From assembly GCF_011300455.1 (NCBI RefSeq), contig NZ_CP049869.1, positions 558,001 to 622,000 on the forward strand: a stretch of DNA of 64,000 nucleotides, in the 5' to 3' direction. Each line of letters opens with the position of its first letter. The stretch's first letter is position 1. This document shows positions 1 to 64,000 of the stretch, piece by piece. A model generated the notes under the pieces. That model was not told the DNA's origin, searched no databases, and was given only the letters and a program-made list of their open reading frames with translations. This stretch comes from Sphingomonas piscis (GTDB lineage Bacteria; Pseudomonadota; Alphaproteobacteria; Sphingomonadales; Sphingomonadaceae). Position numbers and translations under genes: made by a program.

Positions 1-635
1 CCGACGAACAGGGTGCGGGAACGGGGATCGACGACGCAGCCTTCGGGCTGGCTCGCGACTTTGAGGGTGCGGACGATCGTGCTTCGAGGGGCTCCATTGG
101 CAAGATCGATCCGCATCTGGTGAATGCGGCCCTCCTTCAGGACGGAAAAGGCATGAACTTGGCCTGCCTCGCGCCAGAGGCAGATGCCGTAGCCTTCACC
201 CATCCCGCCATCGACGAAGCCGAGCGCCGTCAGCTTGCCGGTGGCGCCATCCAGCCGGAACAGCCGCAGCTTGGCGGCGGCGGGGTCGTTGCGGTCGCTC
301 GCGGCCACCAGGATACCCTGCCGCCCGAGATCCAGAAGGTCGACATTGTTGAGCCGTCCCGACGGGTTGAAGTCGCGCACCTTGCCGTCGAGCCCGTAAA
401 CGTAGAGCCCCGCTTTCTTGTCGGTGCCCACGATCAAGCTGGCCGACGGATTGCGGCGGTTGCGCCAGATGGCGGGATCGTCCGCCGCATCGGCGTTGGC
501 AGTTCCAACCGGCACTGTCTCGCCACGGGCCATGACGTTGAAGGTAGCAACTGGCGACGGCGGGGCTTGCGCCACAGCCGCCGCACAGCCGCTTGTCAGA
601 AGCGCCGCAAGTCCAGCGGCTCCCCTGCCTTTCAT
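1..635 (-). CDS. beta-propeller phytase (3-phytase), C-terminus beyond window
   Basis: Phytases of this family remove phosphate from myo-inositol hexakisphosphate with a calcium-dependent six-bladed propeller, in the periplasm or outside the cell. The visible 211 residues start with a signal peptide whose cysteine (LLTSGC) may be lipidated. Next comes the family's calcium/phosphate-site block: DDPAIW, then GTDKKAGLYVYGLDGK and later SQPEGCVVD. The ATG shares one base with the TGA of the upstream receptor (TGATG), so the two are translationally coupled. The rest of the protein lies outside the window. Function is inferred from motifs only. Confidence 0.85.
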   Translation of the reverse strand, partial: MKGRGAAGLAALLTSGCAAAVAQAPPSPVATFNVMARGETVPVGTANADAADDPAIWRNRRNPSASLIVGTDKKAGLYVYGLDGKVRDFNPSGRLNNVDLLDLGRQGILVAASDRNDPAAAKLRLFRLDGATGKLTALGFVDGGMGEGYGICLWREAGQVHAFSVLKEGRIHQMRIDLANGAPRSTIVRTLKVASQPEGCVVDPRSRTLFV

Positions 636-3463
636 CAAAAGTTCACCCGCACGCCGGCGGTGTAGCGGCGGCCAAACCGCTCCCACTCGATCGTATAATC
701 CTCGCGATTGGGCGAGTTGATGCCGGTGGCGCGCAGAAGGCTGCCTGGATCGGAGAAGCGGCGGCCCGGTTTGTTCAGCAGGTTCGATCCGTCGACATAG
801 ACTTCGACATTGCGGTTGATCGCGTAGCGCGCCGAGAAGTCCAGTTCGTCATCGTCGTACCAATACGTGTCACCGGCGGCGGCAAGATCGTCCGCGATGC
901 CATCGAGCCACTTGCTGCGAAACTGATAGTTGAGGCGGAGCGAGAGGCCGTACTTCTCGTAATAGCTGCCGATATTGTAGACGAGGTCGGAGGTGCCGGG
1001 CAGCCGCACCTTGCGGTTCGGGATGGCACCGATCGCCGGTTTGGTGACCTTGCTGTCGTTGAAGGTCACATTTCCGCTGACACCGAAGCCGCCGAGCCAG
1101 GCTGGTACGCCCAGCGATTCGGTCCAAGGATCAAGCTGGAGCTGGGCCGCCACTTCCGCACCGAAGATGCGCCCGTCACCGCCGTTCGTAATGCCGCTGA
1201 ACACAAACCCGGAGCGATCGACTCCGTTGCTGTCCAGCGCGCTGGAGCCGAACGGCCGCCGCTGCGTGTAAAGCACGTCCTTGACCTTCTTGTAGAAAAC
1301 GCCGGCCATCAAATAACCCTGCGGACGCAGATACCATTCGACGTAGGCGTCCACGCCATAGGCGCGCTCCGGCTTCACGCCAGGGTTACCGCCGGAGATC
1401 GTCTCGTTGGTGTCGTTGACGACGACGTTGGGACGAAGCTGGTCATAATCGGCACGCGCGGCACCGCTGTTGAACGACAAGCGCAGCTTCTTGGTGTCGT
1501 CGAGATTGTAGTTGAAGTGCAGGCTTGGGAAGACCAGCGAGTTGTCGCTCTTGGCCGTCACTTGTCCGGTCACACCGGCGACAGTCGCCTCGGCGATCCC
1601 GCGGTTCTCCACCCGCTCGAAACGGGCGCCGCCGACTACGGAGCCCCATCCGTAGCGCAGGGTCGCCATCAGGTAAGCCGCATAGACACGTTCGCGCACG
1701 TCGTAGATGTTGCCAGTGGCGGGCAGGAAGGTGCCGACCTTCTTGGCGGCATCTGCCGCATCGCGCATGGCGTCTTGGTCAAAATAATGAAAGGTGTAGC
1801 CAAGCGGGATTTCACCGAGGAAATCGCGGTCGAGCGAGAAGTCGGTATAATTCGTCGAGATGCCGGCCGCGGCAAATTGGGCGGCGGTGTTCAGGACCAG
1901 CTGGTTCTCATCCACCGTCTTGGTGCGCTGATCGAACTGAAAGCCAGCCTTGATGGTCGCCTCTCCGCCCATCAGAGGCAGGTCTTTCGCGATCGAGGTC
2001 CGGGCCGTGTAGGCGTCCGTCGTATCGACCGCGTCGAGCAGGGTCAGCGAGCTCAGCGGCTTGGTGAAGCTGTCGATGTCGGTCACCTGATCGCCCGCGG
2101 TGTAGCGCGTCGGACTGGACAGCTGGATGGTGCGGAAGATGGTGAGGTCGCTACGGTCCGGATCACTGAAGTCGTAGCGGACGGTCGGGCGAAGGTTGCG
2201 CGAGCTGGGGCTGTCCCAGCTCGCCTCACCGACGACCGAACGATCGTCCTTGGAGCGGGTGAAATTGCCGAGCCAGTTCCAGTGCCACCCACCGCCGAAA
2301 TCGTGATTGCCTTCCAGGCTGTTGGTGAAGATCGACTGGCGAAACGCGCGCAGCGTTGAACGCTGGCGAATGTCGATGCCGTAGACCGTGCCCTGAAAGG
2401 GCGTGTTGCCAATGCAGACATCGGCATAGCCGCTGGTGGTCGGCGTGGTGTTCACCGTCGGAGTGCAATCGGCCGTGTTGGCAACCAGGTCGCCCTGGCG
2501 ATCGTCGAGGTCGAAGCGATAATTGTCGCGCGCTTCGTCATCGGTGAAGATGGTATAGATCGACCGCAGCGAGATTTCGTGCCCGTCGGCGGGGCGATAA
2601 TCGAGGCGGCCAGAGAAGGAGTAGTTCTTGCGGGTCAAACGGTAGAGCTTGTTCTCCGTTTCATGCGCCCAGAAGCGGGTTTCATAACCTGGGCCGCGGT
2701 CGGCGCTGACCTGCTCATAATCATTCTCGAAATTGTCGGTGATCATGCCGCGCTGATAGTAAGATGCGGAAAGCAGGGCGCCGATCTCGCCCGCGCCTAC
2801 CTTCCAGCGGTCGGAGAGCACGCCCGACACTTCGTAGGACTTGCGGTTGCCATATTCGGCGATGCCTGCACCTACCTTACCGGCGAAGTGCAGCCCACGG
2901 AAATCGAAGGCCGAGCGGGTCACGATGTTGACGTTGCCCGCGATGGTCTCGCCCGGCATGTCCGGAGTCACCGCCTTGGAGACGATGATCTGCTTGGCGA
3001 TCGCGGACGGAATGGAATCGAAGCGGGCATCGCGGCCCTCGGGGCTGACCACGTTTAGTCCGTCGAACGAGAGGGTGGTCCAATAGTTGGGCGCGCCGCG
3101 AAGGCTGATGTAGCGGGCTTGGCCCTGGTCGCGTTCAACGGCGACACCCGGCAAGCGGCTGGCGGCCTGGGCGATGTTCTGGTCGGGCAAGCGGCCGACG
3201 GCATCAGACGCGGCGACCGCGACGATAGAGTCCGATTTGCGTTGAACGTTCAACGCGGCCGCTTCCGACTCCGCGATCGGCCGGCTGCCAGTGACAACGA
3301 TCTCATCTAGAGCAATGTCTTCGGTGGTGTTGCTGTCAGTAGCGAGGCTTCCCTCCTTGGCAGGAGGGGTCGGCGACTGCTGCGCCAGAGCCTGACTCGA
3401 CCAGCCGGCAGCCAATGCGAAAGAGTAAGCGCCGCAAAGCGCAACAGCACGTACCGACTTCAT
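635..3463 (-). CDS. TonB-dependent outer-membrane receptor, probably phytate/phosphate related
   Basis: This 942-residue protein has a signal peptide ending ALAQQ (about residue 28), a TonB-box-like DEIVVTGSRP near 55, and a plug domain with RLPDQNIAQAASRLPGVAVER. A 22-strand barrel follows and ends with the aromatic C-terminus GVRVNF typical of outer-membrane proteins. Such receptors import large or scarce ligands using TonB-ExbBD energy. The phytase gene follows with a one-base overlap, so the likely ligand is phytate or a breakdown product. That assignment comes from context, not from the receptor sequence. Confidence 0.9.
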   Translation of the reverse strand: MKSVRAVALCGAYSFALAAGWSSQALAQQSPTPPAKEGSLATDSNTTEDIALDEIVVTGSRPIAESEAAALNVQRKSDSIVAVAASDAVGRLPDQNIAQAASRLPGVAVERDQGQARYISLRGAPNYWTTLSFDGLNVVSPEGRDARFDSIPSAIAKQIIVSKAVTPDMPGETIAGNVNIVTRSAFDFRGLHFAGKVGAGIAEYGNRKSYEVSGVLSDRWKVGAGEIGALLSASYYQRGMITDNFENDYEQVSADRGPGYETRFWAHETENKLYRLTRKNYSFSGRLDYRPADGHEISLRSIYTIFTDDEARDNYRFDLDDRQGDLVANTADCTPTVNTTPTTSGYADVCIGNTPFQGTVYGIDIRQRSTLRAFRQSIFTNSLEGNHDFGGGWHWNWLGNFTRSKDDRSVVGEASWDSPSSRNLRPTVRYDFSDPDRSDLTIFRTIQLSSPTRYTAGDQVTDIDSFTKPLSSLTLLDAVDTTDAYTARTSIAKDLPLMGGEATIKAGFQFDQRTKTVDENQLVLNTAAQFAAAGISTNYTDFSLDRDFLGEIPLGYTFHYFDQDAMRDAADAAKKVGTFLPATGNIYDVRERVYAAYLMATLRYGWGSVVGGARFERVENRGIAEATVAGVTGQVTAKSDNSLVFPSLHFNYNLDDTKKLRLSFNSGAARADYDQLRPNVVVNDTNETISGGNPGVKPERAYGVDAYVEWYLRPQGYLMAGVFYKKVKDVLYTQRRPFGSSALDSNGVDRSGFVFSGITNGGDGRIFGAEVAAQLQLDPWTESLGVPAWLGGFGVSGNVTFNDSKVTKPAIGAIPNRKVRLPGTSDLVYNIGSYYEKYGLSLRLNYQFRSKWLDGIADDLAAAGDTYWYDDDELDFSARYAINRNVEVYVDGSNLLNKPGRRFSDPGSLLRATGINSPNREDYTIEWERFGRRYTAGVRVNF

Positions 3464-3576
3464 TTGAACCCCCAGCTTTCCAATTATCGGGCTGGGGTAG
3501 GTTTTGGCGGTTACAGGCCGAGTTCACTTCCATGTCAGTTGGGCGACTCAATTGTTAGTCGGAAGTGACGGCCCGC

Positions 3577-3738
3577 TTATTGATCCTTCAGTCGGTCGTA
3601 CGCTGCTGCCTTGCAACGACAAAGCGTGGCAAGCTCCAGCAACGCCCTGCTAACATCGGTCTGCATCGTTGCGGCAAGCATCTCGCTTACCCGCGCCATT
3701 TCTCGAAGCTTTTCAGACGAACTCCGCAATGGGAACAC
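3577..3738 (-). CDS. possible 53-residue helical protein
   Basis: A short frame opens at GTG (or at an internal ATG at 3699, giving 40 residues) and reads SEMLAATMQTDVSRALLELA then a basic tail ending YDRLKDQ. Its amphipathic helical character resembles the small sphingomonad proteins elsewhere in this window (for example 11569-11748 and 16454-16678). There is no convincing ribosome-binding site, and it follows a degraded methyltransferase, so it may be a chance frame or a remnant. Confidence 0.25.
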   Translation of the reverse strand: MFPLRSSSEKLREMARVSEMLAATMQTDVSRALLELATLCRCKAAAYDRLKDQ

Positions 3739-3793
3739 CTCAGGCAACCGAGTCGATGTTTACGCAGCTATTTCGTCGAGCATGGTCAGGCAA

Positions 3794-4549
3794 TCAGAGA
3801 AACGATGAATCATCCGAGCGAGACTGCCAGCACCGCTCGCGGTGCTGCACCTTGCCGAGTCCACAGACGTGTCCGTCGATCTTCACGTTGTAAGGCGGAT
3901 CAGTGAAGATGAGGTCAGCCTTGTCGCCGCCGAGCAGAACTTCAAAGTCTTTGTCCTCACGGGAGTCACCACACAGGAGTTTGTGACGCCCGAGTATCCA
4001 GATGTCGGACCGTCGAGTCACGGCTGCTGATCTCAATGGCGGGATTTCATCTTCAGCCTCGTCGGCGCTGACAGGTGAGCTCTCTGACGCAGCATCCAAA
4101 ACGAGATCAATCTCGGCCAGCGAGAAGCCAGTGACCTCCACGTCAAACTCGAGATCAACAAGCGCCTGAAGCTCGATTGCCAGAATGTCGCGATCCCACC
4201 CCGCGTTCAGCGCCAGCTTATTGTCGGCGAGCACATATGCGCGCCGCTCTGTTTCGGTGAGATGGGAGAGCTGAACCGTCGGCACTTCGGCGATGCCCAG
4301 GAGCTTCGCGGCTGCCAGGCGCCCATGCCCGGCAATTACCGATCCATCAGCTGCGGTGAGGATAGGATTGGTAAAGCCAAATTTGGTGATGCTGTCGGCA
4401 ATTTGCCGAACCTGCTTCTTTGAATGCGTTCTGGCATTCTGGTCGTACGGCTTCAGCCGTTCTACGTTTTGATACTCCACCGAGATTGTCTGCCGCACTG
4501 CCCCTCCCTCGCGCCCAGCAGGCGCAATGACCCAAAGCTGATGTAGCAT
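3794..4549 (-). pseudogene. ParB-domain DNA adenine/cytosine methyltransferase, truncated
   Basis: The N-terminal 130 residues are a ParB/Srx-type nuclease-like domain (NARTHSKKQVRQIADSI, then GHGRLAAAKLLG). A hinge leads to the start of a beta-class methyltransferase: GDSREDKDFEVLLGG and the catalytic motif TDPPYNV. Members of this family, common in phages and genomic islands, continue about 200 residues with an FxGxG cofactor motif. Here the reading frame leaves the family right after GHVCGLGKVQHRE and stops within 20 residues. The cofactor site is absent, so methylation activity is not expected. The open frame upstream makes the start uncertain. Confidence 0.8.
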
Positions 4550-4918
4550 TGTTCATGGAACGTTTCAAGAACGATTCGCCGCAGGGCGGACACGCTTTGC
4601 CGTGGTGGAGGCACGATCTTTCGACTGAATGGATGCTCCGCTTTCCTGCCTTTCCCCTTACAAGCGGAACTTCCGCTTACGACCCATGGCAGACACTTGC
4701 AGATCCATTAACCTCCACCATTCGATTGGCTTTGATGCGACCGTTATTCTACCTTGACGGGCTCAACGAGCTGCCTGATGCACTTGAGTTTGCGGCAATA
4801 CTGCTCTCCTCATCGTACAGTTAAATGCTGTTTGCCGTCTTCCAGTCAGGGCACCAGCACTTGTAGGTAGTGACCTGGCTACCAGGCGGCAATTGATCGA
4901 AGCTAGGACGCAACCGCA
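4550..4918. other. intergenic stretch with decayed palindromic repeats
   Basis: No convincing gene was seen. One plus-strand frame (4549-4824) is open, but its composition is unlike a protein and it contains copies of the dispersed repeat, around 4634-4670 and 4667-4700. The last 60 bases should contain the promoter and leader of the sulfotransferase; no clear promoter was recognised. Confidence 0.5.
4667..4700 (+). repeat. dispersed palindromic repeat, copy 1 (degenerate)
   Basis: Reads TTCCGCTTACGACCC, then a mutated right arm GGCAGACACTTGC. It matches the family consensus TGTCCGCTTT-ccaccc-AAAGCGGACA with several changes. Confidence 0.55.
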
Positions 4919-5913
4919 ATGACGAAGCTAGTTTTGCACATTGGAATGCAGAAAACTGGCTCCACCGCGATACAGAGAAGCTTGGCCGCCAATAATGGAA
5001 ACGGCTTCGTCTTGCCGCACTTAGGCGGGAAGCCTTTAAAGCCCCTCCACCGCGACGCCCTGATGCAGCTTTTCCCGAAGAGTTCAGAGCAGCTTACAAA
5101 TAGGCCTATCCAAAAAGGCCGGAATCTTGATGTAGTTGCAGATCCGGTTCATCAAATCAGACTGGCTGCCGCAAAAACCAACACAGTCATTCTCTCGAGC
5201 GAAGGTATCGCGAAAATAGACTTGCGAAAGTTTGCGAGCTTCGCACGCGAGCTTTTCGATGACGTGGTTGTCGTTGGCTATGTAAGAGAACCGATATCTT
5301 TGATGTCAGCTGCATTCTGGACAAGTATAAGGGCTTATCCCGCCGCTGGCTTCAACCTAGGTCGCCTGCCATACCGATCGTACTGGATATTCGATAAAAT
5401 TTTTGGACGAGAAAATGTACAACTTTGGAGATACGACAAGAGCGATTTTCCTGATGGTGACATTGTTCAACACTTCTGTTCCCGCCTTGGCCTGCCTAAA
5501 CTGACTTCAGAAAACCGGAATGAAACAGTTTCCAGGCCTGCCGTAGCTGCAACATACCGACTGAATCGTGGCCTCCGGGGGGCGAACTGGATGCCTTCAA
5601 GTGCATCCGCACCGCAATTGTAAGAAACTTCCCGCATGGTGCATGGCCAAAATTCCGATTTTCGCCGCTTCTGCTTAGGCCGCTCATTGATGATGACGAC
5701 GTCAGTCGGATGGAGCTTCGAATCGGGGCGTCGCTGCGGGAAGGCTTTGACTCACAAGAGCACGACGTTGCGAGCGAAGCAGCTCTGAGCGAGCTCGACG
5801 AACACGCTTACGCCGCGCTGAGACAACTGCGTGCAAACCTGAAGCCTGAAGAGTTAGCACTGTTTGATCGGGAACTCGGCGCAGCGAAATGGTCGGACGA
5901 CTCGTGTAAGTAA
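4919..5913 (+). pseudogene. sulfotransferase-like protein, frameshifted in a G-run
   Basis: The N-terminal part (4919-5623) has a P-loop-like PAPS-binding motif HIGMQKTGSTAIQ at residues 7-19 and a second conserved block VVGYVREPISLMSAAFW near residue 118, as in sulfotransferases acting on carbohydrates. The frame fails after ATYRLNRGLRG. The rest of the protein (GGELDAFKC through a helical tail ending SDDSCK) continues in another frame to 5913. One extra G in the GGGGGG run at 5577-5582 would join both parts into about 330 residues. Either the gene is freshly broken or the assembly lacks one base. Confidence 0.75.
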
Positions 5914-6085
5914 GTAGCTTTCCACTGTCGCAGCATATTCAACAGTTGCCTTGCCCCGAAAGCACCGCTGCTGATCAAAGTCAGGTTATTCACCTGCTCA
6001 GGTGCTTTCAGCCATGCAGCTTAAATGCGAGCTCAATTGAATATGCCTAAATTGCCGTTATCTGATTAGGCAGGGGTCCCATGGG

Positions 6086-6119
6086 AACGTCCGCTTTCCA
6101 CCCTGTGCAGACATTCGCT
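6086..6119 (+). repeat. dispersed palindromic repeat, copy 2
   Basis: Reads CGTCCGCTTTCCACCC, then TGTGCAGACATTCG. The left arm is intact and the right arm has mutated. It lies between the sulfotransferase remnant and the next gene. Confidence 0.7.
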
Positions 6120-6150
6120 AGAATGCAGGTGTTCCGCCCAAAAGCTATTC

Positions 6151-6345
6151 TCAGTTCAGATCGCGAGAACCATCGCTGCTGCCCGGATAGTCAGCGATCA
6201 ATGCGTGCATCGCGTGATCGAGCAAAGCAGCGCCCGTACTCCTGCACTCGACAGAGTCGAGCAATTCCATCGCCTGGCCGATCAATGCGACAGCACGACG
6301 AACAGCTGCTTCCTCTTCGACGTTCTCAGGTGTTTGCCCTGGCAC
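6151..6345 (-). CDS. small hypothetical protein (64 aa)
   Basis: It starts at GTG with AAAGGA six bases upstream, a good ribosome-binding site. The product is helical and soluble, with EEEAAVRRAVALIGQAMELL and ALLDHAMHALIADY. No known domain was recognised. The spacing of small residues and the good start signal argue for a real gene despite its size. Confidence 0.55.
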   Translation of the reverse strand: MPGQTPENVEEEAAVRRAVALIGQAMELLDSVECRSTGAALLDHAMHALIADYPGSSDGSRDLN

Positions 6346-6520
6346 AATCCATCCTTTCCAGCGCCAGTTTCGCTAACCGATTGCAATTCATCAATAAGCG
6401 GGCGGCACTTGCCTCAAAACGAGACCGTCCAGAACGGACGTTCCTCCAACGCGATCCGGATTGGTTTCGATTTGAAATGGTGTAAGCTCGTCGAGCTCGA
6501 CTTTGCAGAAAGAGGGTCTC

Positions 6521-6991
6521 GTGACTGATGAATCTAAGAAGCCAGTCGCCGAGCAACTCATCAACCTCAAGGATGACGTAAACCGCATTGCCGAGAGACT
6601 GGGCCGCCTCTCTTGTGACAACTTGAAGGGGTCTGGAGAGCGTTCCATTGCTTCGCCTGCGCCGCAAGTCTCTGTTGATGCAGTCGCAGCGGCCTTGAAA
6701 GCGCGACGCCTGCGGGTCCGCTATTTTCACAAGAATCTTTTCGCCGACCCGGCATGGGACATGATGCTGGAGCTTCTGCTCGCTGAGCTCATTGATCGCC
6801 GTATGACGGTCAGCAGACTGTGTGCGTCCGCCGGAGTACCAGCGACGACGGCCCTGAGGTGGTTAAACAACATGGTGCAACAGAGGCTGCTTGTCCGGCG
6901 AGACGATCCCCTGGATGCCCGCCGTTCTTTCGTGGAGCTCGCACCAGACACGAGCAGCAGCCTTCGAGAATACTTCCGAGAAGTTGGTTGA
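6521..6991 (+). CDS. winged-helix (MarR/ArsR-like) DNA-binding protein
   Basis: It starts at GTG (MTDESKKPVAEQ) behind AGAGGG; a TTG nine codons earlier is a less likely start. An N-terminal coiled region (LINLKDDVNRIAERLGRL) is followed by a linker and a C-terminal winged helix at about 60-150. The recognition portion is LCASAGVPATTALRWLNNMV and the wing is RRDDPLDARRSFVELAP, typical of MarR-like regulators. Its targets are unknown. The PAS protein downstream is on the same strand and could be co-transcribed. Confidence 0.75.
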   Translation: MTDESKKPVAEQLINLKDDVNRIAERLGRLSCDNLKGSGERSIASPAPQVSVDAVAAALKARRLRVRYFHKNLFADPAWDMMLELLLAELIDRRMTVSRLCASAGVPATTALRWLNNMVQQRLLVRRDDPLDARRSFVELAPDTSSSLREYFREVG

Positions 6992-7212
6992 ACTCGCCTC
7001 CTCCGGTTGAACAGCAAAAAGCAGCCGTTCGGGTCACAGGCTCAATTCCATCGCGCCGTGTCTCTCATCTAGCAGCCGAACCGCCCACGAACAACGAGCC
7101 GCTGCGTCATAGCTGGCCATTGACGGAGCAGGCTCGTCAGTTCGAACTTGGAAGCATTCTGAGCTCAGTGGTCACTGACTTGATAGCCCCGGAGAGTGTC
7201 GGTGAGCTGAGC

Positions 7213-7527
7213 ATGCACCACGCGGGTTGCTGGGAATGTGACTTAGCCGATGACTCGCTAATTTGGTCGGGTGGAGTTTTTGACATTTTCGGCTTGCCAA
7301 GGGACGCTCGCATCTCGCGCGCAGAGGCAGTTGCGTTTTACGAAGAGGGCTCGAGAGCAACGATGGAGCGGCTTCGAGCCTACGCCATCAAACACCGGCG
7401 AGGCTTCACCCTAGATGCCAAGATCCGCGCAGCTGTAGGAGAAGTGCGGTGGATGCGTTTGATCGCCGCTCCCGTTTGTTCGGGTAAACAGGTGGTTCGA
7501 CTGACCGGTCTTAAGATAATCATTTGA
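7213..7527 (+). CDS. PAS-domain protein without output domain
   Basis: The 104 residues from the ATG form a PAS_3-type fold: GCWECDLADDSLIWSGGVFD, then DIFGLPRDARISRAE, a helix, and a final RWMRLIAAPVCSGKQVVRLTG strand pair. Such domains usually sense small ligands and are fused to kinase or cyclase domains, but none follows here. The frame is open upstream to about 6990 with protein-like composition (residues such as SILSSVVTDLIAPESVGEL), so the true start may be a GTG or TTG before 7213. It may be a remnant or a stand-alone sensor. Confidence 0.6.
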   Translation: MHHAGCWECDLADDSLIWSGGVFDIFGLPRDARISRAEAVAFYEEGSRATMERLRAYAIKHRRGFTLDAKIRAAVGEVRWMRLIAAPVCSGKQVVRLTGLKIII

Positions 7528-7535
7528 GAATAGCT

Positions 7536-7603
7536 GATGTCCGCTTGCCATCTAATTCCGGCGTTCGCTGAAGGTCTGCTTTAGACCCATCGCGGACTTT
7601 CGA
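7536..7603 (+). repeat. dispersed palindromic repeat, copies 3 and 4 in tandem
   Basis: Two decayed units lie end to end: ATGTCCGCTTGCCATC followed by GCGTTCGC, then GGTCTGCTTTAGACCC followed by GCGGACTTTCG. Both keep the outline of the family palindrome. Confidence 0.6.
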
Positions 7604-7657
7604 GCCAAGCATGCTTGTCGGTAGGGGCTGTTGCCGCCCCTCGTCCTCTGGACCATC

Positions 7658-7973
7658 TACAGTGGAGGCGGTTTCGCTGGCGGTCAGTGTTGAAATGCGC
7701 CCACGAAGCGCACTTCCGATCGACCTGCAGCGGTTGAGACTACGTTGCCCAACAACAAGGCAAGATCGGTAAATTCCACGGAGATCGCCTCGCCAACCGG
7801 GAGTTCGTGAGGGATCTCGCACCGTTTGAGCGAATAGCTGCTCACCGGCACGTCACAGGCCGACCCATCCTGACGCACTAACCGTACCAGTGTCTCGCGC
7901 ATGTGAGTGCCCTTCCAACCGTTAATTCGATTCGATTAACAGCAGTTTGCTTTGACAGTCCGGATCTGTCACG
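7658..7973. repeat. 316-bp direct duplication, copy A
   Basis: This segment is repeated in the same orientation at 18298-18613, with equal length and only about 20 differences by eye. It holds the 72-residue PilZ-like gene and its upstream region, ending at CGGATCTGTCACG. No terminal inverted repeats or transposase gene were seen. Confidence 0.9.
7684..7902 (-). CDS. small degenerate PilZ-like protein, copy A (72 aa)
   Basis: The protein begins MRETLVRLVRQDGSACDVPV and contains SSYSLKRCEI, HELPVGEAISVEF and a final strand RSEVRFVGAFQH. The strand order and the lpvGe block resemble the C-terminal half of PilZ domains, but the D/NxSxxG motif and the arginine motif for cyclic-di-GMP are missing, so binding is doubtful. 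GGAAGG lies upstream of the ATG. A near-identical twin is at 18324-18542, which shows recent duplication. Confidence 0.65.
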   Translation of the reverse strand: MRETLVRLVRQDGSACDVPVSSYSLKRCEIPHELPVGEAISVEFTDLALLLGNVVSTAAGRSEVRFVGAFQH

Positions 7974-8050
7974 ATCTCCTTTGGGGCGGCTCGTTAGATC
8001 CCCTTTCAAACCGCCCCAAATTGGCACGTGCTGATAGCCGTGTTCGGAAA
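7946..8050 (+). promoter_or_regulatory. conserved structured leader, copy A
   Basis: The region shares a layout with 14586-14680: TTTGCTTT, CTGTCACGAT, GGCGGCTCGT, CCCCTT, then TTGGCACG just before the ribosome-binding site. In this copy a perfect 9-bp inverted repeat, TTGGGGCGG (7981-7989) and CCGCCCCAA (8011-8019), is followed by a smaller hairpin formed by CACG and CGTG. It precedes the secreted-protein gene at 8062. A promoter plus structured 5' leader is the inferred role. Confidence 0.5.
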
Positions 8051-8061
8051 GGAGTGCGGTC

Positions 8062-8424
8062 ATGAAGCGCTCGTTCTATTTTGCTTGCGCAGCAGCAATG
8101 TCATCGACCGCGATCGCGGCCGACATGCTTCCCCTGAAAAAGGGAATCTATGTTCCCGTCAGTGTCGCCTGCCGTGAAGCGTCGAACGCCGAGATCGTGA
8201 ACTATTGGGGTGGGAAGAGTGCGATTGGTGTTGCTCAGGCCACATGCACCATCAAGAAGCTTACGCGCAAAGGCACAGCATTCACGTTATACGATGAATG
8301 CAAGGACCTGCAGAGTGGTGAGATCATCGAAGGTGGACCTACTGTCCTTAACATCAGCAGCCCCAGCAACTTCCGAATGAACGGGACAGCCTACCGCTAC
8401 TGCGGCCCGAAGGTGCAGTTCTAA
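8062..8424 (+). CDS. secreted protein of unknown function (120 aa)
   Basis: A signal peptide (MKRSFYFACAAAMSSTAIAA) precedes about 100 mature residues with five cysteines, suggesting disulfides and a periplasmic or extracellular location. Recognisable segments are LKKGIYVPVSVACREASNAE and RMNGTAYRYCGPKVQF. AAGGAG lies about ten bases before the ATG. The family was not identified. The gene sits behind a conserved leader shared with the zinc-ribbon gene at 14694. Confidence 0.75.
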   Translation: MKRSFYFACAAAMSSTAIAADMLPLKKGIYVPVSVACREASNAEIVNYWGGKSAIGVAQATCTIKKLTRKGTAFTLYDECKDLQSGEIIEGGPTVLNISSPSNFRMNGTAYRYCGPKVQF

Positions 8425-8503
8425 TTTCCGCTCGTGCGCGCCGGCAAAGTCGCACATTGAATTACGAGGCCCGCACCGTGGGTTGCGATCGCAGGAGGTT
8501 CAA

Positions 8504-8857
8504 ATGAGCAACCGGTTGTTCACTCTTGTCATTGCGACGGTTCTGACCGCTCCCGCTTTAGCTCAAGGTAGCGAAGTCAGCAGGGGTCGTACGATCAGCG
8601 GGCGTAATTGGTACGTTGATGGTGCTGGTAGGTGCTTCACCCTCGATGATAACGGCGGTGTGGTCTACGACCGCAGTGTAGATTGTCATCGTCCCCGGGA
8701 TGATCGGGCACAAGAGAGTGAAGCCGGTGGTGCCATCCTCGGTGGAAGTCTAGGGGCGGTGGTCGACGGCAGGCGGTACTACAAAGACACCCGCGGCGAC
8801 TGCTACTACGTGGATCAGTACGGACAGCCGATCTACAAGTACGATGTGCGCTGCTGA
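8504..8857 (+). CDS. secreted protein with two repeated Cys motifs (117 aa)
   Basis: The ATG at 8504 has an excellent AGGAGG site; an upstream in-frame GTG is less likely. After a signal peptide ending ALAQG, the mature part carries two similar units: GRNWYVDGAGRCFTLDDNGG and GRRYYKDTRGDCYYVDQYGQ, each followed by xxYDxxxxC. This internal repeat with four cysteines suggests two small disulfide-bonded modules. A Gly-Ala spacer (AGGAILGGSLGAVV) separates them. Function is unknown. Confidence 0.75.
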   Translation: MSNRLFTLVIATVLTAPALAQGSEVSRGRTISGRNWYVDGAGRCFTLDDNGGVVYDRSVDCHRPRDDRAQESEAGGAILGGSLGAVVDGRRYYKDTRGDCYYVDQYGQPIYKYDVRC

Positions 8858-8883
8858 GTGCCGAAGCTGAAACTTATCTGTTC

Positions 8884-9180
8884 TCAGATCACGCTGTACT
8901 CAGCGTCGCCGAGAAGCACTCCGCCGGCCTGAGAGTCTGCGACCCAGCGAACCTCAGCGGGGATCGCCTCTTCCTTCCCGACCTTCAAATAGATTTGCTC
9001 ACCAACTTCCAACCCTTCCTGCCCCTCCAGACTGAAGCCTTGCGCTGAGACGTCGGTGATAGTCACCTTATGTTCGGTCCCATCAGCTCTTGTAAGCAGC
9101 GCTGGAGAGTGAACTATAACCCTGGTTGGTCGCATATAGGTGATCCTGCTTTTCTCATTTCGTCTCGGAGCATTAGCCAA
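8884..9180 (-). CDS. PilZ-domain protein (98 aa)
   Basis: PilZ domains bind cyclic-di-GMP through an N-terminal arginine motif and a D/NxSxxG motif. Here an arginine-rich N-terminus (RRNEKSR) precedes TDVSAQGFSLEG, which contains DxSxxG; EVRWVADSQAGGVLL closes the barrel. The start is TTG (MANAPRRNEK) behind AGGTGG. It is one of five PilZ genes in 13 kb. No fused output domain is present, so it probably acts through a protein partner. Confidence 0.85.
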   Translation of the reverse strand: MANAPRRNEKSRITYMRPTRVIVHSPALLTRADGTEHKVTITDVSAQGFSLEGQEGLEVGEQIYLKVGKEEAIPAEVRWVADSQAGGVLLGDAEYSVI

Positions 9181-9383
9181 TGCGCCACCTAATGCTTCCT
9201 ACGATGAAGAGACGACGAACTCCGGTTAGTTCTAGCGGGGATCATCTATGTTGCGAGTTCCTCAATGACCAGACGTGGTCAATATTTCTACAGCTCAGCA
9301 TGGCGATTGTACGCTGGAAGAGGTTCAAGGCCGATGTTCGAGGGTTGGTTCACACCCACCTCAACTTCGACCGTTGCGGACAC

Positions 9384-9462
9384 GTGGCCGCACGCAGTGT
9401 AAGGGGTTCATGTCAGAAGAAAGCCGTTGGCCCGAAGACCAACGGCGCTAGTTCAAAGTGCG
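9384..9462. repeat. 79-bp terminator-bearing repeat, copy A
   Basis: It matches 21726-21804 over 79 bases with about eight differences. Both copies contain the same hairpin terminator and both lie upstream of a minus-strand PilZ gene. Confidence 0.8.
9412..9446 (-). terminator. Rho-independent terminator of the PEP-CTERM gene
   Basis: On the minus strand, GCCGTTGG and CCAACGGC form an 8-bp stem with a TCTTCGGG loop, followed by TTTCTTCT. It lies about 30 bases after the stop of the PEP-CTERM gene 9475-10143. Confidence 0.85.
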
Positions 9463-9474
9463 TGAGCTGAGCGG

Positions 9475-10143
9475 TTATGCAGCTTGAGCTAACCTGTAAG
9501 TCACTTTGCGACGGCGCATGGAGAAGCCGACGCCTCCAAATCCCACAAGCATCATCGCCCAAGTCGACGGTTCAGGCACGGCGGCAACTACGCCGAAATT
9601 GTCTACCTCAAGGGAGTTCGAAGACGACGACAGAGCGAGACCAGTTATCGACGTTCCGGCTTCTGCCGTGAAGGTCAGACGACCATTGGTGCGGGATGCA
9701 CCCTGATCTCCATTGGCGGGCGGACTGTTAATTACGTCCTGACCTGTGAACGTACGCGTTGCGCCATTCGAGAGCGTAAGTACGAAACTGTTGTACCAGT
9801 CCGCCGAACCGTAATCCAATCCGAGCTGGCTTAGTCCGGCAAACAGGAAGTTTGCAGTACCGCCACCAAGTACACTGAGGTACGGATCACCCTGGCCGCC
9901 CACTGCGGGATCAGCGCCCGCCCCATTGCTGCCCGACTGAATGATCCAGTTGCTGCCAGATACCCCGCCCATGCTGCCTGCGCTGAAATCAGCGTAAAGC
10001 GTCTCCCCAGCTGAAATGCCGCCAACGCCGTTTTGAAAGCTGGCTGAGACCTGCGCATGTGCCGCTGAGCCGAACAACGCGCCGCTCGTTGCTGCTAACG
10101 TCAGAATGGTGGTCCTCAGTCGTAACGATAGTGCCTTGTGCAT
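9475..10143 (-). CDS. PEP-CTERM sorting-domain protein
   Basis: PEP-CTERM proteins are exported and thought to be processed at the C-terminus by an exosortase, ending on the cell surface or in extracellular polymer. The product has a signal peptide ending SAAHAQ and a Gly/Ser/Asn-rich beta domain with no recognised fold. Its tail is PEPSTWAMMLVGFGGVGFSM then RRRK, the classic PEPxxWA, hydrophobic helix and basic end. The ATG at 10143 has GGGGAAG upstream; an earlier in-frame start is less likely. A terminator follows closely. Confidence 0.9.
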   Translation of the reverse strand: MHKALSLRLRTTILTLAATSGALFGSAAHAQVSASFQNGVGGISAGETLYADFSAGSMGGVSGSNWIIQSGSNGAGADPAVGGQGDPYLSVLGGGTANFLFAGLSQLGLDYGSADWYNSFVLTLSNGATRTFTGQDVINSPPANGDQGASRTNGRLTFTAEAGTSITGLALSSSSNSLEVDNFGVVAAVPEPSTWAMMLVGFGGVGFSMRRRKVTYRLAQAA

Positions 10144-10253
10144 CGTGTCTTCCCCTTTGCACGGCTGCACCTAGGGTAAGTTCTCCGATGGATCTGCGAC
10201 GAGTATGAGACTGTGCTACTTCAGGACAGCCGCCAGGAGAGATGAGGCAGCGA

Positions 10254-10286
10254 ATGTCTGCTTACCACCCAAAGCGGAAATTCGTT
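10254..10286 (+). repeat. dispersed palindromic repeat, copy 5
   Basis: Reads ATGTCTGCTTACCACCC, then AAAGCGGAAATTCG. The right arm is well preserved. It sits between the divergent PEP-CTERM and LuxR-type genes. Confidence 0.7.
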
Positions 10287-10344
10287 AATTGAGTGCATCC
10301 GATCGCTAGGCGCTCACGTAACTCCTCAGAGTCTCAGAGGACGG

Positions 10345-10707
10345 GTGAGGAATATGGCGGTTGTGAGTTTGCGCTTTCGAACCCGATCGGCACCTAACTT
10401 CGGGAGACCTGACAAACCTACTTTTGGCAGTGAACGTAGTCTTCATACCGCGGTCCTGCGCCACAAGTCTCTAATGGCCGCCTCTCAGGTCGCGTCATTA
10501 ACCCCGCGTCAGCGGGATGTCCTTCAAGGAATGCTTGCAGGATTGCTTAACAAGCAAATCGCTTTCTCGCTTGGTATAAGCGAGAAGACAGTGAAGATGC
10601 ATCGAGCACAGCTCATGCTTAGTTTGCAAACAGGTACGACAGCGGCGACTGTCAGGGTGGCGGTAGAGGCCGCGTTTGCTCCTCTCTTCACGCGTGACCA
10701 CAAGTGA
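10345..10707 (+). CDS. LuxR-family helix-turn-helix regulator (short)
   Basis: The C-terminal 65 residues are a GerE/LuxR DNA-binding domain: LTPRQRDVLQGMLAGLLNKQ, then IAFSLGISEKTVKMHRAQLM, with the recognition helix around SEKTVKMHR. The roughly 50-residue N-terminal part has no receiver or ligand domain, so the protein resembles an orphan output domain. It is divergent from one PEP-CTERM gene and just upstream of another, which makes control of those genes plausible but unproven. GTG at 10345 or ATG at 10354 could start it. Confidence 0.8.
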   Translation: MRNMAVVSLRFRTRSAPNFGRPDKPTFGSERSLHTAVLRHKSLMAASQVASLTPRQRDVLQGMLAGLLNKQIAFSLGISEKTVKMHRAQLMLSLQTGTTAATVRVAVEAAFAPLFTRDHK

Positions 10708-10812
10708 GCGCACTGGGCTAAAGGCTAGGCATCACCTTGTTAGTTAACGTGCTTTTAACGAGCTGTGTTCGGTGAGCGCAGAGCCGGGGGTTCTTAGGTA
10801 GGAGTCCTCGGC

Positions 10813-11367
10813 ATGATTAGATTGTTCGGTGCCCGCATCGCCAGTGCGGCTTTAATCTCGTTCTGCAGTGCTGCTCCAGCAGCAGCAGCGCAGACCTACA
10901 CTTTCGACTTCAGCACCACGACTCCCTTGCTCGGAGCACCAGGAGCCGGCAGCGGCTTACTTACGACCGACGGGATCACATTTGACAGCCGCGGCTACAC
11001 TGCTCAGACGATCACTGGCATAAGCGGTACGTTCAACGGTTCGGCTATCACAGGTCTGGGTTCACTCACGGGTGCAAACAACCTGTACTATCTGACCGGC
11101 CCTAGCTTTCTTGATGGAAGCGGACTCGGCTTTATGACTGCGGCTGGTACAAACGTGAACCTGTTCTATCAGGACTTTGCCGCTTCGTACCGCATCAACA
11201 CCACTAACCCGTTCACCATCAGCACCGTTCGCGCCAGCTCTTCAGCTGCAGTTGCTGCCGTCCCTGAGCCTGCCACTTGGGCAATGATGCTCTTAGGATT
11301 TGGAGCGGTAGGCTTCTCAATTCGCTCTGCTCGTCGCAAAACGATGCTGAAGTACGCGACTGCTTAG
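10813..11367 (+). CDS. PEP-CTERM sorting-domain protein
   Basis: A signal peptide (through PAAAAQT, about residue 27) leads to a Gly/Thr-rich beta-type domain (TYTFDFSTTTPLLGAPGAGS). The C-terminus is PEPATWAMMLLGFGAVGFSI with a basic SARRK tail. This is the surface-sorting signature shared with 9475-10143 and 15607-16236. It lies about 105 bases downstream of the LuxR-type regulator and ends at a strong hairpin terminator. The biological role of the exported domain is unknown. Confidence 0.9.
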   Translation: MIRLFGARIASAALISFCSAAPAAAAQTYTFDFSTTTPLLGAPGAGSGLLTTDGITFDSRGYTAQTITGISGTFNGSAITGLGSLTGANNLYYLTGPSFLDGSGLGFMTAAGTNVNLFYQDFAASYRINTTNPFTISTVRASSSAAVAAVPEPATWAMMLLGFGAVGFSIRSARRKTMLKYATA

Positions 11368-11386
11368 CTCTGTTCTGAGAACAAGC

Positions 11387-11418
11387 GCCGCCAGTGGACA
11401 AACTGGCGGCGTTTTCTT
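11387..11418 (+). terminator. Rho-independent terminator
   Basis: GCCGCCAGT and ACTGGCGGC form a 9-bp perfect stem with a GGACAA loop, followed by GTTTTCTT. It begins about 20 bases after the PEP-CTERM stop codon. Confidence 0.9.
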
Positions 11419-11424
11419 ATCCGA

Positions 11425-11454
11425 GCGTCCGCCTTCCACCCAAAGCAGACATTC
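11425..11454 (+). repeat. dispersed palindromic repeat, copy 6
   Basis: Reads CGTCCGCCTTCCACCC, then AAAGCAGACATTC, close to consensus with one change per arm. It directly follows a terminator. Confidence 0.75.
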
Positions 11455-11568
11455 TGCTCCTCTGCATTGGCTTGCATCCGGTTAGCGATCGGCTGGGACC
11501 GAAAGGTACACAACAGGAGTAATCCCATCACGTCCGGAACTCGACGGTATAGATCATGTTAGCTGAGC

Positions 11569-11748
11569 ATGAGCGACGATCCACTGGACCACATGCGCGA
11601 GCGAATTGCGAAATGCCGTGAGCTGGCGAAGTTCGTCAATGATCCGAGGACGACCGAAATTTTGCTCCAGATGGCCGAGCAGGGTGAGAAAGACCTGGCC
11701 CGATTGATTGCTGAACGAGAAGGTCGCAGGCAATCGACGTCAGGGTAA
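11569..11748 (+). CDS. small helical hypothetical protein (59 aa)
   Basis: The frame starts at ATG and encodes MSDDPLDHMRERIAKCRELA, later ILLQMAEQGEKDLARLIAER and a short polar tail. The pattern of two amphipathic helices (CRELAKFVNDP, then LLQMAEQGEKDL) matches a class of short proteins common in sphingomonads, which supports a real gene. Function is unknown. The ribosome-binding site is weak. Confidence 0.6.
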   Translation: MSDDPLDHMRERIAKCRELAKFVNDPRTTEILLQMAEQGEKDLARLIAEREGRRQSTSG

Positions 11749-11912
11749 ATGCGGGTTTCCGCCAGCTGTTTTCATTCAGCGAGACCGCGAACTGCGCTTT
11801 AAGCCAGCTTACTGAGAACATCTCACAAAGTCGCGCCGCGGACTCAACATTGCCATAACGCTGTCGTAGTCACCTCGCCGTGCACCCCTCTGAGTTGCAC
11901 GCGAGGATTGCT

Positions 11913-12278
11913 GTGCACGCTCTGATTATTGAAGATGACTTCCTGATCTCCGAGCTGATCCAGGAAAGCCTTGGCGAGCTTGGCTACACGTCGTTTGACG
12001 TCGCTCACCGAGAGGAGGAGGCAGTTGCCCTTGCAGAGGAGCGCTGCCCAGAGCTGATCACCGCGGATGGTCGATTGAGTGATGGTAGTGGGGTGGGAGC
12101 GGTCCGAAGCATCTGTCAGAACAGACAAATACCCGTTGTCTTTATCACCGGGGACAAAAGTGACATCGTCCAAACCGTTCCTGACGCTGTGATCGTAGAT
12201 AAGCCTTTCCAGTCTTGGGACCTAAAGGAGGCTGTTGGAGTGGCACTTACCCGCCGGATTACATTCAGACAGATGTAA
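11913..12278 (+). CDS. single-domain response regulator (CheY-like receiver)
   Basis: A stand-alone receiver domain of about 121 residues: acidic pair EDD after HALII, phosphoacceptor region ITADGRLSDGSG (the aspartate in TADGRL), conserved threonine in VVFITGDKS and lysine in IVDKPF. No output domain follows, so it probably passes phosphate or acts by protein contact. The GTG at 11913 follows GAGGATTGCT; the frame is open to 11880. No partner histidine kinase was found in the window. Confidence 0.85.
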   Translation: MHALIIEDDFLISELIQESLGELGYTSFDVAHREEEAVALAEERCPELITADGRLSDGSGVGAVRSICQNRQIPVVFITGDKSDIVQTVPDAVIVDKPFQSWDLKEAVGVALTRRITFRQM

Positions 12279-12305
12279 TGAGTGCGATCTACGCTGCCAC
12301 GCGCC

Positions 12306-12440
12306 TTAGCCTAGTTTAGCCTCTAAAATGCGCTTGCGATGAAGCTCTGCTTGTTCAGCCAAGTGCTCAACGATCTGAGGTTCGATGCGAGCGACACGAC
12401 GGCGGCGCTCATCGTCAGTCTCGGGTGGCTTCTTGGACAT
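12306..12440 (-). CDS. possible small charged protein (44 aa)
   Basis: The frame from ATG encodes MSKKPPETDDERRRRVARIE, then QIVEHLAEQAELHRKRILEA and KLG. The charged helical composition is protein-like, but no ribosome-binding site is visible and no family was recognised. Confidence 0.35.
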   Translation of the reverse strand: MSKKPPETDDERRRRVARIEPQIVEHLAEQAELHRKRILEAKLG

Positions 12441-12501
12441 AGCGGCATAGGACGCGCTTACTTCCTCCTAGTCATTATGCTGGGTTAGCTTCGGGCATCC
12501 T

Positions 12502-12535
12502 AACGTCCGCTTTCCACCCATTGCGGACATTTGCT
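12502..12535 (+). repeat. dispersed palindromic repeat, copy 7
   Basis: Reads ACGTCCGCTTTCCACCC, then ATTGCGGACATTTG, one of the best-preserved copies: GTCCGC pairs with GCGGAC. The surrounding 12441-12680 contains no convincing gene. Confidence 0.8.
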
Positions 12536-12680
12536 GTAATCAGAGATCTACTTGCCCGAGGCGCTCAGGGTCTAAAGGCACGGCTTCCTGTTGCGGGGCT
12601 TAGCTAGACAAAAGTGCCTATCAGTTCCGAACCGCTTGCCGGTTTATATTCCAGGGCCGAGGTCCAGTTCGCGCTAATCA

Positions 12681-13451
12681 TCACGTCGCCTCCAGGATTA
12701 GGTCGGCCGTGGCGTTCGGTTCATCCCACATCGGGAAGTGACCACTATGCTCGAACCAGACCATCCGAGAGCCAGGAAAGGCGCGGCAGGCCCGCTCGGC
12801 CTGAGCGGGTATGCAGAGGTGATCATGGCGGCCCCAGCCAATGGTGATAGGTCCCGAAGCAGCAGGACCTCCTTGTGCCGGACCTCGAGTCAGGTCCCTG
12901 ATCAAGCCTTTCGCGGTACGGGTCCGCGCGAGACCAATGAGTTCGCCAGCAACAAAGTCACCATCTAAAGCCCAAGGCTTGGCAGAGAGCTGCGCCAGAA
13001 GTGCGCTTCTACTCACAGGGTTGCGAGACAACACCGGAATAGCTGGGCGTATGGCACGAACCAGGTTGGTAGAGGCCAGTAGGGTACTACCAGCCCAAGT
13101 TCGTTCCCACCCTTGCCAGAACCCGCCAGGATCGAGCGCAACTACGGGTCCTGTAGAGCCTCGCCGAGCAAGTTCCAGGACCAGTCGAGCGCCAAGTGAG
13201 CTTCCGACCATTGGCACGCCTACCAACTTCTCCGACACAAGCCATTCTGACAGACTGCGGGCGAGGCCTTCAAACGTGTGGCTATCCTCCTCAGTCGGGC
13301 TAGCGCCGTGGCCAGGTAAATCGATGAGGACAAGCTCGCGGCTCGCCTCTAACTTCGAGAAGAGTGTCGTCCAGCCGTGACGGGTGCTGCCGAGGCCATG
13401 AACTAGAAGCAAGGGTCGGCCGGTTCCTCGGCGCTCAAATGCGATGGTCAT
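12681..13451 (-). CDS. alpha/beta-fold hydrolase
   Basis: A 256-residue hydrolase: oxyanion segment LLLVHGLGSTRHGW, nucleophile elbow VGSSLGARL (serine in GSSLG), acidic residue in GWGRHDHLC and catalytic histidine in HSGHFPMWDEP, in the usual order and spacing. The lack of a signal peptide suggests a cytoplasmic enzyme acting on an ester, lactone or similar small substrate; the exact substrate cannot be read from sequence. Start MTIAFERRG was chosen to match the usual family N-terminus; the frame continues upstream to 13487. Confidence 0.85.
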   Translation of the reverse strand: MTIAFERRGTGRPLLLVHGLGSTRHGWTTLFSKLEASRELVLIDLPGHGASPTEEDSHTFEGLARSLSEWLVSEKLVGVPMVGSSLGARLVLELARRGSTGPVVALDPGGFWQGWERTWAGSTLLASTNLVRAIRPAIPVLSRNPVSRSALLAQLSAKPWALDGDFVAGELIGLARTRTAKGLIRDLTRGPAQGGPAASGPITIGWGRHDHLCIPAQAERACRAFPGSRMVWFEHSGHFPMWDEPNATADLILEAT

Positions 13452-13597
13452 GGAAAGCGAACGAAGAGCATATGCCATCGGGCCCACATGCCGGGCGAAG
13501 TTCCGTGCATGCGCACGTCTCGCTGGTGCAGAAGCGCCCCTTCAAGCTTCAACCTATCAGCTGACTGAACTACGTTGCATTTGCATCGGCAAAGGCG

Positions 13598-13665
13598 AAG
13601 TTCCGCTTTCCACCCTAAGAGGGCGTTCGCCGGATGTCCGAGTTCGACCCAAAGCGGACATTTCG
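13598..13665 (+). repeat. dispersed palindromic repeat, copies 8 and 9 in tandem
   Basis: First unit: AGTTCCGCTTTCCACCC then a decayed GGGCGTTCG. Second: ATGTCCGAGTTCGACCC then AAAGCGGACATTTCG. The first keeps a good left arm and the second a good right arm. Confidence 0.75.
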
Positions 13666-13719
13666 GCGCTCATGGATGCGGGTGGCTATGGAGGGATGGG
13701 CTAGGTGGCGGAGTACCGC

Positions 13720-13947
13720 TTAGCTTTGGAGCAATTTTGCCGCTTGGTTGAAGAAAGTCAGCATGAAGATAGAAAGCGCAGCCAGGGCCAACAAGATGCT
13801 GATTGTGAACACGACGTTCAGCGAAGAAGCCTCCTCTAGGTCCTCATTGTGAGGCGCTCGACCGTCAAATGGCGCGACAAGCTCCTGATGAAAGTGATCG
13901 CTCGACTTGACTCGCTCTTGCGCTGAGAGACCCGGGTGCACTTCCAT
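13720..13947 (-). CDS. small single-pass membrane protein (75 aa)
   Basis: AAGGG lies six bases before the ATG. The N-terminal 40 residues are soluble and acidic (SSDHFHQELVAPFDG). One transmembrane helix follows (NVVFTISILLALAALSIFML), then a short tail. The topology suggests a small inner-membrane protein of unknown role. Confidence 0.6.
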   Translation of the reverse strand: MEVHPGLSAQERVKSSDHFHQELVAPFDGRAPHNEDLEEASSLNVVFTISILLALAALSIFMLTFFNQAAKLLQS

Positions 13948-14053
13948 GTTGGACCCTTACCGAAAACGGCTTACTCGCAGCAGAACCCTAACTCTTTGTT
14001 AAGCATACATCCCCTGGTATCCTCTCGTTACCGAACGTCGGTGAGACAACAGA

Positions 14054-14395
14054 ATGCTTGGACCCATATTCGCCTGCGCTGTACTCGCAATCACAGACGG
14101 GGACTCGTTGCGTTGTAGAGATGGCAATCGGGTCCGCTTAGCAGGGATTGATGCGCCAGACCTTCCCGCCGGATGTGCCCGGCGGCCTATCTGCGCATCT
14201 GGACCGGCTTTGCGAGCGCAGCAAATGCTGACCAGCGTTGCTTTGGGAAAGACCTTCCGCTGCCAGAAAGCGGGAATGAGCAACGGTCGGATTGTCGCCT
14301 ATTGTTCTCGGGGAACTCTCGATCTTTCGTGCGTCCAGTACGCTACCGGCCGCGCCGTAGTGCGGCATGCCAAACGCTCACGGGTTTGCCGGTAG
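14054..14395 (+). CDS. thermonuclease (SNase)-like protein
   Basis: The core matches staphylococcal-nuclease-like domains: ITDGDSLRCRDGNRVRLAGI, then DAPD (catalytic-site arginine and aspartates), and NGRIVAYCSRGTLDLSC near the C-terminus. The N-terminus (MLGPIFACAVLA) may be a short export signal. These calcium-dependent phosphodiesterases cut DNA or RNA outside the cytoplasm. At 113 residues it is short, as in small sphingomonad members that end soon after the LDLSC block. Confidence 0.75.
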   Translation: MLGPIFACAVLAITDGDSLRCRDGNRVRLAGIDAPDLPAGCARRPICASGPALRAQQMLTSVALGKTFRCQKAGMSNGRIVAYCSRGTLDLSCVQYATGRAVVRHAKRSRVCR

Positions 14396-14585
14396 ACAAG
14401 GCGCATGGGTGCAAACCTTTACCGGCTTTTCTCCGCCCCTAAGGAGCAGATACGATAGATTTGTGCCTCGTCCCGATGCTGAAGGAAGCTAAGAAACGTC
14501 ACCTAGGATCGGCCCTCCGCCGCCAGCCGAGTAGCTGCTTGGCGTATGTCTTCTACTCCGTTTCTACTCCTTATGAGAACGACGG

Positions 14586-14680
14586 TTTGCTTTTAGATTT
14601 CTGGCCTGTCACGATTGTTTGTGGCGGCTCGTAGTTCCCCTTCCACCGCCGAGTTTGGCACGAGCATAGCTCGGCCTAGG
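14586..14680 (+). promoter_or_regulatory. conserved structured leader, copy B
   Basis: It shares TTTGCTTT, CTGTCACGAT, GGCGGCTCGT, CCCCTT and TTGGCACG with 7946-8050 in the same order and spacing. The second hairpin is CGAGC-ATA-GCTCG here, whereas copy A uses CACG and CGTG, so pairing is kept while sequence differs. It lies just before the ribosome-binding site of the gene at 14694. Confidence 0.5.
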
Positions 14681-14693
14681 AGAGAGGATCTAT

Positions 14694-15032
14694 ATGGTAC
14701 CACGCATCAGCAAGGTACTCTCGCGCGTTGGCCACTCTTTCAAAGAGCGCGACTTTAGCATTCGTTGCCCCTCATGCGAGGAGATGCGAGACATCCCTGA
14801 GTGCATAACGAAAGCAGACATGCGGTCGCGGACGTACCGGTGTCCAGGTTGTACGGCTTTGCTCGTCTTGATCGGAGAGCCGAGCTATCGTCCACTCAAC
14901 GACGGAAGGGGTCGCAACGAAGACTGGTGGTCCATTCGTCCAATCGCAGACCTATTGGTCAAGCTTGCAAGTAGTCAGCTCGTAATACCAGCCACGAGCG
15001 GGTCACGGACATTCGGTGAACCCTTAGTCTAG
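14694..15032 (+). CDS. zinc-ribbon-like protein of unknown function
   Basis: The 112-residue protein has two CxxC pairs: IRCPSCEE near residue 25 and YRCPGCTALL near 50, the arrangement of a zinc ribbon. The rest is soluble with a C-terminal helix (IADLLVKLASSQLVIPA). AGGAGAGAGG lies upstream of the ATG. It shares a conserved leader with the secreted-protein gene at 8062, suggesting common control. Family not identified. Confidence 0.6.
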   Translation: MVPRISKVLSRVGHSFKERDFSIRCPSCEEMRDIPECITKADMRSRTYRCPGCTALLVLIGEPSYRPLNDGRGRNEDWWSIRPIADLLVKLASSQLVIPATSGSRTFGEPLV

Positions 15033-15033
15033 A

Positions 15034-15234
15034 TTATAGGCTGCAACGGCCGTAACGGCCACGCGAAACGCTCAGTTGCGGCTCGCAAGCTGCCCATTCG
15101 ACCATGCACACACCTGCGCTTCGTAACTCGGCGCTCAGCCGATGTAGTCGTCTAGTACGGACGTCATCCGCTTTCAGAGCGGCCTCCCTCTCAGCGGCGG
15201 CTCGCGTTCTAAGGTAATGGATCTGGCTGGTCAT
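15034..15234 (-). CDS. small hypothetical protein (66 aa)
   Basis: The N-terminal half (SQIHYLRTRAAAEREAALKA, then RRLHRLSAELR) has the helical pattern of small sphingomonad proteins. The C-terminal 25 residues (ACEPQLSVSRGRYGRCSL) look unrelated, so the gene may have lost its native end. It converges on the zinc-ribbon gene, with one base between stop codons. Confidence 0.45.
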   Translation of the reverse strand: MTSQIHYLRTRAAAEREAALKADDVRTRRLHRLSAELRSAGVCMVEWAACEPQLSVSRGRYGRCSL

Positions 15235-15245
15235 GTCTTTCGCAA

Positions 15246-15461
15246 TCAGACCTGCGGATCATAGCCAGCGTAATTGGGGTTTGTATCTATCGATGCATGG
15301 GCCTTCTCCGACACATGCGGTAATGGGACCTTTATCGGTCGAGCAAGCAGGTAGCGGTGAGTTTGGCGACCGTCAGCGATCTCCAGGGTAGCGGCGCAAT
15401 CTCCGGGCCCTTGTGGCCGCGGAGCGAACACCGCAGCTTTTTGGCCACGTCCCCAGCCCAT
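15246..15461 (-). CDS. possible small protein (71 aa)
   Basis: An open frame starting MGWGRGQKAAVFAPRPQGPG runs to NPNYAGYDPQV. No motif or strong ribosome-binding site was seen, and another frame overlaps it, so it is only tentatively a gene. Confidence 0.3.
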   Translation of the reverse strand: MGWGRGQKAAVFAPRPQGPGDCAATLEIADGRQTHRYLLARPIKVPLPHVSEKAHASIDTNPNYAGYDPQV

Positions 15462-15544
15462 AATCTTGCCGGGACATTCTTAAGAACTGAAGGCCGATCA
15501 CGCGTCTGACGTGATTGCATCCAGAGCAACGGATCGCCGGCTCA

Positions 15545-15582
15545 TAGAAGAAGCGGCCCGAACCTTAGTTGGTTCGAGCCGC
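15545..15582 (-). terminator. Rho-independent terminator of the PEP-CTERM gene
   Basis: On the minus strand, GCGGCTCGAACC and GGTTCGGGCCGC form a 12-bp stem (one wobble pair), followed by TTCTTCTA. It begins 24 bases after the stop of 15607-16236. A broken copy of the same motif is at about 24114-24150. Confidence 0.85.
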
Positions 15583-15606
15583 TGACACCCTCTCCAGAGT
15601 GCAATC

Positions 15607-16236
15607 TTATGCTGTTGCGAGAGCTTGCTCAGGCTTCCGGCGGCGGCGCATGGAGTAACCGATACCGCCAAAACCCAACAGCATCATTGCCCAAGTCGCG
15701 GGCTCGGGAACCGCTGCGGTAGTGGACAGCAAGGTGAACGTGCCACCCACGGCCGAAGAGCCTGGTGTACCGAAGGTCACGTTGTTGAGGGCAAGAGAGA
15801 AGCTTCCACCCGCGCCAAAATTAAAGGTCTGAGGACCATCCCAAACAACTCGGCCGCAACCACCTGCGATCAGCCCGCAGGACGTGAGAAGCTGGTAGAA
15901 GCCAAAGGACTGGCCGGTGATTGTGTCACTAGCCGTGCCCAGAGGGTTGGTGAAGGCGAACTCCACCGATAGCGGGTACGAAACCGTATCTTCCCCGATA
16001 TTCACGGAGCCTTCGGTGGTGCCAAGGGTGAAGAGGTTGCTGACAAACAGCGAGTTCGGAGTGGCCGTCAGTGGATCAAGGTCAAGGCTAAGAGAGAAGT
16101 TGCCCGGTGCGCTTGTGAGCACGAGGCCCGGGTCGCTGCTGTGGACTGAAGGCGTGGCAGTCCCGGCGATCGTAACCTGAGCATTAGCAGCCATCGGCAA
16201 CATCAATGCTGCCAAGCCGAGTGCAATCTTCTTCAT
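15607..16236 (-). CDS. PEP-CTERM sorting-domain protein
   Basis: A signal peptide (MKKIALGLAALMLPMAANAQ) precedes a Gly/Ser/Thr-rich beta-sandwich-like domain of about 150 residues with a probable disulfide (LLTSCGLIAGGCG). The C-terminal sorting signal is PEPATWAMMLLGFGGIGYSM then RRRRK. GGGGGA precedes the ATG and a strong terminator follows. It is the third such protein in the accessory region; no exosortase gene was found in the window. Confidence 0.92.
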   Translation of the reverse strand: MKKIALGLAALMLPMAANAQVTIAGTATPSVHSSDPGLVLTSAPGNFSLSLDLDPLTATPNSLFVSNLFTLGTTEGSVNIGEDTVSYPLSVEFAFTNPLGTASDTITGQSFGFYQLLTSCGLIAGGCGRVVWDGPQTFNFGAGGSFSLALNNVTFGTPGSSAVGGTFTLLSTTAAVPEPATWAMMLLGFGGIGYSMRRRRKPEQALATA

Positions 16237-16453
16237 AAATCCCCCTATCGTCAGAGCCTGTAGTTAATTATCGATTAATTTAGCGAGAGTCGAGCCCTGC
16301 TTGAGCCAACAAATCGGATGCCTGAGGTGCCCTCGCCAACCGCCGAGTAGGTGAGGAACTGTCATGGAGTGGCAGCAACTCTTAAGCTAGAGTCTCTCTG
16401 TCGTTGCGCGTCGCGTGCCGATGAGTTTCTGCTTGCAACTCACCGGAGCCGTC

Positions 16454-16678
16454 ATGCGAAGTGTAAAGTTCTATCATGAACAAGCTCGACAGGAGCGCGC
16501 CAAGTCGGCCTCGACCGACGACGAAGTGGCCAGGACGATGCACTTACGATTAGCTCAAGTATACGAGCAAATGGCTTACGAGACCGAGATCCAGCTTGAG
16601 CAAAAGCGCCAGGAGCGAGCAAGCGATTCTGCAAACCAGCCGTGGAGCAAAGGCGGCAAGGATCAACTTGAGTCTTAA
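16454..16678 (+). CDS. small helical hypothetical protein (74 aa)
   Basis: The ATG at 16454 has GGAG five bases upstream; an earlier in-frame ATG at 16415 lacks one. The product is helical and charged: MRSVKFYHEQARQERAKSAS, then ARTMHLRLAQVYEQMAYETE. This matches the common short sphingomonad type with a YxxQAxxE start. Function is unknown. Its end overlaps the convergent PilZ gene by four bases. Confidence 0.65.
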   Translation: MRSVKFYHEQARQERAKSASTDDEVARTMHLRLAQVYEQMAYETEIQLEQKRQERASDSANQPWSKGGKDQLES

Positions 16679-17079
16679 CTACTCGTCTTGCAATTTCCCG
16701 ACACACAAGCAGCCGCTTCGTCGGCATCCAAGACGAACTGACAACCGGCGCGCTGAAGGCCCGTCCACCGAACCGGAGCGCTGATGATGCCTCGCCTGGC
16801 CACTCTAAGCTCGAATGTGTCGCCTGGAATGAACTTGACCGGCGAGCGGATCTCGCAACCTTCATAGGACATGTTGACCACTGTGAGGTCGTCAAACTCG
16901 CCCCACGGGTGGACTGCAAAGCCGCTCAGGTTCACAGGGTTGCGAGGCGCTTGTCTGAAGCGCCTCGGCTGCCGCTCTGGCCGGAATGACTTGTTCATCA
17001 TTTCGTAGCCATACAGCAAAAGGGAAAGCCCCTCTCTGCTCCATTTGCGGCTCTTCGAAGTTGATACGGAACTTTGCAC
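16675..17079 (-). CDS. PilZ-domain protein
   Basis: The PilZ domain fills the C-terminal 100 residues. RQPRR gives the RxxxR motif, VVNMSYEGCEI contains NxSxxG, and APVRWTGLQRAGCQFVLD is the closing strand pair. Cyclic-di-GMP binding is therefore plausible. The start is uncertain: GTG at 17079 has AAGGAG nine bases upstream, while ATG at 17001 would give the PilZ domain alone and the frame is open to 17121. It diverges from another PilZ gene at 17165. Confidence 0.85.
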   Translation of the reverse strand: MQSSVSTSKSRKWSREGLSLLLYGYEMMNKSFRPERQPRRFRQAPRNPVNLSGFAVHPWGEFDDLTVVNMSYEGCEIRSPVKFIPGDTFELRVARRGIISAPVRWTGLQRAGCQFVLDADEAAACVSGNCKTSS

Positions 17080-17164
17080 ATCCGGGTCGCTCCTTTCCGC
17101 CAGGTCAAAATGTTCGCGCACTGGCTTGATCAGAACGTTAACCTCTCACCTGCAGGAGCATGAG

Positions 17165-17845
17165 ATGACCCGCGCTCATGACACCCGTCTCGGATCACGG
17201 AAGAACCTCTTTGTCACAGCCCAGCTTCAATGGAACGGCGGAGCTGGTTCTGTCCGCATCCGCAATATCTCAGCGGTTGGTGCGCTAATTGAAGGAGCGG
17301 AACTGCCGTGTGTCGATGCTCAGGCTCAATTGAGCCGAGGTACTTGCAGTGTCCCGGGCCAGATTGTGTGGGTTAGAGGTCAGCAGGCGGGCTTTGAAGC
17401 CCTCGAGCCTATCACCCCTGATGATTGGCTTCCGCTTCACTCGCGGGTTCGGAAAAGCGATGTAGCGCCGTCTTCATCCAACCACCATCTGCATCGAGAT
17501 CAGATCATGGCCGAGAACCAGTACGAATTAGGACGATGGTTGAGGAGGTGCGCGTCCGCATCTCAGTTCAGCACGGCTTCGAGGAAGATCGGCAGCTCAT
17601 GTCCACGCTGGATAACATTCACCGGCTTCTTACCTGGCAAGTTGGTGAACTTCAGCCCTGATGCAGTGAGCGGCTGCCGGTGGCCAATGTTCGCCTTGCG
17701 TAAGATGCTTCCTTCAAACATGATTGCTGCGGCTGAGCTAGCTCAACCTCTTGCTGGCGCAGTCAGGAGCTGGGTGTTTAGACGCCGCTCAGCTCCGCCC
17801 AGCCTTTCTGGGCCGTTTAGACCAGATGCGGGCCGTCGGGGCTGA
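17165..17845 (+). CDS. PilZ-domain protein with unusual C-terminal extension
   Basis: The ATG has AGGAG seven bases upstream. Residues 1-100 form a PilZ domain: RLGSR (RxxxR), RIRNISAVGALIEG (NxSxxG) and GQIVWVRGQQAGFEAL. The remaining 125 residues (from about RKSDVAPSSSNHH) are rich in Arg, Ser and Pro with no recognised domain. They include a hydrophobic stretch NMIAAAELAQPLAGAVRSW. Another frame over 17500-17660 also looks protein-like, so a frameshift in the second half is possible. Confidence 0.75.
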   Translation: MTRAHDTRLGSRKNLFVTAQLQWNGGAGSVRIRNISAVGALIEGAELPCVDAQAQLSRGTCSVPGQIVWVRGQQAGFEALEPITPDDWLPLHSRVRKSDVAPSSSNHHLHRDQIMAENQYELGRWLRRCASASQFSTASRKIGSSCPRWITFTGFLPGKLVNFSPDAVSGCRWPMFALRKMLPSNMIAAAELAQPLAGAVRSWVFRRRSAPPSLSGPFRPDAGRRG

Positions 17846-17867
17846 TCACGACGCCTTAAAGGCTGCC

Positions 17868-18122
17868 TCAGACGCTTGCCACCCGACGCTCAACTGAACG
17901 AAATGCAATATCAGCGGCGCATTGTTCGCCACGATCAGATGCTCTCCGGTTGAACCTTGGCTCAAAACTCCTGCGCATCGTGGTTATGGCTTGAACGGCG
18001 TGTTTGTGAACGCCCGAGATAAACACAGTCAGCAGCAGCAAGCTGACGATCGCAAAAGGATCTGAAGCGTAAGCAACTAGTGATCCAAGTGCAGGAGCTA
18101 CCACGAGTGTCCGAAAGTTCAT
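17868..18122 (-). CDS. small membrane protein (84 aa)
   Basis: AAGG precedes the ATG. The first 40 residues hold two hydrophobic segments (LVVAPALGSLVAYA and FAIVSLLLLTVFISGV), then a basic tail (RRSFEPRFNRRASDRGE). It is likely a small inner-membrane protein with a cytoplasmic tail. No family was recognised. Confidence 0.5.
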   Translation of the reverse strand: MNFRTLVVAPALGSLVAYASDPFAIVSLLLLTVFISGVHKHAVQAITTMRRSFEPRFNRRASDRGEQCAADIAFRSVERRVASV

Positions 18123-18297
18123 TTGGCCTTACCCCCGGTATAGCGGTCATCAGCCTTAGCCGAACTCTCTAGCGAATATCATCTCGTTAAGCGGGCTGTC
18201 TCAAACTGAAACTAGATGTTCCCTAGAGACCCTAAGGCACGAACTGTACCTTCAGACCAAGCGACCAGCTGCTGCTGATCCATCACCAGGATGAATT

Positions 18298-18613
18298 TAC
18301 AGTGGAGGCTGCATCGCCGTCGTTCAGTGTTGAAATCCGTCCACGAAGCGCACTTCCGATCGACCTGCAGCGGTTGAGACTACGTTGCCCAACAACAAGG
18401 CAAGATCGGTAAATTCCACGGAGATCGCCTCGCCAACCGGGAGTTCGTGGGGGATCTCGCACCGTTTGAGCGAATAGCTGCTCACCGGCACGTCACAGGC
18501 CGACCCATCCTGACGCACCAACCGTACCAGTGTCTCGCGCATGTGAGTGCCCTTCCAGCCATTAATTCGATTCGATTAACGGTAGTTTGCTTTGACAGTC
18601 CGGATCTGTCACG
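18298..18613. repeat. 316-bp direct duplication, copy B
   Basis: The second copy of 7658-7973, same orientation and length. Its right edge (CTGTCACG) cuts into a methyltransferase gene, and the leader that continues in copy A is missing after this point, so copy B looks like the derived copy. Confidence 0.9.
18324..18542 (-). CDS. small degenerate PilZ-like protein, copy B (72 aa)
   Basis: It is identical to the protein at 7684-7902 except near the end (VDGFQH instead of VGAFQH). The strong protein conservation may reflect a recent duplication rather than selection. As in copy A, the PilZ-like strand order is kept but the cyclic-di-GMP motifs are absent. Confidence 0.65.
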   Translation of the reverse strand: MRETLVRLVRQDGSACDVPVSSYSLKRCEIPHELPVGEAISVEFTDLALLLGNVVSTAAGRSEVRFVDGFQH

Positions 18614-19068
18614 GCTACCAGCACGTGCCAAACTGGTTCGGCGTGAGACCCGCCATACATTAGAATATCGCCTGGCTGGTCCCCAAGAGCACACTTGTAG
18701 TGTGTCACTACGCTGAGATCCACATTCCACCGGAACTTGATCCAGACATTCGGGTCGAAGGCATAAACCTGATCGAAGTCTTGCTGCAGGTAGCGACTAA
18801 ACTCACCAACGCGACATCCAATATCCAGCGCAGTTCGAAAGTTGCGAACAAACGGTCTGCTGATGCGGTAAGTCAGCTTGCAGGGATGATCGGGACATTC
18901 CCTCGGGTCAACTGGGCTATATAGGTAATCCCTATCCACCCATTCCTTCTTAAAAGGATTATCCCTCCACTGGGTGGGAACGGGAAGCTGCTCTCTTGTG
19001 AGAAAATTGCCAAGAGGCGCGCTGACGGTCTCAGCTGGCGAGGTGCGATCTGCTTCTAATAACGTCAT
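18562..19068 (-). pseudogene. FkbM-type methyltransferase, C-terminus lost
   Basis: The first 150 residues match SAM-dependent methyltransferases of the FkbM type: NPFKKEWVDRDYL, LTYRISRPFVRNFRTALDIG with motif I DIGCRVGEF, AFDPNVWIKF and HYKCALGDQPGD. The usual second half (IDVEGxE region) is missing. The frame runs directly into duplication copy B at 18613 and the last 18 residues (from VTDPDCQ) are encoded by the repeat. The catalytic domain is incomplete, so activity is unlikely. Confidence 0.8.
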
Positions 19069-19227
19069 CTCTCATGAGCATTGCTGTCCGAGAAGGGTAA
19101 GCATAGCCCGGTAACAACGGTTCACCCCGCTCGGAGGGCGTCTGCCGGGAAATCGTTGAATTAACGAGCACTTGTTGCCGAAAAAACTGAAGAGGGCTGC
19201 TCCGGCATCGCTCGCCCAAGGTGGACA

Positions 19228-19262
19228 GAATGTCCACTTTCAACCCATTACGAACATTCGTG
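19228..19262 (+). repeat. dispersed palindromic repeat, copy 10
   Basis: Reads ATGTCCACTTTCAACCC, then ATTACGAACATTCG. The palindrome is partly decayed. It lies 75 bases before the MucR-type gene. Confidence 0.65.
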
Positions 19263-19336
19263 CCGCGGCCACGAGACTCAGTAGATTGCATTGTTGATCC
19301 ACCCCTGTATCCCCGACCAATTGCTCGGGAGACATC

Positions 19337-19786
19337 ATGGATATCAACAAACTTACAGAAATCACCGCGGACATCGTTGCCGCACACGTCAGTAACAACT
19401 CGGTTGCGGTGAGCGATCTGCCAAATCTCATTCGGCAGGTTCATTCGGCTCTTGCTGGCTTGGAGCAGGGCATAACTGCAGAGCAGGAGGCTAAAACTCC
19501 CGTCGTTTCAGTGAAAGCCTCGGTGAAGCCGGACTACATCATCTGCATGGAGTGCGGGAGGAAGCAAAAGGCACTGAAGCGGCATCTTCAGACTGCGCAC
19601 GGCATGGACCCACAGACTTACCGTAAAGATTACGGTCTTCCCGACTCGTATCCGATGGTCGCTCCCAACTACTCTGAGCAAAGACGGAGTTTGGCGAAAG
19701 CTATTGGCCTGGGGCGCCGGGCAGGAGAAGCGCTGACCGCCAAGCCGAAGGGCAGGACCAAGCGCGCCGCTGCAGCCGAGGCTTAG
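19337..19786 (+). CDS. MucR/Ros-family zinc-finger transcription regulator
   Basis: The family controls exopolysaccharide, motility and cell-cycle genes in Alphaproteobacteria by binding AT-rich DNA. The protein has the diagnostic prokaryotic zinc finger, CMECGRKQKALKRHLQTAHG at about residues 71-90, with the second histidine in AHGMDP. It is followed by YRKDYGLPDSYPMVAPNYSE. The N-terminal helix (ITADIVAAHVSNNSVAVSDL) matches the oligomerisation region, and the C-terminus is basic. GGGAGA precedes the ATG. The ExoD-type gene at 23 kb is a possible but unproven target. Confidence 0.93.
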   Translation: MDINKLTEITADIVAAHVSNNSVAVSDLPNLIRQVHSALAGLEQGITAEQEAKTPVVSVKASVKPDYIICMECGRKQKALKRHLQTAHGMDPQTYRKDYGLPDSYPMVAPNYSEQRRSLAKAIGLGRRAGEALTAKPKGRTKRAAAAEA

Positions 19787-19877
19787 TAGGTTCGAACGCA
19801 CGAGCACTCGCATTTGGCGAGGGTGAGTCACACCAAGTGTGTTACGATGTCGCCGTGGCGATTATCGGGTCCACACT

Positions 19878-19905
19878 CTGCTTCCCGTTCAAAGCGGACC
19901 TAAAT
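19878..19905 (+). repeat. dispersed palindromic repeat, copy 11 (partial)
   Basis: Reads CTGCTTCCCGTTC, then AAAGCGGACCTAAATG. The right arm AAAGCGGAC is intact. Confidence 0.55.
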
Positions 19906-19974
19906 GCAAGGCGGCGTGAACCGTTAGCCCCTACCTAAGCAGATGCGCCGAGCCAAAAGCGCACACACTCACTA

Positions 19975-20014
19975 GGCCCGTCGGAACCCCCACTCCGGCG
20001 GGCCTTGCTTCTTT
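19975..20014 (+). terminator. Rho-independent terminator
   Basis: GGCCCGTCGG and CCGGCGGGCC form a 10-bp stem (one wobble), followed by TTGCTTCTTT. It is 190 bases after the MucR-type gene, the only plus-strand gene nearby. Confidence 0.75.
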
Positions 20015-20052
20015 CGGTACTTGTAGCGGCTCGCTTGAGGTCAGGACCCACG

Positions 20053-20631
20053 TCACCCCACTTTGGACCCGTGCTCGGGCCCTTTCGTGTACTGATCAGC
20101 TATGACGTAGCTCGGCGTAACGCCATACCCCACTTGGCGTACGCACCTATTCTGAATCAGATCTTTCAGCCTTCGCTGTACGGTTCTTGGGTGCATCTCG
20201 GTTGAACGGCTAATCTCACTAGCCGTGCAGGGGCCAGTTCGCAGGACGGCCAAAATGTCCGCACACGATTGAGACAGCCGCCAGGAACCCGGCCTCCTTT
20301 TCTCCTGCGTGCCCGGTGAACAAGCGTCATGAGTAGGTGACTGGCCCGCAGCCTTGATCCTGCGGAGCTCGGACAGCAACTTGTCGACTTGTGTGCTGAG
20401 GTCATCAGCCCTGTCTCGCTCGACGCGATAGAGCTCCGCCCAGTCAATCCCATAATCAACTGGCTGCTGCCGTTCTGCCGCAAGATCCTGGAAAGTCCCT
20501 CCGTTCAGCATCCGGTATGCCTTACGAACTGAGCTGAGCGCGTAGGCATCATCCGTGTCCGGTCGCCCGGCAATGTCCAAAGCAACCGCTACAGGCTTCG
20601 TCAGTATTTTCAGTCTGCTATCTAAAGCCAT
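20053..20631 (-). CDS. winged-helix transcription regulator with coiled-coil
   Basis: The 192-residue product has an N-terminal region (MALDSRLKILTKPVAVALDI), a coiled segment (ERDRADDLSTQVDKLLSELR), and a C-terminal HTH of the MarR/ArsR kind: SCADILAVLRTGPCTASEIS, then STEMHPRTVQRRLKDLI and a wing. The start at 20631 was chosen because a pair of GTCGCGAC palindromes lies just upstream (20642-20671), as expected for an autoregulatory operator. An upstream start at 20754 would bury the operator in coding sequence. Targets other than itself are unknown. Confidence 0.75.
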   Translation of the reverse strand: MALDSRLKILTKPVAVALDIAGRPDTDDAYALSSVRKAYRMLNGGTFQDLAAERQQPVDYGIDWAELYRVERDRADDLSTQVDKLLSELRRIKAAGQSPTHDACSPGTQEKRRPGSWRLSQSCADILAVLRTGPCTASEISRSTEMHPRTVQRRLKDLIQNRCVRQVGYGVTPSYVIADQYTKGPEHGSKVG

Positions 20632-20641
20632 CTTCCCACCC

Positions 20642-20671
20642 GTGTCGCGACTGACACGACTGTCGCGACAC
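20642..20671 (-). promoter_or_regulatory. double palindromic operator
   Basis: GTGTCGCGAC (20642-20651) and GTCGCGACAC (20662-20671) form a perfect inverted pair around a 10-base centre. Each half is itself the palindrome GTCGCGAC, and the half-sites are spaced by about two helical turns. It lies 10 bases before the chosen start of the winged-helix gene, so autorepression is the likely role. Confidence 0.7.
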
Positions 20672-20939
20672 AAGGTTTCGACTAGGTTAATTATGTGTCC
20701 GCCAGCGCCGTCCACCTTAGAAGCTTTAGACGCAGCGCAAACTGACAGCAGCAATCTTCCGCTGCCACATGGCTTCGTCCAGATAGTTTAGCAGCTGCTG
20801 GAAAACACGGGGCCCATCTACTGATGTCAGCTGACCTAAGGTGGCTACGATGATGCGCCTCATCTCAATGCAGGCGGTAACGTAAATCAACTAAGCCCGT
20901 GCCAACCGTTAGGTAGGAGCAACAGCCTACCGCCGATCC

Positions 20940-21344
20940 TCAGGCGATAACGATGCCAGCAAGTCGGGCCATTCGCTGCAGATCAAGAACCTCTTCATTG
21001 CTCATGTTGGATCTGAGAGCGGGTCTGCGGGGTTGGACTTGCGCTTGCCGGCGGGGTGCTGGAATTGGTCTTAGTACCTCTGAGCGGGTGACAGGGCTCT
21101 CGAACTGGAGACCCGCTTCCTCGCCCCGCTTCCAAGCGATGTGACCACGAATGCTGTTTTCACCGCGACGCAGTGCGACAGGAAAGCCTGGCGGTGGGAG
21201 ATCGTTTGATTGAACCGATGCGCCGCCTTCCGACAGATTAAGCAAGCGCACTACAGACTCTTTGTCTCCGTGAACCAAAGTTCTCATGAGGAGCACAGAG
21301 GAGCGATTCGCTTCTCGGCGTTCAGTGCCTGATGCATCGGTCAT
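20940..21344 (-). CDS. PilZ-domain protein
   Basis: REANR supplies RxxxR, RLLNLSEGGASV contains NxSxxG, and GHIAWKRGEEAGLQFESP closes the PilZ barrel at about residues 65-85. A 45-residue Pro/Arg-rich tail follows, ending in a helix (NEEVLDLQRMARLAGIVIA) that may contact a partner. It is followed on the minus strand by no close gene, and the next PilZ gene lies upstream at 21369, 24 bases away, likely in the same transcript. Confidence 0.85.
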   Translation of the reverse strand: MTDASGTERREANRSSVLLMRTLVHGDKESVVRLLNLSEGGASVQSNDLPPPGFPVALRRGENSIRGHIAWKRGEEAGLQFESPVTRSEVLRPIPAPRRQAQVQPRRPALRSNMSNEEVLDLQRMARLAGIVIA

Positions 21345-21368
21345 GACCCCACTCCCACCTTGAGTACT

Positions 21369-21644
21369 CTACTGAAGAAACATGAGGCCCGTCGCTTGGC
21401 CATTTGACCAACGAACTTCAGCTTCAATTCTGCCCTTGCGTTTGATCACAAGTTCAACCTTGACGCCTTCGGGCAGGGGCTGAGAAGGGAGCAACTTACA
21501 GCCGGCGTACGAGAGATCTGCGACGTCCACATCCGCATCAACTCCATCGCCGACGACAAAGCCCGTCATTGCAACTGGGCGGCGCTCAGCGGAGCGGAAG
21601 CGGATCGGCTTACGATCCTTTGGAGGACAAGCATTCGTTCTCAT
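21369..21644 (-). CDS. PilZ-domain protein (91 aa)
   Basis: A minimal PilZ protein: RSAERR carries RxxxR, VADLSYAGCKLLPS contains DxSxxG, and EAEVRWSNGQATGLMFLQ is the last strand pair. The motifs for cyclic-di-GMP are complete. It is probably co-transcribed with the PilZ gene at 20940-21344. Upstream lies copy B of the 79-bp terminator repeat, an arrangement also seen at the PilZ gene at 8884. Confidence 0.88.
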   Translation of the reverse strand: MRTNACPPKDRKPIRFRSAERRPVAMTGFVVGDGVDADVDVADLSYAGCKLLPSQPLPEGVKVELVIKRKGRIEAEVRWSNGQATGLMFLQ

Positions 21645-21725
21645 GGCCGATGGTTAGCAGTCAATTTACTTTTGTTCCCGGTCCAGTTTGCGAGTGTGTC
21701 AAACTCGAACAATGCGATGCAAAAT

Positions 21726-21804
21726 GTGGCCGCAGGCAGTATAAGTGGTTCATGTCAGAAAAAAGCCGCCAGCCCGAAGACCAACGGCGCTAGTTCTAAG
21801 TGCG
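21726..21804. repeat. 79-bp terminator-bearing repeat, copy B
   Basis: It matches 9384-9462. In copy A the repeat follows a PEP-CTERM gene; here it abuts a truncated SOS-peptidase gene at 21808, so this copy marks a rearrangement junction. Confidence 0.8.
21759..21788 (-). terminator. orphan Rho-independent terminator
   Basis: On the minus strand, GCCGTTGG and CTGGCGGC form a stem with wobble pairs around a TCTTCGGG loop, followed by TTTTTT. No minus-strand gene lies immediately upstream, so its original gene seems to have been lost. Confidence 0.65.
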
Positions 21805-21807
21805 CTG

Positions 21808-22221
21808 CTTAAACCCAAGCCGGTCAACAATACTCGTGCCGACAAGCTCGAAACCTTTATGTGGCGCTACAGCTTTCAGGAGCGCCGATGTCTCGCCTTT
21901 GCCGAGGCGGAGGGTGAGAAGGGAGCGAAGACACGCACATGGTTTACGCTGCCAGACGAAGATGTTTTCGCGGTCGCCGGGATCTGGCGCGACACTCCCG
22001 AGTGGGGCCTAGCTTACTCGATGGTCATGACAGAGGCGTGCATCCACGTCGCTGACGTGCACGATCGGATGCCGGTCATCCTGAAGCGTGAGCGGTGGGC
22101 AGACTGGCTGGACGGGCCGCCTGAAGCCGCGAGCTTGTTCTGTCGCCCCTACCCTGATTTGATGGTGTGCGATCGGACCACAGACAATTTGGTACGTCGG
22201 ACCGCGGCAACGCAAGGGTAG
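21808..22221 (+). pseudogene. SOS response-associated peptidase (HMCES/YedK-like), N-terminus lost
   Basis: HMCES/YedK proteins crosslink to abasic sites in single-stranded DNA through the N-terminal cysteine exposed after Met removal. The fragment keeps the asparagine block NNTRADKLETFMWRYSF, the core DVFAVAGIWRDTPEWGLAYS and the diagnostic VADVHDRMPVIL with the active-site histidine. The first 60-70 residues with Cys2 are absent, and four residues seem deleted at CLAFAEAEG. Family similarity starts next to the 79-bp repeat. Without Cys2 it cannot act as in the family. Confidence 0.8.
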
Positions 22222-22228
22222 AAGCGCT

Positions 22229-22423
22229 ATGACCACAAAAGGCTTGTACAAGGACGTAGATGAAGAGGCTGGCGAGGTCGTCTTCATGGACTGGGGAAGC
22301 ATTGAGACCTTCCAGACCTTCATGCCCCGCCATCACTACGAGGTCAGTGGCCTGCTTCCCCCATTCGAGTATTTACCGACCTACGAAGAGTATCGCAGAC
22401 AGTCACAAACCGATCAGGCTTGA
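22229..22423 (+). CDS. small hypothetical protein (64 aa)
   Basis: It begins seven bases after the SOS-peptidase fragment. The product is acidic and aromatic (EEAGEVVFMDWGSIETFQTF, then LLPPFEYLPTYEEYRRQ). It may be co-transcribed with the fragment. No family was recognised. Confidence 0.5.
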   Translation: MTTKGLYKDVDEEAGEVVFMDWGSIETFQTFMPRHHYEVSGLLPPFEYLPTYEEYRRQSQTDQA

Positions 22424-22434
22424 ACCTTAGCTAT

Positions 22435-22617
22435 TCAGCTTATCTCGCGGTTCGTCTGCTCACGCATCTTCCGGACACCCTGCTCTAGACCGTCTAGGAT
22501 CAGGCCACGTCTGAGACCGATCCGCTCAAGCTGACTGATCAGATTTGCAACGTGAGTAGCGACGGTGCGCATCACATCGGCCTCGATGTCATCCAAAGAT
22601 TTGGCTCCAGAGTTCAT
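22435..22617 (-). CDS. small helical hypothetical protein (60 aa)
   Basis: The sequence AKSLDDIEADVMRTVATHVA followed by LISQLERIGLRRGLILDGLE suggests two long helices. It has the character of a real small protein, but neither family nor function was recognised. Confidence 0.45.
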   Translation of the reverse strand: MNSGAKSLDDIEADVMRTVATHVANLISQLERIGLRRGLILDGLEQGVRKMREQTNREIS

Positions 22618-22810
22618 GGCTAAAGGAAGGCGCCGCCAGCGCTCGCCCGGCGTCGGAGGCGCAAGCTGGTTTGGCAGGGTTGCAACTACGCTGAAGATCG
22701 GTGGGTTGCTCGCTGCTTGACGGTGGACGCCCTCTCTTGTGTGATTAGCGCATATTTTTAGAGGCTGGGCGCTTAGCGCTTCGGCCGTTCTTGCATTGGG
22801 GTAGGCGGGT

Positions 22811-23224
22811 TTGATCTCAGACGAAGATGAGATCGTGCGGTTAGCTGCTGGTGACGCTCAAGCGCTGTACCTGCTCGGCTGCAACATCATGGAGGGCTCG
22901 CTCTTTGAGTACCCGATCACGGATGCGGAGCGCTTCGGAAAGGCGGAGGTTCTTGGTCATCTGGCAGCGGCATGCGGCGATCCAGACGGCCTGCTGTTGC
23001 TTGCTGTCGCTACAGCGACGGGGGCTGGTGTAGCCGTCACCCCTGAAGCTTACGAGATGCACCGCAACCCCACGACGAAAGCAATCCGAGGTCGTCAAAT
23101 GGGGAGAATGTTGTTGAGAGCAAACGTAATTGCCAGCCACGCCGCGCCCAGCGTAACGCTCACGAGAACTAAACTCACCAGCGTGGCTAAGCCGCCAAGA
23201 AGCACCAAGGCACCGTCTCTATAG
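22811..23224 (+). CDS. hypothetical protein, end possibly altered
   Basis: A TTG start (behind GGCGGG) opens a frame with MISDEDEIVRLAAGDAQALY, GHLAAACGDPDGLLLLAVAT and ATGAG, resembling short alpha-helical repeat proteins. After about residue 90 the sequence turns basic and Ser/Pro-rich and overlaps the ExoD-type gene on the other strand by 130 bases, which suggests that the native C-terminus was lost. Function is unknown. Confidence 0.45.
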   Translation: MISDEDEIVRLAAGDAQALYLLGCNIMEGSLFEYPITDAERFGKAEVLGHLAAACGDPDGLLLLAVATATGAGVAVTPEAYEMHRNPTTKAIRGRQMGRMLLRANVIASHAAPSVTLTRTKLTSVAKPPRSTKAPSL

Positions 23225-23739
23225 AGTAGAGCTAAAGCGAAGATCGTCATTGTGATCGCGGGCGCGTGGTTGCCAAGGGGAATAGGCAGCCAAAGGATCA
23301 CGGAGAGAAGAAGACAGATCATGCCAACGATCCTCGCCCCGAGATGGTTCGTGAAGCTTAGCATCCTGGGGCGAAATACCCGCTCAACTCTCCTTTCGAG
23401 TGGCAACAGCTTCGCGAGGATCAGACGTATCACGTGCTTGGTAAGGCCACGCTGATCGGCTTTCTTCGGGAACCAAGGCGTGGCACGACCAACTGCCAAT
23501 TGAGCGGAAATGAGTAGCAGAGGTATCCCCGTGATAAGCGTGGATCCGGGCGGCAGTGGCAGGATGTTGATGGCCGCAAAGGTAAGCAGCAGTCCTCCCC
23601 ACATCCGATCACCCAGAAGGGTAGAGAATTGTGTCAGAGTGAGTCTGCCTCCGGGCTGCTCTTCCAGGATGCGCTCAAGCAATTCGGAGAGCGGTAGGAT
23701 CGCCTTTTGATTGGTGCCGGCAGTACTTTCGCTCTTCAT
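23095..23739 (-). CDS. exoD: ExoD-family exopolysaccharide synthesis protein
   Basis: ExoD proteins are inner-membrane proteins linked to exopolysaccharide production; their reaction is unknown. The 214-residue product has the family layout: soluble N-terminal helices (LSELLERILEEQPGGRLTLT), LLGDRMWGGLLLTFAAINIL with PLPPGSTLITGIPLLLISAQ, then a cytoplasmic loop and four more transmembrane segments (for example VSLVLVSVTLGAAWLAITFA). GGAGG lies two bases before the ATG at 23739; TTG at 23748 is an alternative. No other exopolysaccharide gene is adjacent. Confidence 0.88.
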   Translation of the reverse strand: MKSESTAGTNQKAILPLSELLERILEEQPGGRLTLTQFSTLLGDRMWGGLLLTFAAINILPLPPGSTLITGIPLLLISAQLAVGRATPWFPKKADQRGLTKHVIRLILAKLLPLERRVERVFRPRMLSFTNHLGARIVGMICLLLSVILWLPIPLGNHAPAITMTIFALALLYRDGALVLLGGLATLVSLVLVSVTLGAAWLAITFALNNILPI

Positions 23740-23992
23740 GGCCTCCAACTCGGCATTGCCTGGTGTCCTGAGCCCTTAGTTGTGGCGAAGGTAAGCGCTT
23801 GTAACAAGCTGCTCCCATCGCCTCCTGCATTCCGGAGACGGCTCGGGTAATGTTTGAAATTCATGCGCTGGTGCAAGCGCTGGGCTTCCAGGAACATAGT
23901 GGCGTGAGTGATCGATGACTTGCAGGCTTTGCAACCGTGGCGATGAACCTTTGCATTTGTCCAGTTGGGTAAGGGAGTGCAGCCACGATGGC

Positions 23993-24103
23993 ATGCGCGA
24001 GGCAGCAAAGACTCTCGGTCCTCGTATGACGGCGTTGATCCTGCTTTTTAGCGCAATCTGGCTTGGCGGCGCGCTTTCACTTGTGATGGCTGTACTCGGT
24101 TAA
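23993..24103 (+). CDS. possible single-helix membrane peptide (36 aa)
   Basis: ATG opens a frame encoding MREAAKTLGPRMTALILLFS then AIWLGGALSLVMAVLG, a basic start followed by one transmembrane helix. The composition is convincing for a small membrane protein, but the length makes chance possible. Confidence 0.4.
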   Translation: MREAAKTLGPRMTALILLFSAIWLGGALSLVMAVLG

Positions 24104-24833
24104 GCGACCGGCTAATAGAAGAAGCGGCCCGGACGTAGGTTGATCCGAGCTTCCGATACCGCTTCAACGCTTCTTCCACCAAGCCGGATGGGCTTGGCAT
24201 GGGCCTCTCCATCTGCCGCAATCTCGTTGAGCAGAACGAAGGCCGCATGTGGGGGACCTCTGAGCCGGGTAGAACTGAGATCCACTTTACACTCCCCGTG
24301 GCCAGCAAAGGGTGAGCCGAAAACCCGAATGTCGCGACGGGTCGTAAGCGGAAGTTCGGCTTTGAAGGGAATAAGCCGGGAAGCGGAACAAACCTGACGA
24401 GTCCAAAGCGCCTTCCGTCGGTACCCTGCACGGGTCTTGGTGGTGCAAAGTCTACCCTGCTCTGCACATTGCGCTACCCTGATGTACGATTTCCAATTCC
24501 CTGTTTCCGCGAGTGGGGAACTGCCTACGAAAAGCGGCAGAAAACTGCTGCGGAGTAAAGGCATCTGACCGCGAATTTGAGCGGAGTTCTTCAGATTTCC
24601 CTGCAAATCGCTGTTTATCAGGGAAATGGCGCAGAGACTTGTGCTCTCTAGACTGCGCCCACCTCCACTCACAACTCGATCATGCACCAGGCATGGGTGC
24701 CGGTATTTCCCAAGGAATGTCGTCGAAGCGAGTGGCTTCGAGATTTGTGGTTCTGACCGGTTTCAGTGCCTTCGCCGGTAGCATTAGTTTCCAGCCCTGC
24801 GAGGTCAACGATCACACGCCAGTCGCCAGTTAA
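24104..24833. other. gene-poor stretch with repeat and terminator remnants
   Basis: Several frames are open on both strands but none looks like a protein. The stretch holds a broken copy of the PEP-CTERM terminator (about 24114-24150), a minus-oriented dispersed repeat (24326-24356), and a perfect 9-bp inverted repeat ATTTCCCTG (24595-24603) / CAGGGAAAT (24619-24627). It looks like accumulated debris at the edge of the accessory region. Confidence 0.5.
24326..24356 (-). repeat. dispersed palindromic repeat, copy 12
   Basis: On the minus strand it reads CTTCCGCTTACGACCC, then GTCGCGACATTCGG. It is the only copy seen in this orientation and is closest to the copy at 4667-4700. Confidence 0.6.
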
Positions 24834-25012
24834 TCAACGTCCGTAACGGAACCGCCCTCCCTTGAGAATGATGTACCCCGCAACGTTGGCATGGACGTTC
24901 CCTTCGCTGCCACCTTCCAGGCGATCGTCGCCGTCACTGCCATCGAGCACGTCGTTGCCGATCTCGCCGAACCTGACCTCGTCGCCGCGCTCCCATAAAC
25001 GATGTCAGCAAA
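24834..25012 (-). pseudogene. remnant of an RTX calcium-binding repeat protein
   Basis: On the minus strand the frame ending at TGA 24836-24834 encodes IGNDVLDGSDGDDRLEGG followed by AGYIILKGGRFRYGR and a stop. GND and DxLxGG units are typical of calcium-binding nonapeptide repeats of secreted RTX proteins. Upstream, ADIVYG lies in a different frame, so a frameshift has occurred, and no N-terminal part is present. Only a decayed C-terminal scrap remains. Confidence 0.6.
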
Positions 25013-25076
25013 CATCGATCACGGTCGTGCGATCCTGCGGGGATGATGCACCCCGACGATCAATCGTGGCCCGCCG

Positions 25077-27644
25077 CTAAGGACGGCTCAGAAGGGCAAT
25101 CTCATCGACCACGACATTGTCGTCCAAGCGCCAGATCTTCAGGACGTGCTTGCCCGCTTTCAAATCCGGATAACGGGCTTCCAGGGTCAGCGAGTTGTTG
25201 ATCACTGCCTCTGCCCACGCCTTTTCCCCCGGCGTATTCTGCGCGCCGCCGGTGGCAGTCAATGCATAGGAGAGGGTTTGAACGGGTCCGTCATCGACCG
25301 AAACTCCCACTCGCAGCGGGTCGGAATTGATCGTGTTCAACGTCGGCAAGAGCCGTAGCGACACCATCAAGGGCCGGTTGGTTGGCCAATTGAAGTCATA
25401 TTGCGCGTTCGGCCCCTCACCTGGCCTCGACGCGGCACTTCCCTGCGGAGTCGCGACCAAGGCGCCGTCGCCCAATCCAAGATCGGGTACCGCTTTCCAG
25501 CCGACGCCGTTAGCGGCAGTCGCCCGATCGAATTTCACCGCATCGAAGCGAATGTCACGCGGCGCAATTGCCCGAAATTCCGGCTGAACACCGCGCCGAT
25601 GCTCCGGCGTGTCGGCTGCGACCCTGGTGATGCTGGGCATCGTCTGCTTTGTCGGATCGTTCCAGATCACATAGCTCATATGCACCTGGGACATCATGCG
25701 GTCCCACTTGCCGCCATTGATTGCGTGATATTCCGCGGTGAGCGCGCTGTCCCTTGCGAACGTGCGTTCCACCACGTCCGCGAAATGGTTGGCGCGAGCA
25801 TCGTTGCGGGCGGCGAGGAGCTTGTTCCAGGCGGCGCCGTAATACATCTCGTACAAGTTTCCGACCGCCACGATCGGGAAGTGCACCAGCTGGAAATAAG
25901 CGCTCTGCTGATCCGCGGGCAGCGTCGCGCGGACCGCTTCCGAGCGCTTTGCAAGCGTTTGCCAGTCGGCGACGATCCTGCCGAACTCGCCGCCGCCCAG
26001 CCATTCGCCGGTGGCTTCGCCAAGGGGGTAACTGTTCTGATCGAGCAACTCCGGCTTTCGGCGCGCGGCATACTCGCTATACTCGGTGACCAGCCGGGCA
26101 ATCTCGTCAGCGTGCGCGTCGCCGAAGGTTTGCGCCGCCCATTGCCGGGGGAAGGCGCGCAGATTTCCGACGGTCATCGCCTCCGGATTCCACGCCATCT
26201 TCATGAAGAAGCTCAGCGGATATTCCATCGGCTTGATGTCGCCGACATTCACTACCCACAGGTTGCGGGCGTCCCGCCGATAGGCGAGGTCCATCTGCTG
26301 CCAGACTTTCCCGATCTGGTTGGTGTTGAGCCACTTGTAGTTGCGGGGGCCGCCGACATAGTCGAAGTGGTAATACACGCCGTAGCCCCCACGGCGTCGA
26401 AGGTCCGGGCGCGCGGGATCGGGCAGCCGACGAATCTGACCCCAATTGTCGTCGGCAAAGAGCAAGGTGACATCGTCGGGCACCTTCATGCCCTTGTCGT
26501 AATAATCCTGCACTTCCTTGTAGAGCGCCCAAACCTGCGGAGTCTCCGACGCAGGCTTGCCGGTGACGTCGGCGATGATCTTGCGCTGGTCGGCGACGAT
26601 CGTCTCGAGCAACTCTGTCGCCGTGCCCTCCGACATCGGCTCGTCGCCGTCGCCGCGCATGCCGACGGTGACGAGGTTCTCATACCCCTTGCCGTCGCCC
26701 TTCGACATCATGCGTTCGATCCCGCCGCGCCAGAACTTGCGCAGATTCTCGGCATTGGTGGTGTAGTTCCAAGCACCGCCCGTCCCGTCGGCCTTGACGC
26801 CGCGATGCCACTCCGCCTGAGCGCGAGTCATCGGCTCATGATGCGATGTCCCCAGCACGATCCCCATGTCGTCTGCCAATGGCAGGCTGGCGGGGTCGTC
26901 GAGCGCGATCGACTTGCCCCACATCGCCGGCCACAGATAATTGCCCTTGAGGCGCAGGATCAGCTCGAACACCCGGGCGTATGCCTTTGCGTTGACGCCA
27001 CCGAATTGCTTCTTCGCCCAACCGCTGAATGCAGGGTCTTCGTCGTTGATGAAGATGCCGCGATATCGGACCTTTGGCTCGTCGCGGCGTTCGCCGGCCG
27101 TTAGCCAAAGATTGATGCGCGTCTTGACGGGCACGTCCGCGAACCAGTGCCAGGGTGAGACGCCCATTTTTTCGGAAAGATCGTACGCCCCGAACACCGC
27201 ACCGCGACGGTCGGCACCGACGATCACCAGCGCTCGCGCGATGCCCGGGAATGGCTGTTCGACAACGATCTGCCGATACGCCTCCCATAGACCCTTCAGA
27301 TCGTCGGTCTTGAGCTTGCCGGCAGCGATCAAGCTGTCGAGCGTGGGGCTTTGACCAAGCGTCCCTATGATGACGACTTGGTCCTTCGCCTGCTCGACAC
27401 TGGCAAGTCTAAGTGGCGCCCTGCCGCTGACCCGCTGAAGGTCGCCGGCCAGCTCGTCGGCGACACGGCGGACAGCGGTATCCGCCTGACCGTCGACGAA
27501 AACAGGGGCAGGAACCCCGTCGCGCACCAGGACGAAGCTTCCCGCCGTTGGACGCGAGCAGATGGAAACGGCCGTGCTGCACGCAAGAGCTGGTGAGCCC
27601 GTCATGAGCGCCACAGTGAATGTAAGGCCGACACGAAGACGCAT
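25077..27644 (-). CDS. GH115 xylan alpha-1,2-glucuronidase
   Basis: GH115 enzymes remove (4-O-methyl-)glucuronic acid from internal positions of xylan, probably in the periplasm here given the signal peptide (MRLRVGLTFTVALMTGSPAL). The 855-residue length and the motifs RYRGIFINDEDPAFSGWAKK, LRLKGNYLWPAMWGKSI, GIVLGTSHHEPMTRAQ and LLFADDNWGQIRRLP match the family. The C-terminal 150 residues form the usual beta domain. GGAG lies six bases before the ATG. It is the last gene of the receptor-led operon, 26 bases after the MFS transporter. The glucuronic acid released would feed the mannonate dehydratase route. Confidence 0.93.
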   Translation of the reverse strand: MRLRVGLTFTVALMTGSPALACSTAVSICSRPTAGSFVLVRDGVPAPVFVDGQADTAVRRVADELAGDLQRVSGRAPLRLASVEQAKDQVVIIGTLGQSPTLDSLIAAGKLKTDDLKGLWEAYRQIVVEQPFPGIARALVIVGADRRGAVFGAYDLSEKMGVSPWHWFADVPVKTRINLWLTAGERRDEPKVRYRGIFINDEDPAFSGWAKKQFGGVNAKAYARVFELILRLKGNYLWPAMWGKSIALDDPASLPLADDMGIVLGTSHHEPMTRAQAEWHRGVKADGTGGAWNYTTNAENLRKFWRGGIERMMSKGDGKGYENLVTVGMRGDGDEPMSEGTATELLETIVADQRKIIADVTGKPASETPQVWALYKEVQDYYDKGMKVPDDVTLLFADDNWGQIRRLPDPARPDLRRRGGYGVYYHFDYVGGPRNYKWLNTNQIGKVWQQMDLAYRRDARNLWVVNVGDIKPMEYPLSFFMKMAWNPEAMTVGNLRAFPRQWAAQTFGDAHADEIARLVTEYSEYAARRKPELLDQNSYPLGEATGEWLGGGEFGRIVADWQTLAKRSEAVRATLPADQQSAYFQLVHFPIVAVGNLYEMYYGAAWNKLLAARNDARANHFADVVERTFARDSALTAEYHAINGGKWDRMMSQVHMSYVIWNDPTKQTMPSITRVAADTPEHRRGVQPEFRAIAPRDIRFDAVKFDRATAANGVGWKAVPDLGLGDGALVATPQGSAASRPGEGPNAQYDFNWPTNRPLMVSLRLLPTLNTINSDPLRVGVSVDDGPVQTLSYALTATGGAQNTPGEKAWAEAVINNSLTLEARYPDLKAGKHVLKIWRLDDNVVVDEIALLSRP

Positions 27645-27670
27645 GTTAGCTCCTCAACGATTTCCGCAGT

Positions 27671-28975
27671 TTACGCTGCGGTGTCTGTCCACACGGTGGG
27701 TTCCAGCCTGGGTGTCAGGAGGTGGATGATTCCCAAAGTGACCAGGTAGGTGACGCCGGCAAAGAGAAGCAGCGGCACGTAGCTTCCGGTTGCTTCAAGG
27801 GTCCAACCGGCAAACTTGGCGATGAACATGCCACCGATCGCACCGGCCATTCCGCCCAGCCCTACGATTGTTCCAACGGCGGACGTCGGGAACAGGTCGG
27901 AAGTCAGCGTATAAAGGTTGGCCGACCAACCCTGATGTGCCGCCGCCGCCAGTCCGATGATCAGCACGGCCAGCGGGAGGCTATGCACGAAGGCAGCCAA
28001 CGACACCGGCGTGACGCACAACGCGCAGACCAGCATGGCGGTCTTGCGCCCGGCGTTGAGCGACCAGCCGCGCTTGATCAGCCGGGATGAAAGCCAGCCT
28101 CCGCCGATGCTGCCGACGTCCGCCAGAAGGTAGACGGCGACAAGAGCCGGTCCAAAGGTGGCGAAGATGCCCTTCGACTGCGGAAGCAGGGTAAGGCCGT
28201 AGGTTTTGGCGAAGAAATCCGGAAGCCAGAACAGGAACAGCCACCAGACCGGGTCGGTCAGGAATTTGCCCAGGATGAAGGCCCATGCCTCCCTCCGCCG
28301 CAAGGCCTGGCCCCAGCTAATCTTGGTTGGCGGATCGATCGGATCGCTTTCGATCAAGGCGATCTCCGCCTCACCGACACGCGGATTGTCTCGCGGCAGC
28401 CGATAGAGCGCGAGCCACACGCCGAGCAGCACAATTCCGCTAAGGCCGGTTATCACAAAGGCCATCTGCCAGCCCCAGGTCATGACCAGTATGGGGATGA
28501 GGATCGGGGTCAGCAGGGCTCCCACGTTGGAGCCGGCGTTGAACAGGCCGGTCGCAAAGGCCCGCTCGCGCTTCGGGAACCATTCGGAGACGGCCTTAAC
28601 CGCACCCGGGAATCCGCCGGCTTCCCCCAGCCCAAGAGCAAAGCGGGCCGCCATGAACCCAGCCACCGAGGAAGCCGCGGCATGGGCGACGGCTGCGAGG
28701 CTCCATAGACCGATGGCGAAAGAAAAGCCTTTGCGAGTACCGACAATGTCGAGAAGCCGGCCTGCGATCAGGAGGCCCAGAGCGTAAGCCGTCTGGAAGG
28801 CCAGGACGATGTTGGCATAGTCGTTTTCGGACCAGCCAAATTCCTTTTCCAGCAGCGGTTTGAGGACGCCGACGACCTGCCGGTCGACGTAGTTGATGGT
28901 GATTGCGAAGAACAGGAGGGCGCAAATGACCCACCGGTACCGGCCCACTCGTTGCGAGGCAGGGTGATCTACCAA
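27671..28975 (-). CDS. MFS hexuronate/aldonate transporter (ExuT-like)
   Basis: The inner-membrane symporter has 12 predicted helices. Near its N-terminus is [20 protein letters not shown], followed by [19 protein letters not shown] and a long [15 protein letters not shown], all typical of the ExuT/anion-cation symporter branch. It likely imports glucuronate or a related acid. The frame is open far upstream inside the dehydratase gene; I chose the TTG at 28975, which gives the usual length of 434 residues and overlaps the preceding stop by seven bases (translational coupling). The neighbours GH115 and mannonate dehydratase support a hexuronate role. Confidence 0.9.
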
Positions 28976-30177
28976 TTGAACAAAGTCCCATCTTCGAGGC
29001 GGTTTACGGGCAGGTAGGCGCGTTTGTAGGGATATTTGGCTGCGAGCTGTTCGTCGATGTCGACGCCCAGGCCCGGTGCATCGCCGGGGTGAAGCGCGCC
29101 GTCGGCGAAGCTGTAGCTGTGCGGGAACACGGCGTCCGTTTCCTCCGTGTGGCGCATATATTCCTGGATTCCGAAGTTGGGCACCGACAGGTCGAAGTGA
29201 AGCGCGGCCGCCATGCACACCGGCGACAGGTCGGTGGCACCGTGGCAGCCGGTGCGGACGTTGTACATGTCGGCAAAGCTGGCGATCCGGCGCAGGTGGG
29301 TGATGCCGCCGGCATGGACCACCGTGGCGCGGATATAATCGACCAGCTGCTCCTGGATCAGCTGCTTGGCATCCCACACGCTGTTGAAGATCTCTCCCAC
29401 CGCAAGCGGCGTGGTGGTGTGCTGGCGGATGAGGCGGAAGCTGTCCTGATTGTCGGCAACCACCGCATCTTCCATCCAGAAGGGACGGTAGGGCTCCAGA
29501 TCCTTGCCGAGCCGGCCGGCTTCGATCGGGGTCAGCCGGTGGTGGACATCGTGGAGCAGGTGGACGTCCCAGCCGAGCGTGTCGCGCGCGGCGGCGAACA
29601 GCTCGGGCACGACCCGAAGATATTTGCTGGTCGACCAGACATTCTCGGTCGGCAGATCGGCATCGGCGGGTTCGTAGAAATATTTGTCCTTGGACACGCC
29701 GTAGGTGGAAGGGAGCCCGGGAACCCCGCACTGCAGCCGGATCGCTTTGTAGCCCTGCGCCTGATAGTCGGCAGCGACCGCGATCGTGTCCTCGATGCTG
29801 ACGCCGTTGGCATGGCCGTAGACCATGACGTTCTCGCGCGATGCACCGCCGAGCAGCTGGTAAAGCGGCAGGCCGGCAACCTTGCCCTTGATGTCCCACA
29901 AGGCGGTGTCGACCGCGGCAATGGCGCTCATCGTCACCGGTCCGCGCCGCCAGTAGGCACCGCGATAGAGATACTGCCAGATGTCCTCGATGCGGTGCGC
30001 GTCGCGGCCGATCAGGCACGGAATGACATGGTCGTTGAGATAGCTCGCAACCGCCAGCTCACGGCCGTTCAACGTCGCATCGCCAACCCCGCGAACACCG
30101 TCCGACGTCTCAATCACAAGGGTGACGAAGTTTCGGCCGGGACAAGTGACGATTACGCGGGCATCAGCGATTTTCAA
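28969..30177 (-). CDS. manD: D-mannonate dehydratase (enolase superfamily)
   Basis: It converts D-mannonate to 2-keto-3-deoxy-D-gluconate in the hexuronate pathway. Choosing TTG at 30177 ([20 protein letters not shown], behind AGAGGA) gives 402 residues, the length I recall for the Novosphingobium enzyme. Family blocks are [40 protein letters not shown] and YGHANG; metal-ligand region [11 protein letters not shown] and [23 protein letters not shown]; and the C-terminal [20 protein letters not shown]. An active ManD rather than a promiscuous homologue is inferred from the close match and the glucuronidase context. uxaC- and uxuB-type genes are not in the window. Confidence 0.92.
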
Positions 30178-30276
30178 AATGGGTCCTCTGCATTGCAATA
30201 GACTGCGCCGGTTTGCCCACCAAGTCGGATAGAGACGCGCGCAGCAACGAGTTTGATGGGTAGCGCGAGGTGCGCG

Positions 30277-31575
30277 TCATGGTCGGGCGCCCTCAACCTG
30301 ATCGCCGACGGCCTGGCCCGCGAGAGCGTTTGTCGGCCGAGCGCCCCAGAGCGCATAGAAAAGAACGTACAACTCACACACGGCCGTCAGAACGAACGAG
30401 GCCTGCAGACCATATCTATCGGCCAACCACCCCTGGATGATCACCAATGCTCCGCCAGCGATAGCCATGATCAGCAATCCGGAGCCCTCTTCGGTCAGTG
30501 GACCCAACCCCCGGATGCCGAGGGTGAAGATCGTCGGAAACATGATCGAGTGGAAGAAGCCGACCGAGATCAGCGCCCACATCGCGAGCTTCCCGTGGGA
30601 TGTCAGAACGACCATCATCACCACGAAGGCACCGACGCTGAACGCCGCGAGCACTTTTTCCGGAGAGATCGACCGCATCAGGAAGCTTCCAAGGAAGCGG
30701 CCGACCATCATGCTGCCCCAGAGCAGAAAGAGGTAGTTCGCCGCCTGCTGGTGGGTCAGATTGCCGATCTCCGGCGCGGAAACGAAATTGATGAACAGGT
30801 TCGAGACACCGATTTCGGCGATCAGATAGATGAAGATCGCCGGAACACCGAAGACCAGGTTGCGATGGTTCCACAGTGAATGCCTGGCCCGGTCCTCCGC
30901 CCGCACCCGGCGCGTGCCTGCCGCCATGTCCGGCAGACGGTATCGGGCGATGACAAATGCCAAGGCGACCAACGTCAGCGCCACCAGAAGGTAGGGAAGC
31001 TGCACCGCCTGTGCGTCCGCGAGCCGTTCTTCCGCAGTGAGGGGTGCCGCGCCCGCGACACTCGTCCCTCCCGTCGAGCGGCCCAGAATCAAATAACCGC
31101 CGAACAAAGGCGCAAGCGTGGTGCCAAGTGAATTGAACGCCTGGACAAGGTTCAAGCGCGACGATGCCGTCTGCGGCGGCCCGACAACCGCGACGTAAGG
31201 GTTGGCTGCCACCTGAAGCAGCGTGATTCCGGACGCGACGATGAACAGCGCGGTGAGGACCACGACATAGGAAGGAAGCCGCGCCGCCGGAATCATCAGC
31301 AAGGCACCTGCCGCCATCACCAGAAGCCCGATGACGATAGCGGACTTGTACCCGACGCGCTCAATCAGTCTTGCCGATGGGATGGACGCAACAAAATAGG
31401 CGATGAACCAGACGGATTCGATCAAGGTCGTCTGAGTGTAGGTCAGATCGAACACGCTTCTGAGATGCGGAAGCAGCGTGTTGTTGATGACGGTGATGAA
31501 GCCCCACATGAAGAATAGTGTGGCAAGAAGAGACAAAGCTTGGCGGTAATTGCCGGCGACATCGCTGGTCTTCAT
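30277..31575 (-). CDS. FucP-family sugar:proton symporter (MFS)
   Basis: A 432-residue inner-membrane carrier with 12 helices and the FucP/GluP signature: LATLFFMWGFITVINNTLLP at the N-terminus, ASGITLLQVAANPYVAVVGP in helix 4, and RLNLVQAFNSLGTTLAPLFG in the next loop. Related carriers import fucose, galactose, glucose or N-acetylglucosamine. Beside a GH35 gene, galactose or a related monosaccharide is a reasonable guess. The ATG at 31575 has AGGA eight bases upstream; ATG at 31584 is the alternative. It lies 67 bases after the GH35 stop. Confidence 0.9.
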   Translation of the reverse strand: MKTSDVAGNYRQALSLLATLFFMWGFITVINNTLLPHLRSVFDLTYTQTTLIESVWFIAYFVASIPSARLIERVGYKSAIVIGLLVMAAGALLMIPAARLPSYVVVLTALFIVASGITLLQVAANPYVAVVGPPQTASSRLNLVQAFNSLGTTLAPLFGGYLILGRSTGGTSVAGAAPLTAEERLADAQAVQLPYLLVALTLVALAFVIARYRLPDMAAGTRRVRAEDRARHSLWNHRNLVFGVPAIFIYLIAEIGVSNLFINFVSAPEIGNLTHQQAANYLFLLWGSMMVGRFLGSFLMRSISPEKVLAAFSVGAFVVMMVVLTSHGKLAMWALISVGFFHSIMFPTIFTLGIRGLGPLTEEGSGLLIMAIAGGALVIIQGWLADRYGLQASFVLTAVCELYVLFYALWGARPTNALAGQAVGDQVEGARP

Positions 31576-31642
31576 TTCAACCATCCTGCCAGATTTGAAC
31601 GCTTGCGATGCGCTTGGAGCTTTGTTCGTTCACCATTGCAAA

Positions 31643-33322
31643 TCAGCGGTACCTGTAGAGGCGGACGCGATAAATCTTGCCCTGGGCGGCGTCGCTGCTC
31701 AGCAGCCTGAGCAACTGCCCCTGCCCACTTTCGTCTCCGTTCAGCCTTCGGCCGGCAACCATCCCGCCGTTGCGAAGGAAGACCTCGTCGATGCTCTGGA
31801 TGCCGACGATCGGAAGACCCTTCGTGTCCGATGTAAATGTCAGCTGGGCATCGCCGCTGCCGACGACCAGGAACTCATCTGGCCCAATTTGAAGAAGCAT
31901 TGCCCCGACGCGGCTGTTCGGGTCGATCGTTCCACCAGGTGGTGCGGCACGCACCATGTTGGCGAGATAGTTGCCGACACGGAGGCGGCCCGCGCGCTGC
32001 GCTTCGCCCTCCATGACCATCGCCCGAATATTGCCCTCGGCCTGCTTCTGCAGGATGAGCGGCGCCAGGCCGGCAAGCTGGCCGTAGACATGGCCGATCG
32101 CATCGTCCCGCCGGCCGACGCTCTGGCCATTGCCGTCGAGATCGCCGGCGCCCTCGCTGCCGTCGATACCGAACGGAGAAAAGCCCAGCGCATTTAGCGC
32201 GCCGAATGCGTGCAGCGCATTGGCCGCACCTTCCTTGCCGCCGCGCGCTTCCGGAATGAACAACGGGTTGTCGGACCGATTGTATGCGGCTGCCCAGTCG
32301 ACGAATTGATCGAAGTAAATGTCGGGCGACAGGAATTCGAGCGACGGCGCGCCGGCCTTCCAGATGTCCAGGGAGCTCGGAAGCGGACCGCCCGAATTAT
32401 ATTGTCCGGGTTCGTAGTTCGGCCGGATGAGCGCCGCGTTGGTGAACATCGGCAGCGGATATTCCGCCTTCCCCGCGGCCGTCACTTTCTCAACATAGGT
32501 CGCATAGAACCATGACATGAACAGGTGATCGGTGACCGATCCCGTCCCGAACACCTCCTGCCAGGTGCCCGACGCTCTTGCGCCGGCCGCTTCCCATACC
32601 GAGCGGAGTGTCGGATTGAGCCGCGTGCGGTTCGTCGTCAGATGCTGCATCAACTCAGAGGGTACCGGCGCCGCGAAGGCTGCTTCGGCGACCGCAGAAT
32701 GGTCGCGAGACTGAGGAATGACGCCGACCTCGTTCTGAACTTGCACCATCAGCACCGTGCGCTGCACGCGATCGATCGCCGCGATGTGGCGCATCAGACG
32801 TGCGAATGCGCGGGCATCGGAAGTCTGAGCTGCTGACGAAAACGGGGAAAGGCGCTCGGTGCCCTGCCCGCTGCTCATCTCGACCCGCGGAAACCGGGCG
32901 AGGTCGCTTTTGACCCAAGCGGGAACATAGCTGGAATAGGTATTCTTCCAGCTCCCGAACCAAAGGATGACCAGCCGCAGATTGTTCTTGCGTGCGCCCG
33001 CGGCGAAGTCGTCGACGACTTTGAACGTGAAGTGCCCCTCTTGGGGTTCGATGTCCTCCCACGCCACTGGAACCAGAACCGTGTTCAGGTTCATCGAACG
33101 CAGCATTGGCCAGACCGGCGCCATGTAATCGGCACTGTTGTAGCTGGAGTTGTGAGTCTCACCGCCAAGGATAAGGAACGGCTTGCCGTCGACGATCAGC
33201 TGCGTCGCGGCCCCCCGTCGCTCCAGATGAGGCAAGCCCTGCGCCTGGGCGGCTCCCATCATCGAACTCAAAGAGAGGACCAAACAGCCGACGAGAGCCT
33301 TCAGAACCTTCATGCTTTTCAT
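31643..33322 (-). CDS. GH35 glycosidase (beta-galactosidase-like, with DUF5597-type C-terminus)
   Basis: GH35 enzymes release terminal beta-linked galactose. A signal peptide ends at about AAQAQG (residue 28). The TIM barrel begins FLILGGETHNSSYNSADYMA, the acid/base glutamate lies in VQVQNEVGVI (NE pair), and the nucleophile is likely the glutamate in PLFIPEARGG. A C-terminal beta domain follows (LLQIGPDEFLVVGSGDA). GAGG precedes the ATG. In this operon it probably trims galactose side groups from imported hemicellulose fragments; other beta-glycosides cannot be excluded. Confidence 0.9.
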   Translation of the reverse strand: MKSMKVLKALVGCLVLSLSSMMGAAQAQGLPHLERRGAATQLIVDGKPFLILGGETHNSSYNSADYMAPVWPMLRSMNLNTVLVPVAWEDIEPQEGHFTFKVVDDFAAGARKNNLRLVILWFGSWKNTYSSYVPAWVKSDLARFPRVEMSSGQGTERLSPFSSAAQTSDARAFARLMRHIAAIDRVQRTVLMVQVQNEVGVIPQSRDHSAVAEAAFAAPVPSELMQHLTTNRTRLNPTLRSVWEAAGARASGTWQEVFGTGSVTDHLFMSWFYATYVEKVTAAGKAEYPLPMFTNAALIRPNYEPGQYNSGGPLPSSLDIWKAGAPSLEFLSPDIYFDQFVDWAAAYNRSDNPLFIPEARGGKEGAANALHAFGALNALGFSPFGIDGSEGAGDLDGNGQSVGRRDDAIGHVYGQLAGLAPLILQKQAEGNIRAMVMEGEAQRAGRLRVGNYLANMVRAAPPGGTIDPNSRVGAMLLQIGPDEFLVVGSGDAQLTFTSDTKGLPIVGIQSIDEVFLRNGGMVAGRRLNGDESGQGQLLRLLSSDAAQGKIYRVRLYRYR

Positions 33323-33460
33323 GTCTGGCCTCGCGGGATCAGCAACAGCGTTCGTGAGTGATGGAATAGGCCATCTTGAAAGTGGAAGCAGCCCAGCCGT
33401 TCGAGACCGACCGGGCCGCCGCCACCTTTCACATCAGGACGGAACTAGATCGCGAGCGAC

Positions 33461-36400
33461 CTAGAACCTGCCGCGAACGCCAAGCATCACGGTGCGCCCG
33501 GGATTATACTCGTTGAAGGTCGCATTCGGATAATCGAAGTAGCTGCCTTGCGACTCCTTGGTGATGTTGATCACGTTCAGCACGACCGTGGGCAGGTAGG
33601 CGTTGCCCAGGACCTTGCTGAGATCCACGTTGCCGGAGAAGTCGAGCTGCTTGTAGTCGCGGCCCCAGATGACTCCGAGCGGCGCAACAAAGCCGTTCTG
33701 ACCCGGGTTGGACCCCTGCGACCCTTCGTTGAAGGTATAGCTCAGCCGCGCCGAGATGCCGTTGTTGTCGTAATAACCGGTAAGGTTGTACGTTTTCGGT
33801 GACACGCCGATCGCAACCGCCGGCGCACCCGCACCTTCGCCCTTCTGATCGATCAAGGTCAGATTGCCCTGAACGCCAAGACCGGTGAAGCCCCAACGCT
33901 CCGTTATGATGTCCAGCGGCTGGGTGATCTGGAACTCCAGCCCGTTGACCTTCAGCTTGCCGTCGGAATTGACCTGCTGGGTGAGGAGGATTTCGGCGTT
34001 ATTGCCACCGGAGCAGTTCGTCGTTCCCGCAGGCGAGCCAAGGCGCGTGCAGATGGCTTCACGTTGCTGCGACGTCAGCCCTTCGAACGTGATCCCGTAG
34101 GGGGTCAGGAACGACAGCGGCTGCCTGGTGGTGCCGTTCACTGTGAAGCCGGTGATCGACTTGCGGAAAGCCGCAAACGCAATCACGCCTTCGCCGCCCG
34201 TATAATATTCGAAACCAAGATCGATGTTGGTCGAGATGTAGGGGTCAAGCTCCTGGTTCCCGATCGAGCCGACATCGGCCGACGGCGCATTGAAGGTAGC
34301 GCCGGGGAGCAGGGCATTGGGATCCGGACGGGTCATCGTCTTGGAAATGCTGCCGCGCGCCACGGCCTTGCGGCCGAAGTTGTACGCGGCAGTGAATGAC
34401 GGCAGCCAGTTCTTGTACCGCGACTTGTCGGTCAGGAACACGATCTGGTTGGGATAGCGGCCACCGTCGGCGATCGGCGTCGGCACGGTGTTCCGAATGT
34501 CGGGAATGCTGATGACACCGCCGATGATCTGGTCGGTACGGACGTGGCGCGCGCCGGCATTGAACCGGAACTGATCGTCGTCGCCGACATCGAAGATGCC
34601 GTTGATCTCGAAGAAGGTGCCCAGCACCTTTTCACGGACGAGACCGCCGTTCGCACCGCTGCTTCCACTGCGAACTTCGGTCCTGTTTTGCAGGAAGCCT
34701 TCGTAGTTGGTGTCCTGGGCAAAACGATCCCAGTCTACGGTGATGAAGCCGGTGTCGTTGGGGCGAAGATAGCTGGCGATCGCCGAATTGGGGATGAGCG
34801 ATCCCGCATAGACGATTGGCGGCCCGCCCGCCGTGTAATTGGTGCCATAGCCGGCATAATCAGGAAAGCCGGGCGCAATGGGCGTTCCGGGGACCTGCGT
34901 TCCGGGCACGCTGAGGCCGGTGCACGGCAAAGCCGCCGTGTTCGGGCCTTCCAACGTGATGTTCGGCCCGTTCCCGCAGATCGCGTTGGACCATGCGTTG
35001 GTGGCGTCGAACGGCGTGATGCGGCGCTGCACATCGTCGTAGGCCGCGCCGATCCGGGCGCTGATCTTTGTCTCGTCCCCGAACAACAGGCTTCCGCGGA
35101 TACCCTTGGTCTTGGTCTTGCGGTCTTCGCCGTTCAGATTGACGCGGGCGCCGCCGTACCAGCCAAAATTCTTCGGATCGTTGAGGTCGATGTTGCTGTT
35201 GACCTGCGGGACTCCGCCGTTGTTGACATAGTCAACGGTGATGCCGCTGCTTGGCGGGGTAATCACGAGAACCGTTGGGCTTTCCCGGTGGAAATCACTC
35301 TTGGTGAGGTTCGCCTGAATATCGCCCTTGATGAAGCTGCTGATCGTGAATTGGGCGCCGGGGTTGATGCCCCAGAACTTCTGATCGTCCATGTACGGGC
35401 GATATTCGAGAAAGAATTGCGCGTTGGCATAGGTGCCGCTGGTCACCACGCAGCCGGCGGTACAATCCGACCGGTCATACTGGGTATTCAACGGGATGGG
35501 CGCGCTGTTGCGGACGGCCCAGTTCAACGCGGAACGGGTGAAGTCCGTCTTCCGGGTGCCGTACATACCGTCGACGTAGAATTGAAGCGCATCGCTCGGG
35601 CGATATTCCAGGGAAGCGATGGCGTTCTTGCGGAAGCGGTAGCCGACCTCGTCACGCGGACGAGACAGGCGCGGCAAGATGCCGTTATCGATCTGGTCGA
35701 TGGTTGCGCCCGGATTGCGGCTGAGCAGGAAGGCCTGGTCGATCGGAGCGCCGACGGTGAGGCCGTTGCCGGCGTTCGCGGGGACCGTGGCAGGGATCGT
35801 GAAGTTGCCGCTACCGGTGGGGTTGCGCGTTGCGCCCGTGCGCTGCGATGCGCTGAGGTTTGGATTGGTGAAGCCGATGGTTTCATATCCATCGACCCGG
35901 AACTCGTTGCGCGCAAAGGCGCCGCCGACGAGGATGCCAAAATCGCCAAAGGTACGGCTTGCCAGCAGATGGCCATTATAGCCCCACTTGTCCGCGTTGC
36001 TGTTCTTCGTGCCTTGCAGGCCATAGCTGATGTAGGGCTTTGGATTGTCGAACGGGCGCGCTGAGCGAAGGTTGACCGTACCTGCAGCACCACCTTCCAA
36101 CTGGCTCGCGGTCGGGGACTTGCTGACCGTCAACTGCGTGAACAGCTCCGTCGGAAGAAGGTCGAGGTCGACCTCGCGGTTCGTGCTTTGCGCGTCGAAC
36201 CTTACCGAAGCGACCGCAACCGGCGCACCGTTCAGAAGCACGCGCGTGAAGTTGGTCCCAAGGCCGCGGATGGCAATGTTGGAGCCCTCGCCCGTGACCT
36301 CGCGGCTGATGGTGACACCGGGAATCCGGTTCACGGATTCTGCGATATTGGTGTCGGGAAACTTGCCGATGTCTTCGGCGAAGATCGAATCGGTGAAGCC

Positions 36401-36709
36401 GATCGAACGGCGCTTGGCATTTGCCTGGCTCTGCAGGGATGCGCGATAACCGGTGACCACGATGCTCTGATCGCCGGTTGCCGAAGGATCGGCCGGAGCC
36501 TGGGCTGTGGAATCGATTTGCGTTGGAGTGGTCTGACCGGCGCCTTCGTTCGTCGCATCGGTTGCCGGCTCGGCCGAGCTGCTATTGGACGACGCCGTGG
36601 GCTCCCCATTGCCCCCGGCGGTTTGCGCGGACGCCGTGCCCCCGATCAGCAAAACTGGAAATGAAGCCGTAGCCAGCAGCAAGCGCCGGCGCGCGTTGAA
36701 CGATGCCAT
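33461..36709 (-). CDS. TonB-dependent receptor of the glucuronoxylan-type locus
   Basis: The outer-membrane transporter of 1082 residues has a signal peptide MASFNARRRLLLATASFPVL to ASAQ, a low-complexity Ser/Thr/Ala/Gln spacer, TonB-box region SIVVTGYRASLQSQ, and a plug with KFPDTNIAESVNRIPGVTIS and the motif SKSPTASQLEGGAAGTVNL. A barrel follows and ends GRTVMLGVRGRF. The ATG at 36709 has GGGAGG upstream; the frame is open to 36775. It heads the operon whose enzymes point to glucuronic-acid-bearing oligosaccharides, so that is the inferred ligand. Transcription probably starts from the TTGACA promoter at 36763-36791. Confidence 0.92.
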   Translation of the reverse strand: MASFNARRRLLLATASFPVLLIGGTASAQTAGGNGEPTASSNSSSAEPATDATNEGAGQTTPTQIDSTAQAPADPSATGDQSIVVTGYRASLQSQANAKRRSIGFTDSIFAEDIGKFPDTNIAESVNRIPGVTISREVTGEGSNIAIRGLGTNFTRVLLNGAPVAVASVRFDAQSTNREVDLDLLPTELFTQLTVSKSPTASQLEGGAAGTVNLRSARPFDNPKPYISYGLQGTKNSNADKWGYNGHLLASRTFGDFGILVGGAFARNEFRVDGYETIGFTNPNLSASQRTGATRNPTGSGNFTIPATVPANAGNGLTVGAPIDQAFLLSRNPGATIDQIDNGILPRLSRPRDEVGYRFRKNAIASLEYRPSDALQFYVDGMYGTRKTDFTRSALNWAVRNSAPIPLNTQYDRSDCTAGCVVTSGTYANAQFFLEYRPYMDDQKFWGINPGAQFTISSFIKGDIQANLTKSDFHRESPTVLVITPPSSGITVDYVNNGGVPQVNSNIDLNDPKNFGWYGGARVNLNGEDRKTKTKGIRGSLLFGDETKISARIGAAYDDVQRRITPFDATNAWSNAICGNGPNITLEGPNTAALPCTGLSVPGTQVPGTPIAPGFPDYAGYGTNYTAGGPPIVYAGSLIPNSAIASYLRPNDTGFITVDWDRFAQDTNYEGFLQNRTEVRSGSSGANGGLVREKVLGTFFEINGIFDVGDDDQFRFNAGARHVRTDQIIGGVISIPDIRNTVPTPIADGGRYPNQIVFLTDKSRYKNWLPSFTAAYNFGRKAVARGSISKTMTRPDPNALLPGATFNAPSADVGSIGNQELDPYISTNIDLGFEYYTGGEGVIAFAAFRKSITGFTVNGTTRQPLSFLTPYGITFEGLTSQQREAICTRLGSPAGTTNCSGGNNAEILLTQQVNSDGKLKVNGLEFQITQPLDIITERWGFTGLGVQGNLTLIDQKGEGAGAPAVAIGVSPKTYNLTGYYDNNGISARLSYTFNEGSQGSNPGQNGFVAPLGVIWGRDYKQLDFSGNVDLSKVLGNAYLPTVVLNVINITKESQGSYFDYPNATFNEYNPGRTVMLGVRGRF

Positions 36710-36762
36710 TGTGATCCTCCCTGTTCTCCGGCGGCTCTCTGGCCGCATCGAATTAACATGAG

Positions 36763-36791
36763 AGGTAAGCTCCACTCATCTTAATTGTCAA
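36763..36791 (-). promoter_or_regulatory. predicted promoter of the receptor-led operon
   Basis: On the minus strand TTGACA (36791-36786) and TTACCT (36768-36763) are 17 bases apart, a good sigma-70-type spacing, about 55 bases before the receptor start codon. Confidence 0.55.
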
Positions 36792-36807
36792 CACAAAGGT
36801 AATCACG

Positions 36808-36820
36808 GTGGTCTTACCAC
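36808..36820. promoter_or_regulatory. GntR/FadR-type operator
   Basis: GTGGTCTTACCAC is a 13-base palindrome with the TGGT-N3-ACCA form used by FadR-subfamily GntR regulators. It lies between the divergent predicted promoters, directly beside the -35 of the regulator gene. Confidence 0.75.
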
Positions 36821-36848
36821 TTGATGACGGTAGAAGTTGGGCTATGAT
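36821..36848 (+). promoter_or_regulatory. predicted promoter of the GntR gene
   Basis: TTGATG (36821-36826) and TATGAT (36843-36848) with a 16-base spacer, 31 bases before the ATG, directly next to the operator. Confidence 0.55.
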
Positions 36849-36878
36849 TTCGTCATGGGTGAGGGCTAAGCGAGCAGA

Positions 36879-37649
36879 ATGAGAGTTCCACGTGACAGCA
36901 AAGACCGGCTGTATCAGTCGGTTGTGCGGCAACTCGGCCAAGCCATTGAGGCCGGCGCCTATCCGGTCGGGACCCGACTGCCGTCGGAGCGCGACCTTGC
37001 CGAGCAACTGGGCGTGAGCCGCCCGGTGGTGCGGGAGGCGATCGTGGTCCTGCAGAACAGCGGCATGGTGGAGATTCGCCATGGCGCCGGTGTCTTCGTT
37101 CGCGCCAAGGCTGAAAGCGCCGGGTCTTTCGGGATGGATGCCGATGCGGGACCGTTCGAAGTCATCGAAGCGCGACGGCTACTCGAAGGTGAAGTGGCAG
37201 CGTTGGCGGCTGAACTGGTCACCGATCGTCAGATCGCCGAGTTGGAGACGTTACTCGATCGGCTCGGCGATATGCGCCTGGACGAAGCGACACGCGAGCA
37301 GGCGGACCGTGCTTTCCATCTCGCGCTTGCGCGGGTCACGGGGAACGATGTGCTGGTCAACCTTGTCGAGATGCTGTGGGACATTCGCTATCAGTCGTCG
37401 CTGTGCGCATATTTCTTCAAGCGAGCACGGGACGCGGGGATTGAGCCTGTGGTTGACGAGCATCGCGTCGTTCTGGACGCGCTGAAAGCGCGCGACCCGG
37501 AAGCCGCCCGCAAGGGCATGCGCGATCACCTGGCGCTCGTAACCAAGAACCTTCTCATCGCCACCGAAGAAGATGTTCGCGAGCGGGCTCGGCTGAGGGT
37601 CGAGGAACGAAGGTTCGACTTCGCGCGACGCGCCGGCGTGAGCGTCTGA
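36879..37649 (+). CDS. GntR-family regulator, FadR/FCD subfamily
   Basis: The N-terminal winged helix (about 10-75) includes YPVGTRLPSERDLAEQLGVS, the recognition helix RPVVREAIVVLQNSGMVEIR and wing HGAGVFV. The C-terminal FCD ligand domain has the metal-site pattern FEVIEARRLLEGEVAALAAE, a central FHLALARVTGN and a final DEHRVVLDALKARDPEAARK with HLALV. FCD domains of this kind sense small carboxylic acids; given the locus, a hexuronate or mannonate is the likely effector. It is divergent from the receptor operon and probably represses both sides through GTGGTCTTACCAC. Confidence 0.93.
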   Translation: MRVPRDSKDRLYQSVVRQLGQAIEAGAYPVGTRLPSERDLAEQLGVSRPVVREAIVVLQNSGMVEIRHGAGVFVRAKAESAGSFGMDADAGPFEVIEARRLLEGEVAALAAELVTDRQIAELETLLDRLGDMRLDEATREQADRAFHLALARVTGNDVLVNLVEMLWDIRYQSSLCAYFFKRARDAGIEPVVDEHRVVLDALKARDPEAARKGMRDHLALVTKNLLIATEEDVRERARLRVEERRFDFARRAGVSV

Positions 37650-37679
37650 TCGGCCGCTTGACCCCGAGGAGGCAGATCA

Positions 37680-38648
37680 ATGTTCAATCGCCGTGACGCA
37701 TTGCTATCTGGTCTCGCGACAGGGCTGGTGGGATCGGCTGCGCGTGCGGCAGTGCCCGTCAGCTGGCCCGCCTTCCCCGCCGAAGAAATTGCGCTCTGGC
37801 CGGGGCCTCCACCAGGTGCGCCGGCAAGGTTGCCGGTCGAAGACGTGATCGAGACCGGCAATGCTGAGCGGCATGGGCGGATGGTGAAGGGACTTGCCCG
37901 GCCGCGGATGAAAGTCTTCCGGCCCGCGAAGCCCAACGGTGCCGCTCTGCTTGTAACGCCGGGCGGCGGCTATTCTGTCATCGTCATTGATGTCGAAGGC
38001 TATCAAATCGCACCATGGCTCGCGGAGCGGGGTTGGACGGTCTTCGTCCTCTACTATCGCCTGCCAGGCGAAGGCTGGGCAAATCGCGCCGATGTCCCGC
38101 TTGCCGATGCGCAGCGCGCAATGCGGCTGATCCGGTCGCGGGCTGCGACCTACGGCTTCGATCCCAGCAAGGTAGGCGCCCTGGGCTTTTCCGCCGGCGG
38201 GCATGTCTGCGGCGACCTCGCGACCCGGTTCGACGCAAAGGTCTATACGCCGGTCGATGCCGCCGACCGGTTGAGCGCGCGCCCGGCGGTGGCCGCACCG
38301 ATCTACGCCGTTCAGTCGATGAGCGACCCGTTGGCGCATGGAGGCTCGCGCGACATGCTTCTGGGACCGAACTCCTCCTCGGCGATGCAGATGGCGCATA
38401 GTGTTGCGCGTAATGTCACGAGCGCCACTCCTCCGACTTTCCTCGCCCATGCAGAGGACGACACGGTGGTTTCGGTCGAGAATAGCGTAGAGATGCGCGC
38501 CGCGCTGAAGGCCGCTGGAGTGAAGGTCGAAACGCATCTTTTCACCGTGGGCGGCCATGGCCTCGGCACGCCGGGGCCGGCAGGCGAGCCGGCGCGGCAC
38601 TGGAAGGAATTGTTTGCGACCTGGGCGCGAGCCCAAGGGCTCGGCTAG
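37680..38648 (+). CDS. alpha/beta hydrolase, acetyl-xylan-esterase-like
   Basis: The ATG follows GAGGAGG, 30 bases after the GntR stop, so both are likely co-transcribed. The start MFNRRDALLSGLATGLVGSA resembles a twin-arginine or Sec export signal. The hydrolase core has GGGYSVIVIDVEGYQIA (oxyanion region), VGALGFSAGGH (nucleophile serine), HAEDDTVVS (aspartate) and VGGHGLGTPG (histidine). Related proteins de-esterify xylan or carry out glucuronoyl or acetyl ester cleavage. An accessory role in removing esters from xylan fragments is inferred from position. Confidence 0.85.
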   Translation: MFNRRDALLSGLATGLVGSAARAAVPVSWPAFPAEEIALWPGPPPGAPARLPVEDVIETGNAERHGRMVKGLARPRMKVFRPAKPNGAALLVTPGGGYSVIVIDVEGYQIAPWLAERGWTVFVLYYRLPGEGWANRADVPLADAQRAMRLIRSRAATYGFDPSKVGALGFSAGGHVCGDLATRFDAKVYTPVDAADRLSARPAVAAPIYAVQSMSDPLAHGGSRDMLLGPNSSSAMQMAHSVARNVTSATPPTFLAHAEDDTVVSVENSVEMRAALKAAGVKVETHLFTVGGHGLGTPGPAGEPARHWKELFATWARAQGLG

Positions 38649-40084
38649 CTTCCCGCTTCGCCCGGTTCCGTCGGTTCCGCGATGGCAGCGTCGGCGCCGA
38701 GCGCACGGTACAGATCGACAGCGTTGCCCGCCCGTTGCCGCTGCACAGCCACCCGCCCCTGCTGCGCGTTGTAGAGTGTGCGCTGCGCGTCCAGCGTGGT
38801 GAAATAGGAATCGATCCCCCCGCGGTAGCGGGCGTTGACGAGCCGCAGCGTTTCGCTGGCGGCGGCAACATTAGCCTGAGTGGCGCGTAGCCGCTCCTCC
38901 ACCGTGCCGCGATCGGCAAGCGCATCGGCCACTTCGCGGAAGGCGGTCTGAATGGCGCGTTCGTAGGATGCGAGAGCGGCGTCGCGCTCGGCCTGGCTCA
39001 GGCGAACGTTTGCACGGCCGGCACCGGCGTTGAAGATGGTGTAGCCCGCCCCTGCCCCGGCGGACCAAGTAAAAGCGCCGCTGCTGAACAGCGAGGTCAA
39101 GCTTGAGCTGGCGAGTCCCAGCAGACCTGTTAGCGAGATCGTCGGGAACAAAGCCGCGCGCGCGGCGCCGATCTCCGCATTGGCGGCGTAAAGTGTAAAT
39201 TCCGCTTGCACGACGTCGGGTCGGCGCAGCAGGACGCGAGAGTCGAGGCCGGCGGGAAGCGGGGCGAAGGTGTCGCCGGCTCGTTCGATCGACTCCGGCA
39301 GAGTGCCGGGCGCGATAGGGGCACCGACCAGCAGTTGGATAAGGTTGGCGTCCTGAGCTCGGGCGGTGCGCTGCTCCGCTACGTCCTGCCGCGCCGTTTC
39401 CAGCACTTGCTGCGCCTGAAGCAGGTCGGTTGCCGGCGCGACTCCGCCCCGGAGTCGGGCTCGGGTCAGAGTGAGGCTCTGCTCGGCAGCGGCAGCCGTG
39501 TCCTCGGCAATGCGTAGCAGGCTCGAGTCCGCGGCATAGTCGAGCCATGCATCGGCGAGATCGCCGATCAACGTCAGTCTGACCGAACGCGCTGCTGCCT
39601 CGGTGGCCAGGAAGCGCTGCTGCTCGGCGCGGGTGAGTGAGGCCAAGCGCCCGAACAGGTCGATTTCGAAGGATGGCGAGACGCGCAGCGCGTAGCTTTG
39701 ACGGACGCCTCCGGATGAACCCACCGCACCTGCAGTGGAGCCGCCCTTGCTGACGCTCGTATCCGCGCTGCTGTCGACCCTTGGGAACTGATTAGCGCGG
39801 GTAATCGTCACCCGCTCCCGCGCGGCCGCGATGTTGGCGACGGCGATACGAATGTCCCTATTGTTGGCAAGCGCCTGCTGGATCAACGCCTGCAGACGGA
39901 CATCGCGGAAGACGTCGCGATAGGTGAAAACGGGCAGCGCGACTTCGTTCTGGCGCAGGTAAGCATCGCCGGCCGGCCAGGAGGCGGGCACGGGCAATGG
40001 CGTCGGCGTCAATTTGGGATCGAGCGACGTGCAGCCAGCCAGCAGCAGCAGCAGCAGCATCAACGCGGTCGATGTGCGCTTCAC
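38645..40084 (-). CDS. NodT-family outer-membrane efflux lipoprotein (TolC-like)
   Basis: The outer-membrane channel of a tripartite pump, 479 residues. The signal peptide has a run of leucines then LLLLLLAGCTSL with a lipobox cysteine. Two efflux repeats follow, each with NIAAARERVTITRANQFP-type and AYTIF/AGRANVRLSQAERDA-type helices (coiled-coil hairpins). The start is GTG, overlapping the pump stop by four bases (GTGA). The leucine run is encoded by a CAG/CTG-like triplet repeat near 40041-40060, which could slip. The gene converges with the esterase, overlapping four bases. Confidence 0.92.
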   Translation of the reverse strand: MKRTSTALMLLLLLLAGCTSLDPKLTPTPLPVPASWPAGDAYLRQNEVALPVFTYRDVFRDVRLQALIQQALANNRDIRIAVANIAAARERVTITRANQFPRVDSSADTSVSKGGSTAGAVGSSGGVRQSYALRVSPSFEIDLFGRLASLTRAEQQRFLATEAAARSVRLTLIGDLADAWLDYAADSSLLRIAEDTAAAAEQSLTLTRARLRGGVAPATDLLQAQQVLETARQDVAEQRTARAQDANLIQLLVGAPIAPGTLPESIERAGDTFAPLPAGLDSRVLLRRPDVVQAEFTLYAANAEIGAARAALFPTISLTGLLGLASSSLTSLFSSGAFTWSAGAGAGYTIFNAGAGRANVRLSQAERDAALASYERAIQTAFREVADALADRGTVEERLRATQANVAAASETLRLVNARYRGGIDSYFTTLDAQRTLYNAQQGRVAVQRQRAGNAVDLYRALGADAAIAEPTEPGEAGS

Positions 40085-43000
40085 GCTTCCGCCGCCTTTC
40101 GCCGCGTGCGGAAGCGTTCGCGCACAACGATCAGGCCGTCTTTGACGCCGCGGCGAACCAGCACGAAGAAGAGCGGGATGTAGAAGATCGCGAGAATGGT
40201 CGCGGTCAGCATCCCACCAATGACGGAGGTGCCGATCGCGATGCGGCTGTTGGCGCCAGCACCGGTGGAAAGGGCCAGCGGAAGCACGCCGAAGATGAAA
40301 GCGAAGCTGGTCATCAAGATCGGGCGAAGTCGGATCCGTGCTGCCTCGAGCGCCGCATCGAGGATCGGCTTGCCCTGCCGTTCGGCCTGCTCGGCGAACT
40401 CGATCATCAAAATCGCATTCTTGGCGGCCAGGCCCATGGTCGTGAGCAGGCCGATCTGCAGGTAGACGTCATTTTCCAGTCCGCGCAGCGTCACCGCGAA
40501 CACCGCGCCTACCAGCCCCAGCGGGATGACCAGCAGCACGGCCAACGGGATCGACCAGCTTTCGTAGAGTGCGGCAAGGCAGAGGAAGACGACGATCAGC
40601 GAAATGGCATAGAGCAAGGGCGCCTGGCCTGAAGACAGCCGCTCCTGGAAGGACTGGCCGGACCAGGCGACACTGGTCCCCGGCAGCTGTCCGGCAAGCC
40701 GCATCATCTCGTCCATCGCCTCACCCGAGCTGACGCCCGGCGCCGGCTGTCCTTGGAATTCGAACGCCGGCACGCCCTGGAAACGCGAAAGGCTGCTCGG
40801 CGCCGTCGACCAGCCGATCCGCGCAAAGGAAGAGAAAGGACTCATCTCCCCGGTAGAGGAACGGACGTACCATTGCGACAGGCTGGAAGGATCGGCCCGG
40901 TACGGAGCGTCGCCCTGAACGTAGACGCGCTTCACCCGCCCCTGGTCGATGAAGTCGTTGACGTAGCGTCCGCCCCAAGCCGTCGACAGGGTCGAGTTCA
41001 CGTCGGCCTGGTTGAGCCCGAAGGCGGTCAGCCGCTGCTGATCGACGTTGATCGCCAGGCTGGCGACGTCCGGAAGGTCGCTTAAACGAACGGAGGTCAG
41101 CTTGGAGTTGGCGTTGGCGAGCTGAAGCAGTTTTTCCCGAGCGGCAATGAAGTCGGCACGGCTGAGCCCGCTCCGGTTCTGCAGCTGCATGCTGAAGCCG
41201 TTGGACTGACCAAGGCCGCGGATGGCGCCGGGGACGAGGGCGAACACCTGCGCATCGCGGAAGCCGCGGAAGGCACCGGAGGCGCGCTCGACGATGGCGT
41301 CGGCGGTGTTCTCCTTGCCCGGCCGTTCGCTCCAGTCCTTGAGGTTGAGAAAGCCCTGCCCCGTGTTCTGGCCGGTCGCGCCGCCGCCCCGCCGCCGCCC
41401 GCCACGGTGAACAACGTCTGGATGTTGCCTGACTCATGCTCGGCGAAATAGCGCTCGATCTGCCGCTGCACCTCAAGCGTGCGCACCTGCGTCGCGCCGG
41501 CGGGCAAGCGGAACTGGATGCTTGCCGCGCCCTGATCCTCCGTCGGAAGGAAGCCGCTCGGCAGGCGAAGGAACAGGACGACGAGCAAAGCGACGATGGC
41601 GGCGTAGAGCCCCAGAAAGATCCATTTCCGGTCGATGACCTTGAGCGCTGCCGCCTGGTAGCGGTCGACGCCGCGATCGAAGATGCGGTTGAAGCCATTG
41701 CCGGCCCGGTGAACGAGCGCACCAAGCCTTGGCGCCTTGCGGTCGAGCCAGGTGGGCGTCGGCCCGTCTTCCGAATGGGGCTTCAGCAAGGTGGAGGTGA
41801 GCGCCGGGCTCAGCACCAGCGCGACGATCACCGACAGCACCATCGCCGAGACGATGGTGATCGAGAATTGCTTGTAGATGACGCCTGTGGACCCGCCGAA
41901 GAAGCTCATCGGCAGGAAGACCGCCGAGAGGACCAAAGCGATGGCGACGAGCGCCGTCTGGATCTCACCCATCGAGATGATCGTCGCCTCGCGCGCCGAC
42001 ATGCCGGGGTTCTCCGCCAGCAGACGCTCGACATTCTCCACCACCACGATGGCATCATCGACCAGCAGTCCGACCGCGAGGCTGAGTCCGAACAAGGTCA
42101 GCGTGTTGATCGTGAAGCCTGCGATGTAGAAAATGGCGAAGGTACCAAGCAAAACCACCGGAATGGCGATCGCCGGAACCAGCACTGCCCGCCAGCTTTG
42201 CAGGAAGACGAACATGACGATGATGACGAGGATCACCGCTTCGATCAGCGTCTTGACCACTTCTTCAACCGACAATTTGATGAAGGCGGTCGTGTCGTTG
42301 GCGTAGGTGTGCTGGATGCCCTCGGGGAAGCTGGCGGAAAGCTCCTGCACCCGCGCCTTCACCAATTCGGAGGTCTGGAGGGCGTCGGCACCGGGGGCGA
42401 GCGAGACGGCAATGCCGGCACCGGGATGGCCGTTGACGCGGGTCACGGCGTTGTAATTTTCCGAACCGAGCTCAACGCGGGCAACGTCGCCGAGCCGGAC
42501 GCTTGCGCCGCTCGGGTCGGTTTTCAGGATGATCGCGCGAAACTCTTCGGGTGTCCGAAGCTTGGACTGTGCGGTGACCGTGGCGTTGAGCATCTGCTCG
42601 GACGCTTGCGGAAGGCCGCCGACTTCGCCGGCCGCTACTTCGGTATTCTGGTTCTGGATGGCCGAGACCACGTCGCTGGGCATCAGCGACACGGCTGCCA
42701 AGCGCTGCGGCTGAAGCCAGATCCTCATGGCGTGCTGGGAGCCGAAGACGTTGATGTCGCCGACGCCCGGCACGCGCGACAAGGGGTCCTGGAGGTTGGA
42801 GGTCAAATAGTCGGACACGTCCATGTTGGTGCGGGTGTCGGTGGAATCGTACACCGCGACGATCATCAGGAAGTCGGGGTTCGACTTGGTGACGCGGATG
42901 CCCTGCTGCTGAACCTGTTGCGGCAAGCGGGCAATCGCCTGTTGCACCTGGTTCTGAACCTGCACCTGCGCTGTGTCCGGGTTGGTGCCTTTCTCAAACA

Positions 43001-43277
43001 CGACCGAGATGCTCACCGCGCCGCGCGAGCTGGACGAGGAGGAGAAGTAGAGCAGGCCGTCGATGCCGGTGAGCTGCTGCTCGAGGATCTGGGTAACGCT
43101 GTTCTCGACCGTCTCCGCCGAGGCGCCCGGGTAGCTGGCGCGAACGTTGACCTGCGGCGGTGCGACGTCTGGGTATTGCTCGATCGGCAAGCCCTGGATC
43201 GCGCCGATTCCCGCCAGCATGATGACGATGGCAATCACCCAGGCGAAGATCGGGCGATTGATGAAGACCTTGGACAC
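40081..43277 (-). pseudogene. RND (HAE1) efflux pump subunit with apparent frameshift
   Basis: The inner-membrane proton-driven pump is split over two frames. The N-terminal part (from GTG 43277) contains MSKVFINRPIFAWVIAIVIM, the periplasmic pore domain and GLSLAVGLLVDDAIVVVENV in helix 4. The C-terminal part has LLTTMGLAAKNAILMIEFAE and helices to the end. The frame changes in TVAGGGG at about 41383-41400. One extra G in the GGGG run (plus strand CCCC, 41387-41390) would give GGATGQNTGQGFLNLKDW and a normal protein of about 1065 residues. Sequencing error or recent mutation are both possible. Confidence 0.85.
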
Positions 43278-43280
43278 GGC

Positions 43281-44492
43281 CTAGCGTCGGCCCTGCTGGT
43301 TGCCGCTCTGTTGACCGGCCGCGCCGGGCGGACGCGGCGCGATCCGTTGCGGTGCGTTCGCCGGCACCGGCCGCAACGGCGCGCCGGTTCGAAGGTTTGC
43401 CGTCCCTTGGGTGATGATCTTGTCCCCCGGCCTCAACCCCACAGTCACGACCCAGTTCGGCCCGTAGGTGCGTGTTGCCTGCACCGGACGCCGCTCGGCC
43501 TTGTTGCCCGCGCCGACCACGAACACGAAGCCCTGACCGCCGATGTCGCGTTGCAGCGCCGCCTGAGGAACCAGGACGACGTTGGGAGTGACCGCCTGCG
43601 TGAACTCCGCCTGGACGAACATGCCGGGCAGCAGAATCCCCTGGGGATTAGGCATCCGCGCCCGAAGGGTCACCGTGCCGGTGCTTTCGTTCACCAGGGC
43701 TTCGGAGAACTGAACGGTTCCAGTGTAGCCATAGTCGCTGCCGTCCTCGAGCTTCAGGCGTACCTGCGTGCTGCCGGACAGCGCGCCGCCACTGGCCAAT
43801 GATCGCTTGAGCGTCAGAAGGTCCGCGGCCGACTGCTGGATGTCGACATACATGGGGTCGACGCCCTGGATCACTGCGAGCGGGTCGGCCTGGCTGGCGG
43901 TGACCAGCGCGCCAACCGTCGAAAGCGACCGGCCGATGCGACCGCTGATCGGCGCGGTGATGGTGGTGAAGCGAAGGTTGATCTGCGCCGTCTGCAACGC
44001 GGCATTGTTTTGCGCCACCTGGGCGCGGGCCTGCCGCGCCTGGGCTGCGGCGTCGGTGTAGTCCTGCTGGGCGACGGCCTCGATCTCAGCGAGCGGACGA
44101 TAACGATTCGCTCGTTCCTGCGCCGCCTGCGCGGTCGCTTGTGCCGCCGCGACGTTGGCCCGCTGCTGATTCACTGCCGCTTGGTAGAGGCTCGGGTCGA
44201 TCTGATAGAGCGCCTGACCCTGCCGGACGTACGAGCCTTCCTGGAAAAGTCGCCGGCGGACGAGGCCGCTGACCTGGGGTCGAACTTCCGATTGCTGGAA
44301 GGCGACCGTTCGCCCGCCGAGGCTCGATTGCAGCGGAACCGAGGCAAGCTGGGCGACAACGAACCCGACCTGAGTCGGGCCGCGCTGGCCGCCGCCCTGC
44401 TGGCCCTCTCGATCCGACCCTGAGCAAGCGGTCAGGGACAGGGCACTGGCGGCAATGGCGAGCAGCGCCGCACGCGGAGCGATGGAAGGCAC
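43281..44492 (-). CDS. RND efflux periplasmic adaptor (membrane fusion protein)
   Basis: It connects the pump to the outer-membrane channel. A lipoprotein-type signal (LLAIAASALSLTACSGSD) precedes the lipoyl/hairpin part (SEVRPQVSGLVRRRLFQEGS, YVRQGQALYQIDPSLYQAAV), an alanine/glutamine-rich coiled-coil, then LRFTTITAPISGRIGRSLST and a beta-barrel with a final Gln/Gly/Pro-rich tail. I chose the GTG at 44492 because the longer open frame upstream is not protein-like. It ends three bases before the pump start, so it is the first gene of the operon. Confidence 0.9.
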   Translation of the reverse strand: MPSIAPRAALLAIAASALSLTACSGSDREGQQGGGQRGPTQVGFVVAQLASVPLQSSLGGRTVAFQQSEVRPQVSGLVRRRLFQEGSYVRQGQALYQIDPSLYQAAVNQQRANVAAAQATAQAAQERANRYRPLAEIEAVAQQDYTDAAAQARQARAQVAQNNAALQTAQINLRFTTITAPISGRIGRSLSTVGALVTASQADPLAVIQGVDPMYVDIQQSAADLLTLKRSLASGGALSGSTQVRLKLEDGSDYGYTGTVQFSEALVNESTGTVTLRARMPNPQGILLPGMFVQAEFTQAVTPNVVLVPQAALQRDIGGQGFVFVVGAGNKAERRPVQATRTYGPNWVVTVGLRPGDKIITQGTANLRTGAPLRPVPANAPQRIAPRPPGAAGQQSGNQQGRR

Positions 44493-44705
44493 GGCTGCGG
44501 CTCTATTGCGCCAGGCGGCGCTTCTCAACCGCAACTGGTCGAAAATAATCAACGGTTTGTTGACCTTGCAGTCGGCGCCTTGCTTCAATTCCGGCCCATC
44601 CTCGCCTATCGAACAGGCGCGCCGGTAGCCTGCCGCGGCTCTCAGCACTATGGGGCGAAGGACGGTATCCCGCTCGGCGGACGACCAAGGGAAGCGAAGT
44701 TCAGT

Positions 44706-45719
44706 ATGCAGCAGTTTTCGCCCGTCCGGGAGTGGCACGACATCGACGTCGCCAAGTTTCGCAACGAGATCGCACCGCTTCGAGAGCCCGCAATCCTTCG
44801 CGGACTGGCCGCCTCCTGGCCCGCAGTGCAAGCGGCCGGGCAGTCGAACGAGGCCCTACGGGACTATCTGCTGCCGCTCGACAACGGCAAACCCACGCCC
44901 GCCTTTCTAGGGCCGCCCGAGATCAAGGGACGCTTCTGGTACCGCGAGGACATGCGCGGCTTCAATTATCAGCAAAGCCAGGCCGCCATCGGACAATTAC
45001 TGCAGGCCTTGGTTGCCGCGCAGGACGATCCGAACGCCCCGTCGCTCTATGCCGGCGCGGTTCCGGTTGCCGAGCACATTCCCGCCTTTGCCCGCGACAA
45101 TGACATCGACCTGCCCGGCACGGGCGCGGTTGCGCGGATGTGGATCGGCAATCGCGCCACCGTTTCCACCCACTTCGACCTGTCGGAGAATATCGCCGTC
45201 GTGGTTGCTGGCCACCGACGCTTCACCCTGTTCCCGCCCGAGCAGGTGCAGAACCTCTATGTCGGGCCGTTCGACTTCACCTTCGCCGGACCGCCGGTCA
45301 GCATGGCCAACCTGCGCGAGCCCGATCTAGGGCGCTATCCCAGGTTTGCGGAAGCCTTGAAGAACGCCCGCGTTGCAGAACTTGAACCAGGCGATGCCAT
45401 CTTCGTCCCCTACATGTGGTGGCACCATGTCGAGGCGCTGGATGCCGTCAACGTGCTTCTCAATTATTGGTGGGAGCTGACGGGCGAGACGTGGAAGGGC
45501 TCACCCTTCAAGGCGCTGATGCACGCCATCATGAGCATCCGCGACTTGCCCGAGCGCGAACGGTCGGTGTGGCGGGCCTGGTTCGATCATTATGTGTTCG
45601 GCGACGGTCATGCCGCAGTCGCCCACTTACCCCCACACGGACGCGGTGCGCTTGGCGACATGAGCCCGGAGATTGCGCGCGCGGTGAAAGCCTTCATCGT
45701 CGACGAGTTCAAGCGCTAG
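44706..45719 (+). CDS. JmjC/cupin-like (cupin_8) dioxygenase-like protein
   Basis: The 337-residue protein has the fold of JmjC-type Fe(II)/2-oxoglutarate enzymes: PAILRGLAASWPA at the N-terminus, then VSTHFDLSENIAVVVAGHRR with the HxD metal pair, and PYMWWHHVEALDAVNVLLNY with the distal histidine. These residues would bind iron, so protein hydroxylation is possible. Such genes often accompany tryptophan-halogenase-like genes in sphingomonad and Caulobacter TonB-receptor loci. It is divergent from the efflux operon and converges with the first halogenase with four bases between. Confidence 0.88.
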   Translation: MQQFSPVREWHDIDVAKFRNEIAPLREPAILRGLAASWPAVQAAGQSNEALRDYLLPLDNGKPTPAFLGPPEIKGRFWYREDMRGFNYQQSQAAIGQLLQALVAAQDDPNAPSLYAGAVPVAEHIPAFARDNDIDLPGTGAVARMWIGNRATVSTHFDLSENIAVVVAGHRRFTLFPPEQVQNLYVGPFDFTFAGPPVSMANLREPDLGRYPRFAEALKNARVAELEPGDAIFVPYMWWHHVEALDAVNVLLNYWWELTGETWKGSPFKALMHAIMSIRDLPERERSVWRAWFDHYVFGDGHAAVAHLPPHGRGALGDMSPEIARAVKAFIVDEFKR

Positions 45720-45723
45720 CGAC

Positions 45724-47247
45724 TTAGGGTAGCTCCGCACGGCAGAAGCGGTCGATGAATTGCTGATGCGTCGGCATCCGCTCGACGTTGGAGCTCATTG
45801 CTCGGGCAATGCGCGTCATTCGACTGTCGAGTTCCTCGTCCGGAAGGACGTCGGCGACCGGATGATGACGGGCGGGAACGATCCCTTGCCCATTCATGAC
45901 CGCAAGCCAGCTCGTTTCGGAAAATAGTTCGTTATCGTGGCGGTAGAGCCGACCATTCTCGCGAAAGATGGCGATCCGTTCCGCCAGCGTGTCCGGGATC
46001 GGCATTGTCCGGCAGTAGTTCCAGAAGGGCGTGTCGTCCCGATGGGTGGCCTTGTAGTGGAGGATGATGAAGTCGCGCACCTGCTCATATTCGAGCCGCG
46101 TGCGAGCGTTGAAATAGTCGATGTCGCGCTGATTGAAGAGCTTGTCGGGGAAGTTGGTCATCAGCCGCGCGACGCCCGACTGCACGAGGTGGATGGAGGT
46201 CGATTCCAGCGGCTCGAGGAAGCCTGACGCGAGGCCTAGCGACACGACATTCTTGATCCACGACTGGCGTCTCCGCCCGGCCTTGAAGCGGAGGAAATTG
46301 GGGTCGGAGATCGGCTCCCCGTCCAGATCCGCGTTGAGGCTTTCCAGCGCGTGGTCTTCGCCGATATAATCGCTGCAATAGACATGGCCGTTACCGGTCC
46401 GCGACTGCAGCGGAATGCGCCATTGCCAGCCGGCGGTCTTGGCTGTCGATCGCGTGTAGGGGACCGGCTCGGCAACCTTGCGACAGGCGCGGGCGACCGC
46501 CCGGTCGCATGGAAGGTAGGTGCTCCAATCCTCGAAGCCCGCGCCTAGCGTTTGTTCGATCAGCAGGCCGCGAAAACCCGAGCAGTCGATGAACAAATCG
46601 CCCGCGACCGCTTCCCCGCTCTCCAGGCGAACCGCGGCTACGTTGCCGCTTTCTCCGTCTTGGTCGACCCCGACAATTCGGCCTTCGACCCGCTCCACGC
46701 CGCGGCTTTCCGAAAGCCGGCGAAGGAATGCCGCGTACAGCGATGCGTCGAACTGGAAGGCGTAAGCAATGGTGCTGAGCGGCGAGTCCGGCCGGCTGAG
46801 GTCCGGACGCTGGAACTTGCCGGCGCGGGCCGCGAGGACGGCAATGCTGTAATCGTCGAGCGGACGGCCCCTGCCCTCTTGGTGCTGGCGCAACCAGAAG
46901 TGATGGAAGTGAAGCCCCTCCATGTCCTGTCCGTAGACGCCGAACGGGTGGATGTAGCGCTCGCCCAGCCCTCCCCAATTCACGAACTCAATACCAAGCT
47001 TGAAAGTGGCATTGGTGCGGCGGACGAAGTCGTCCTCGTCGATCCCGAGCAGCCGGTTGAAATAGACGATGTGGGGAATGGTCGCCTCGCCCACGCCGAC
47101 TGTTCCGATCGCTTCGGATTCGATCAGCCGGATGCGGACGTGACTGGACGGCAGCAGCTTGGACAAGGCCGCAGCCGCCATCCAGCCGGCAGTGCCGCCG
47201 CCGACGACGACGATGTCCTTGATGCGGAGATGGTCAGGCGTGCCCAC
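45724..47247 (-). CDS. flavin-dependent tryptophan-halogenase-like protein 1
   Basis: Flavin-dependent halogenases form hypohalous acid with FADH2 and pass it along a tunnel to a lysine that halogenates an aromatic ring. All key parts are present: FAD motif VVVGGGTAGWMAAA, GVGEATIPH, the lysine in NATFKLGIEFVNWG (aligned with Lys79 of PrnA), the WQWRIP motif and FLEPLESTSIHLV. The 507-residue length is normal. The GTG start lies three bases after the upstream stop, so it is the last of four coupled genes. The substrate is unknown. Confidence 0.9.
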   Translation of the reverse strand: MGTPDHLRIKDIVVVGGGTAGWMAAAALSKLLPSSHVRIRLIESEAIGTVGVGEATIPHIVYFNRLLGIDEDDFVRRTNATFKLGIEFVNWGGLGERYIHPFGVYGQDMEGLHFHHFWLRQHQEGRGRPLDDYSIAVLAARAGKFQRPDLSRPDSPLSTIAYAFQFDASLYAAFLRRLSESRGVERVEGRIVGVDQDGESGNVAAVRLESGEAVAGDLFIDCSGFRGLLIEQTLGAGFEDWSTYLPCDRAVARACRKVAEPVPYTRSTAKTAGWQWRIPLQSRTGNGHVYCSDYIGEDHALESLNADLDGEPISDPNFLRFKAGRRRQSWIKNVVSLGLASGFLEPLESTSIHLVQSGVARLMTNFPDKLFNQRDIDYFNARTRLEYEQVRDFIILHYKATHRDDTPFWNYCRTMPIPDTLAERIAIFRENGRLYRHDNELFSETSWLAVMNGQGIVPARHHPVADVLPDEELDSRMTRIARAMSSNVERMPTHQQFIDRFCRAELP

Positions 47248-47250
47248 GGT

Positions 47251-48753
47251 TCAGCCGGCCGGGCAATATCGCGCGATGAACTGCGCATGGGTCGGCAGCT
47301 TGGCGGTGACGGCCTCCATCGCCTGGCGCATAGACTCTATACTTTCGTTGACCTGATCCGCTGGCAGGCCCGCGATGATCGGGTTGTAGGCACGAGGCAG
47401 AATGTTCTGGCCGATCATAACTGCGACCCAGCTTGGGCGGGTGAACAATTCCTCCTCATACCGGAAGACGCGCGCGGCCTGTTCGAACAATTGCATCTTG
47501 TAGGTCAGCGAGTCCGGCACCTTCATATTGCGGCAGTAGGTCCAAAACGGCGTGTCGTCCCGCTCGGTCGCCTTGTAATGGAGGATGATGAAGTCGCGCA
47601 CCTGCTCATATTCTGTGCGCATGTGGCGGTTGTACTCGTCCCGAATGACGTTCGCCAGCGAGGCATCCGGGAACAGTGAGATGAACCTGCTGATCCCTTC
47701 CTGGATCAGGTAGATCGACGTGGACTCCAGCGGCTCCAGGAAGCCCGACGCCAGTCCGATGGCAATGCAGTTCTTCGACCACATCTGCTCCCGAACTCCG
47801 GTTTTGAAGCGGATCGGACGCGGGTCGGCAAGTGACGCACCCTCAAGGCCGTCCAGCAGCATCTGCGTCGCTTCGTCCTGCCCGAGATATTCGCTGCAGA
47901 AGATGTGGCCGTTGCCGACGCGCTTCTGTGTGGGGATGCGCCATTGCCAGCCGGCAGTCTTCGCCGTCGACTGAGTATAAGCGCTTAAGGGTCCGTGGTG
48001 CTCACTCGGTACGGCAAGCGCCGTGTCGCACGGCAGCCAGTGGCTCCAGTCGGTCAGGGGAACGCCCAGCGCTTGTTCGATCAGCAGGCCCCGGAAACCG
48101 GTACAGTCGAAGAAGAAGTCGCCTTCCACTTCACGGTTATTGTCGAGAAGAAGTCCAGTGATGGCGCCGCTCTCGCCGTGCTGGCGAACCTCCCGGATCA
48201 CCCCTTCAACCCGCTTGACGCCGCGCTCTTCGGCATAGTCGCGCAGGAAACGGGCGTAGAGCGTCGCGTCGAAATGGTAAGCGTAGCGAACGTGCGATAG
48301 CAATGAGGACGGGTTGGGATCAGGAAGGACGAACTTGTTCGCCTTGGCCATGACCGAGCAGAGGCTGTAATCCTCGATCGGGTGCGAGTTGCCGGCCGCC
48401 CGTCCGTGAAGCCAATATTGGTGGAAGTCGAAGCCACGCATGTCGACGCCATGCTGGCCGAACGGGTGGATGTATTGGTGACCCTTGCGGCTCCAGTCGA
48501 TAAACCGGATTCCCAGCTTAAAGGTCGCATGGGTCGCCTTCATGAATTCGGCTTCGGGGATGCCGAGGATCGCGTTGAAGTTGATGATGTCGGGGATGGT
48601 CGCCTCGCCCACCCCGATCGTTCCGATCTGGTCGCTTTCGACCAGAGTGATAGAAACTTCTTTAGGGTCGAGCAGGCTGGAAAGCGCGGCAGCCGTCATC
48701 CACCCGGCCGAGCCGCCGCCGACGATGACGATGTTCCGAAGCATCGGCTGCAT
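47251..48753 (-). CDS. flavin-dependent tryptophan-halogenase-like protein 2
   Basis: The 500-residue protein keeps the full motif set: IVIVGGGSAGWMTAAAL, GVGEATIPDIINFN, lysine in HATFKLGIRFIDWS, WQWRIP in KTAGWQWRIPTQK, and FLEPLESTSIYLI. The ATG at 48753 lies two bases after the stop of the third gene (TGACCATG). An open frame upstream to 49065 only shadows that gene. It is paralogous to genes 1 and 4, so the array arose by duplication. Where the canonical family has EST-G at the chloride site, these three have EST-S, which may affect halide choice. Confidence 0.9.
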   Translation of the reverse strand: MQPMLRNIVIVGGGSAGWMTAAALSSLLDPKEVSITLVESDQIGTIGVGEATIPDIINFNAILGIPEAEFMKATHATFKLGIRFIDWSRKGHQYIHPFGQHGVDMRGFDFHQYWLHGRAAGNSHPIEDYSLCSVMAKANKFVLPDPNPSSLLSHVRYAYHFDATLYARFLRDYAEERGVKRVEGVIREVRQHGESGAITGLLLDNNREVEGDFFFDCTGFRGLLIEQALGVPLTDWSHWLPCDTALAVPSEHHGPLSAYTQSTAKTAGWQWRIPTQKRVGNGHIFCSEYLGQDEATQMLLDGLEGASLADPRPIRFKTGVREQMWSKNCIAIGLASGFLEPLESTSIYLIQEGISRFISLFPDASLANVIRDEYNRHMRTEYEQVRDFIILHYKATERDDTPFWTYCRNMKVPDSLTYKMQLFEQAARVFRYEEELFTRPSWVAVMIGQNILPRAYNPIIAGLPADQVNESIESMRQAMEAVTAKLPTHAQFIARYCPAG

Positions 48754-48755
48754 GG

Positions 48756-50240
48756 TCAGGGCTTGTTCTTCTGGAGGTAGAGCTTGAGCTGGTCGACGTA
48801 GACTGCGTGCGGCGGCAGGCTGCCGGCGACCTTTTCGACTTCCGCCTTCATCGCCGCAAGAAAGCCGCGGATCCGGTCGGCCGGTGCCCGGTCGGCCAGG
48901 CGATCGTGGCGGCGGGGCCGGCGCCCCATGCCATAGTGAAGAACGGTCCAGTCTTCCGGATGGAACGGCTCGAGATCGTAGGACACGAGCAGGCCGCGTT
49001 GCTCGAACATGTTGATCTTGCGCACCAGCTTGTCGTTTACCGGCTGCCCGCGCGCGACCTGCCAATAGGTCCCCTCGGGAAGACCCTCGGTCTGGAACAT
49101 GGCCTGCGTGAAGAGGCCGGCATGCTCATAATCCTCTCGGGCGCGGCGGCAATATTCGCGGCGTTCCACGGCCATGCGGCCCGACAGGGGAATGAGCGAG
49201 ACGAGGCGCTCAACATCCCGTTCAAGCAGCAGGATTGGTGCAATGGTCAGCGGCTCGGCAACGTGCGCAGCCTGCCCCACACCGACACAGTTCCCAACCC
49301 ACGCCTCCGTGCGGCTTCCAAGCTCCGCTTCGCATGTCCGTTCGGGCCCGTCCGGGTGATCAGCTTTCGCCTCGTCACGAGAAGAGGCGTCGAAAACGTT
49401 GAGGCGCACCCGCTTACCTTGCAGCGGTGTATCGGACCGCCACCCGTAGGCAGTCGGCGCGACGGTCCGAAGAGGCGCGCCGAGCTGCGCCGAGGTCGAG
49501 GTGCTCAGGGCCGCGCCAATAGTTCGGCCGGTCGAAACGGGCGCTTGGAGCCGAGAGAGAAGACGCGCCTCCGGGCCAGTGCAATCGACGAACAATCCCC
49601 CCTCGATATTCTCGCCGCCGACGAGCGAAACGGAGACAATCTCATCTCCTTCGACCTGCAGATCGACGCCGTCGGTTCTTAGGATACGAACCCGACCGTT
49701 TGGAACGGCCTCCTCGAACATCCGCCCATAGGTCGACGGGTCGATCTGGTAGCCATATTCGGCGTTGGACAGCAGGCTTTGGGAGGCGGCCGCGGATTCC
49801 TGCGGGGGATGGGCGAACAGGCCCTTTCGGGCAGCAATCGCAGAGACTAGGAACGGCTCTAGGCTCGTCATCCGCTCACGGGCGAGGAACTGATGGAACA
49901 GAATGCCGTCGATCACCGGGAAAGGCAGCTGATAACATTGAATCCACGACCGCTCGCCCGCGGCCCACTTCTCATACTTCGTGCCCCACGAGAAAGCGGT
50001 ATCGCTCCCTGTGATTAGAGCGGGCTCCTCGATCCCGGCACGACGATTGAACTCGTACGCCGTCGGGCCGGCCGCGTTTCCATAAAGGATGTCGCTATCG
50101 GGCGCGTTGCCCACCTGAACCCAGCTGATCTGCAACGCCGACGGCAGCTGGCGCGCCAGCGTCGCTACCGTCATTGCCGCGGCGAGACCGCTGCCCACGA
50201 CAACGAGATGGTAGAGCGGGGCGTCAGACGGCCGTGGCAT
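48756..50240 (-). CDS. degenerate tryptophan-halogenase-like protein 3
   Basis: This 494-residue paralogue keeps the overall layout (HLVVVGSGLAAAMTVATLAR FAD loop, VDCTGPEARLL, a late SLIPLSGR helix) but the glycine motif is altered to GSGLAAA. The GVGEATIP and FKLG lysine blocks are absent, WxWxIP is replaced by GWRSDTPLQ, and the EST motif by AEPLTIAP. Halogenation is therefore not expected. It may be a structural partner or have another flavin role. GGGA lies six bases before the ATG, which overlaps the fourth gene by 17 bases. Confidence 0.8.
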   Translation of the reverse strand: MPRPSDAPLYHLVVVGSGLAAAMTVATLARQLPSALQISWVQVGNAPDSDILYGNAAGPTAYEFNRRAGIEEPALITGSDTAFSWGTKYEKWAAGERSWIQCYQLPFPVIDGILFHQFLARERMTSLEPFLVSAIAARKGLFAHPPQESAAASQSLLSNAEYGYQIDPSTYGRMFEEAVPNGRVRILRTDGVDLQVEGDEIVSVSLVGGENIEGGLFVDCTGPEARLLSRLQAPVSTGRTIGAALSTSTSAQLGAPLRTVAPTAYGWRSDTPLQGKRVRLNVFDASSRDEAKADHPDGPERTCEAELGSRTEAWVGNCVGVGQAAHVAEPLTIAPILLLERDVERLVSLIPLSGRMAVERREYCRRAREDYEHAGLFTQAMFQTEGLPEGTYWQVARGQPVNDKLVRKINMFEQRGLLVSYDLEPFHPEDWTVLHYGMGRRPRRHDRLADRAPADRIRGFLAAMKAEVEKVAGSLPPHAVYVDQLKLYLQKNKP

Positions 50241-51786
50241 CGACATTCCCAAGAGTGGCGGCCACACCCGACTTGCGGATAAAGTCCTCGTGCGTCGGCG
50301 TCGCTGCCACTGCAGCGGCTACGTTGGCGCGAATGGCGGCGGCATTCCTTGCGATTACGTCGGTCGGCAGTGCGTCTGCCCGGCGGTCATATCCGCGCGG
50401 CATGAGATTCTGCCCCATCATCACGGCGATCCAGCTTGGCGGCAGGAACAGGCCATGTTCGTAGGCGATGATAGTGCCCCGCTCCGTCCAGGCGCTGATC
50501 TTCTCCTGCAGGCTGTCCGGCAGTGTCATGCTCCGGAAATGGCGCCAAAAGTCGCTGTCGTCGCGCTGGGTTGCGACATAATGAAGCAGCAGGAAGTCGC
50601 GAACTCGCTCAAAATGCAGCTCCATTCGGCGGTTATATTCGTCGATGTCGTCCTGGTTGAAGCTCTTGTCCGGGAAGATCTGGATCAGCTCTGTGATGCC
50701 GTCCTGGATCAGGTGGATCGAGGTCGACTCCAACGGCTCCAGGAAGCCGCCCGAAAGCCCGACAGCAACCACATTCTTGTTCCACAGCAGCTTGCGGCGC
50801 CCGGTGGTGAAGCGAAGTCGGTTGGGACCTTTCAGCGCCGGCGCGTCGAGATTGTCGAGCAGAACCCGTTCCGCCTCTTCATCAGAGATGAAGTCGCTGC
50901 AATAGACGTGGCCGTTGCCGACCCGATGCTGAAGCGGGATCCGCCATTGCCAACCGCTCTGGCGAGCGGTGGCGCGGGTGAACGGTCCGATCGCTCCCCG
51001 GCTTTCCGTGGGAAGGGCGATGGCTCTGTTGCAGGGAAGCCACCGGCTCCAATCGTCATAGCCCGTCTGCAACGCCTGCTCGATCAATAGGCCGCGGAAG
51101 CCGGAGCAATCGATGAACAGGTCCGCTTCGATCGCCTCGCCGCTCTCAAGCGTCACCGATTGGACAAAGCCAGTGTTGGGATCGAGCGCCGTGCTCGCGA
51201 TCTTGCCTTCGGTGCGCAGGATGCCTCTCTGTTCGGAGAAGCGGCGCAGGAACTTGGCGTAGAGCGAGGCATCGAACTGATAGGCGTAGCCGAAGGTGGA
51301 CTCCACCGCCGCGGGGTCTTTGGCTGGGTAACGAAAGCGATAATGCTCCGCGGCGCTGACCCCGTAGGAATAGTCGTCGAGACGCCCGGCCCCGTTCACA
51401 CCTTCGCTCCTCAACTTGAGCCAATAATGGTAGAAGGGAACACCCTCGATCGCCGGACCGTAATCGCCGAACGGGTGAATGTAGCGATCGCCGATCTTGC
51501 CCCAGTCGCAAAATTCGATGCCGAGCTTGAACGTCGCTTCGGTGGTCTGCATCAATTCGCGTTCGGAGATGCCCAGCGAATTGTTGAAGGCGCGGATGTG
51601 CGGCAACGTCGCCTCGCCGACGCCGACGGTTCCGATTTCCTCCGACTCCACCAGCCGGATGGACACGGGCAATCCCTGCAATTTGCTGCACAATGCTGCA
51701 GCCGTCATCCAGCCGGCGGTTCCGCCCCCGACGATGCAGATGGACTCGATCGGTCCCTGTTTGTCTGTGCCCTGTACGGCCACCAT
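50224..51786 (-). CDS. flavin-dependent tryptophan-halogenase-like protein 4
   Basis: First gene of the four-gene run, 520 residues. ICIVGGGTAGWM (residues 16-27), GVGEATLPHIRAFN, lysine in EATFKLGIEFCDWG, SGWQWRIPLQHRV and FLEPLESTSIHLIQ are all intact, so enzyme chemistry is plausible. The ATG has GGGAG seven bases upstream. The next three genes are all coupled by overlaps or two-to-three-base gaps. The promoter must lie in the 51787-52051 gap, shared with the divergent TonB-dependent receptor, which suggests joint regulation. Confidence 0.9.
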   Translation of the reverse strand: MVAVQGTDKQGPIESICIVGGGTAGWMTAAALCSKLQGLPVSIRLVESEEIGTVGVGEATLPHIRAFNNSLGISERELMQTTEATFKLGIEFCDWGKIGDRYIHPFGDYGPAIEGVPFYHYWLKLRSEGVNGAGRLDDYSYGVSAAEHYRFRYPAKDPAAVESTFGYAYQFDASLYAKFLRRFSEQRGILRTEGKIASTALDPNTGFVQSVTLESGEAIEADLFIDCSGFRGLLIEQALQTGYDDWSRWLPCNRAIALPTESRGAIGPFTRATARQSGWQWRIPLQHRVGNGHVYCSDFISDEEAERVLLDNLDAPALKGPNRLRFTTGRRKLLWNKNVVAVGLSGGFLEPLESTSIHLIQDGITELIQIFPDKSFNQDDIDEYNRRMELHFERVRDFLLLHYVATQRDDSDFWRHFRSMTLPDSLQEKISAWTERGTIIAYEHGLFLPPSWIAVMMGQNLMPRGYDRRADALPTDVIARNAAAIRANVAAAVAATPTHEDFIRKSGVAATLGNVDATAV

Positions 51787-52051
51787 CACCTCTCCCGGAA
51801 TGGCCAACTATCACGATCCGGCCCTTGGGCAACATGCGAGACTACGTGCGCAGGTCCACTGTGTGATGCGTGAAAGTCACATCTACTTTCCGTTTAATCC
51901 ATATCGCAAAAGGCCCGTTGCCCGACGGACATCGCATATATAGGCTCAATTCTGAGTTGTCTGACTATTAGAGTCGCGCCCTGTCATGGGACCGAAGCGG
52001 CCGCAGCTGACAACGTGGATAGAACCTATGTTCAGGGGAGGGATTGCCGAA

Positions 52052-55000
52052 ATGAATCAAGACTCGAATTGGGCCCGTCGCTGGTCGGTTCGCGGGTGTT
52101 GCTTGCAACGTCCGCGCTGCCGTTCGCAGTGGCGCCGAGCATTGCCCATGCGCAGGACACGACGACGGCCGATGCGGCGCAGTCGGACGGAACCGCGCCG
52201 GAAGCGCCGACCGGCGCACCGGACTCGAGCGCTACCGATGACGACAATGCGACTGCCGGCGACAACAGCGGCGCTATCGTCGTTACCGGTTTCCGCCGCG
52301 CGCTTGAAACCGCCAAGAACATCAAGCGCAACTCGGACACCTTCGTCGACTCCATCACGGCGTCGGACGTTGCAACGCTGCCCGATCTTTCGGTCGCCGA
52401 GGCACTGGGCCGTATCCCAGGTCTGACCGTGTCTCGCTTCCCGACCGGTGGCGCCAGCCCCGACTTCCCTTCGCCGGAAGGCCGAGGCAACCTCATCCGC
52501 GGTCTTGGTTACACCCGCTCCGAGTTCAACGGCCGTGACGCGTTCAGCGCCAACGGTGGCCGTGCTCTCGACTGGTCGTCCATTCCGCCGGAACTCGTCG
52601 GCGCCGTCGACGTGTTCAAGAACCAGACCGCCGACCTGATCGAAGGCGGCATTGGCGGCACCATCAACCTGCGGACGCTCGAACCGTTCGACCGCAAGGG
52701 CCGAGTGATTGCTATTGCGGTCGACGGCACCTATTCCGACCTTCGCAAGAAGTGGGCTCCTTCGGGCAGCATCACCCTCGGCGATCGCTGGCAGACCGGC
52801 GCGGGCGAGTTCGGCCTGATGGCCTCCTACTCGCGCTCCAAGCTTGATTCGCGCATTCACGGTTGGCAGCAGAGCGCTCCCACCCCGCGTGTCCTGGTTG
52901 GTGGCAATCTCCCCTCGACGGGCTTCACCGGCGCCGGGCGTATCAACGAGTTTGCGGGTGTCGATCCGAGCCAGATCATCGGTGCGACCACCGGCTTCCA
53001 AATGCGCACCAACGACGTCGACCGTGACCGCACCAGCTATTATGGCGCGGCTCAGTGGAAGAACGACCGGATCAAGGCGACGCTGAAGTACGTCAACGTC
53101 AGGAACGATATCGACAGCGTCGAGCGCACCTACGAGTGGTGGCCGGACCACGATCCGGGAGCGACCATGTCGGTCAGCAATCTGGTCGTCCGCCCCTGGT
53201 CGACGGAAGGCACGGCCCTTTGCAACGGCGCCGGCGGCTTCCCATCCAACCCGGGTGACTGCGAAACCCTGATCCCGATCCAGGGCGGCCTGATGGAATC
53301 CGGTCTTGTGTCGAACACCAACGACAGCTGGACCGGCGTCTACGGCAATGCCATCGGCTCGCTCGGCATCGGCAAGCAGGAGCGGACCAAGACTCGCGAC
53401 CTCAGCGCCAATGTCCAGTGGGACGTGACGGACCGTATGACCGTCAGCCTCGACGCTCACCGCACCCGGTCGAGTGCCAAGTTCATGGAGCTTTGGGGCG
53501 GTCTCAACAGCTGGGCCAATCACCAGATCGATCACGATCTCGACAATCCGACGATCGCGTTCACGATCGACCCGCGCAATCAATTCAACTCGGGCAATAC
53601 ACGTTATCCGGGCGATGACGCCGGCACACCAATTCCGCATCCTACCAGCCTTGCTGATCTCAACGGCGCCAACTGGCAGTTTGCGGCCGATCGCTGGCAG
53701 GTCGGCACGGGCAAGCTGTACGCTGTCCGCGGAGACGTGAACTACGACCTGTCCGGCGGCGACGGTGCGACTTCCTGGTTCAAGGACGTCAAGTTCGGTG
53801 CTCGCTACGCTCGTCGCAGCCAGCGGAACGCCGAAATGGGCCTGAACTGGGGCGCAATCGCTCCGGCGTGGGCCGGCGGTTACGGCATCGTCGGCACGTT
53901 CCAAAATCCGGAACAGGCTGCAGAAGGGATCGATTTCTCGAACTTCTTCCGCGGCGGCGTCGTCCAGGGTGACAATACGGTGTTCCCGTTCGTCAACGAG
54001 GACCTGCTGACCAACTACAGCGCGTTCCGGCAATTTCTGCTGAATGAGCCGCAGATTGGTACCAACCACCTTTGGGTTCCGCGCGGTTCGGACGATGGGT
54101 CGCGGTTCGGTTCGCCGAACTTCAACCCGCAGGACATCTCGGACATCACCGAGAAGACGAAGAACCTCTATGCCCGTTTCGACTTCGGCAACGAATTCGA
54201 CAATGGCATGTCGCTCGACGGCAATATTGGTATTCGTTACTCGAAGACCGAGTTGGCTTCGACCGGCTTCCGCGCCTATCGACCGCTGAATCCCGACACG
54301 GAGCAGCCCGAGTTTGCCGCCGACGGCGTGACTCGTCTGAGAACGCCGGACGCGGAAGACCGGGACGATCTGGTCGACTTCGTGCCTGAAGCTGCAATCT
54401 ATGCGGCGCAGGCTCCGCTCGCGACCGACTTCAAGTCCAGCGACACGAAGTGGTTGCCCTCGTTCAACCTCAAGTGGAATCTCAATCGTGAGATGCTGTT
54501 CCGCGTTGGTGTGAGCAAGGGCCTTAGCCGGCCCAACGTGCAGGATCTCCGCGGATCGCAGGAATATGTCGTTACGGCGAGCCGCGAGAACTATGCTCCG
54601 ATAACGGATGAGAACGATCCGTTGTTCGGTGTCGATCGCGGTGCTGCGAATATTACCGTCAATGAAATCCGTGTCAGCCGTGGTAATCCGCAGCTGAAGC
54701 CGACGACGGCGTGGAACTACGACCTGTCATACGAATATTACTTCAAGAACGGCTATGTTTCGGCAGCAGCCTTCCTGAAGAAAATCCGTAACGTCCAGGT
54801 CAACGGCGAGCTGTCGCTCGGCACCGACACGATTGCGGGACAGGAAGTTCCGGTGATCTACAGCGGTCCGATCAACCAGTCGAAGGCGACGGTGAAGGGC
54901 TTCGAGCTCGCTTACCAGCAGACCTACGACTTCCTGCCGGGCTTCTTCGGTCATCTGGGCTTGCAGGCCAACTACACGATGATCCTGGCGAAATCGACGC

Positions 55001-55419
55001 CGCCGGCCAACACCGGCGACTCCGACGGCGACGGCATTCCTGACGAAGGTCAGACCGGTGTCTACCGCTTCGGCGTTGATGATATGCTCGGCCAGTCCAA
55101 GCACATCGCCAACGTTGTCGGCTTCTACCAGGACGACAAGTGGGAGGCGCGTCTCGCCTACAACTGGCGCTCGAAGTATCTGACGACCTACCGCGACTAT
55201 GTGACGGGTTTCCCGGTCTACAACTCGGCCTCGGGCAACCTGGACGCGTCGCTCAAGTATCAGATCATCCAGCCGCTCCAGGTGCGTGCGTCCATCGCCA
55301 ACATCCTGGACACGAAGAGCAAGGCTCGGGTTCAGATCGACCAGAACGGCACAATGTATGATCGCTTCAGCTTCCTGAACGATCGCCGCATTGTGATTGG
55401 CCTACTCGCTCAGTTCTAA
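52052..55419 (+). CDS. TonB-dependent receptor beside the halogenase array (frameshift near start)
   Basis: A large outer-membrane receptor of about 1120 residues: TonB-box GAIVVTGFRRALETAK, plug with TLPDLSVAEALGRIPGLTVS and EGGIGGTINLRTLEPFD, and a barrel ending RRIVIGLLAQF. From ATG 52052 the N-terminus reads MNQDSNWARRWSVRG, a good basic signal start. The hydrophobic core LLATSALPFAVAPSIAHAQ lies in the next frame. One extra G in the GGG run at 52094-52096 would join them. Without it only GTG or TTG starts with a poor signal remain. A strong terminator follows. The ligand is unknown, perhaps a plant polymer fragment. Confidence 0.88.
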
Positions 55420-55461
55420 GCGAGAGATCGAACATCGTTTTGTAGATGAACTTGTAAATCT

Positions 55462-55491
55462 GGGCCGGTGGGAGACCACCGGCCCTTTTTT
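55462..55491 (+). terminator. Rho-independent terminator
   Basis: GGGCCGGTGG and CCACCGGCCC form a perfect 10-bp stem with a GAGA loop, followed by a TTTTTT run. It lies about 40 bases after the receptor stop. Confidence 0.95.
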
Positions 55492-55604
55492 GCGGCAGGA
55501 CGCAGCCAAATGTCGATGAATGGCCGGCGGGCTCTCGCCTGCAGTTCAGGTTGATTTGCTATACTGCATGCGAAATCATCAGGCTCGCGGGAAGGGAATT
55601 TACA

Positions 55605-56072
55605 ATGCGTCACATCTTGATGGCTGCAGGCGCAGCCTTGCTTACTGCGTCGCCGGCGTTCGCGTTTCAGCAGGCGGCCGGTGGATCCGGCGGCGGTGGC
55701 GGCGGTGAACCGCTGCTTGTGCGAAGCCAGGACCCGGATCTGTCGACGGACCCGGCATCGATCGATGACGTTCGCCATAGAATGACGAAGGACAACAAGG
55801 GTCGTCGCGCGCGCATCGATCCCAATCAGCCGCGGCCCGCCGCGGCAACGGACATCGTTGCGGGCAAGGACGTCATGGACACGTCGGGTGTTGCGATCGC
55901 CACGATCGTCAAGGTGGAAGCCGATGGGGCTGTGCTTCGCTCGGGCGAGAAGGTCGTGAAGGCACCGCTCGAAGGCTTCGGGATCAACAAGAAGGGTCTG
56001 CTGCTGAACCTTACCAAGGCTCAGTTCGATCAGTTCATCGCCACGTCGGGGGTGCAAGCGCCCAAGGGCTGA
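55605..56072 (+). CDS. secreted protein with PRC-barrel-like C-terminus (hypothetical)
   Basis: The signal peptide MRHILMAAGAALLTASPAFA is followed by a glycine run (GGSGGGGGGEP), then a polar stretch and a C-terminal 70 residues (DIVAGKDVMDTSGVAIATIV, KVEADGAVLR, ALE-like GFGINKKGLLLNLTKAQFDQ). The valine-rich strands with a GKDVxDxxG start resemble PRC-barrel-type domains, but the match is loose. AAGGGAA lies before the ATG. It is bounded by terminators on both sides, so it is a single-gene unit. Confidence 0.75.
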   Translation: MRHILMAAGAALLTASPAFAFQQAAGGSGGGGGGEPLLVRSQDPDLSTDPASIDDVRHRMTKDNKGRRARIDPNQPRPAAATDIVAGKDVMDTSGVAIATIVKVEADGAVLRSGEKVVKAPLEGFGINKKGLLLNLTKAQFDQFIATSGVQAPKG

Positions 56073-56090
56073 CCTTCAATCCAAACGATG

Positions 56091-56127
56091 CGAAAACGGC
56101 AGCGGGCATTGCTCGCTGCCGTTTTCG
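56091..56127 (+). terminator. hairpin terminator
   Basis: CGAAAACGGCAGCG and CGCTGCCGTTTTCG form a perfect 14-bp stem with a 9-base loop. The T-run is inside the 3' arm, and the A-rich 5' arm means it could work in both directions. It ends transcription of the gene at 55605 and possibly also the capsule operon from the other side. Confidence 0.8.
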
Positions 56128-56194
56128 TATGTGGAGGTGACTCGCCAGCTCTTGGTCGGGCACATCGCAGACGGAGCGATGTCCATGTCCGTGA

Positions 56195-57508
56195 TCAGCA
56201 GCCCAGTCGTTCAAGCATCGAGGCGATCAGCGTCCTGACGGCAGACTGGCTGGCCAGCCCGCCGCGGACCAGGCACCGGTCCACGAGAACACGTCGGAAA
56301 GCCGCATAGAGGCCGGGCTCCGGAGGGGCCGGAATCGACCAGAATGAGTCGAGGTGCCCCTGGTGGGTAAGCCCCGGAATGTCGTAGATTGCTTCGCCAA
56401 TGGCGCACACAGGACGATCGTGCTGAAGAGCAAGCGTCGCCGAGGTGCTGTTGACACAAACCATTCCTTTCGACAGCCGCGCCATCGTGTCCAGATCGCC
56501 TCCGTCAACGTAGTACAGGCGTCCGGTCAGGCCCAGCCTGTCGGCCTGAGAGGCGAAGAACCGCCGCCAATTGAAGAAGCTGCTGTCGAGCGGATGAGCC
56601 TTGATCAACAATTTGAGGTCGGCCGGAGCGTTCGCGGCAAAGCTTTCGACCACATATTTGGCCGCGCTTTGCATATTCGGGAAAGACGAATGCGCCTTGA
56701 TCTGGAAGTCGTCCGACAATTGCAGAGGAAGCAGGAAGAAGGGTTTGTCAGCCAGATCCGCGAGCGTCTTCTCCGCTGCAGCGGCACGCCTCTTGTTCGT
56801 CGCCAAACGCCATAGCCAGCCCACCCCTTCCTTGAGGATCGGCGTCGCCCGGTGGGAGTGGTAATGCGGGTAACGGAGGCGACCGGTAAAAACGTGGTGA
56901 TAATACCAATAGGAATCACGGGCGCGGCGGCGGAAGCTTGCGGTGACGGGCGGATTGCCGGGCTCGGCGGGTAGCTCCTGCGCCTGCGCCACGAACCAGT
57001 CTTTGTCGCGCGGCAGCGTGGAACGTGCGTTCACCCCGTCCCGCTCAAGCGTCATCCAGTTCGGCCGCAAATAGCCTTCTTCGAGCACGTGGATTCGGAC
57101 GCCGCGCGACGCTGCGATTCCGTGCGCCGTCACGTGGTAGGGACGGCAATCGCCGAATAGCAGGAGGTCCGTGATCTCCTGTTCGCGGATAAAGCGGTCG
57201 AGGAACACCGCCCAGTCGGAGAAGCGACCCGTGAAATTTACCGCACCCTTGGGCCAGTCATAGCGGTCGCCGCCGCTAAGATTGATACGGTGAACGGCGA
57301 TACCGCGCTTGATCATCGCGTCGCCAAGCTGGCGGAACAGACAACCAGGTGGGCCTTGAAGAAACAGGAACGACCGTGTCGCAGGCCGGAGCTCGGACGG
57401 CGGAGGAGCAGCTTGTGCACTCCTCGCAACGGCCCGCTGCCGGTCGATTGCCGGAGGTTGGACGCGAGTCGCTGTCTCCGGAGACAAATGAGAACGTCGC
57501 GACGCCAT
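56195..57508 (-). CDS. kpsS: KpsS-like capsule beta-Kdo transferase
   Basis: KpsS adds the first Kdo to phosphatidylglycerol to build the capsule anchor in the cytoplasm. The 437-residue protein has the family blocks FLFLQGPPGCLFRQLGDAMI, LLLFGDCRPYHVTAHGIAA, RIHVLEEGYLRPNWMTLERD, then LLPLQLSDDFQIKAHSSFPN and a late CVNSTSATLALQHDRPVCAI. The last block is the sugar-nucleotide site of the KpsC/KpsS fold. It follows rfbD by 18 bases at the end of the capsule operon. The N-terminal 45 residues are Ser/Pro/Ala-rich, so the start could lie further downstream. Confidence 0.88.
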   Translation of the reverse strand: MASRRSHLSPETATRVQPPAIDRQRAVARSAQAAPPPSELRPATRSFLFLQGPPGCLFRQLGDAMIKRGIAVHRINLSGGDRYDWPKGAVNFTGRFSDWAVFLDRFIREQEITDLLLFGDCRPYHVTAHGIAASRGVRIHVLEEGYLRPNWMTLERDGVNARSTLPRDKDWFVAQAQELPAEPGNPPVTASFRRRARDSYWYYHHVFTGRLRYPHYHSHRATPILKEGVGWLWRLATNKRRAAAAEKTLADLADKPFFLLPLQLSDDFQIKAHSSFPNMQSAAKYVVESFAANAPADLKLLIKAHPLDSSFFNWRRFFASQADRLGLTGRLYYVDGGDLDTMARLSKGMVCVNSTSATLALQHDRPVCAIGEAIYDIPGLTHQGHLDSFWSIPAPPEPGLYAAFRRVLVDRCLVRGGLASQSAVRTLIASMLERLGC

Positions 57509-57526
57509 GGTTAAGGATTAGCGATA

Positions 57527-58468
57527 TCAGCCCTGCGAGGATAGCCGAGACGTTTCCGTCTGCTGTTCAGGGCTTGGCTCCCGATCGCCGGGCAACAAAC
57601 GCTCGACCACGTCACTAAGCGAAGTTCGCCAGGACGGGAGGCTAACCTGATGCGCCGACTGCAGCTTCGTACAGTCGAGCCGAGAGTTGGCGGGGCGCTT
57701 CGCTGCTGTCGGGAAGTCCGAGCTGCCAATCCGCACCACCCGCGCCGTGGGGCCACCGCGAGCGGCGGAAGTTGCGAAGATGCCCTCGGCAAACTCGGCC
57801 CAATTTGTACTCTCTGAGCCCGCCATGTGGAATATTCCGCGCAAGTTCTCGTCACGATCGGCAGCGAGGTTGGCCACAACCTTGAGGATGCCATCGGCGA
57901 TGTCGAGCGCGCTCGTCGGATTGCCCAGCTGGTCCGAAACGACGCGAAGCTCCTCCCGATCGGTTCCGAGCCGAAGCATGGTCTTCACGAAGTTCGCACC
58001 AAAAGGGCTGTACACCCAGGCAGTCCGGAGGATCGCGGCATTGTCGTGCTCGGCGAGCACCTGCCGCTCGCCGTCGAGTTTCGATCGGCCGTAGACGCTT
58101 GTGGGTCCAACGGGATCGTTTTCCCGAAATGCGGCCGGTTTCAGGCCATCGAACACGTAATCGGTCGAGGTATGGACCAGCGGCACCGCGAGCCTTGCAG
58201 CTGCGTAGGCCACCGACCCGGCTCCGTCAGCATTGATCGCAAAGGCCGCAGCCTCATCCGCTTCCGCTTTATCGACCGCAGTATAAGCGGCGGCGTTGAC
58301 CACGGCGTCCGGCCTGGCGCGTTCAACGGCGGCCACGATTTCACTGCGGCCGCTCGCGAGATCGAGGTGAGGCCGACCCAGGAGAATGATCTCGTAGCCG
58401 CGCTCGGAGCCGCGTTCGAGAAGGGAGCGGGCGACCTGACCCTGCGTACCGGTAACGAGAATCCGCAT
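57527..58468 (-). CDS. rfbD: dTDP-4-dehydrorhamnose reductase
   Basis: Last step of dTDP-L-rhamnose synthesis, NADPH-dependent, cytoplasmic. The ATG at 58468 gives [20 protein letters not shown] with the glycine-rich nucleotide motif. DAVVNAAAYTAVDKAEADEA and the catalytic TDYVFDGLKP and YGRSKLDGE (YxxxK) follow. The 313-residue length is slightly more than the usual 290-300, with a polar tail ending QTETSRLSSQG. The ATG overlaps the TGA of rfbB by one base (TGATG), so translation is coupled. The frame upstream to 58552 was rejected. Confidence 0.93.
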   Translation of the reverse strand: MRILVTGTQGQVARSLLERGSERGYEIILLGRPHLDLASGRSEIVAAVERARPDAVVNAAAYTAVDKAEADEAAAFAINADGAGSVAYAAARLAVPLVHTSTDYVFDGLKPAAFRENDPVGPTSVYGRSKLDGERQVLAEHDNAAILRTAWVYSPFGANFVKTMLRLGTDREELRVVSDQLGNPTSALDIADGILKVVANLAADRDENLRGIFHMAGSESTNWAEFAEGIFATSAARGGPTARVVRIGSSDFPTAAKRPANSRLDCTKLQSAHQVSLPSWRTSLSDVVERLLPGDREPSPEQQTETSRLSSQG

Positions 58469-59538
58469 CAGCCCTTCGATTCTCCCGAGGACCCACCGAT
58501 CAGCCCCAAGCGCTCGCCTTTGTAGGCGTTGCGCAGCGGTTTCCACCACCATTCATTGTCGAGATACCAAGCAACCGTCTTCTCGATTCCGGTTTCGAAC
58601 GTTTCTTCCGCCCGCCAGCCGAGTTCCTGCTCCAGCTTAGTAGCATCGATCGCGTAGCGCGCATCGTGACCCGGCCGATCGGTCACGAACTCGATCAAGT
58701 CGCGATAATGCGAGTTCGCGGGCCGCAACTCCTCCAGGACATCACAGATGCGGTTCACGACATCTATGTTGCGCCGCTCGTTTCGGCCGCCGACGTTATA
58801 GGTCCCTCCAAGCCTACCGCGCTCCGCGATGACGTCGAGCGCGCGCGCATGGTCCTCCACGAAGAGCCAGTCGCGCACATTCTCGCCCTTTCCGTAGACA
58901 GGCAGCGGCTCGCGATGGAGGGCGTTGAGGATGGTGAGCGGGATCAGCTTTTCGGGAAAGTGGAACGGCCCGTAGTTGTTGGAGCAGTTCGAAACCACCA
59001 CCGGAAGGCCGTAGGTCCGCTGCCACGCCTTGGCGAGGTGATCTGACGATGCCTTTGACGCGGAGTATGGAGAGCTGGGGTCGTAGGGCGTTTCTTCCGT
59101 GAACAGCCCCTCGGCACCGAGAGAGCCATATACCTCGTCGGTGGAGACGTGGAGAAAGCGGAATGCACTGCTCCTCGGCTCCCCAAGCCCGGCCCAATAG
59201 CCTCTCGCCGCTTCCAGCAAGGTGAAGGTGCCGATGACGTTGGTCTGGACGAAGTCGGCCGCGCCGGTAATCGATCGGTCGACATGGCTTTCGGCCGCCA
59301 AGTGCATGACCCGGTCAGGCTGGAAATCAGCGAAAGCGCCAGTCATGGCGGCCCGGTCGCAGATGTCCGCCTTCAGGAAGCGGTAATTTGACTTTCCCTC
59401 AACCGCGGTCAGGGACGCCAAATTGCCGGCGTACGTCAGAGCGTCGATGTTCAGGACGTCATAGCCTTTGTCGAGCACGAGATGCCTGACCAAGGCGGAA
59501 CCGATGAAACCCGCACCCCCAGTAACGATTACGCGCAT
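58468..59538 (-). CDS. rfbB: dTDP-glucose 4,6-dehydratase
   Basis: It converts dTDP-glucose to dTDP-4-keto-6-deoxyglucose, step two of dTDP-rhamnose synthesis. The extended SDR features are complete: [20 protein letters not shown] (GGAGFIG NAD motif), [12 protein letters not shown], the catalytic region [14 protein letters not shown] (T-D-E), and [16 protein letters not shown] (YxxxK). [18 protein letters not shown] and [15 protein letters not shown] are also typical. The start at 59538 gives 356 residues, the usual size. It overlaps rfbD by one base and is separated from manC by 139 bases with no gene. Confidence 0.95.
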
Positions 59539-59677
59539 TGTCAGCCTTTGATGTCTTGAACCCGCACGACGTAAATGGACGCCGCTCATAGCCTCCGTAA
59601 GGCTCCGGAACGGTTAGGGGCGAGTTGTGCCGCTGACAATATCCCGAGGGTGAAGGGTCCGCGGTCCGGGAGCTCAG

Positions 59678-61108
59678 CTAGTCTCGTCCGTACGCGTCGG
59701 CCAAGCGCTCGATGTCGTCCTCGCCAAGGTAGGGCCCGGACTGAACCTCAACGATGTGAAGAGGCTCGGCGCCGATGTTCCTGATCCGGTGCGGCACCCC
59801 TGCAGGCACGAAGGCCGATTGATTCTCCACCAAATGCACCGTCTTGCCGTCGATCGTAATCTCCGCCTCTCCCGCGACGATGACGAAATGTTCGGATCGC
59901 TGCCGATGACGCTGAAGCGACTGTTGAGCGCCGGGCTTCAGTATCAGCCGCCGAGTCTGAAACCTCTCGCCGCGGTCGACCGTCTCATACGTGCCCCAGG
60001 GCCGGTACACACGTTGCGGTTCGTCGGCGCGCGGGTGACCGGAGAGCCGCATGGCATCGACCAACTTCTTCACGTCTTGCGTCCGGCTGAGCGGGGCGAT
60101 CAGTGCCGCATCGCCGGTCATCACACAGACGATGTCGGACAATCCGACCACGCCCACCGTGACGTCCGCCTCGCTTCGGATCAGGGAATTGTGCACGTCC
60201 AGCACATGCACGTCACCTTTGAGGACGTTGCCCCCAGCACCCGCCTCCGAAGCCTCAAGGACGGCGTCCCAGCTTCCGACATCGGACCAGCCGAGATCGA
60301 CCGGGATCACGCGAGCCAGCTCCGTCGCTTCCATCACGGCATAGTCGATGGACTCGCTGGTTGCCTGGGTAAATTGCGCAGCGTCGGGCCGCAGGAACGC
60401 GCCATCGACAGTCGGCGATGCCATAGAGGACGCAACGGGCGCGGCGATCGCCGGAGCCAGACGTTCCAGTTCAGCCAGAAAGGTCGACGGCTGCATCAGG
60501 AACATGCCGCTGTTCCAATAGCAATTTCCCGTCGCCATGAGGGCCGCGGCGCGCTCTCCGTCGGGTTTCTCGATAAAGCGGCGGATCTTACGGACGGCCT
60601 GTCCAGGCTCAACTTGGGTAGCCTCGATATAGCCGTAGCCGCTCGTGGGTGCCGTCGGCTGAATGCCGAAGGTGACGATGTGACCATCTAGAGCCGAAGC
60701 CGAGGCTGCTGCTACGGCGTCGGTAAAGGCTGAAACATGCTCGATCACATGATCGGACGGCAGGACGAGGATCAGCTCGTCGCCCAGGTTCGCGGCGCAC
60801 AAGGCAGCCAGTGCGATCGCCGGCGCGGTGTTCCGTGGGGCGGGTTCCAGCAGGATCGCGGCCGGGGCCAGTCCGATCTCTTCAAGCTGATTGGCGACGA
60901 AGAAGCGCTGTTCTTCACCCGTGACCACGATGGGATCACTGAACATATCCCCGGTGGTGCGCTTCACCGTCGATTGAAGAAGCGACTCGTCGTTGAGGAT
61001 CGGAAGAAACTGCTTTGGCGCACCCATCCGCGAAAGCGGCCACAGGCGCGTTCCACCGCCACCCGACAATATCACGGGACGGACGAGCTGCTTGCCCCCA
61101 GCGTTCAT
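59678..61108 (-). CDS. manC: mannose-1-phosphate guanylyltransferase / mannose-6-phosphate isomerase
   Basis: The bifunctional type-II enzyme makes GDP-mannose. The N-terminal nucleotidyltransferase has RPVILSGGGGTRLWPLSR and FLPILNDESLLQSTVKR, then FIEKPD and WNSGMFL. The C-terminal cupin has YRPWGTYETVDRGERFQTRR, LKPGAQQSLQRHRQRSEHFV and PHRIRN (zinc-site histidines and glutamate). The ATG at 61108 (MNAGGKQLVRP) was preferred over the GTG at 61123. It lies 34 bases from kpsC. GDP-mannose is likely for the capsule repeat. Confidence 0.95.
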   Translation of the reverse strand: MNAGGKQLVRPVILSGGGGTRLWPLSRMGAPKQFLPILNDESLLQSTVKRTTGDMFSDPIVVTGEEQRFFVANQLEEIGLAPAAILLEPAPRNTAPAIALAALCAANLGDELILVLPSDHVIEHVSAFTDAVAAASASALDGHIVTFGIQPTAPTSGYGYIEATQVEPGQAVRKIRRFIEKPDGERAAALMATGNCYWNSGMFLMQPSTFLAELERLAPAIAAPVASSMASPTVDGAFLRPDAAQFTQATSESIDYAVMEATELARVIPVDLGWSDVGSWDAVLEASEAGAGGNVLKGDVHVLDVHNSLIRSEADVTVGVVGLSDIVCVMTGDAALIAPLSRTQDVKKLVDAMRLSGHPRADEPQRVYRPWGTYETVDRGERFQTRRLILKPGAQQSLQRHRQRSEHFVIVAGEAEITIDGKTVHLVENQSAFVPAGVPHRIRNIGAEPLHIVEVQSGPYLGEDDIERLADAYGRD

Positions 61109-61142
61109 CTTGTGCTGCCCCACCCCTTCTGACTTATCCTAA

Positions 61143-62777
61143 TCAACGCCGCATGGCCTTCGCCATTGCGCGCTTCAGCCGCCCTTGTAGCCTTCGGATT
61201 GCTACGAGGAAGTGGTTCCCGCCTTGTGACTGCCCATCCGCGAGCCTTTTGACGAGAATTTCGGGGGGGCAAGGCAGACCGGTGTGCGGATCCAGGTACC
61301 GCGGGTAAAGCATCAAGGTCGCGGCCACGAGTTCATCGAGCGACCGTCTGGCCGCGCGGCGGGCCGGCACTGCTCCAAGGTCGCGGGTCAGCCCCCATCC
61401 CGCGTAGAAGGGGACGCCATGGGTCGTGACGGCCTTGCCGCGTAGAAGCGCCTCAAAGCCCGCGAGAGACGTATTCACATGCACTTCGTCGCAAAGATCG
61501 ATGAGAGCCGAGATTGGCAGGTCGCGCACGATCTCGTCCGCAAACTGGAGAACCTGAGCCTCGGGAACGGCGCCTATCCGGTGGCCCGCCTCGACGTCCG
61601 GATGGGGCTTGTAAAGGATGTAGGCGTCTGGAGACGTTCGTCGGACACGCTTCAAAAGCTCCAGGTTGGTTCGGACGTCGCCTCCCCCGCTCTGGACCGA
61701 CCGATCATCCTCAACCTGACCGGGCACCAGCAAGTGCGCGCGTGGGACCCGGCGCTTCAGGTGGGCGGTTGCCTGCTCATATTTGCTGATGCCCGAGGCG
61801 ACGATAATTTCGCGAAGGTGGCGGGCGCGTTCAAGGACTCCGGCATCGAAGTTGCCGGTGTGGAGCAGGCTCTCCAAGTCGCTAGGCTGGGTCGGGTCGA
61901 AGTAAATGCCGGAGCGGTCGACGATGATCGACAAGGGTGGGACGCAATCGGCGCCGAGGCCGGCCGACCGGATGAAGCCGTCTTCGACCTCAAGCAGGCG
62001 CACGCCGCTTTCCTCCAGCGCCGCAAGGTCGGCCGTCGGAGTACGCGACTTCCAGATCGCGACGGCCCCATCAGGCTCAGTCGCGGCATGGTTGATGAAG
62101 CGAACCTCGGTGCTGCCATTCCACAGCAATGGGGCAACGGTCGGCTGCTTCCAGAACGCAAAGCCAACGGCCGCCTCGATCTGGCGATTGCTGTCGATGA
62201 GTTCCTTCCAGAAAGTCAGGAGCTCGATGAGCTCGGCGAGTGTTATCGGCTGCCGCGTAAACGGGTCCGCATAGCCTCGCGTGTCGAGGAAGAGACGCTT
62301 GAATAGCTCCGGGAGACTGGCTGGATCGGCCGCGAGCTGCGAATAACATCCCTCGCTTACGCAATGAACGGGCACGCCCGCGATCGCTGCAACCAGCACG
62401 AGCTCATCACTGCCTTCGGCGATGACCTCTGTGGCGCCATTGACCAAGTGCCATGGATCGCACTCGCCGTATATTGTGTGCCCTTCCCTCGTCGCGGCGT
62501 CCGGGTCACTTTGCCAGAACAGCAGCGGTGCGGCCGTCTCTTGCCCACCGAAACGCTGGTAAGTTTGGGCGCGGACCAACGTGTATGGCCTAGTAGGAAG
62601 TGCAGGCCGTGCGCCCCAGAAACTCCCGCCGACCCGCCGCTCTGCGAGCATCGCAATCAGCCGGTGAGCGTCGTCGCCTGAAACCCCGTCGAGATTGTGA
62701 GGGCCCATCAGCGACGCGGGCCGTGCGCCCGGAAAAGGCGGCACCCGAAAGAAATCAGGAGCTTCGTTCCTGTTCAT
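61143..62777 (-). CDS. kpsC: KpsC-like capsule poly-beta-Kdo linker transferase
   Basis: KpsC extends the Kdo linker on the capsule lipid anchor with alternating beta-linked Kdo. At 544 residues, full-length KpsC features are seen: VRFINHAATEPDGAVAIWKS, then LLEVEDGFIRSAGLGADCVP with the DGFIRSxGLG signature, the PHPDVEAGHR block, and the late VNTSLAGFEALLRGKAVTTH and PFYAGWGLTRDL. The N-terminal 190 residues look like the degenerate first half of the usual dual-module protein. It lies 37 bases after rfbA and before manC. Confidence 0.9.
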   Translation of the reverse strand: MNRNEAPDFFRVPPFPGARPASLMGPHNLDGVSGDDAHRLIAMLAERRVGGSFWGARPALPTRPYTLVRAQTYQRFGGQETAAPLLFWQSDPDAATREGHTIYGECDPWHLVNGATEVIAEGSDELVLVAAIAGVPVHCVSEGCYSQLAADPASLPELFKRLFLDTRGYADPFTRQPITLAELIELLTFWKELIDSNRQIEAAVGFAFWKQPTVAPLLWNGSTEVRFINHAATEPDGAVAIWKSRTPTADLAALEESGVRLLEVEDGFIRSAGLGADCVPPLSIIVDRSGIYFDPTQPSDLESLLHTGNFDAGVLERARHLREIIVASGISKYEQATAHLKRRVPRAHLLVPGQVEDDRSVQSGGGDVRTNLELLKRVRRTSPDAYILYKPHPDVEAGHRIGAVPEAQVLQFADEIVRDLPISALIDLCDEVHVNTSLAGFEALLRGKAVTTHGVPFYAGWGLTRDLGAVPARRAARRSLDELVAATLMLYPRYLDPHTGLPCPPEILVKRLADGQSQGGNHFLVAIRRLQGRLKRAMAKAMRR

Positions 62778-62814
62778 GGCTGCCAGGCCGCAGCTCCTTG
62801 GCTCGACGCCCGGG

Positions 62815-63687
62815 TCAATACGACGACGTCAACAGCCTGCGAAGATAGACGGCATAATCGCTCTTGCCGAGGCGGGAGGTTGCGCGCTCCAGTCCTGCAT
62901 CGTCGATGAACCCGTTGCGCCACGCAATCTCTTCCGGGCAGGCGATCTTCATGCCTTGCCGCCGTTCGAGCGTGGCCACGAACTCCGCAGCTTCGAGAAG
63001 GCTGTCGGGGGTTCCAGTGTCGAGCCAGGCATAGCCGCGGCCCATCACTTCGACATTGAGCTGGCCCTTCGCAAGGTAGGCACGATTGACATCCGTGATC
63101 TCAAACTCGCCTCGGTCCGACGGCGTGATGTTGGAAGCAATGTCCACAACCTGCTCGTCGTAGAAGTAGAGGCCGGTAACCGCCCAATTGGATCGCGGCT
63201 GGGCGGGCTTCTCCTCGATGCTTCGCGCCCGCATCTCAGCGTCGAAATCGACAACACCATAACGTTCGGCGTCGGCGACCTGGTAGGCGAACACCGTGGC
63301 GCCGGAAAGCCGTTGGCGAGCCTGCGTCAGGGTTTCGGAAAGGCCATGGCCGAAGAAGATGTTATCTCCCAGGACGAGGCACGAGGGCCCACCGGATACG
63401 AAGTCAGCGCCGATCGTGAAGGCCTGGGCAAGACCCTTGGGTTCCGGCTGAACGGCGTAGGAGAGGTTCATTCCCCATTGTGAGCCGTCGCCGAGAAGAT
63501 GCTGGAACCCGGCTGCGTCGTGCGGCGTGGTAATGATCAGAACATCCCGAATCCCGGCCAGCATCAATGTGCTGAGCGGGTAATAAATCATCGGCTTGTC
63601 ATAGACGGGCATCAACTGCTTCGAGACGGCCAGCGTCATCGGGTAAAGACGCGTTCCGCTGCCCCCCGCCAGGATGATCCCCTTCAT
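62815..63687 (-). CDS. rfbA: glucose-1-phosphate thymidylyltransferase
   Basis: First step of dTDP-rhamnose synthesis. The ATG at 63687 gives 290 residues: [20 protein letters not shown] with the GGxGTRLxP signature, [40 protein letters not shown], and the metal aspartate in [32 protein letters not shown] follows, as usual. The frame is open 21 bases upstream but the family start is this ATG. It is the first complete gene of the capsule operon in the window. Confidence 0.96.
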
Positions 63688-63799
63688 CGACCCGTCACCA
63701 TTGAACAATCAAGCATTGACCCCGCCCGGCTTCTCCAAACGTGCAGGGCTCTGCGGCTAGGTATGGTCGACATCATCTGCCGCGCTTTATCTATGGTCT

Positions 63800-64000
63800 T
63801 CAGATTAGAAAAGCGTCGCTCGCGGCGCGGCCCGAACTCACTTCATGAACGAAGCTGCCGAGACGGGCTGCGCGAACCTCGTAATCGTCGGTGCGATCAA
63901 CTCGTGAGTCTTGGATGTGAGAACAAACGTCTTGGTCGATCGCTGCGGCCATGATCTCGGCCTGATCGTCCCAAGTATTCCCCAGACCAGCAAATCGGCC
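63800..64000 (-). CDS. C-terminal end of an unidentified protein, partial
   Basis: The minus strand is open from the window edge to a TGA at 63800-63802, encoding 66 residues: GRFAGLGNTWDDQAEIMAAA, IDQDVCSHIQDSRVDRTDDY, and EVRAARLGSFVHEVSSGRAA. The codon choice and acidic helical pattern look real. The family was not recognised. It lies 112 bases before rfbA and may be an upstream capsule gene. Confidence 0.45.
   Translation of the reverse strand, partial: GRFAGLGNTWDDQAEIMAAAIDQDVCSHIQDSRVDRTDDYEVRAARLGSFVHEVSSGRAASDAFLI

Follow-up and report, generated by a model that had tools for sequence, protein, structure and literature searches.

Why would a run of tandem halogenase-like genes keep a member whose catalytic motifs are gone? 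The question is raised by a 64,000-nt stretch of the Sphingomonas piscis genome (NZ_CP049869.1, positions 558,001 to 622,000; hereafter, the window), for which a first-pass annotation made from the sequence alone had proposed four such genes arranged head to tail. The arrangement is confirmed: all four genes match PF04820 (658, 638, 185.6 and 634 bits for genes 1, 2, 3 and 4, respectively; cut-off 21) and lie on the minus strand with tight junctions (Table 1). The names TH4, pTH, TH2 and TH1 follow the order of transcription, and the gene starts were chosen by us. In the DNA sequence, gene 3 probably starts at an ATG inside the end of gene 4, ATG 50240 or 50246 being likelier than the frame start at 50267, and gaps of 2 nt and 3 nt separate gene 3 from gene 2 and gene 2 from gene 1, respectively. 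The 2.7 Mb genome contains nine PF04820 genes.

Table 1. Coordinates of the tandem halogenase-like genes and adjoining features, in positions of the window
Feature	Position	Strand	Remarks
Gene 4, TH4, PF04820 flavin-dependent halogenase (putative)	50224..51786	-	First in run; start ATG at 51786, from sequence
Gene 3, pTH class I, pseudo-halogenase	48756..50240	-	Second in run; longest frame from 50267
Gene 2, TH2, motif-intact halogenase (putative)	47251..48753	-	Third in run
Gene 1, TH1, motif-intact halogenase (putative)	45724..47247	-	Fourth in run
Divergent intergenic region TH4/receptor	51787..52053	.	Probable shared promoter region
TonB-dependent receptor, TIGR01782 TonB-Xanth-Caul type	52054..55419	+	
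Cupin_8 protein	44706..45719	+	One HxD present; convergent with gene 1

The TH1, TH2 and TH4 proteins are 48-53% identical to one another and all contain GGG[TS]AGW, GVGEAT, FKLG, GWQWRIP and PLESTS, so that the earlier reading of an intact FAD loop, GVGEAT, FKLG lysine, WQWRIP and PLESTS in these three genes stands; by these motifs, they are putative halogenases. Gene 3 is 28-31% identical to each of them. It aligns with positions 2-457 of the 458-position PF04820 profile, and its AF2 model (pLDDT 91) has the FDH fold; the gene is thus full length and, through an overlap and a 2-nt gap, tightly joined to its neighbours, as had been noted. Its motif sites read GSGLAAA, LYGNAAGP, FSWG, GWRSDTP and AEPLTIAP: the catalytic Lys (K83 in BrvH) is replaced with Ser, the catalytic Glu of PLES(T) with Thr, the halide-loop Ser with Pro, and the third G of the FAD motif GxGxxG is replaced as well (GSGLAA). 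The claim that every motif is lost or altered is slightly too strong, as several residues persist: GxGxxA in the dinucleotide fold, the final G of GVG, the first Trp of WxWxIP (GWRSDTP in gene 3) and the EPL that precedes the glutamate position. A Pfam scan of gene 3 found no further domain, the FAD_oxidored match being weak and below cut-off.

Compared with BrvH (Brevundimonas BAL3, PDB 6frl) and Xcc4156 (6y1w), two orphan brominases of PF04820, gene 3 lacks the Lys essential in BrvH, the Glu and the halide-site NH. In our alignment, the second residue of the halide site is proline in 98% of 49 pTHs, gene 3 included. According to the accessible portion of the Xcc4156 report (PMC7336383), the halide site of the known enzymes consists of two backbone NH groups, with the NH of this second residue binding the halide, although the authors leave open how relevant the crystal halide site is to catalysis. 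The K83A mutant of BrvH is described as inactive in the part of PMC5945002 available to us. Because the Lys/Glu pair and the halide-site NH are lost and BrvH K83A is dead, halogenation by pTH through the known route appears very unlikely from its sequence.

A genus-only search, in which relatives of gene 3 from 71 genomes (its own included) reached at most 31% identity among the matches listed (36; 70), suggested that gene 3 was an oddity of the window genome; database and contig scans revealed a wide family instead. The protein database search with gene 3 yielded 322 matches, and the best 120 (own entry included) are 45-100% identical to it. Among these 120, the catalytic Lys and Glu are present in none, the second Trp of WxWxIP is missing in all, and the replacements of the catalytic pair are themselves conserved; because the other 119 likewise lack this pair, gene 3 is not a decaying copy. 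The best 80 matches of a genome contig scan with gene 3 gave 79 loci, at least 48 of which (L062-L108, L116; 32-55% identity) form what we call class I, the remaining 31 being 24-29% identical. In the class-I loci, with frames shorter than 380 aa left out, the residue pair of pTH is ST in 35, CT in five, SS in four, AT in two and TT in two, and the Lys/Glu pair is present in the neighbouring TH4 (46/46), TH2 (46/46) and TH1 (42/42).

The usual class-I order is TH4-pTH-TH2(-TH1) beside a TonB receptor, whose side and strand vary; L074 lacks TH2, TH1 lies beyond the receptor in L102 and L103, and contig ends truncate L077 and L094. Conservation of gene 3 in syntenic loci, a check proposed by the first-pass annotation, was thus found in at least 48 loci, with a fixed slot. 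The hosts span Alphaproteobacteria (among them Sphingomonas, Asticcacaulis, Hyphomonadaceae, Maricaulis, Hellea, Parvularcula and Qipengyuania) and Gammaproteobacteria (several Alteromonadales and one Lysobacteraceae MAG among them). The distribution of class I is patchy, suggestive of horizontal transfer: only three of the 147 genomes in our order sample, including that of the window, exceed 500 bits with a gene-3 profile. Searching plasmid records produced 40 matches, all below 60% identity, with the 15 listed at 25-28%. In related runs, more divergent pseudo-halogenases occupy the same slot, and some are internally deleted (~345 aa).

Selection on pTH was estimated with the Nei-Gojobori method for 19 locus pairs, 17 of which gave a computable pTH value. 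In all 17, dN/dS is below 1 (0.12-0.36) and at or above that of TH4 in the same pair (1.0-5.2 times); for the 14 close pairs (dS <0.7), pTH shows 0.15-0.32 versus 0.04-0.18 for TH4. pTH is therefore constrained, albeit less so than its presumably active sisters. These ratios bear on the possibility that pTH is a decaying duplicate kept in the operon by chance, with which the elevated dN/dS relative to TH4 and the loss of the catalytic residues would agree. However, the purifying selection in 17/17 pairs, the single open frame of each of the 48 class-I genes (one cut by a contig end), the occurrence in two proteobacterial classes and the retention of the slot in 83/83 cases (a partly selected set, see below) all speak against such decay, which is extremely improbable; in its neutral form, the outcome that the first-pass annotation had named as refuting its partner hypothesis, it is ruled out by dN/dS.

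The slot itself was assessed in a genus census of 23 genomes, in which a PF04820 search with score tiers was followed by reading the two catalytic residues in 90 frames. All eight Lys-less frames are second in a tandem run (Fisher p 1.2e-10), one of them (G004) retaining the Glu; a ninth, two-gene tandem run has no Lys-less gene, and the 59 single PF04820 genes comprise 58 KE genes and one partial gene with Lys only. Seven of these eight pTHs are of another kind than gene 3, and the window genome has a second pTH behind another receptor-linked TH4 (G000:749531-751078, L039). A pTH directly follows 8/8 TH4-clade genes versus 0/73 other intact genes in this census, and 5/5 versus 0/12 in the order-sample runs (L193-L197, L048), where the genes were fetched from runs and those outside runs in the same genomes were left out. 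Across all loci of a larger tree, the count is 83/83 versus 0/242, a partly selected figure given that most loci were fetched for containing a pTH or for matching its patterns, so we place weight on the genus census and order-sample counts. Among the 83 partners, two (Caulobacter) keep the Lys (KN) and three the Glu (RE), and the rest have neither residue or a gap at one. An active-type paralogue and a dead one thus form a conserved one-to-one genetic pair, TH4/pTH.

The larger tree took the frames with both K and E (325/420) and left out loci L001-L038, L055-L061, L128, L134 and L186-L192, which mostly repeat places present in other loci, with L010-L038 and L055-L057 coming partly from further genomes. 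From the pairing count we dropped 12 of the 95 motif-poor frames, none of which stands behind a TH4-clade gene. A single contig with broken frames (L051) accounts for six of them, and five are terminal on their contigs or adjacent to an end (L094 twice; L103, L077 and L185 once each); the last, 348 aa long, lies behind pTH in L133.

The pairing bears on two further explanations. A chaperone that assists the folding or stability of TH4 and has no role in the finished enzyme would be in line with the coupled translation of TH4 and pTH, and with the expression of BrvH and Xcc4156 together with GroEL-GroES or pGro7 chaperones, as given in the accessible parts of PMC5945002 and PMC7336383; yet the 73 other intact halogenases of the genus census do without a pTH behind them, and we consider this role very improbable. 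pTH could instead be a regulator, or a sink for flavin or substrate, that acts without binding a halogenase directly, for instance as a sensor of an imported ligand. Membership in a receptor-linked run and the fold and part of the dinucleotide site kept in class I are compatible with this function. However, the strict adjacency is to TH4 and not to the receptor, even in three split cassettes (G096, G097 and G098), where TH4-pTH is on one strand and the two remaining halogenases are on the opposite strand together with the cupin gene, converging on TH4-pTH, with the receptor divergent at the far end; gene 3 also carries no other Pfam domain beyond the sub-cut-off FAD_oxidored match. Such a function is improbable, although less so than that of a chaperone.

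In phylogenetic trees of the presumably active genes, TH4 and all genes directly preceding a pTH group in a single clade (support 98 and 97; 89 in the larger FastTree tree). The first tree (107 rows) placed class-II pTHs in three positions separated by weak deep forks. In a second tree of 42 chosen rows, which covers additional kinds of pTH and omits the short forms as well as many rows of the first tree, 22 full-length pTHs fall on one side of a single branch (support 100), which counters several independent origins of pTH, with the proviso that long-branch attraction may affect the grouping. Partial correlations of pTH distances were 0.39 with TH2, 0.31 with TH4, 0.22 with TH1 and -0.24 with the receptor. 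Covariation with TH2 is at least as high as with TH4, so that the contact cannot be assigned to TH4 from sequence. Bit scores leave BrvH about equally near the three groups (TH4 519.5, TH2 522.7, TH1 517.5). The first-pass annotation had treated genes 1, 2 and 4 alike as partners of gene 3; because of the one-to-one pairing, the product of gene 4 is the most likely partner, although distance covariation, at least as high with TH2, does not point to it alone. A partner role for gene 3 as such is well supported by conservation, selection, the fixed slot and the pairing with TH4, from which we infer a physical complex.

We propose, with a probability of roughly 0.6, that pTH serves TH4 as an obligate partner without catalytic function, probably as a subunit of a heterodimer. 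Gene 3 belongs to an old, separate pseudo-halogenase lineage; TH4 and pTH, made by coupled translation, would take up the two positions of the crystallographic dimer of the family, with TH4 performing the FADH2/O2/halide chemistry and pTH acting as a structural or substrate-docking, possibly allosteric, subunit. The pocket of pTH would be free to change or vanish, and the subunit might serve to dock or gate a large substrate. TH2 and TH1 would add two more halogenases to this receptor-linked cassette, itself presumably linked to receptor-mediated uptake. In the portion of PMC7336383 at hand, a dimer is reported for all Trp-halogenase crystals, and SEC and DLS led its authors to consider a monomer possible for Xcc4156 in solution. 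A large substrate would fit the active sites of BrvH (PMC5945002) and Xcc4156 (PMC7336383), both of which are open. The surface protein or ligand that the first-pass annotation had suggested as substrate would be a candidate. A more specific version is tentative: receptor-linked TH4-type halogenases might be hetero-oligomers, in which a pTH of single origin presents a large substrate, possibly the precursor of the TonB receptor or another polypeptide, and TH4 alone would then look inactive or poor.

The new residues of class I suggest a different fate for the pTH pocket. When 120 columns that are at least 95% conserved in 137 presumably active genes of class-I loci were compared with 49 pTHs, 29 were kept, 11 had switched to another conserved residue and 80 were relaxed. 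The new class-I motifs FSWGT and EPL[TS]PAP are nearly as conserved, GxGLA and the D and G of DCTG are retained, and S93, T341, W108 and Q110 could form a new active site. pTH might thus be a neofunctionalised flavoenzyme with a Ser/Thr-rebuilt pocket, carrying out a different flavin chemistry (for example, hydroxylation or oxidation) on the same substrate. However, the other pTHs of the same slot do not share the new residues as a set, six short pTHs lack the WxWxIP region altogether, and the acidic residue at the column of TH2 E44, which we take to be the usual FAD-ribose ligand, is not conserved in pTH. We regard neofunctionalisation as unlikely, even though QhpG, a structural relative of FDHs, hydroxylates peptidyl Trp according to the accessible part of PMC7876137 and sets a precedent for an FDH-like flavoprotein acting on Trp within a protein. 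QhpG, LodB and GoxB are FDH-like maturases (the latter two by their NCBIfam names) and, by NCBIfam, distant relatives with all matches far below cut-off and none from gene 3; they differ in partners and chemistry, and modification of a protein by the present cassette would be an analogy.

The partner reading of pTH has parallels outside the family. In trypanosomes, AdoMetDC and its prozyme are an enzyme-pseudoenzyme pair of paralogues, alike in that a dead paralogue is kept to form a working heteromer and different in fold and chemistry, and in that pTH comes in several kinds, one of ~345 aa. Within the family, PrnA, RebH, Thal and PyrH have the PF04820 fold and the Lys/Glu motifs found in TH1, TH2 and TH4, and fold alignments give 18-21% identity between them and gene 3; these enzymes sit in natural-product clusters, and we know of no pseudo-halogenase partner for any of them. 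That halogenases occur near receptors and that dead paralogues serve as partners are both known ideas. In the open-access literature searched (subscription papers and preprints excluded), we found neither a pseudo-halogenase described as a partner nor any account of runs of halogenase genes next to TonB receptors, and the accessible parts of PMC8269204, PMC11337851 and PMC11340318 mention no such partner. Relative to that literature, the obligate, recurrent pairing of a pseudo-halogenase with one halogenase lineage appears to be new.

PF04820 genes are numerous in these bacteria, many of them beside TonB receptors. In the available portions of PMC5945002 and PMC7336383, BrvH and Xcc4156 are each made and tested on their own, and no natural substrate is said to be known for BrvH or the Xanthomonas enzymes. 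Should the cassette need its dead member as a partner, single-protein assays would miss the real enzyme, and the database entries that name some pTHs 'tryptophan 7-halogenase' would be wrong about the chemistry. TH4 and pTH are a concrete pair for co-expression, and the series from full-length to ~345-aa forms would show which halogenase parts are dispensable for the partner role.

As for the surroundings of the cassette, the receptor of the window (TIGR01782, 558 bits; cut-off 310) and TH4 are divergent, with ~267 nt from ATG to ATG. A relative of this receptor is present in 44 of the 48 class-I loci, adjoining TH4 divergently in most but not all; of the four loci without it, three are contigs of ~6 kb at most and one breaks off near TH4. 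The nearby gene first described as JmjC-like is present but belongs to Cupin_8 (PF13621, 214 bits), the JmjC_2 score (21.1 bits) falling just below the cut-off of 22. It converges on gene 1 and therefore belongs to a separate transcript; with matches in 7/48 class-I loci, some of the 48 being cut short, it is a loose companion. Richness in Trp might mark the receptor as the substrate; the 45 cassette receptors have a median Trp content of 1.74%, and five Trp are invariant in all, figures from which we draw no conclusion as the comparison set was badly picked (frames for 14/25 receptors, several truncated). Several loci lie in sugar-utilisation neighbourhoods, and because GH3 (16 loci), LacI (nine) and FGGY kinases (six), each named after one representative, recur around the loci, a role in glycan uptake is plausible. 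DnaB recurs as well, at nine loci, in what looks like plain synteny.

In addition to the four-gene run, we identified within the same genome a second TonB receptor-linked pair composed of a halogenase of the TH4 type (TH4 being the first gene of the run) and a pseudo-halogenase, which is accompanied by neither TH2 nor TH1. In this second pseudo-halogenase, Ser/His replace the catalytic Lys/Glu pair.

At other loci (L114, L121, L125, L129, L131, L135, L136, L198-L201 and L048), the place directly behind TH4 is occupied by pseudo-halogenase frames of 337-407 aa, and in all five of those run through Pfam (L114, L121, L129, L131 and L136) the middle of PF04820 is missing. The database name "tryptophan 7-halogenase" is attached to some relatives.

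A recurrent cassette of another type, found in Massilia, Rubrivivax and Aquisalinus (L112, L126, L127, L132 and L137), consists of a TonB receptor, a divergent halogenase, Cupin_8 and then an ordinary halogenase; the divergent halogenase retains both catalytic residues, Lys and Glu, and scores about 212-231 bits. At L051, the receptor-adjoining halogenase run is split into many short frames, and this assembly is perhaps rich in frame errors.

In the window, two overlapping frames resemble, as judged by eye, an RND efflux inner-membrane protein, and thus the efflux-like gene is either frame-broken here or misread. The window also contains a region that resembles a glycan-utilisation locus, and genes for capsule and GDP-sugar biosynthesis. 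A published table on genes that influence the colony morphology of a freshwater Sphingomonas gives RS06730, a tryptophan halogenase gene, a count of 1 (PMC11340318).

Coordinates and gene content of the additional features
Feature	Location	Content
Second pair	G000 (window's own genome):749531-752595 (= L039:3532-6596)	
Split halogenase run, L051	G009:C1:115000-132000	
RND efflux-like gene	window 40081-43277	frames 43277-41097 and 41247-40081
Glycan-utilisation-like region	window 25077-38648	GH115, MFS transporters, DUF5597/GH35-42 protein, TonB receptor, GntR-FCD regulator, alpha/beta hydrolase
Capsule and GDP-sugar biosynthesis genes	window 56195-62777	two Capsule_synth, RmlD type, GDP-mannose dehydratase type, ManC type
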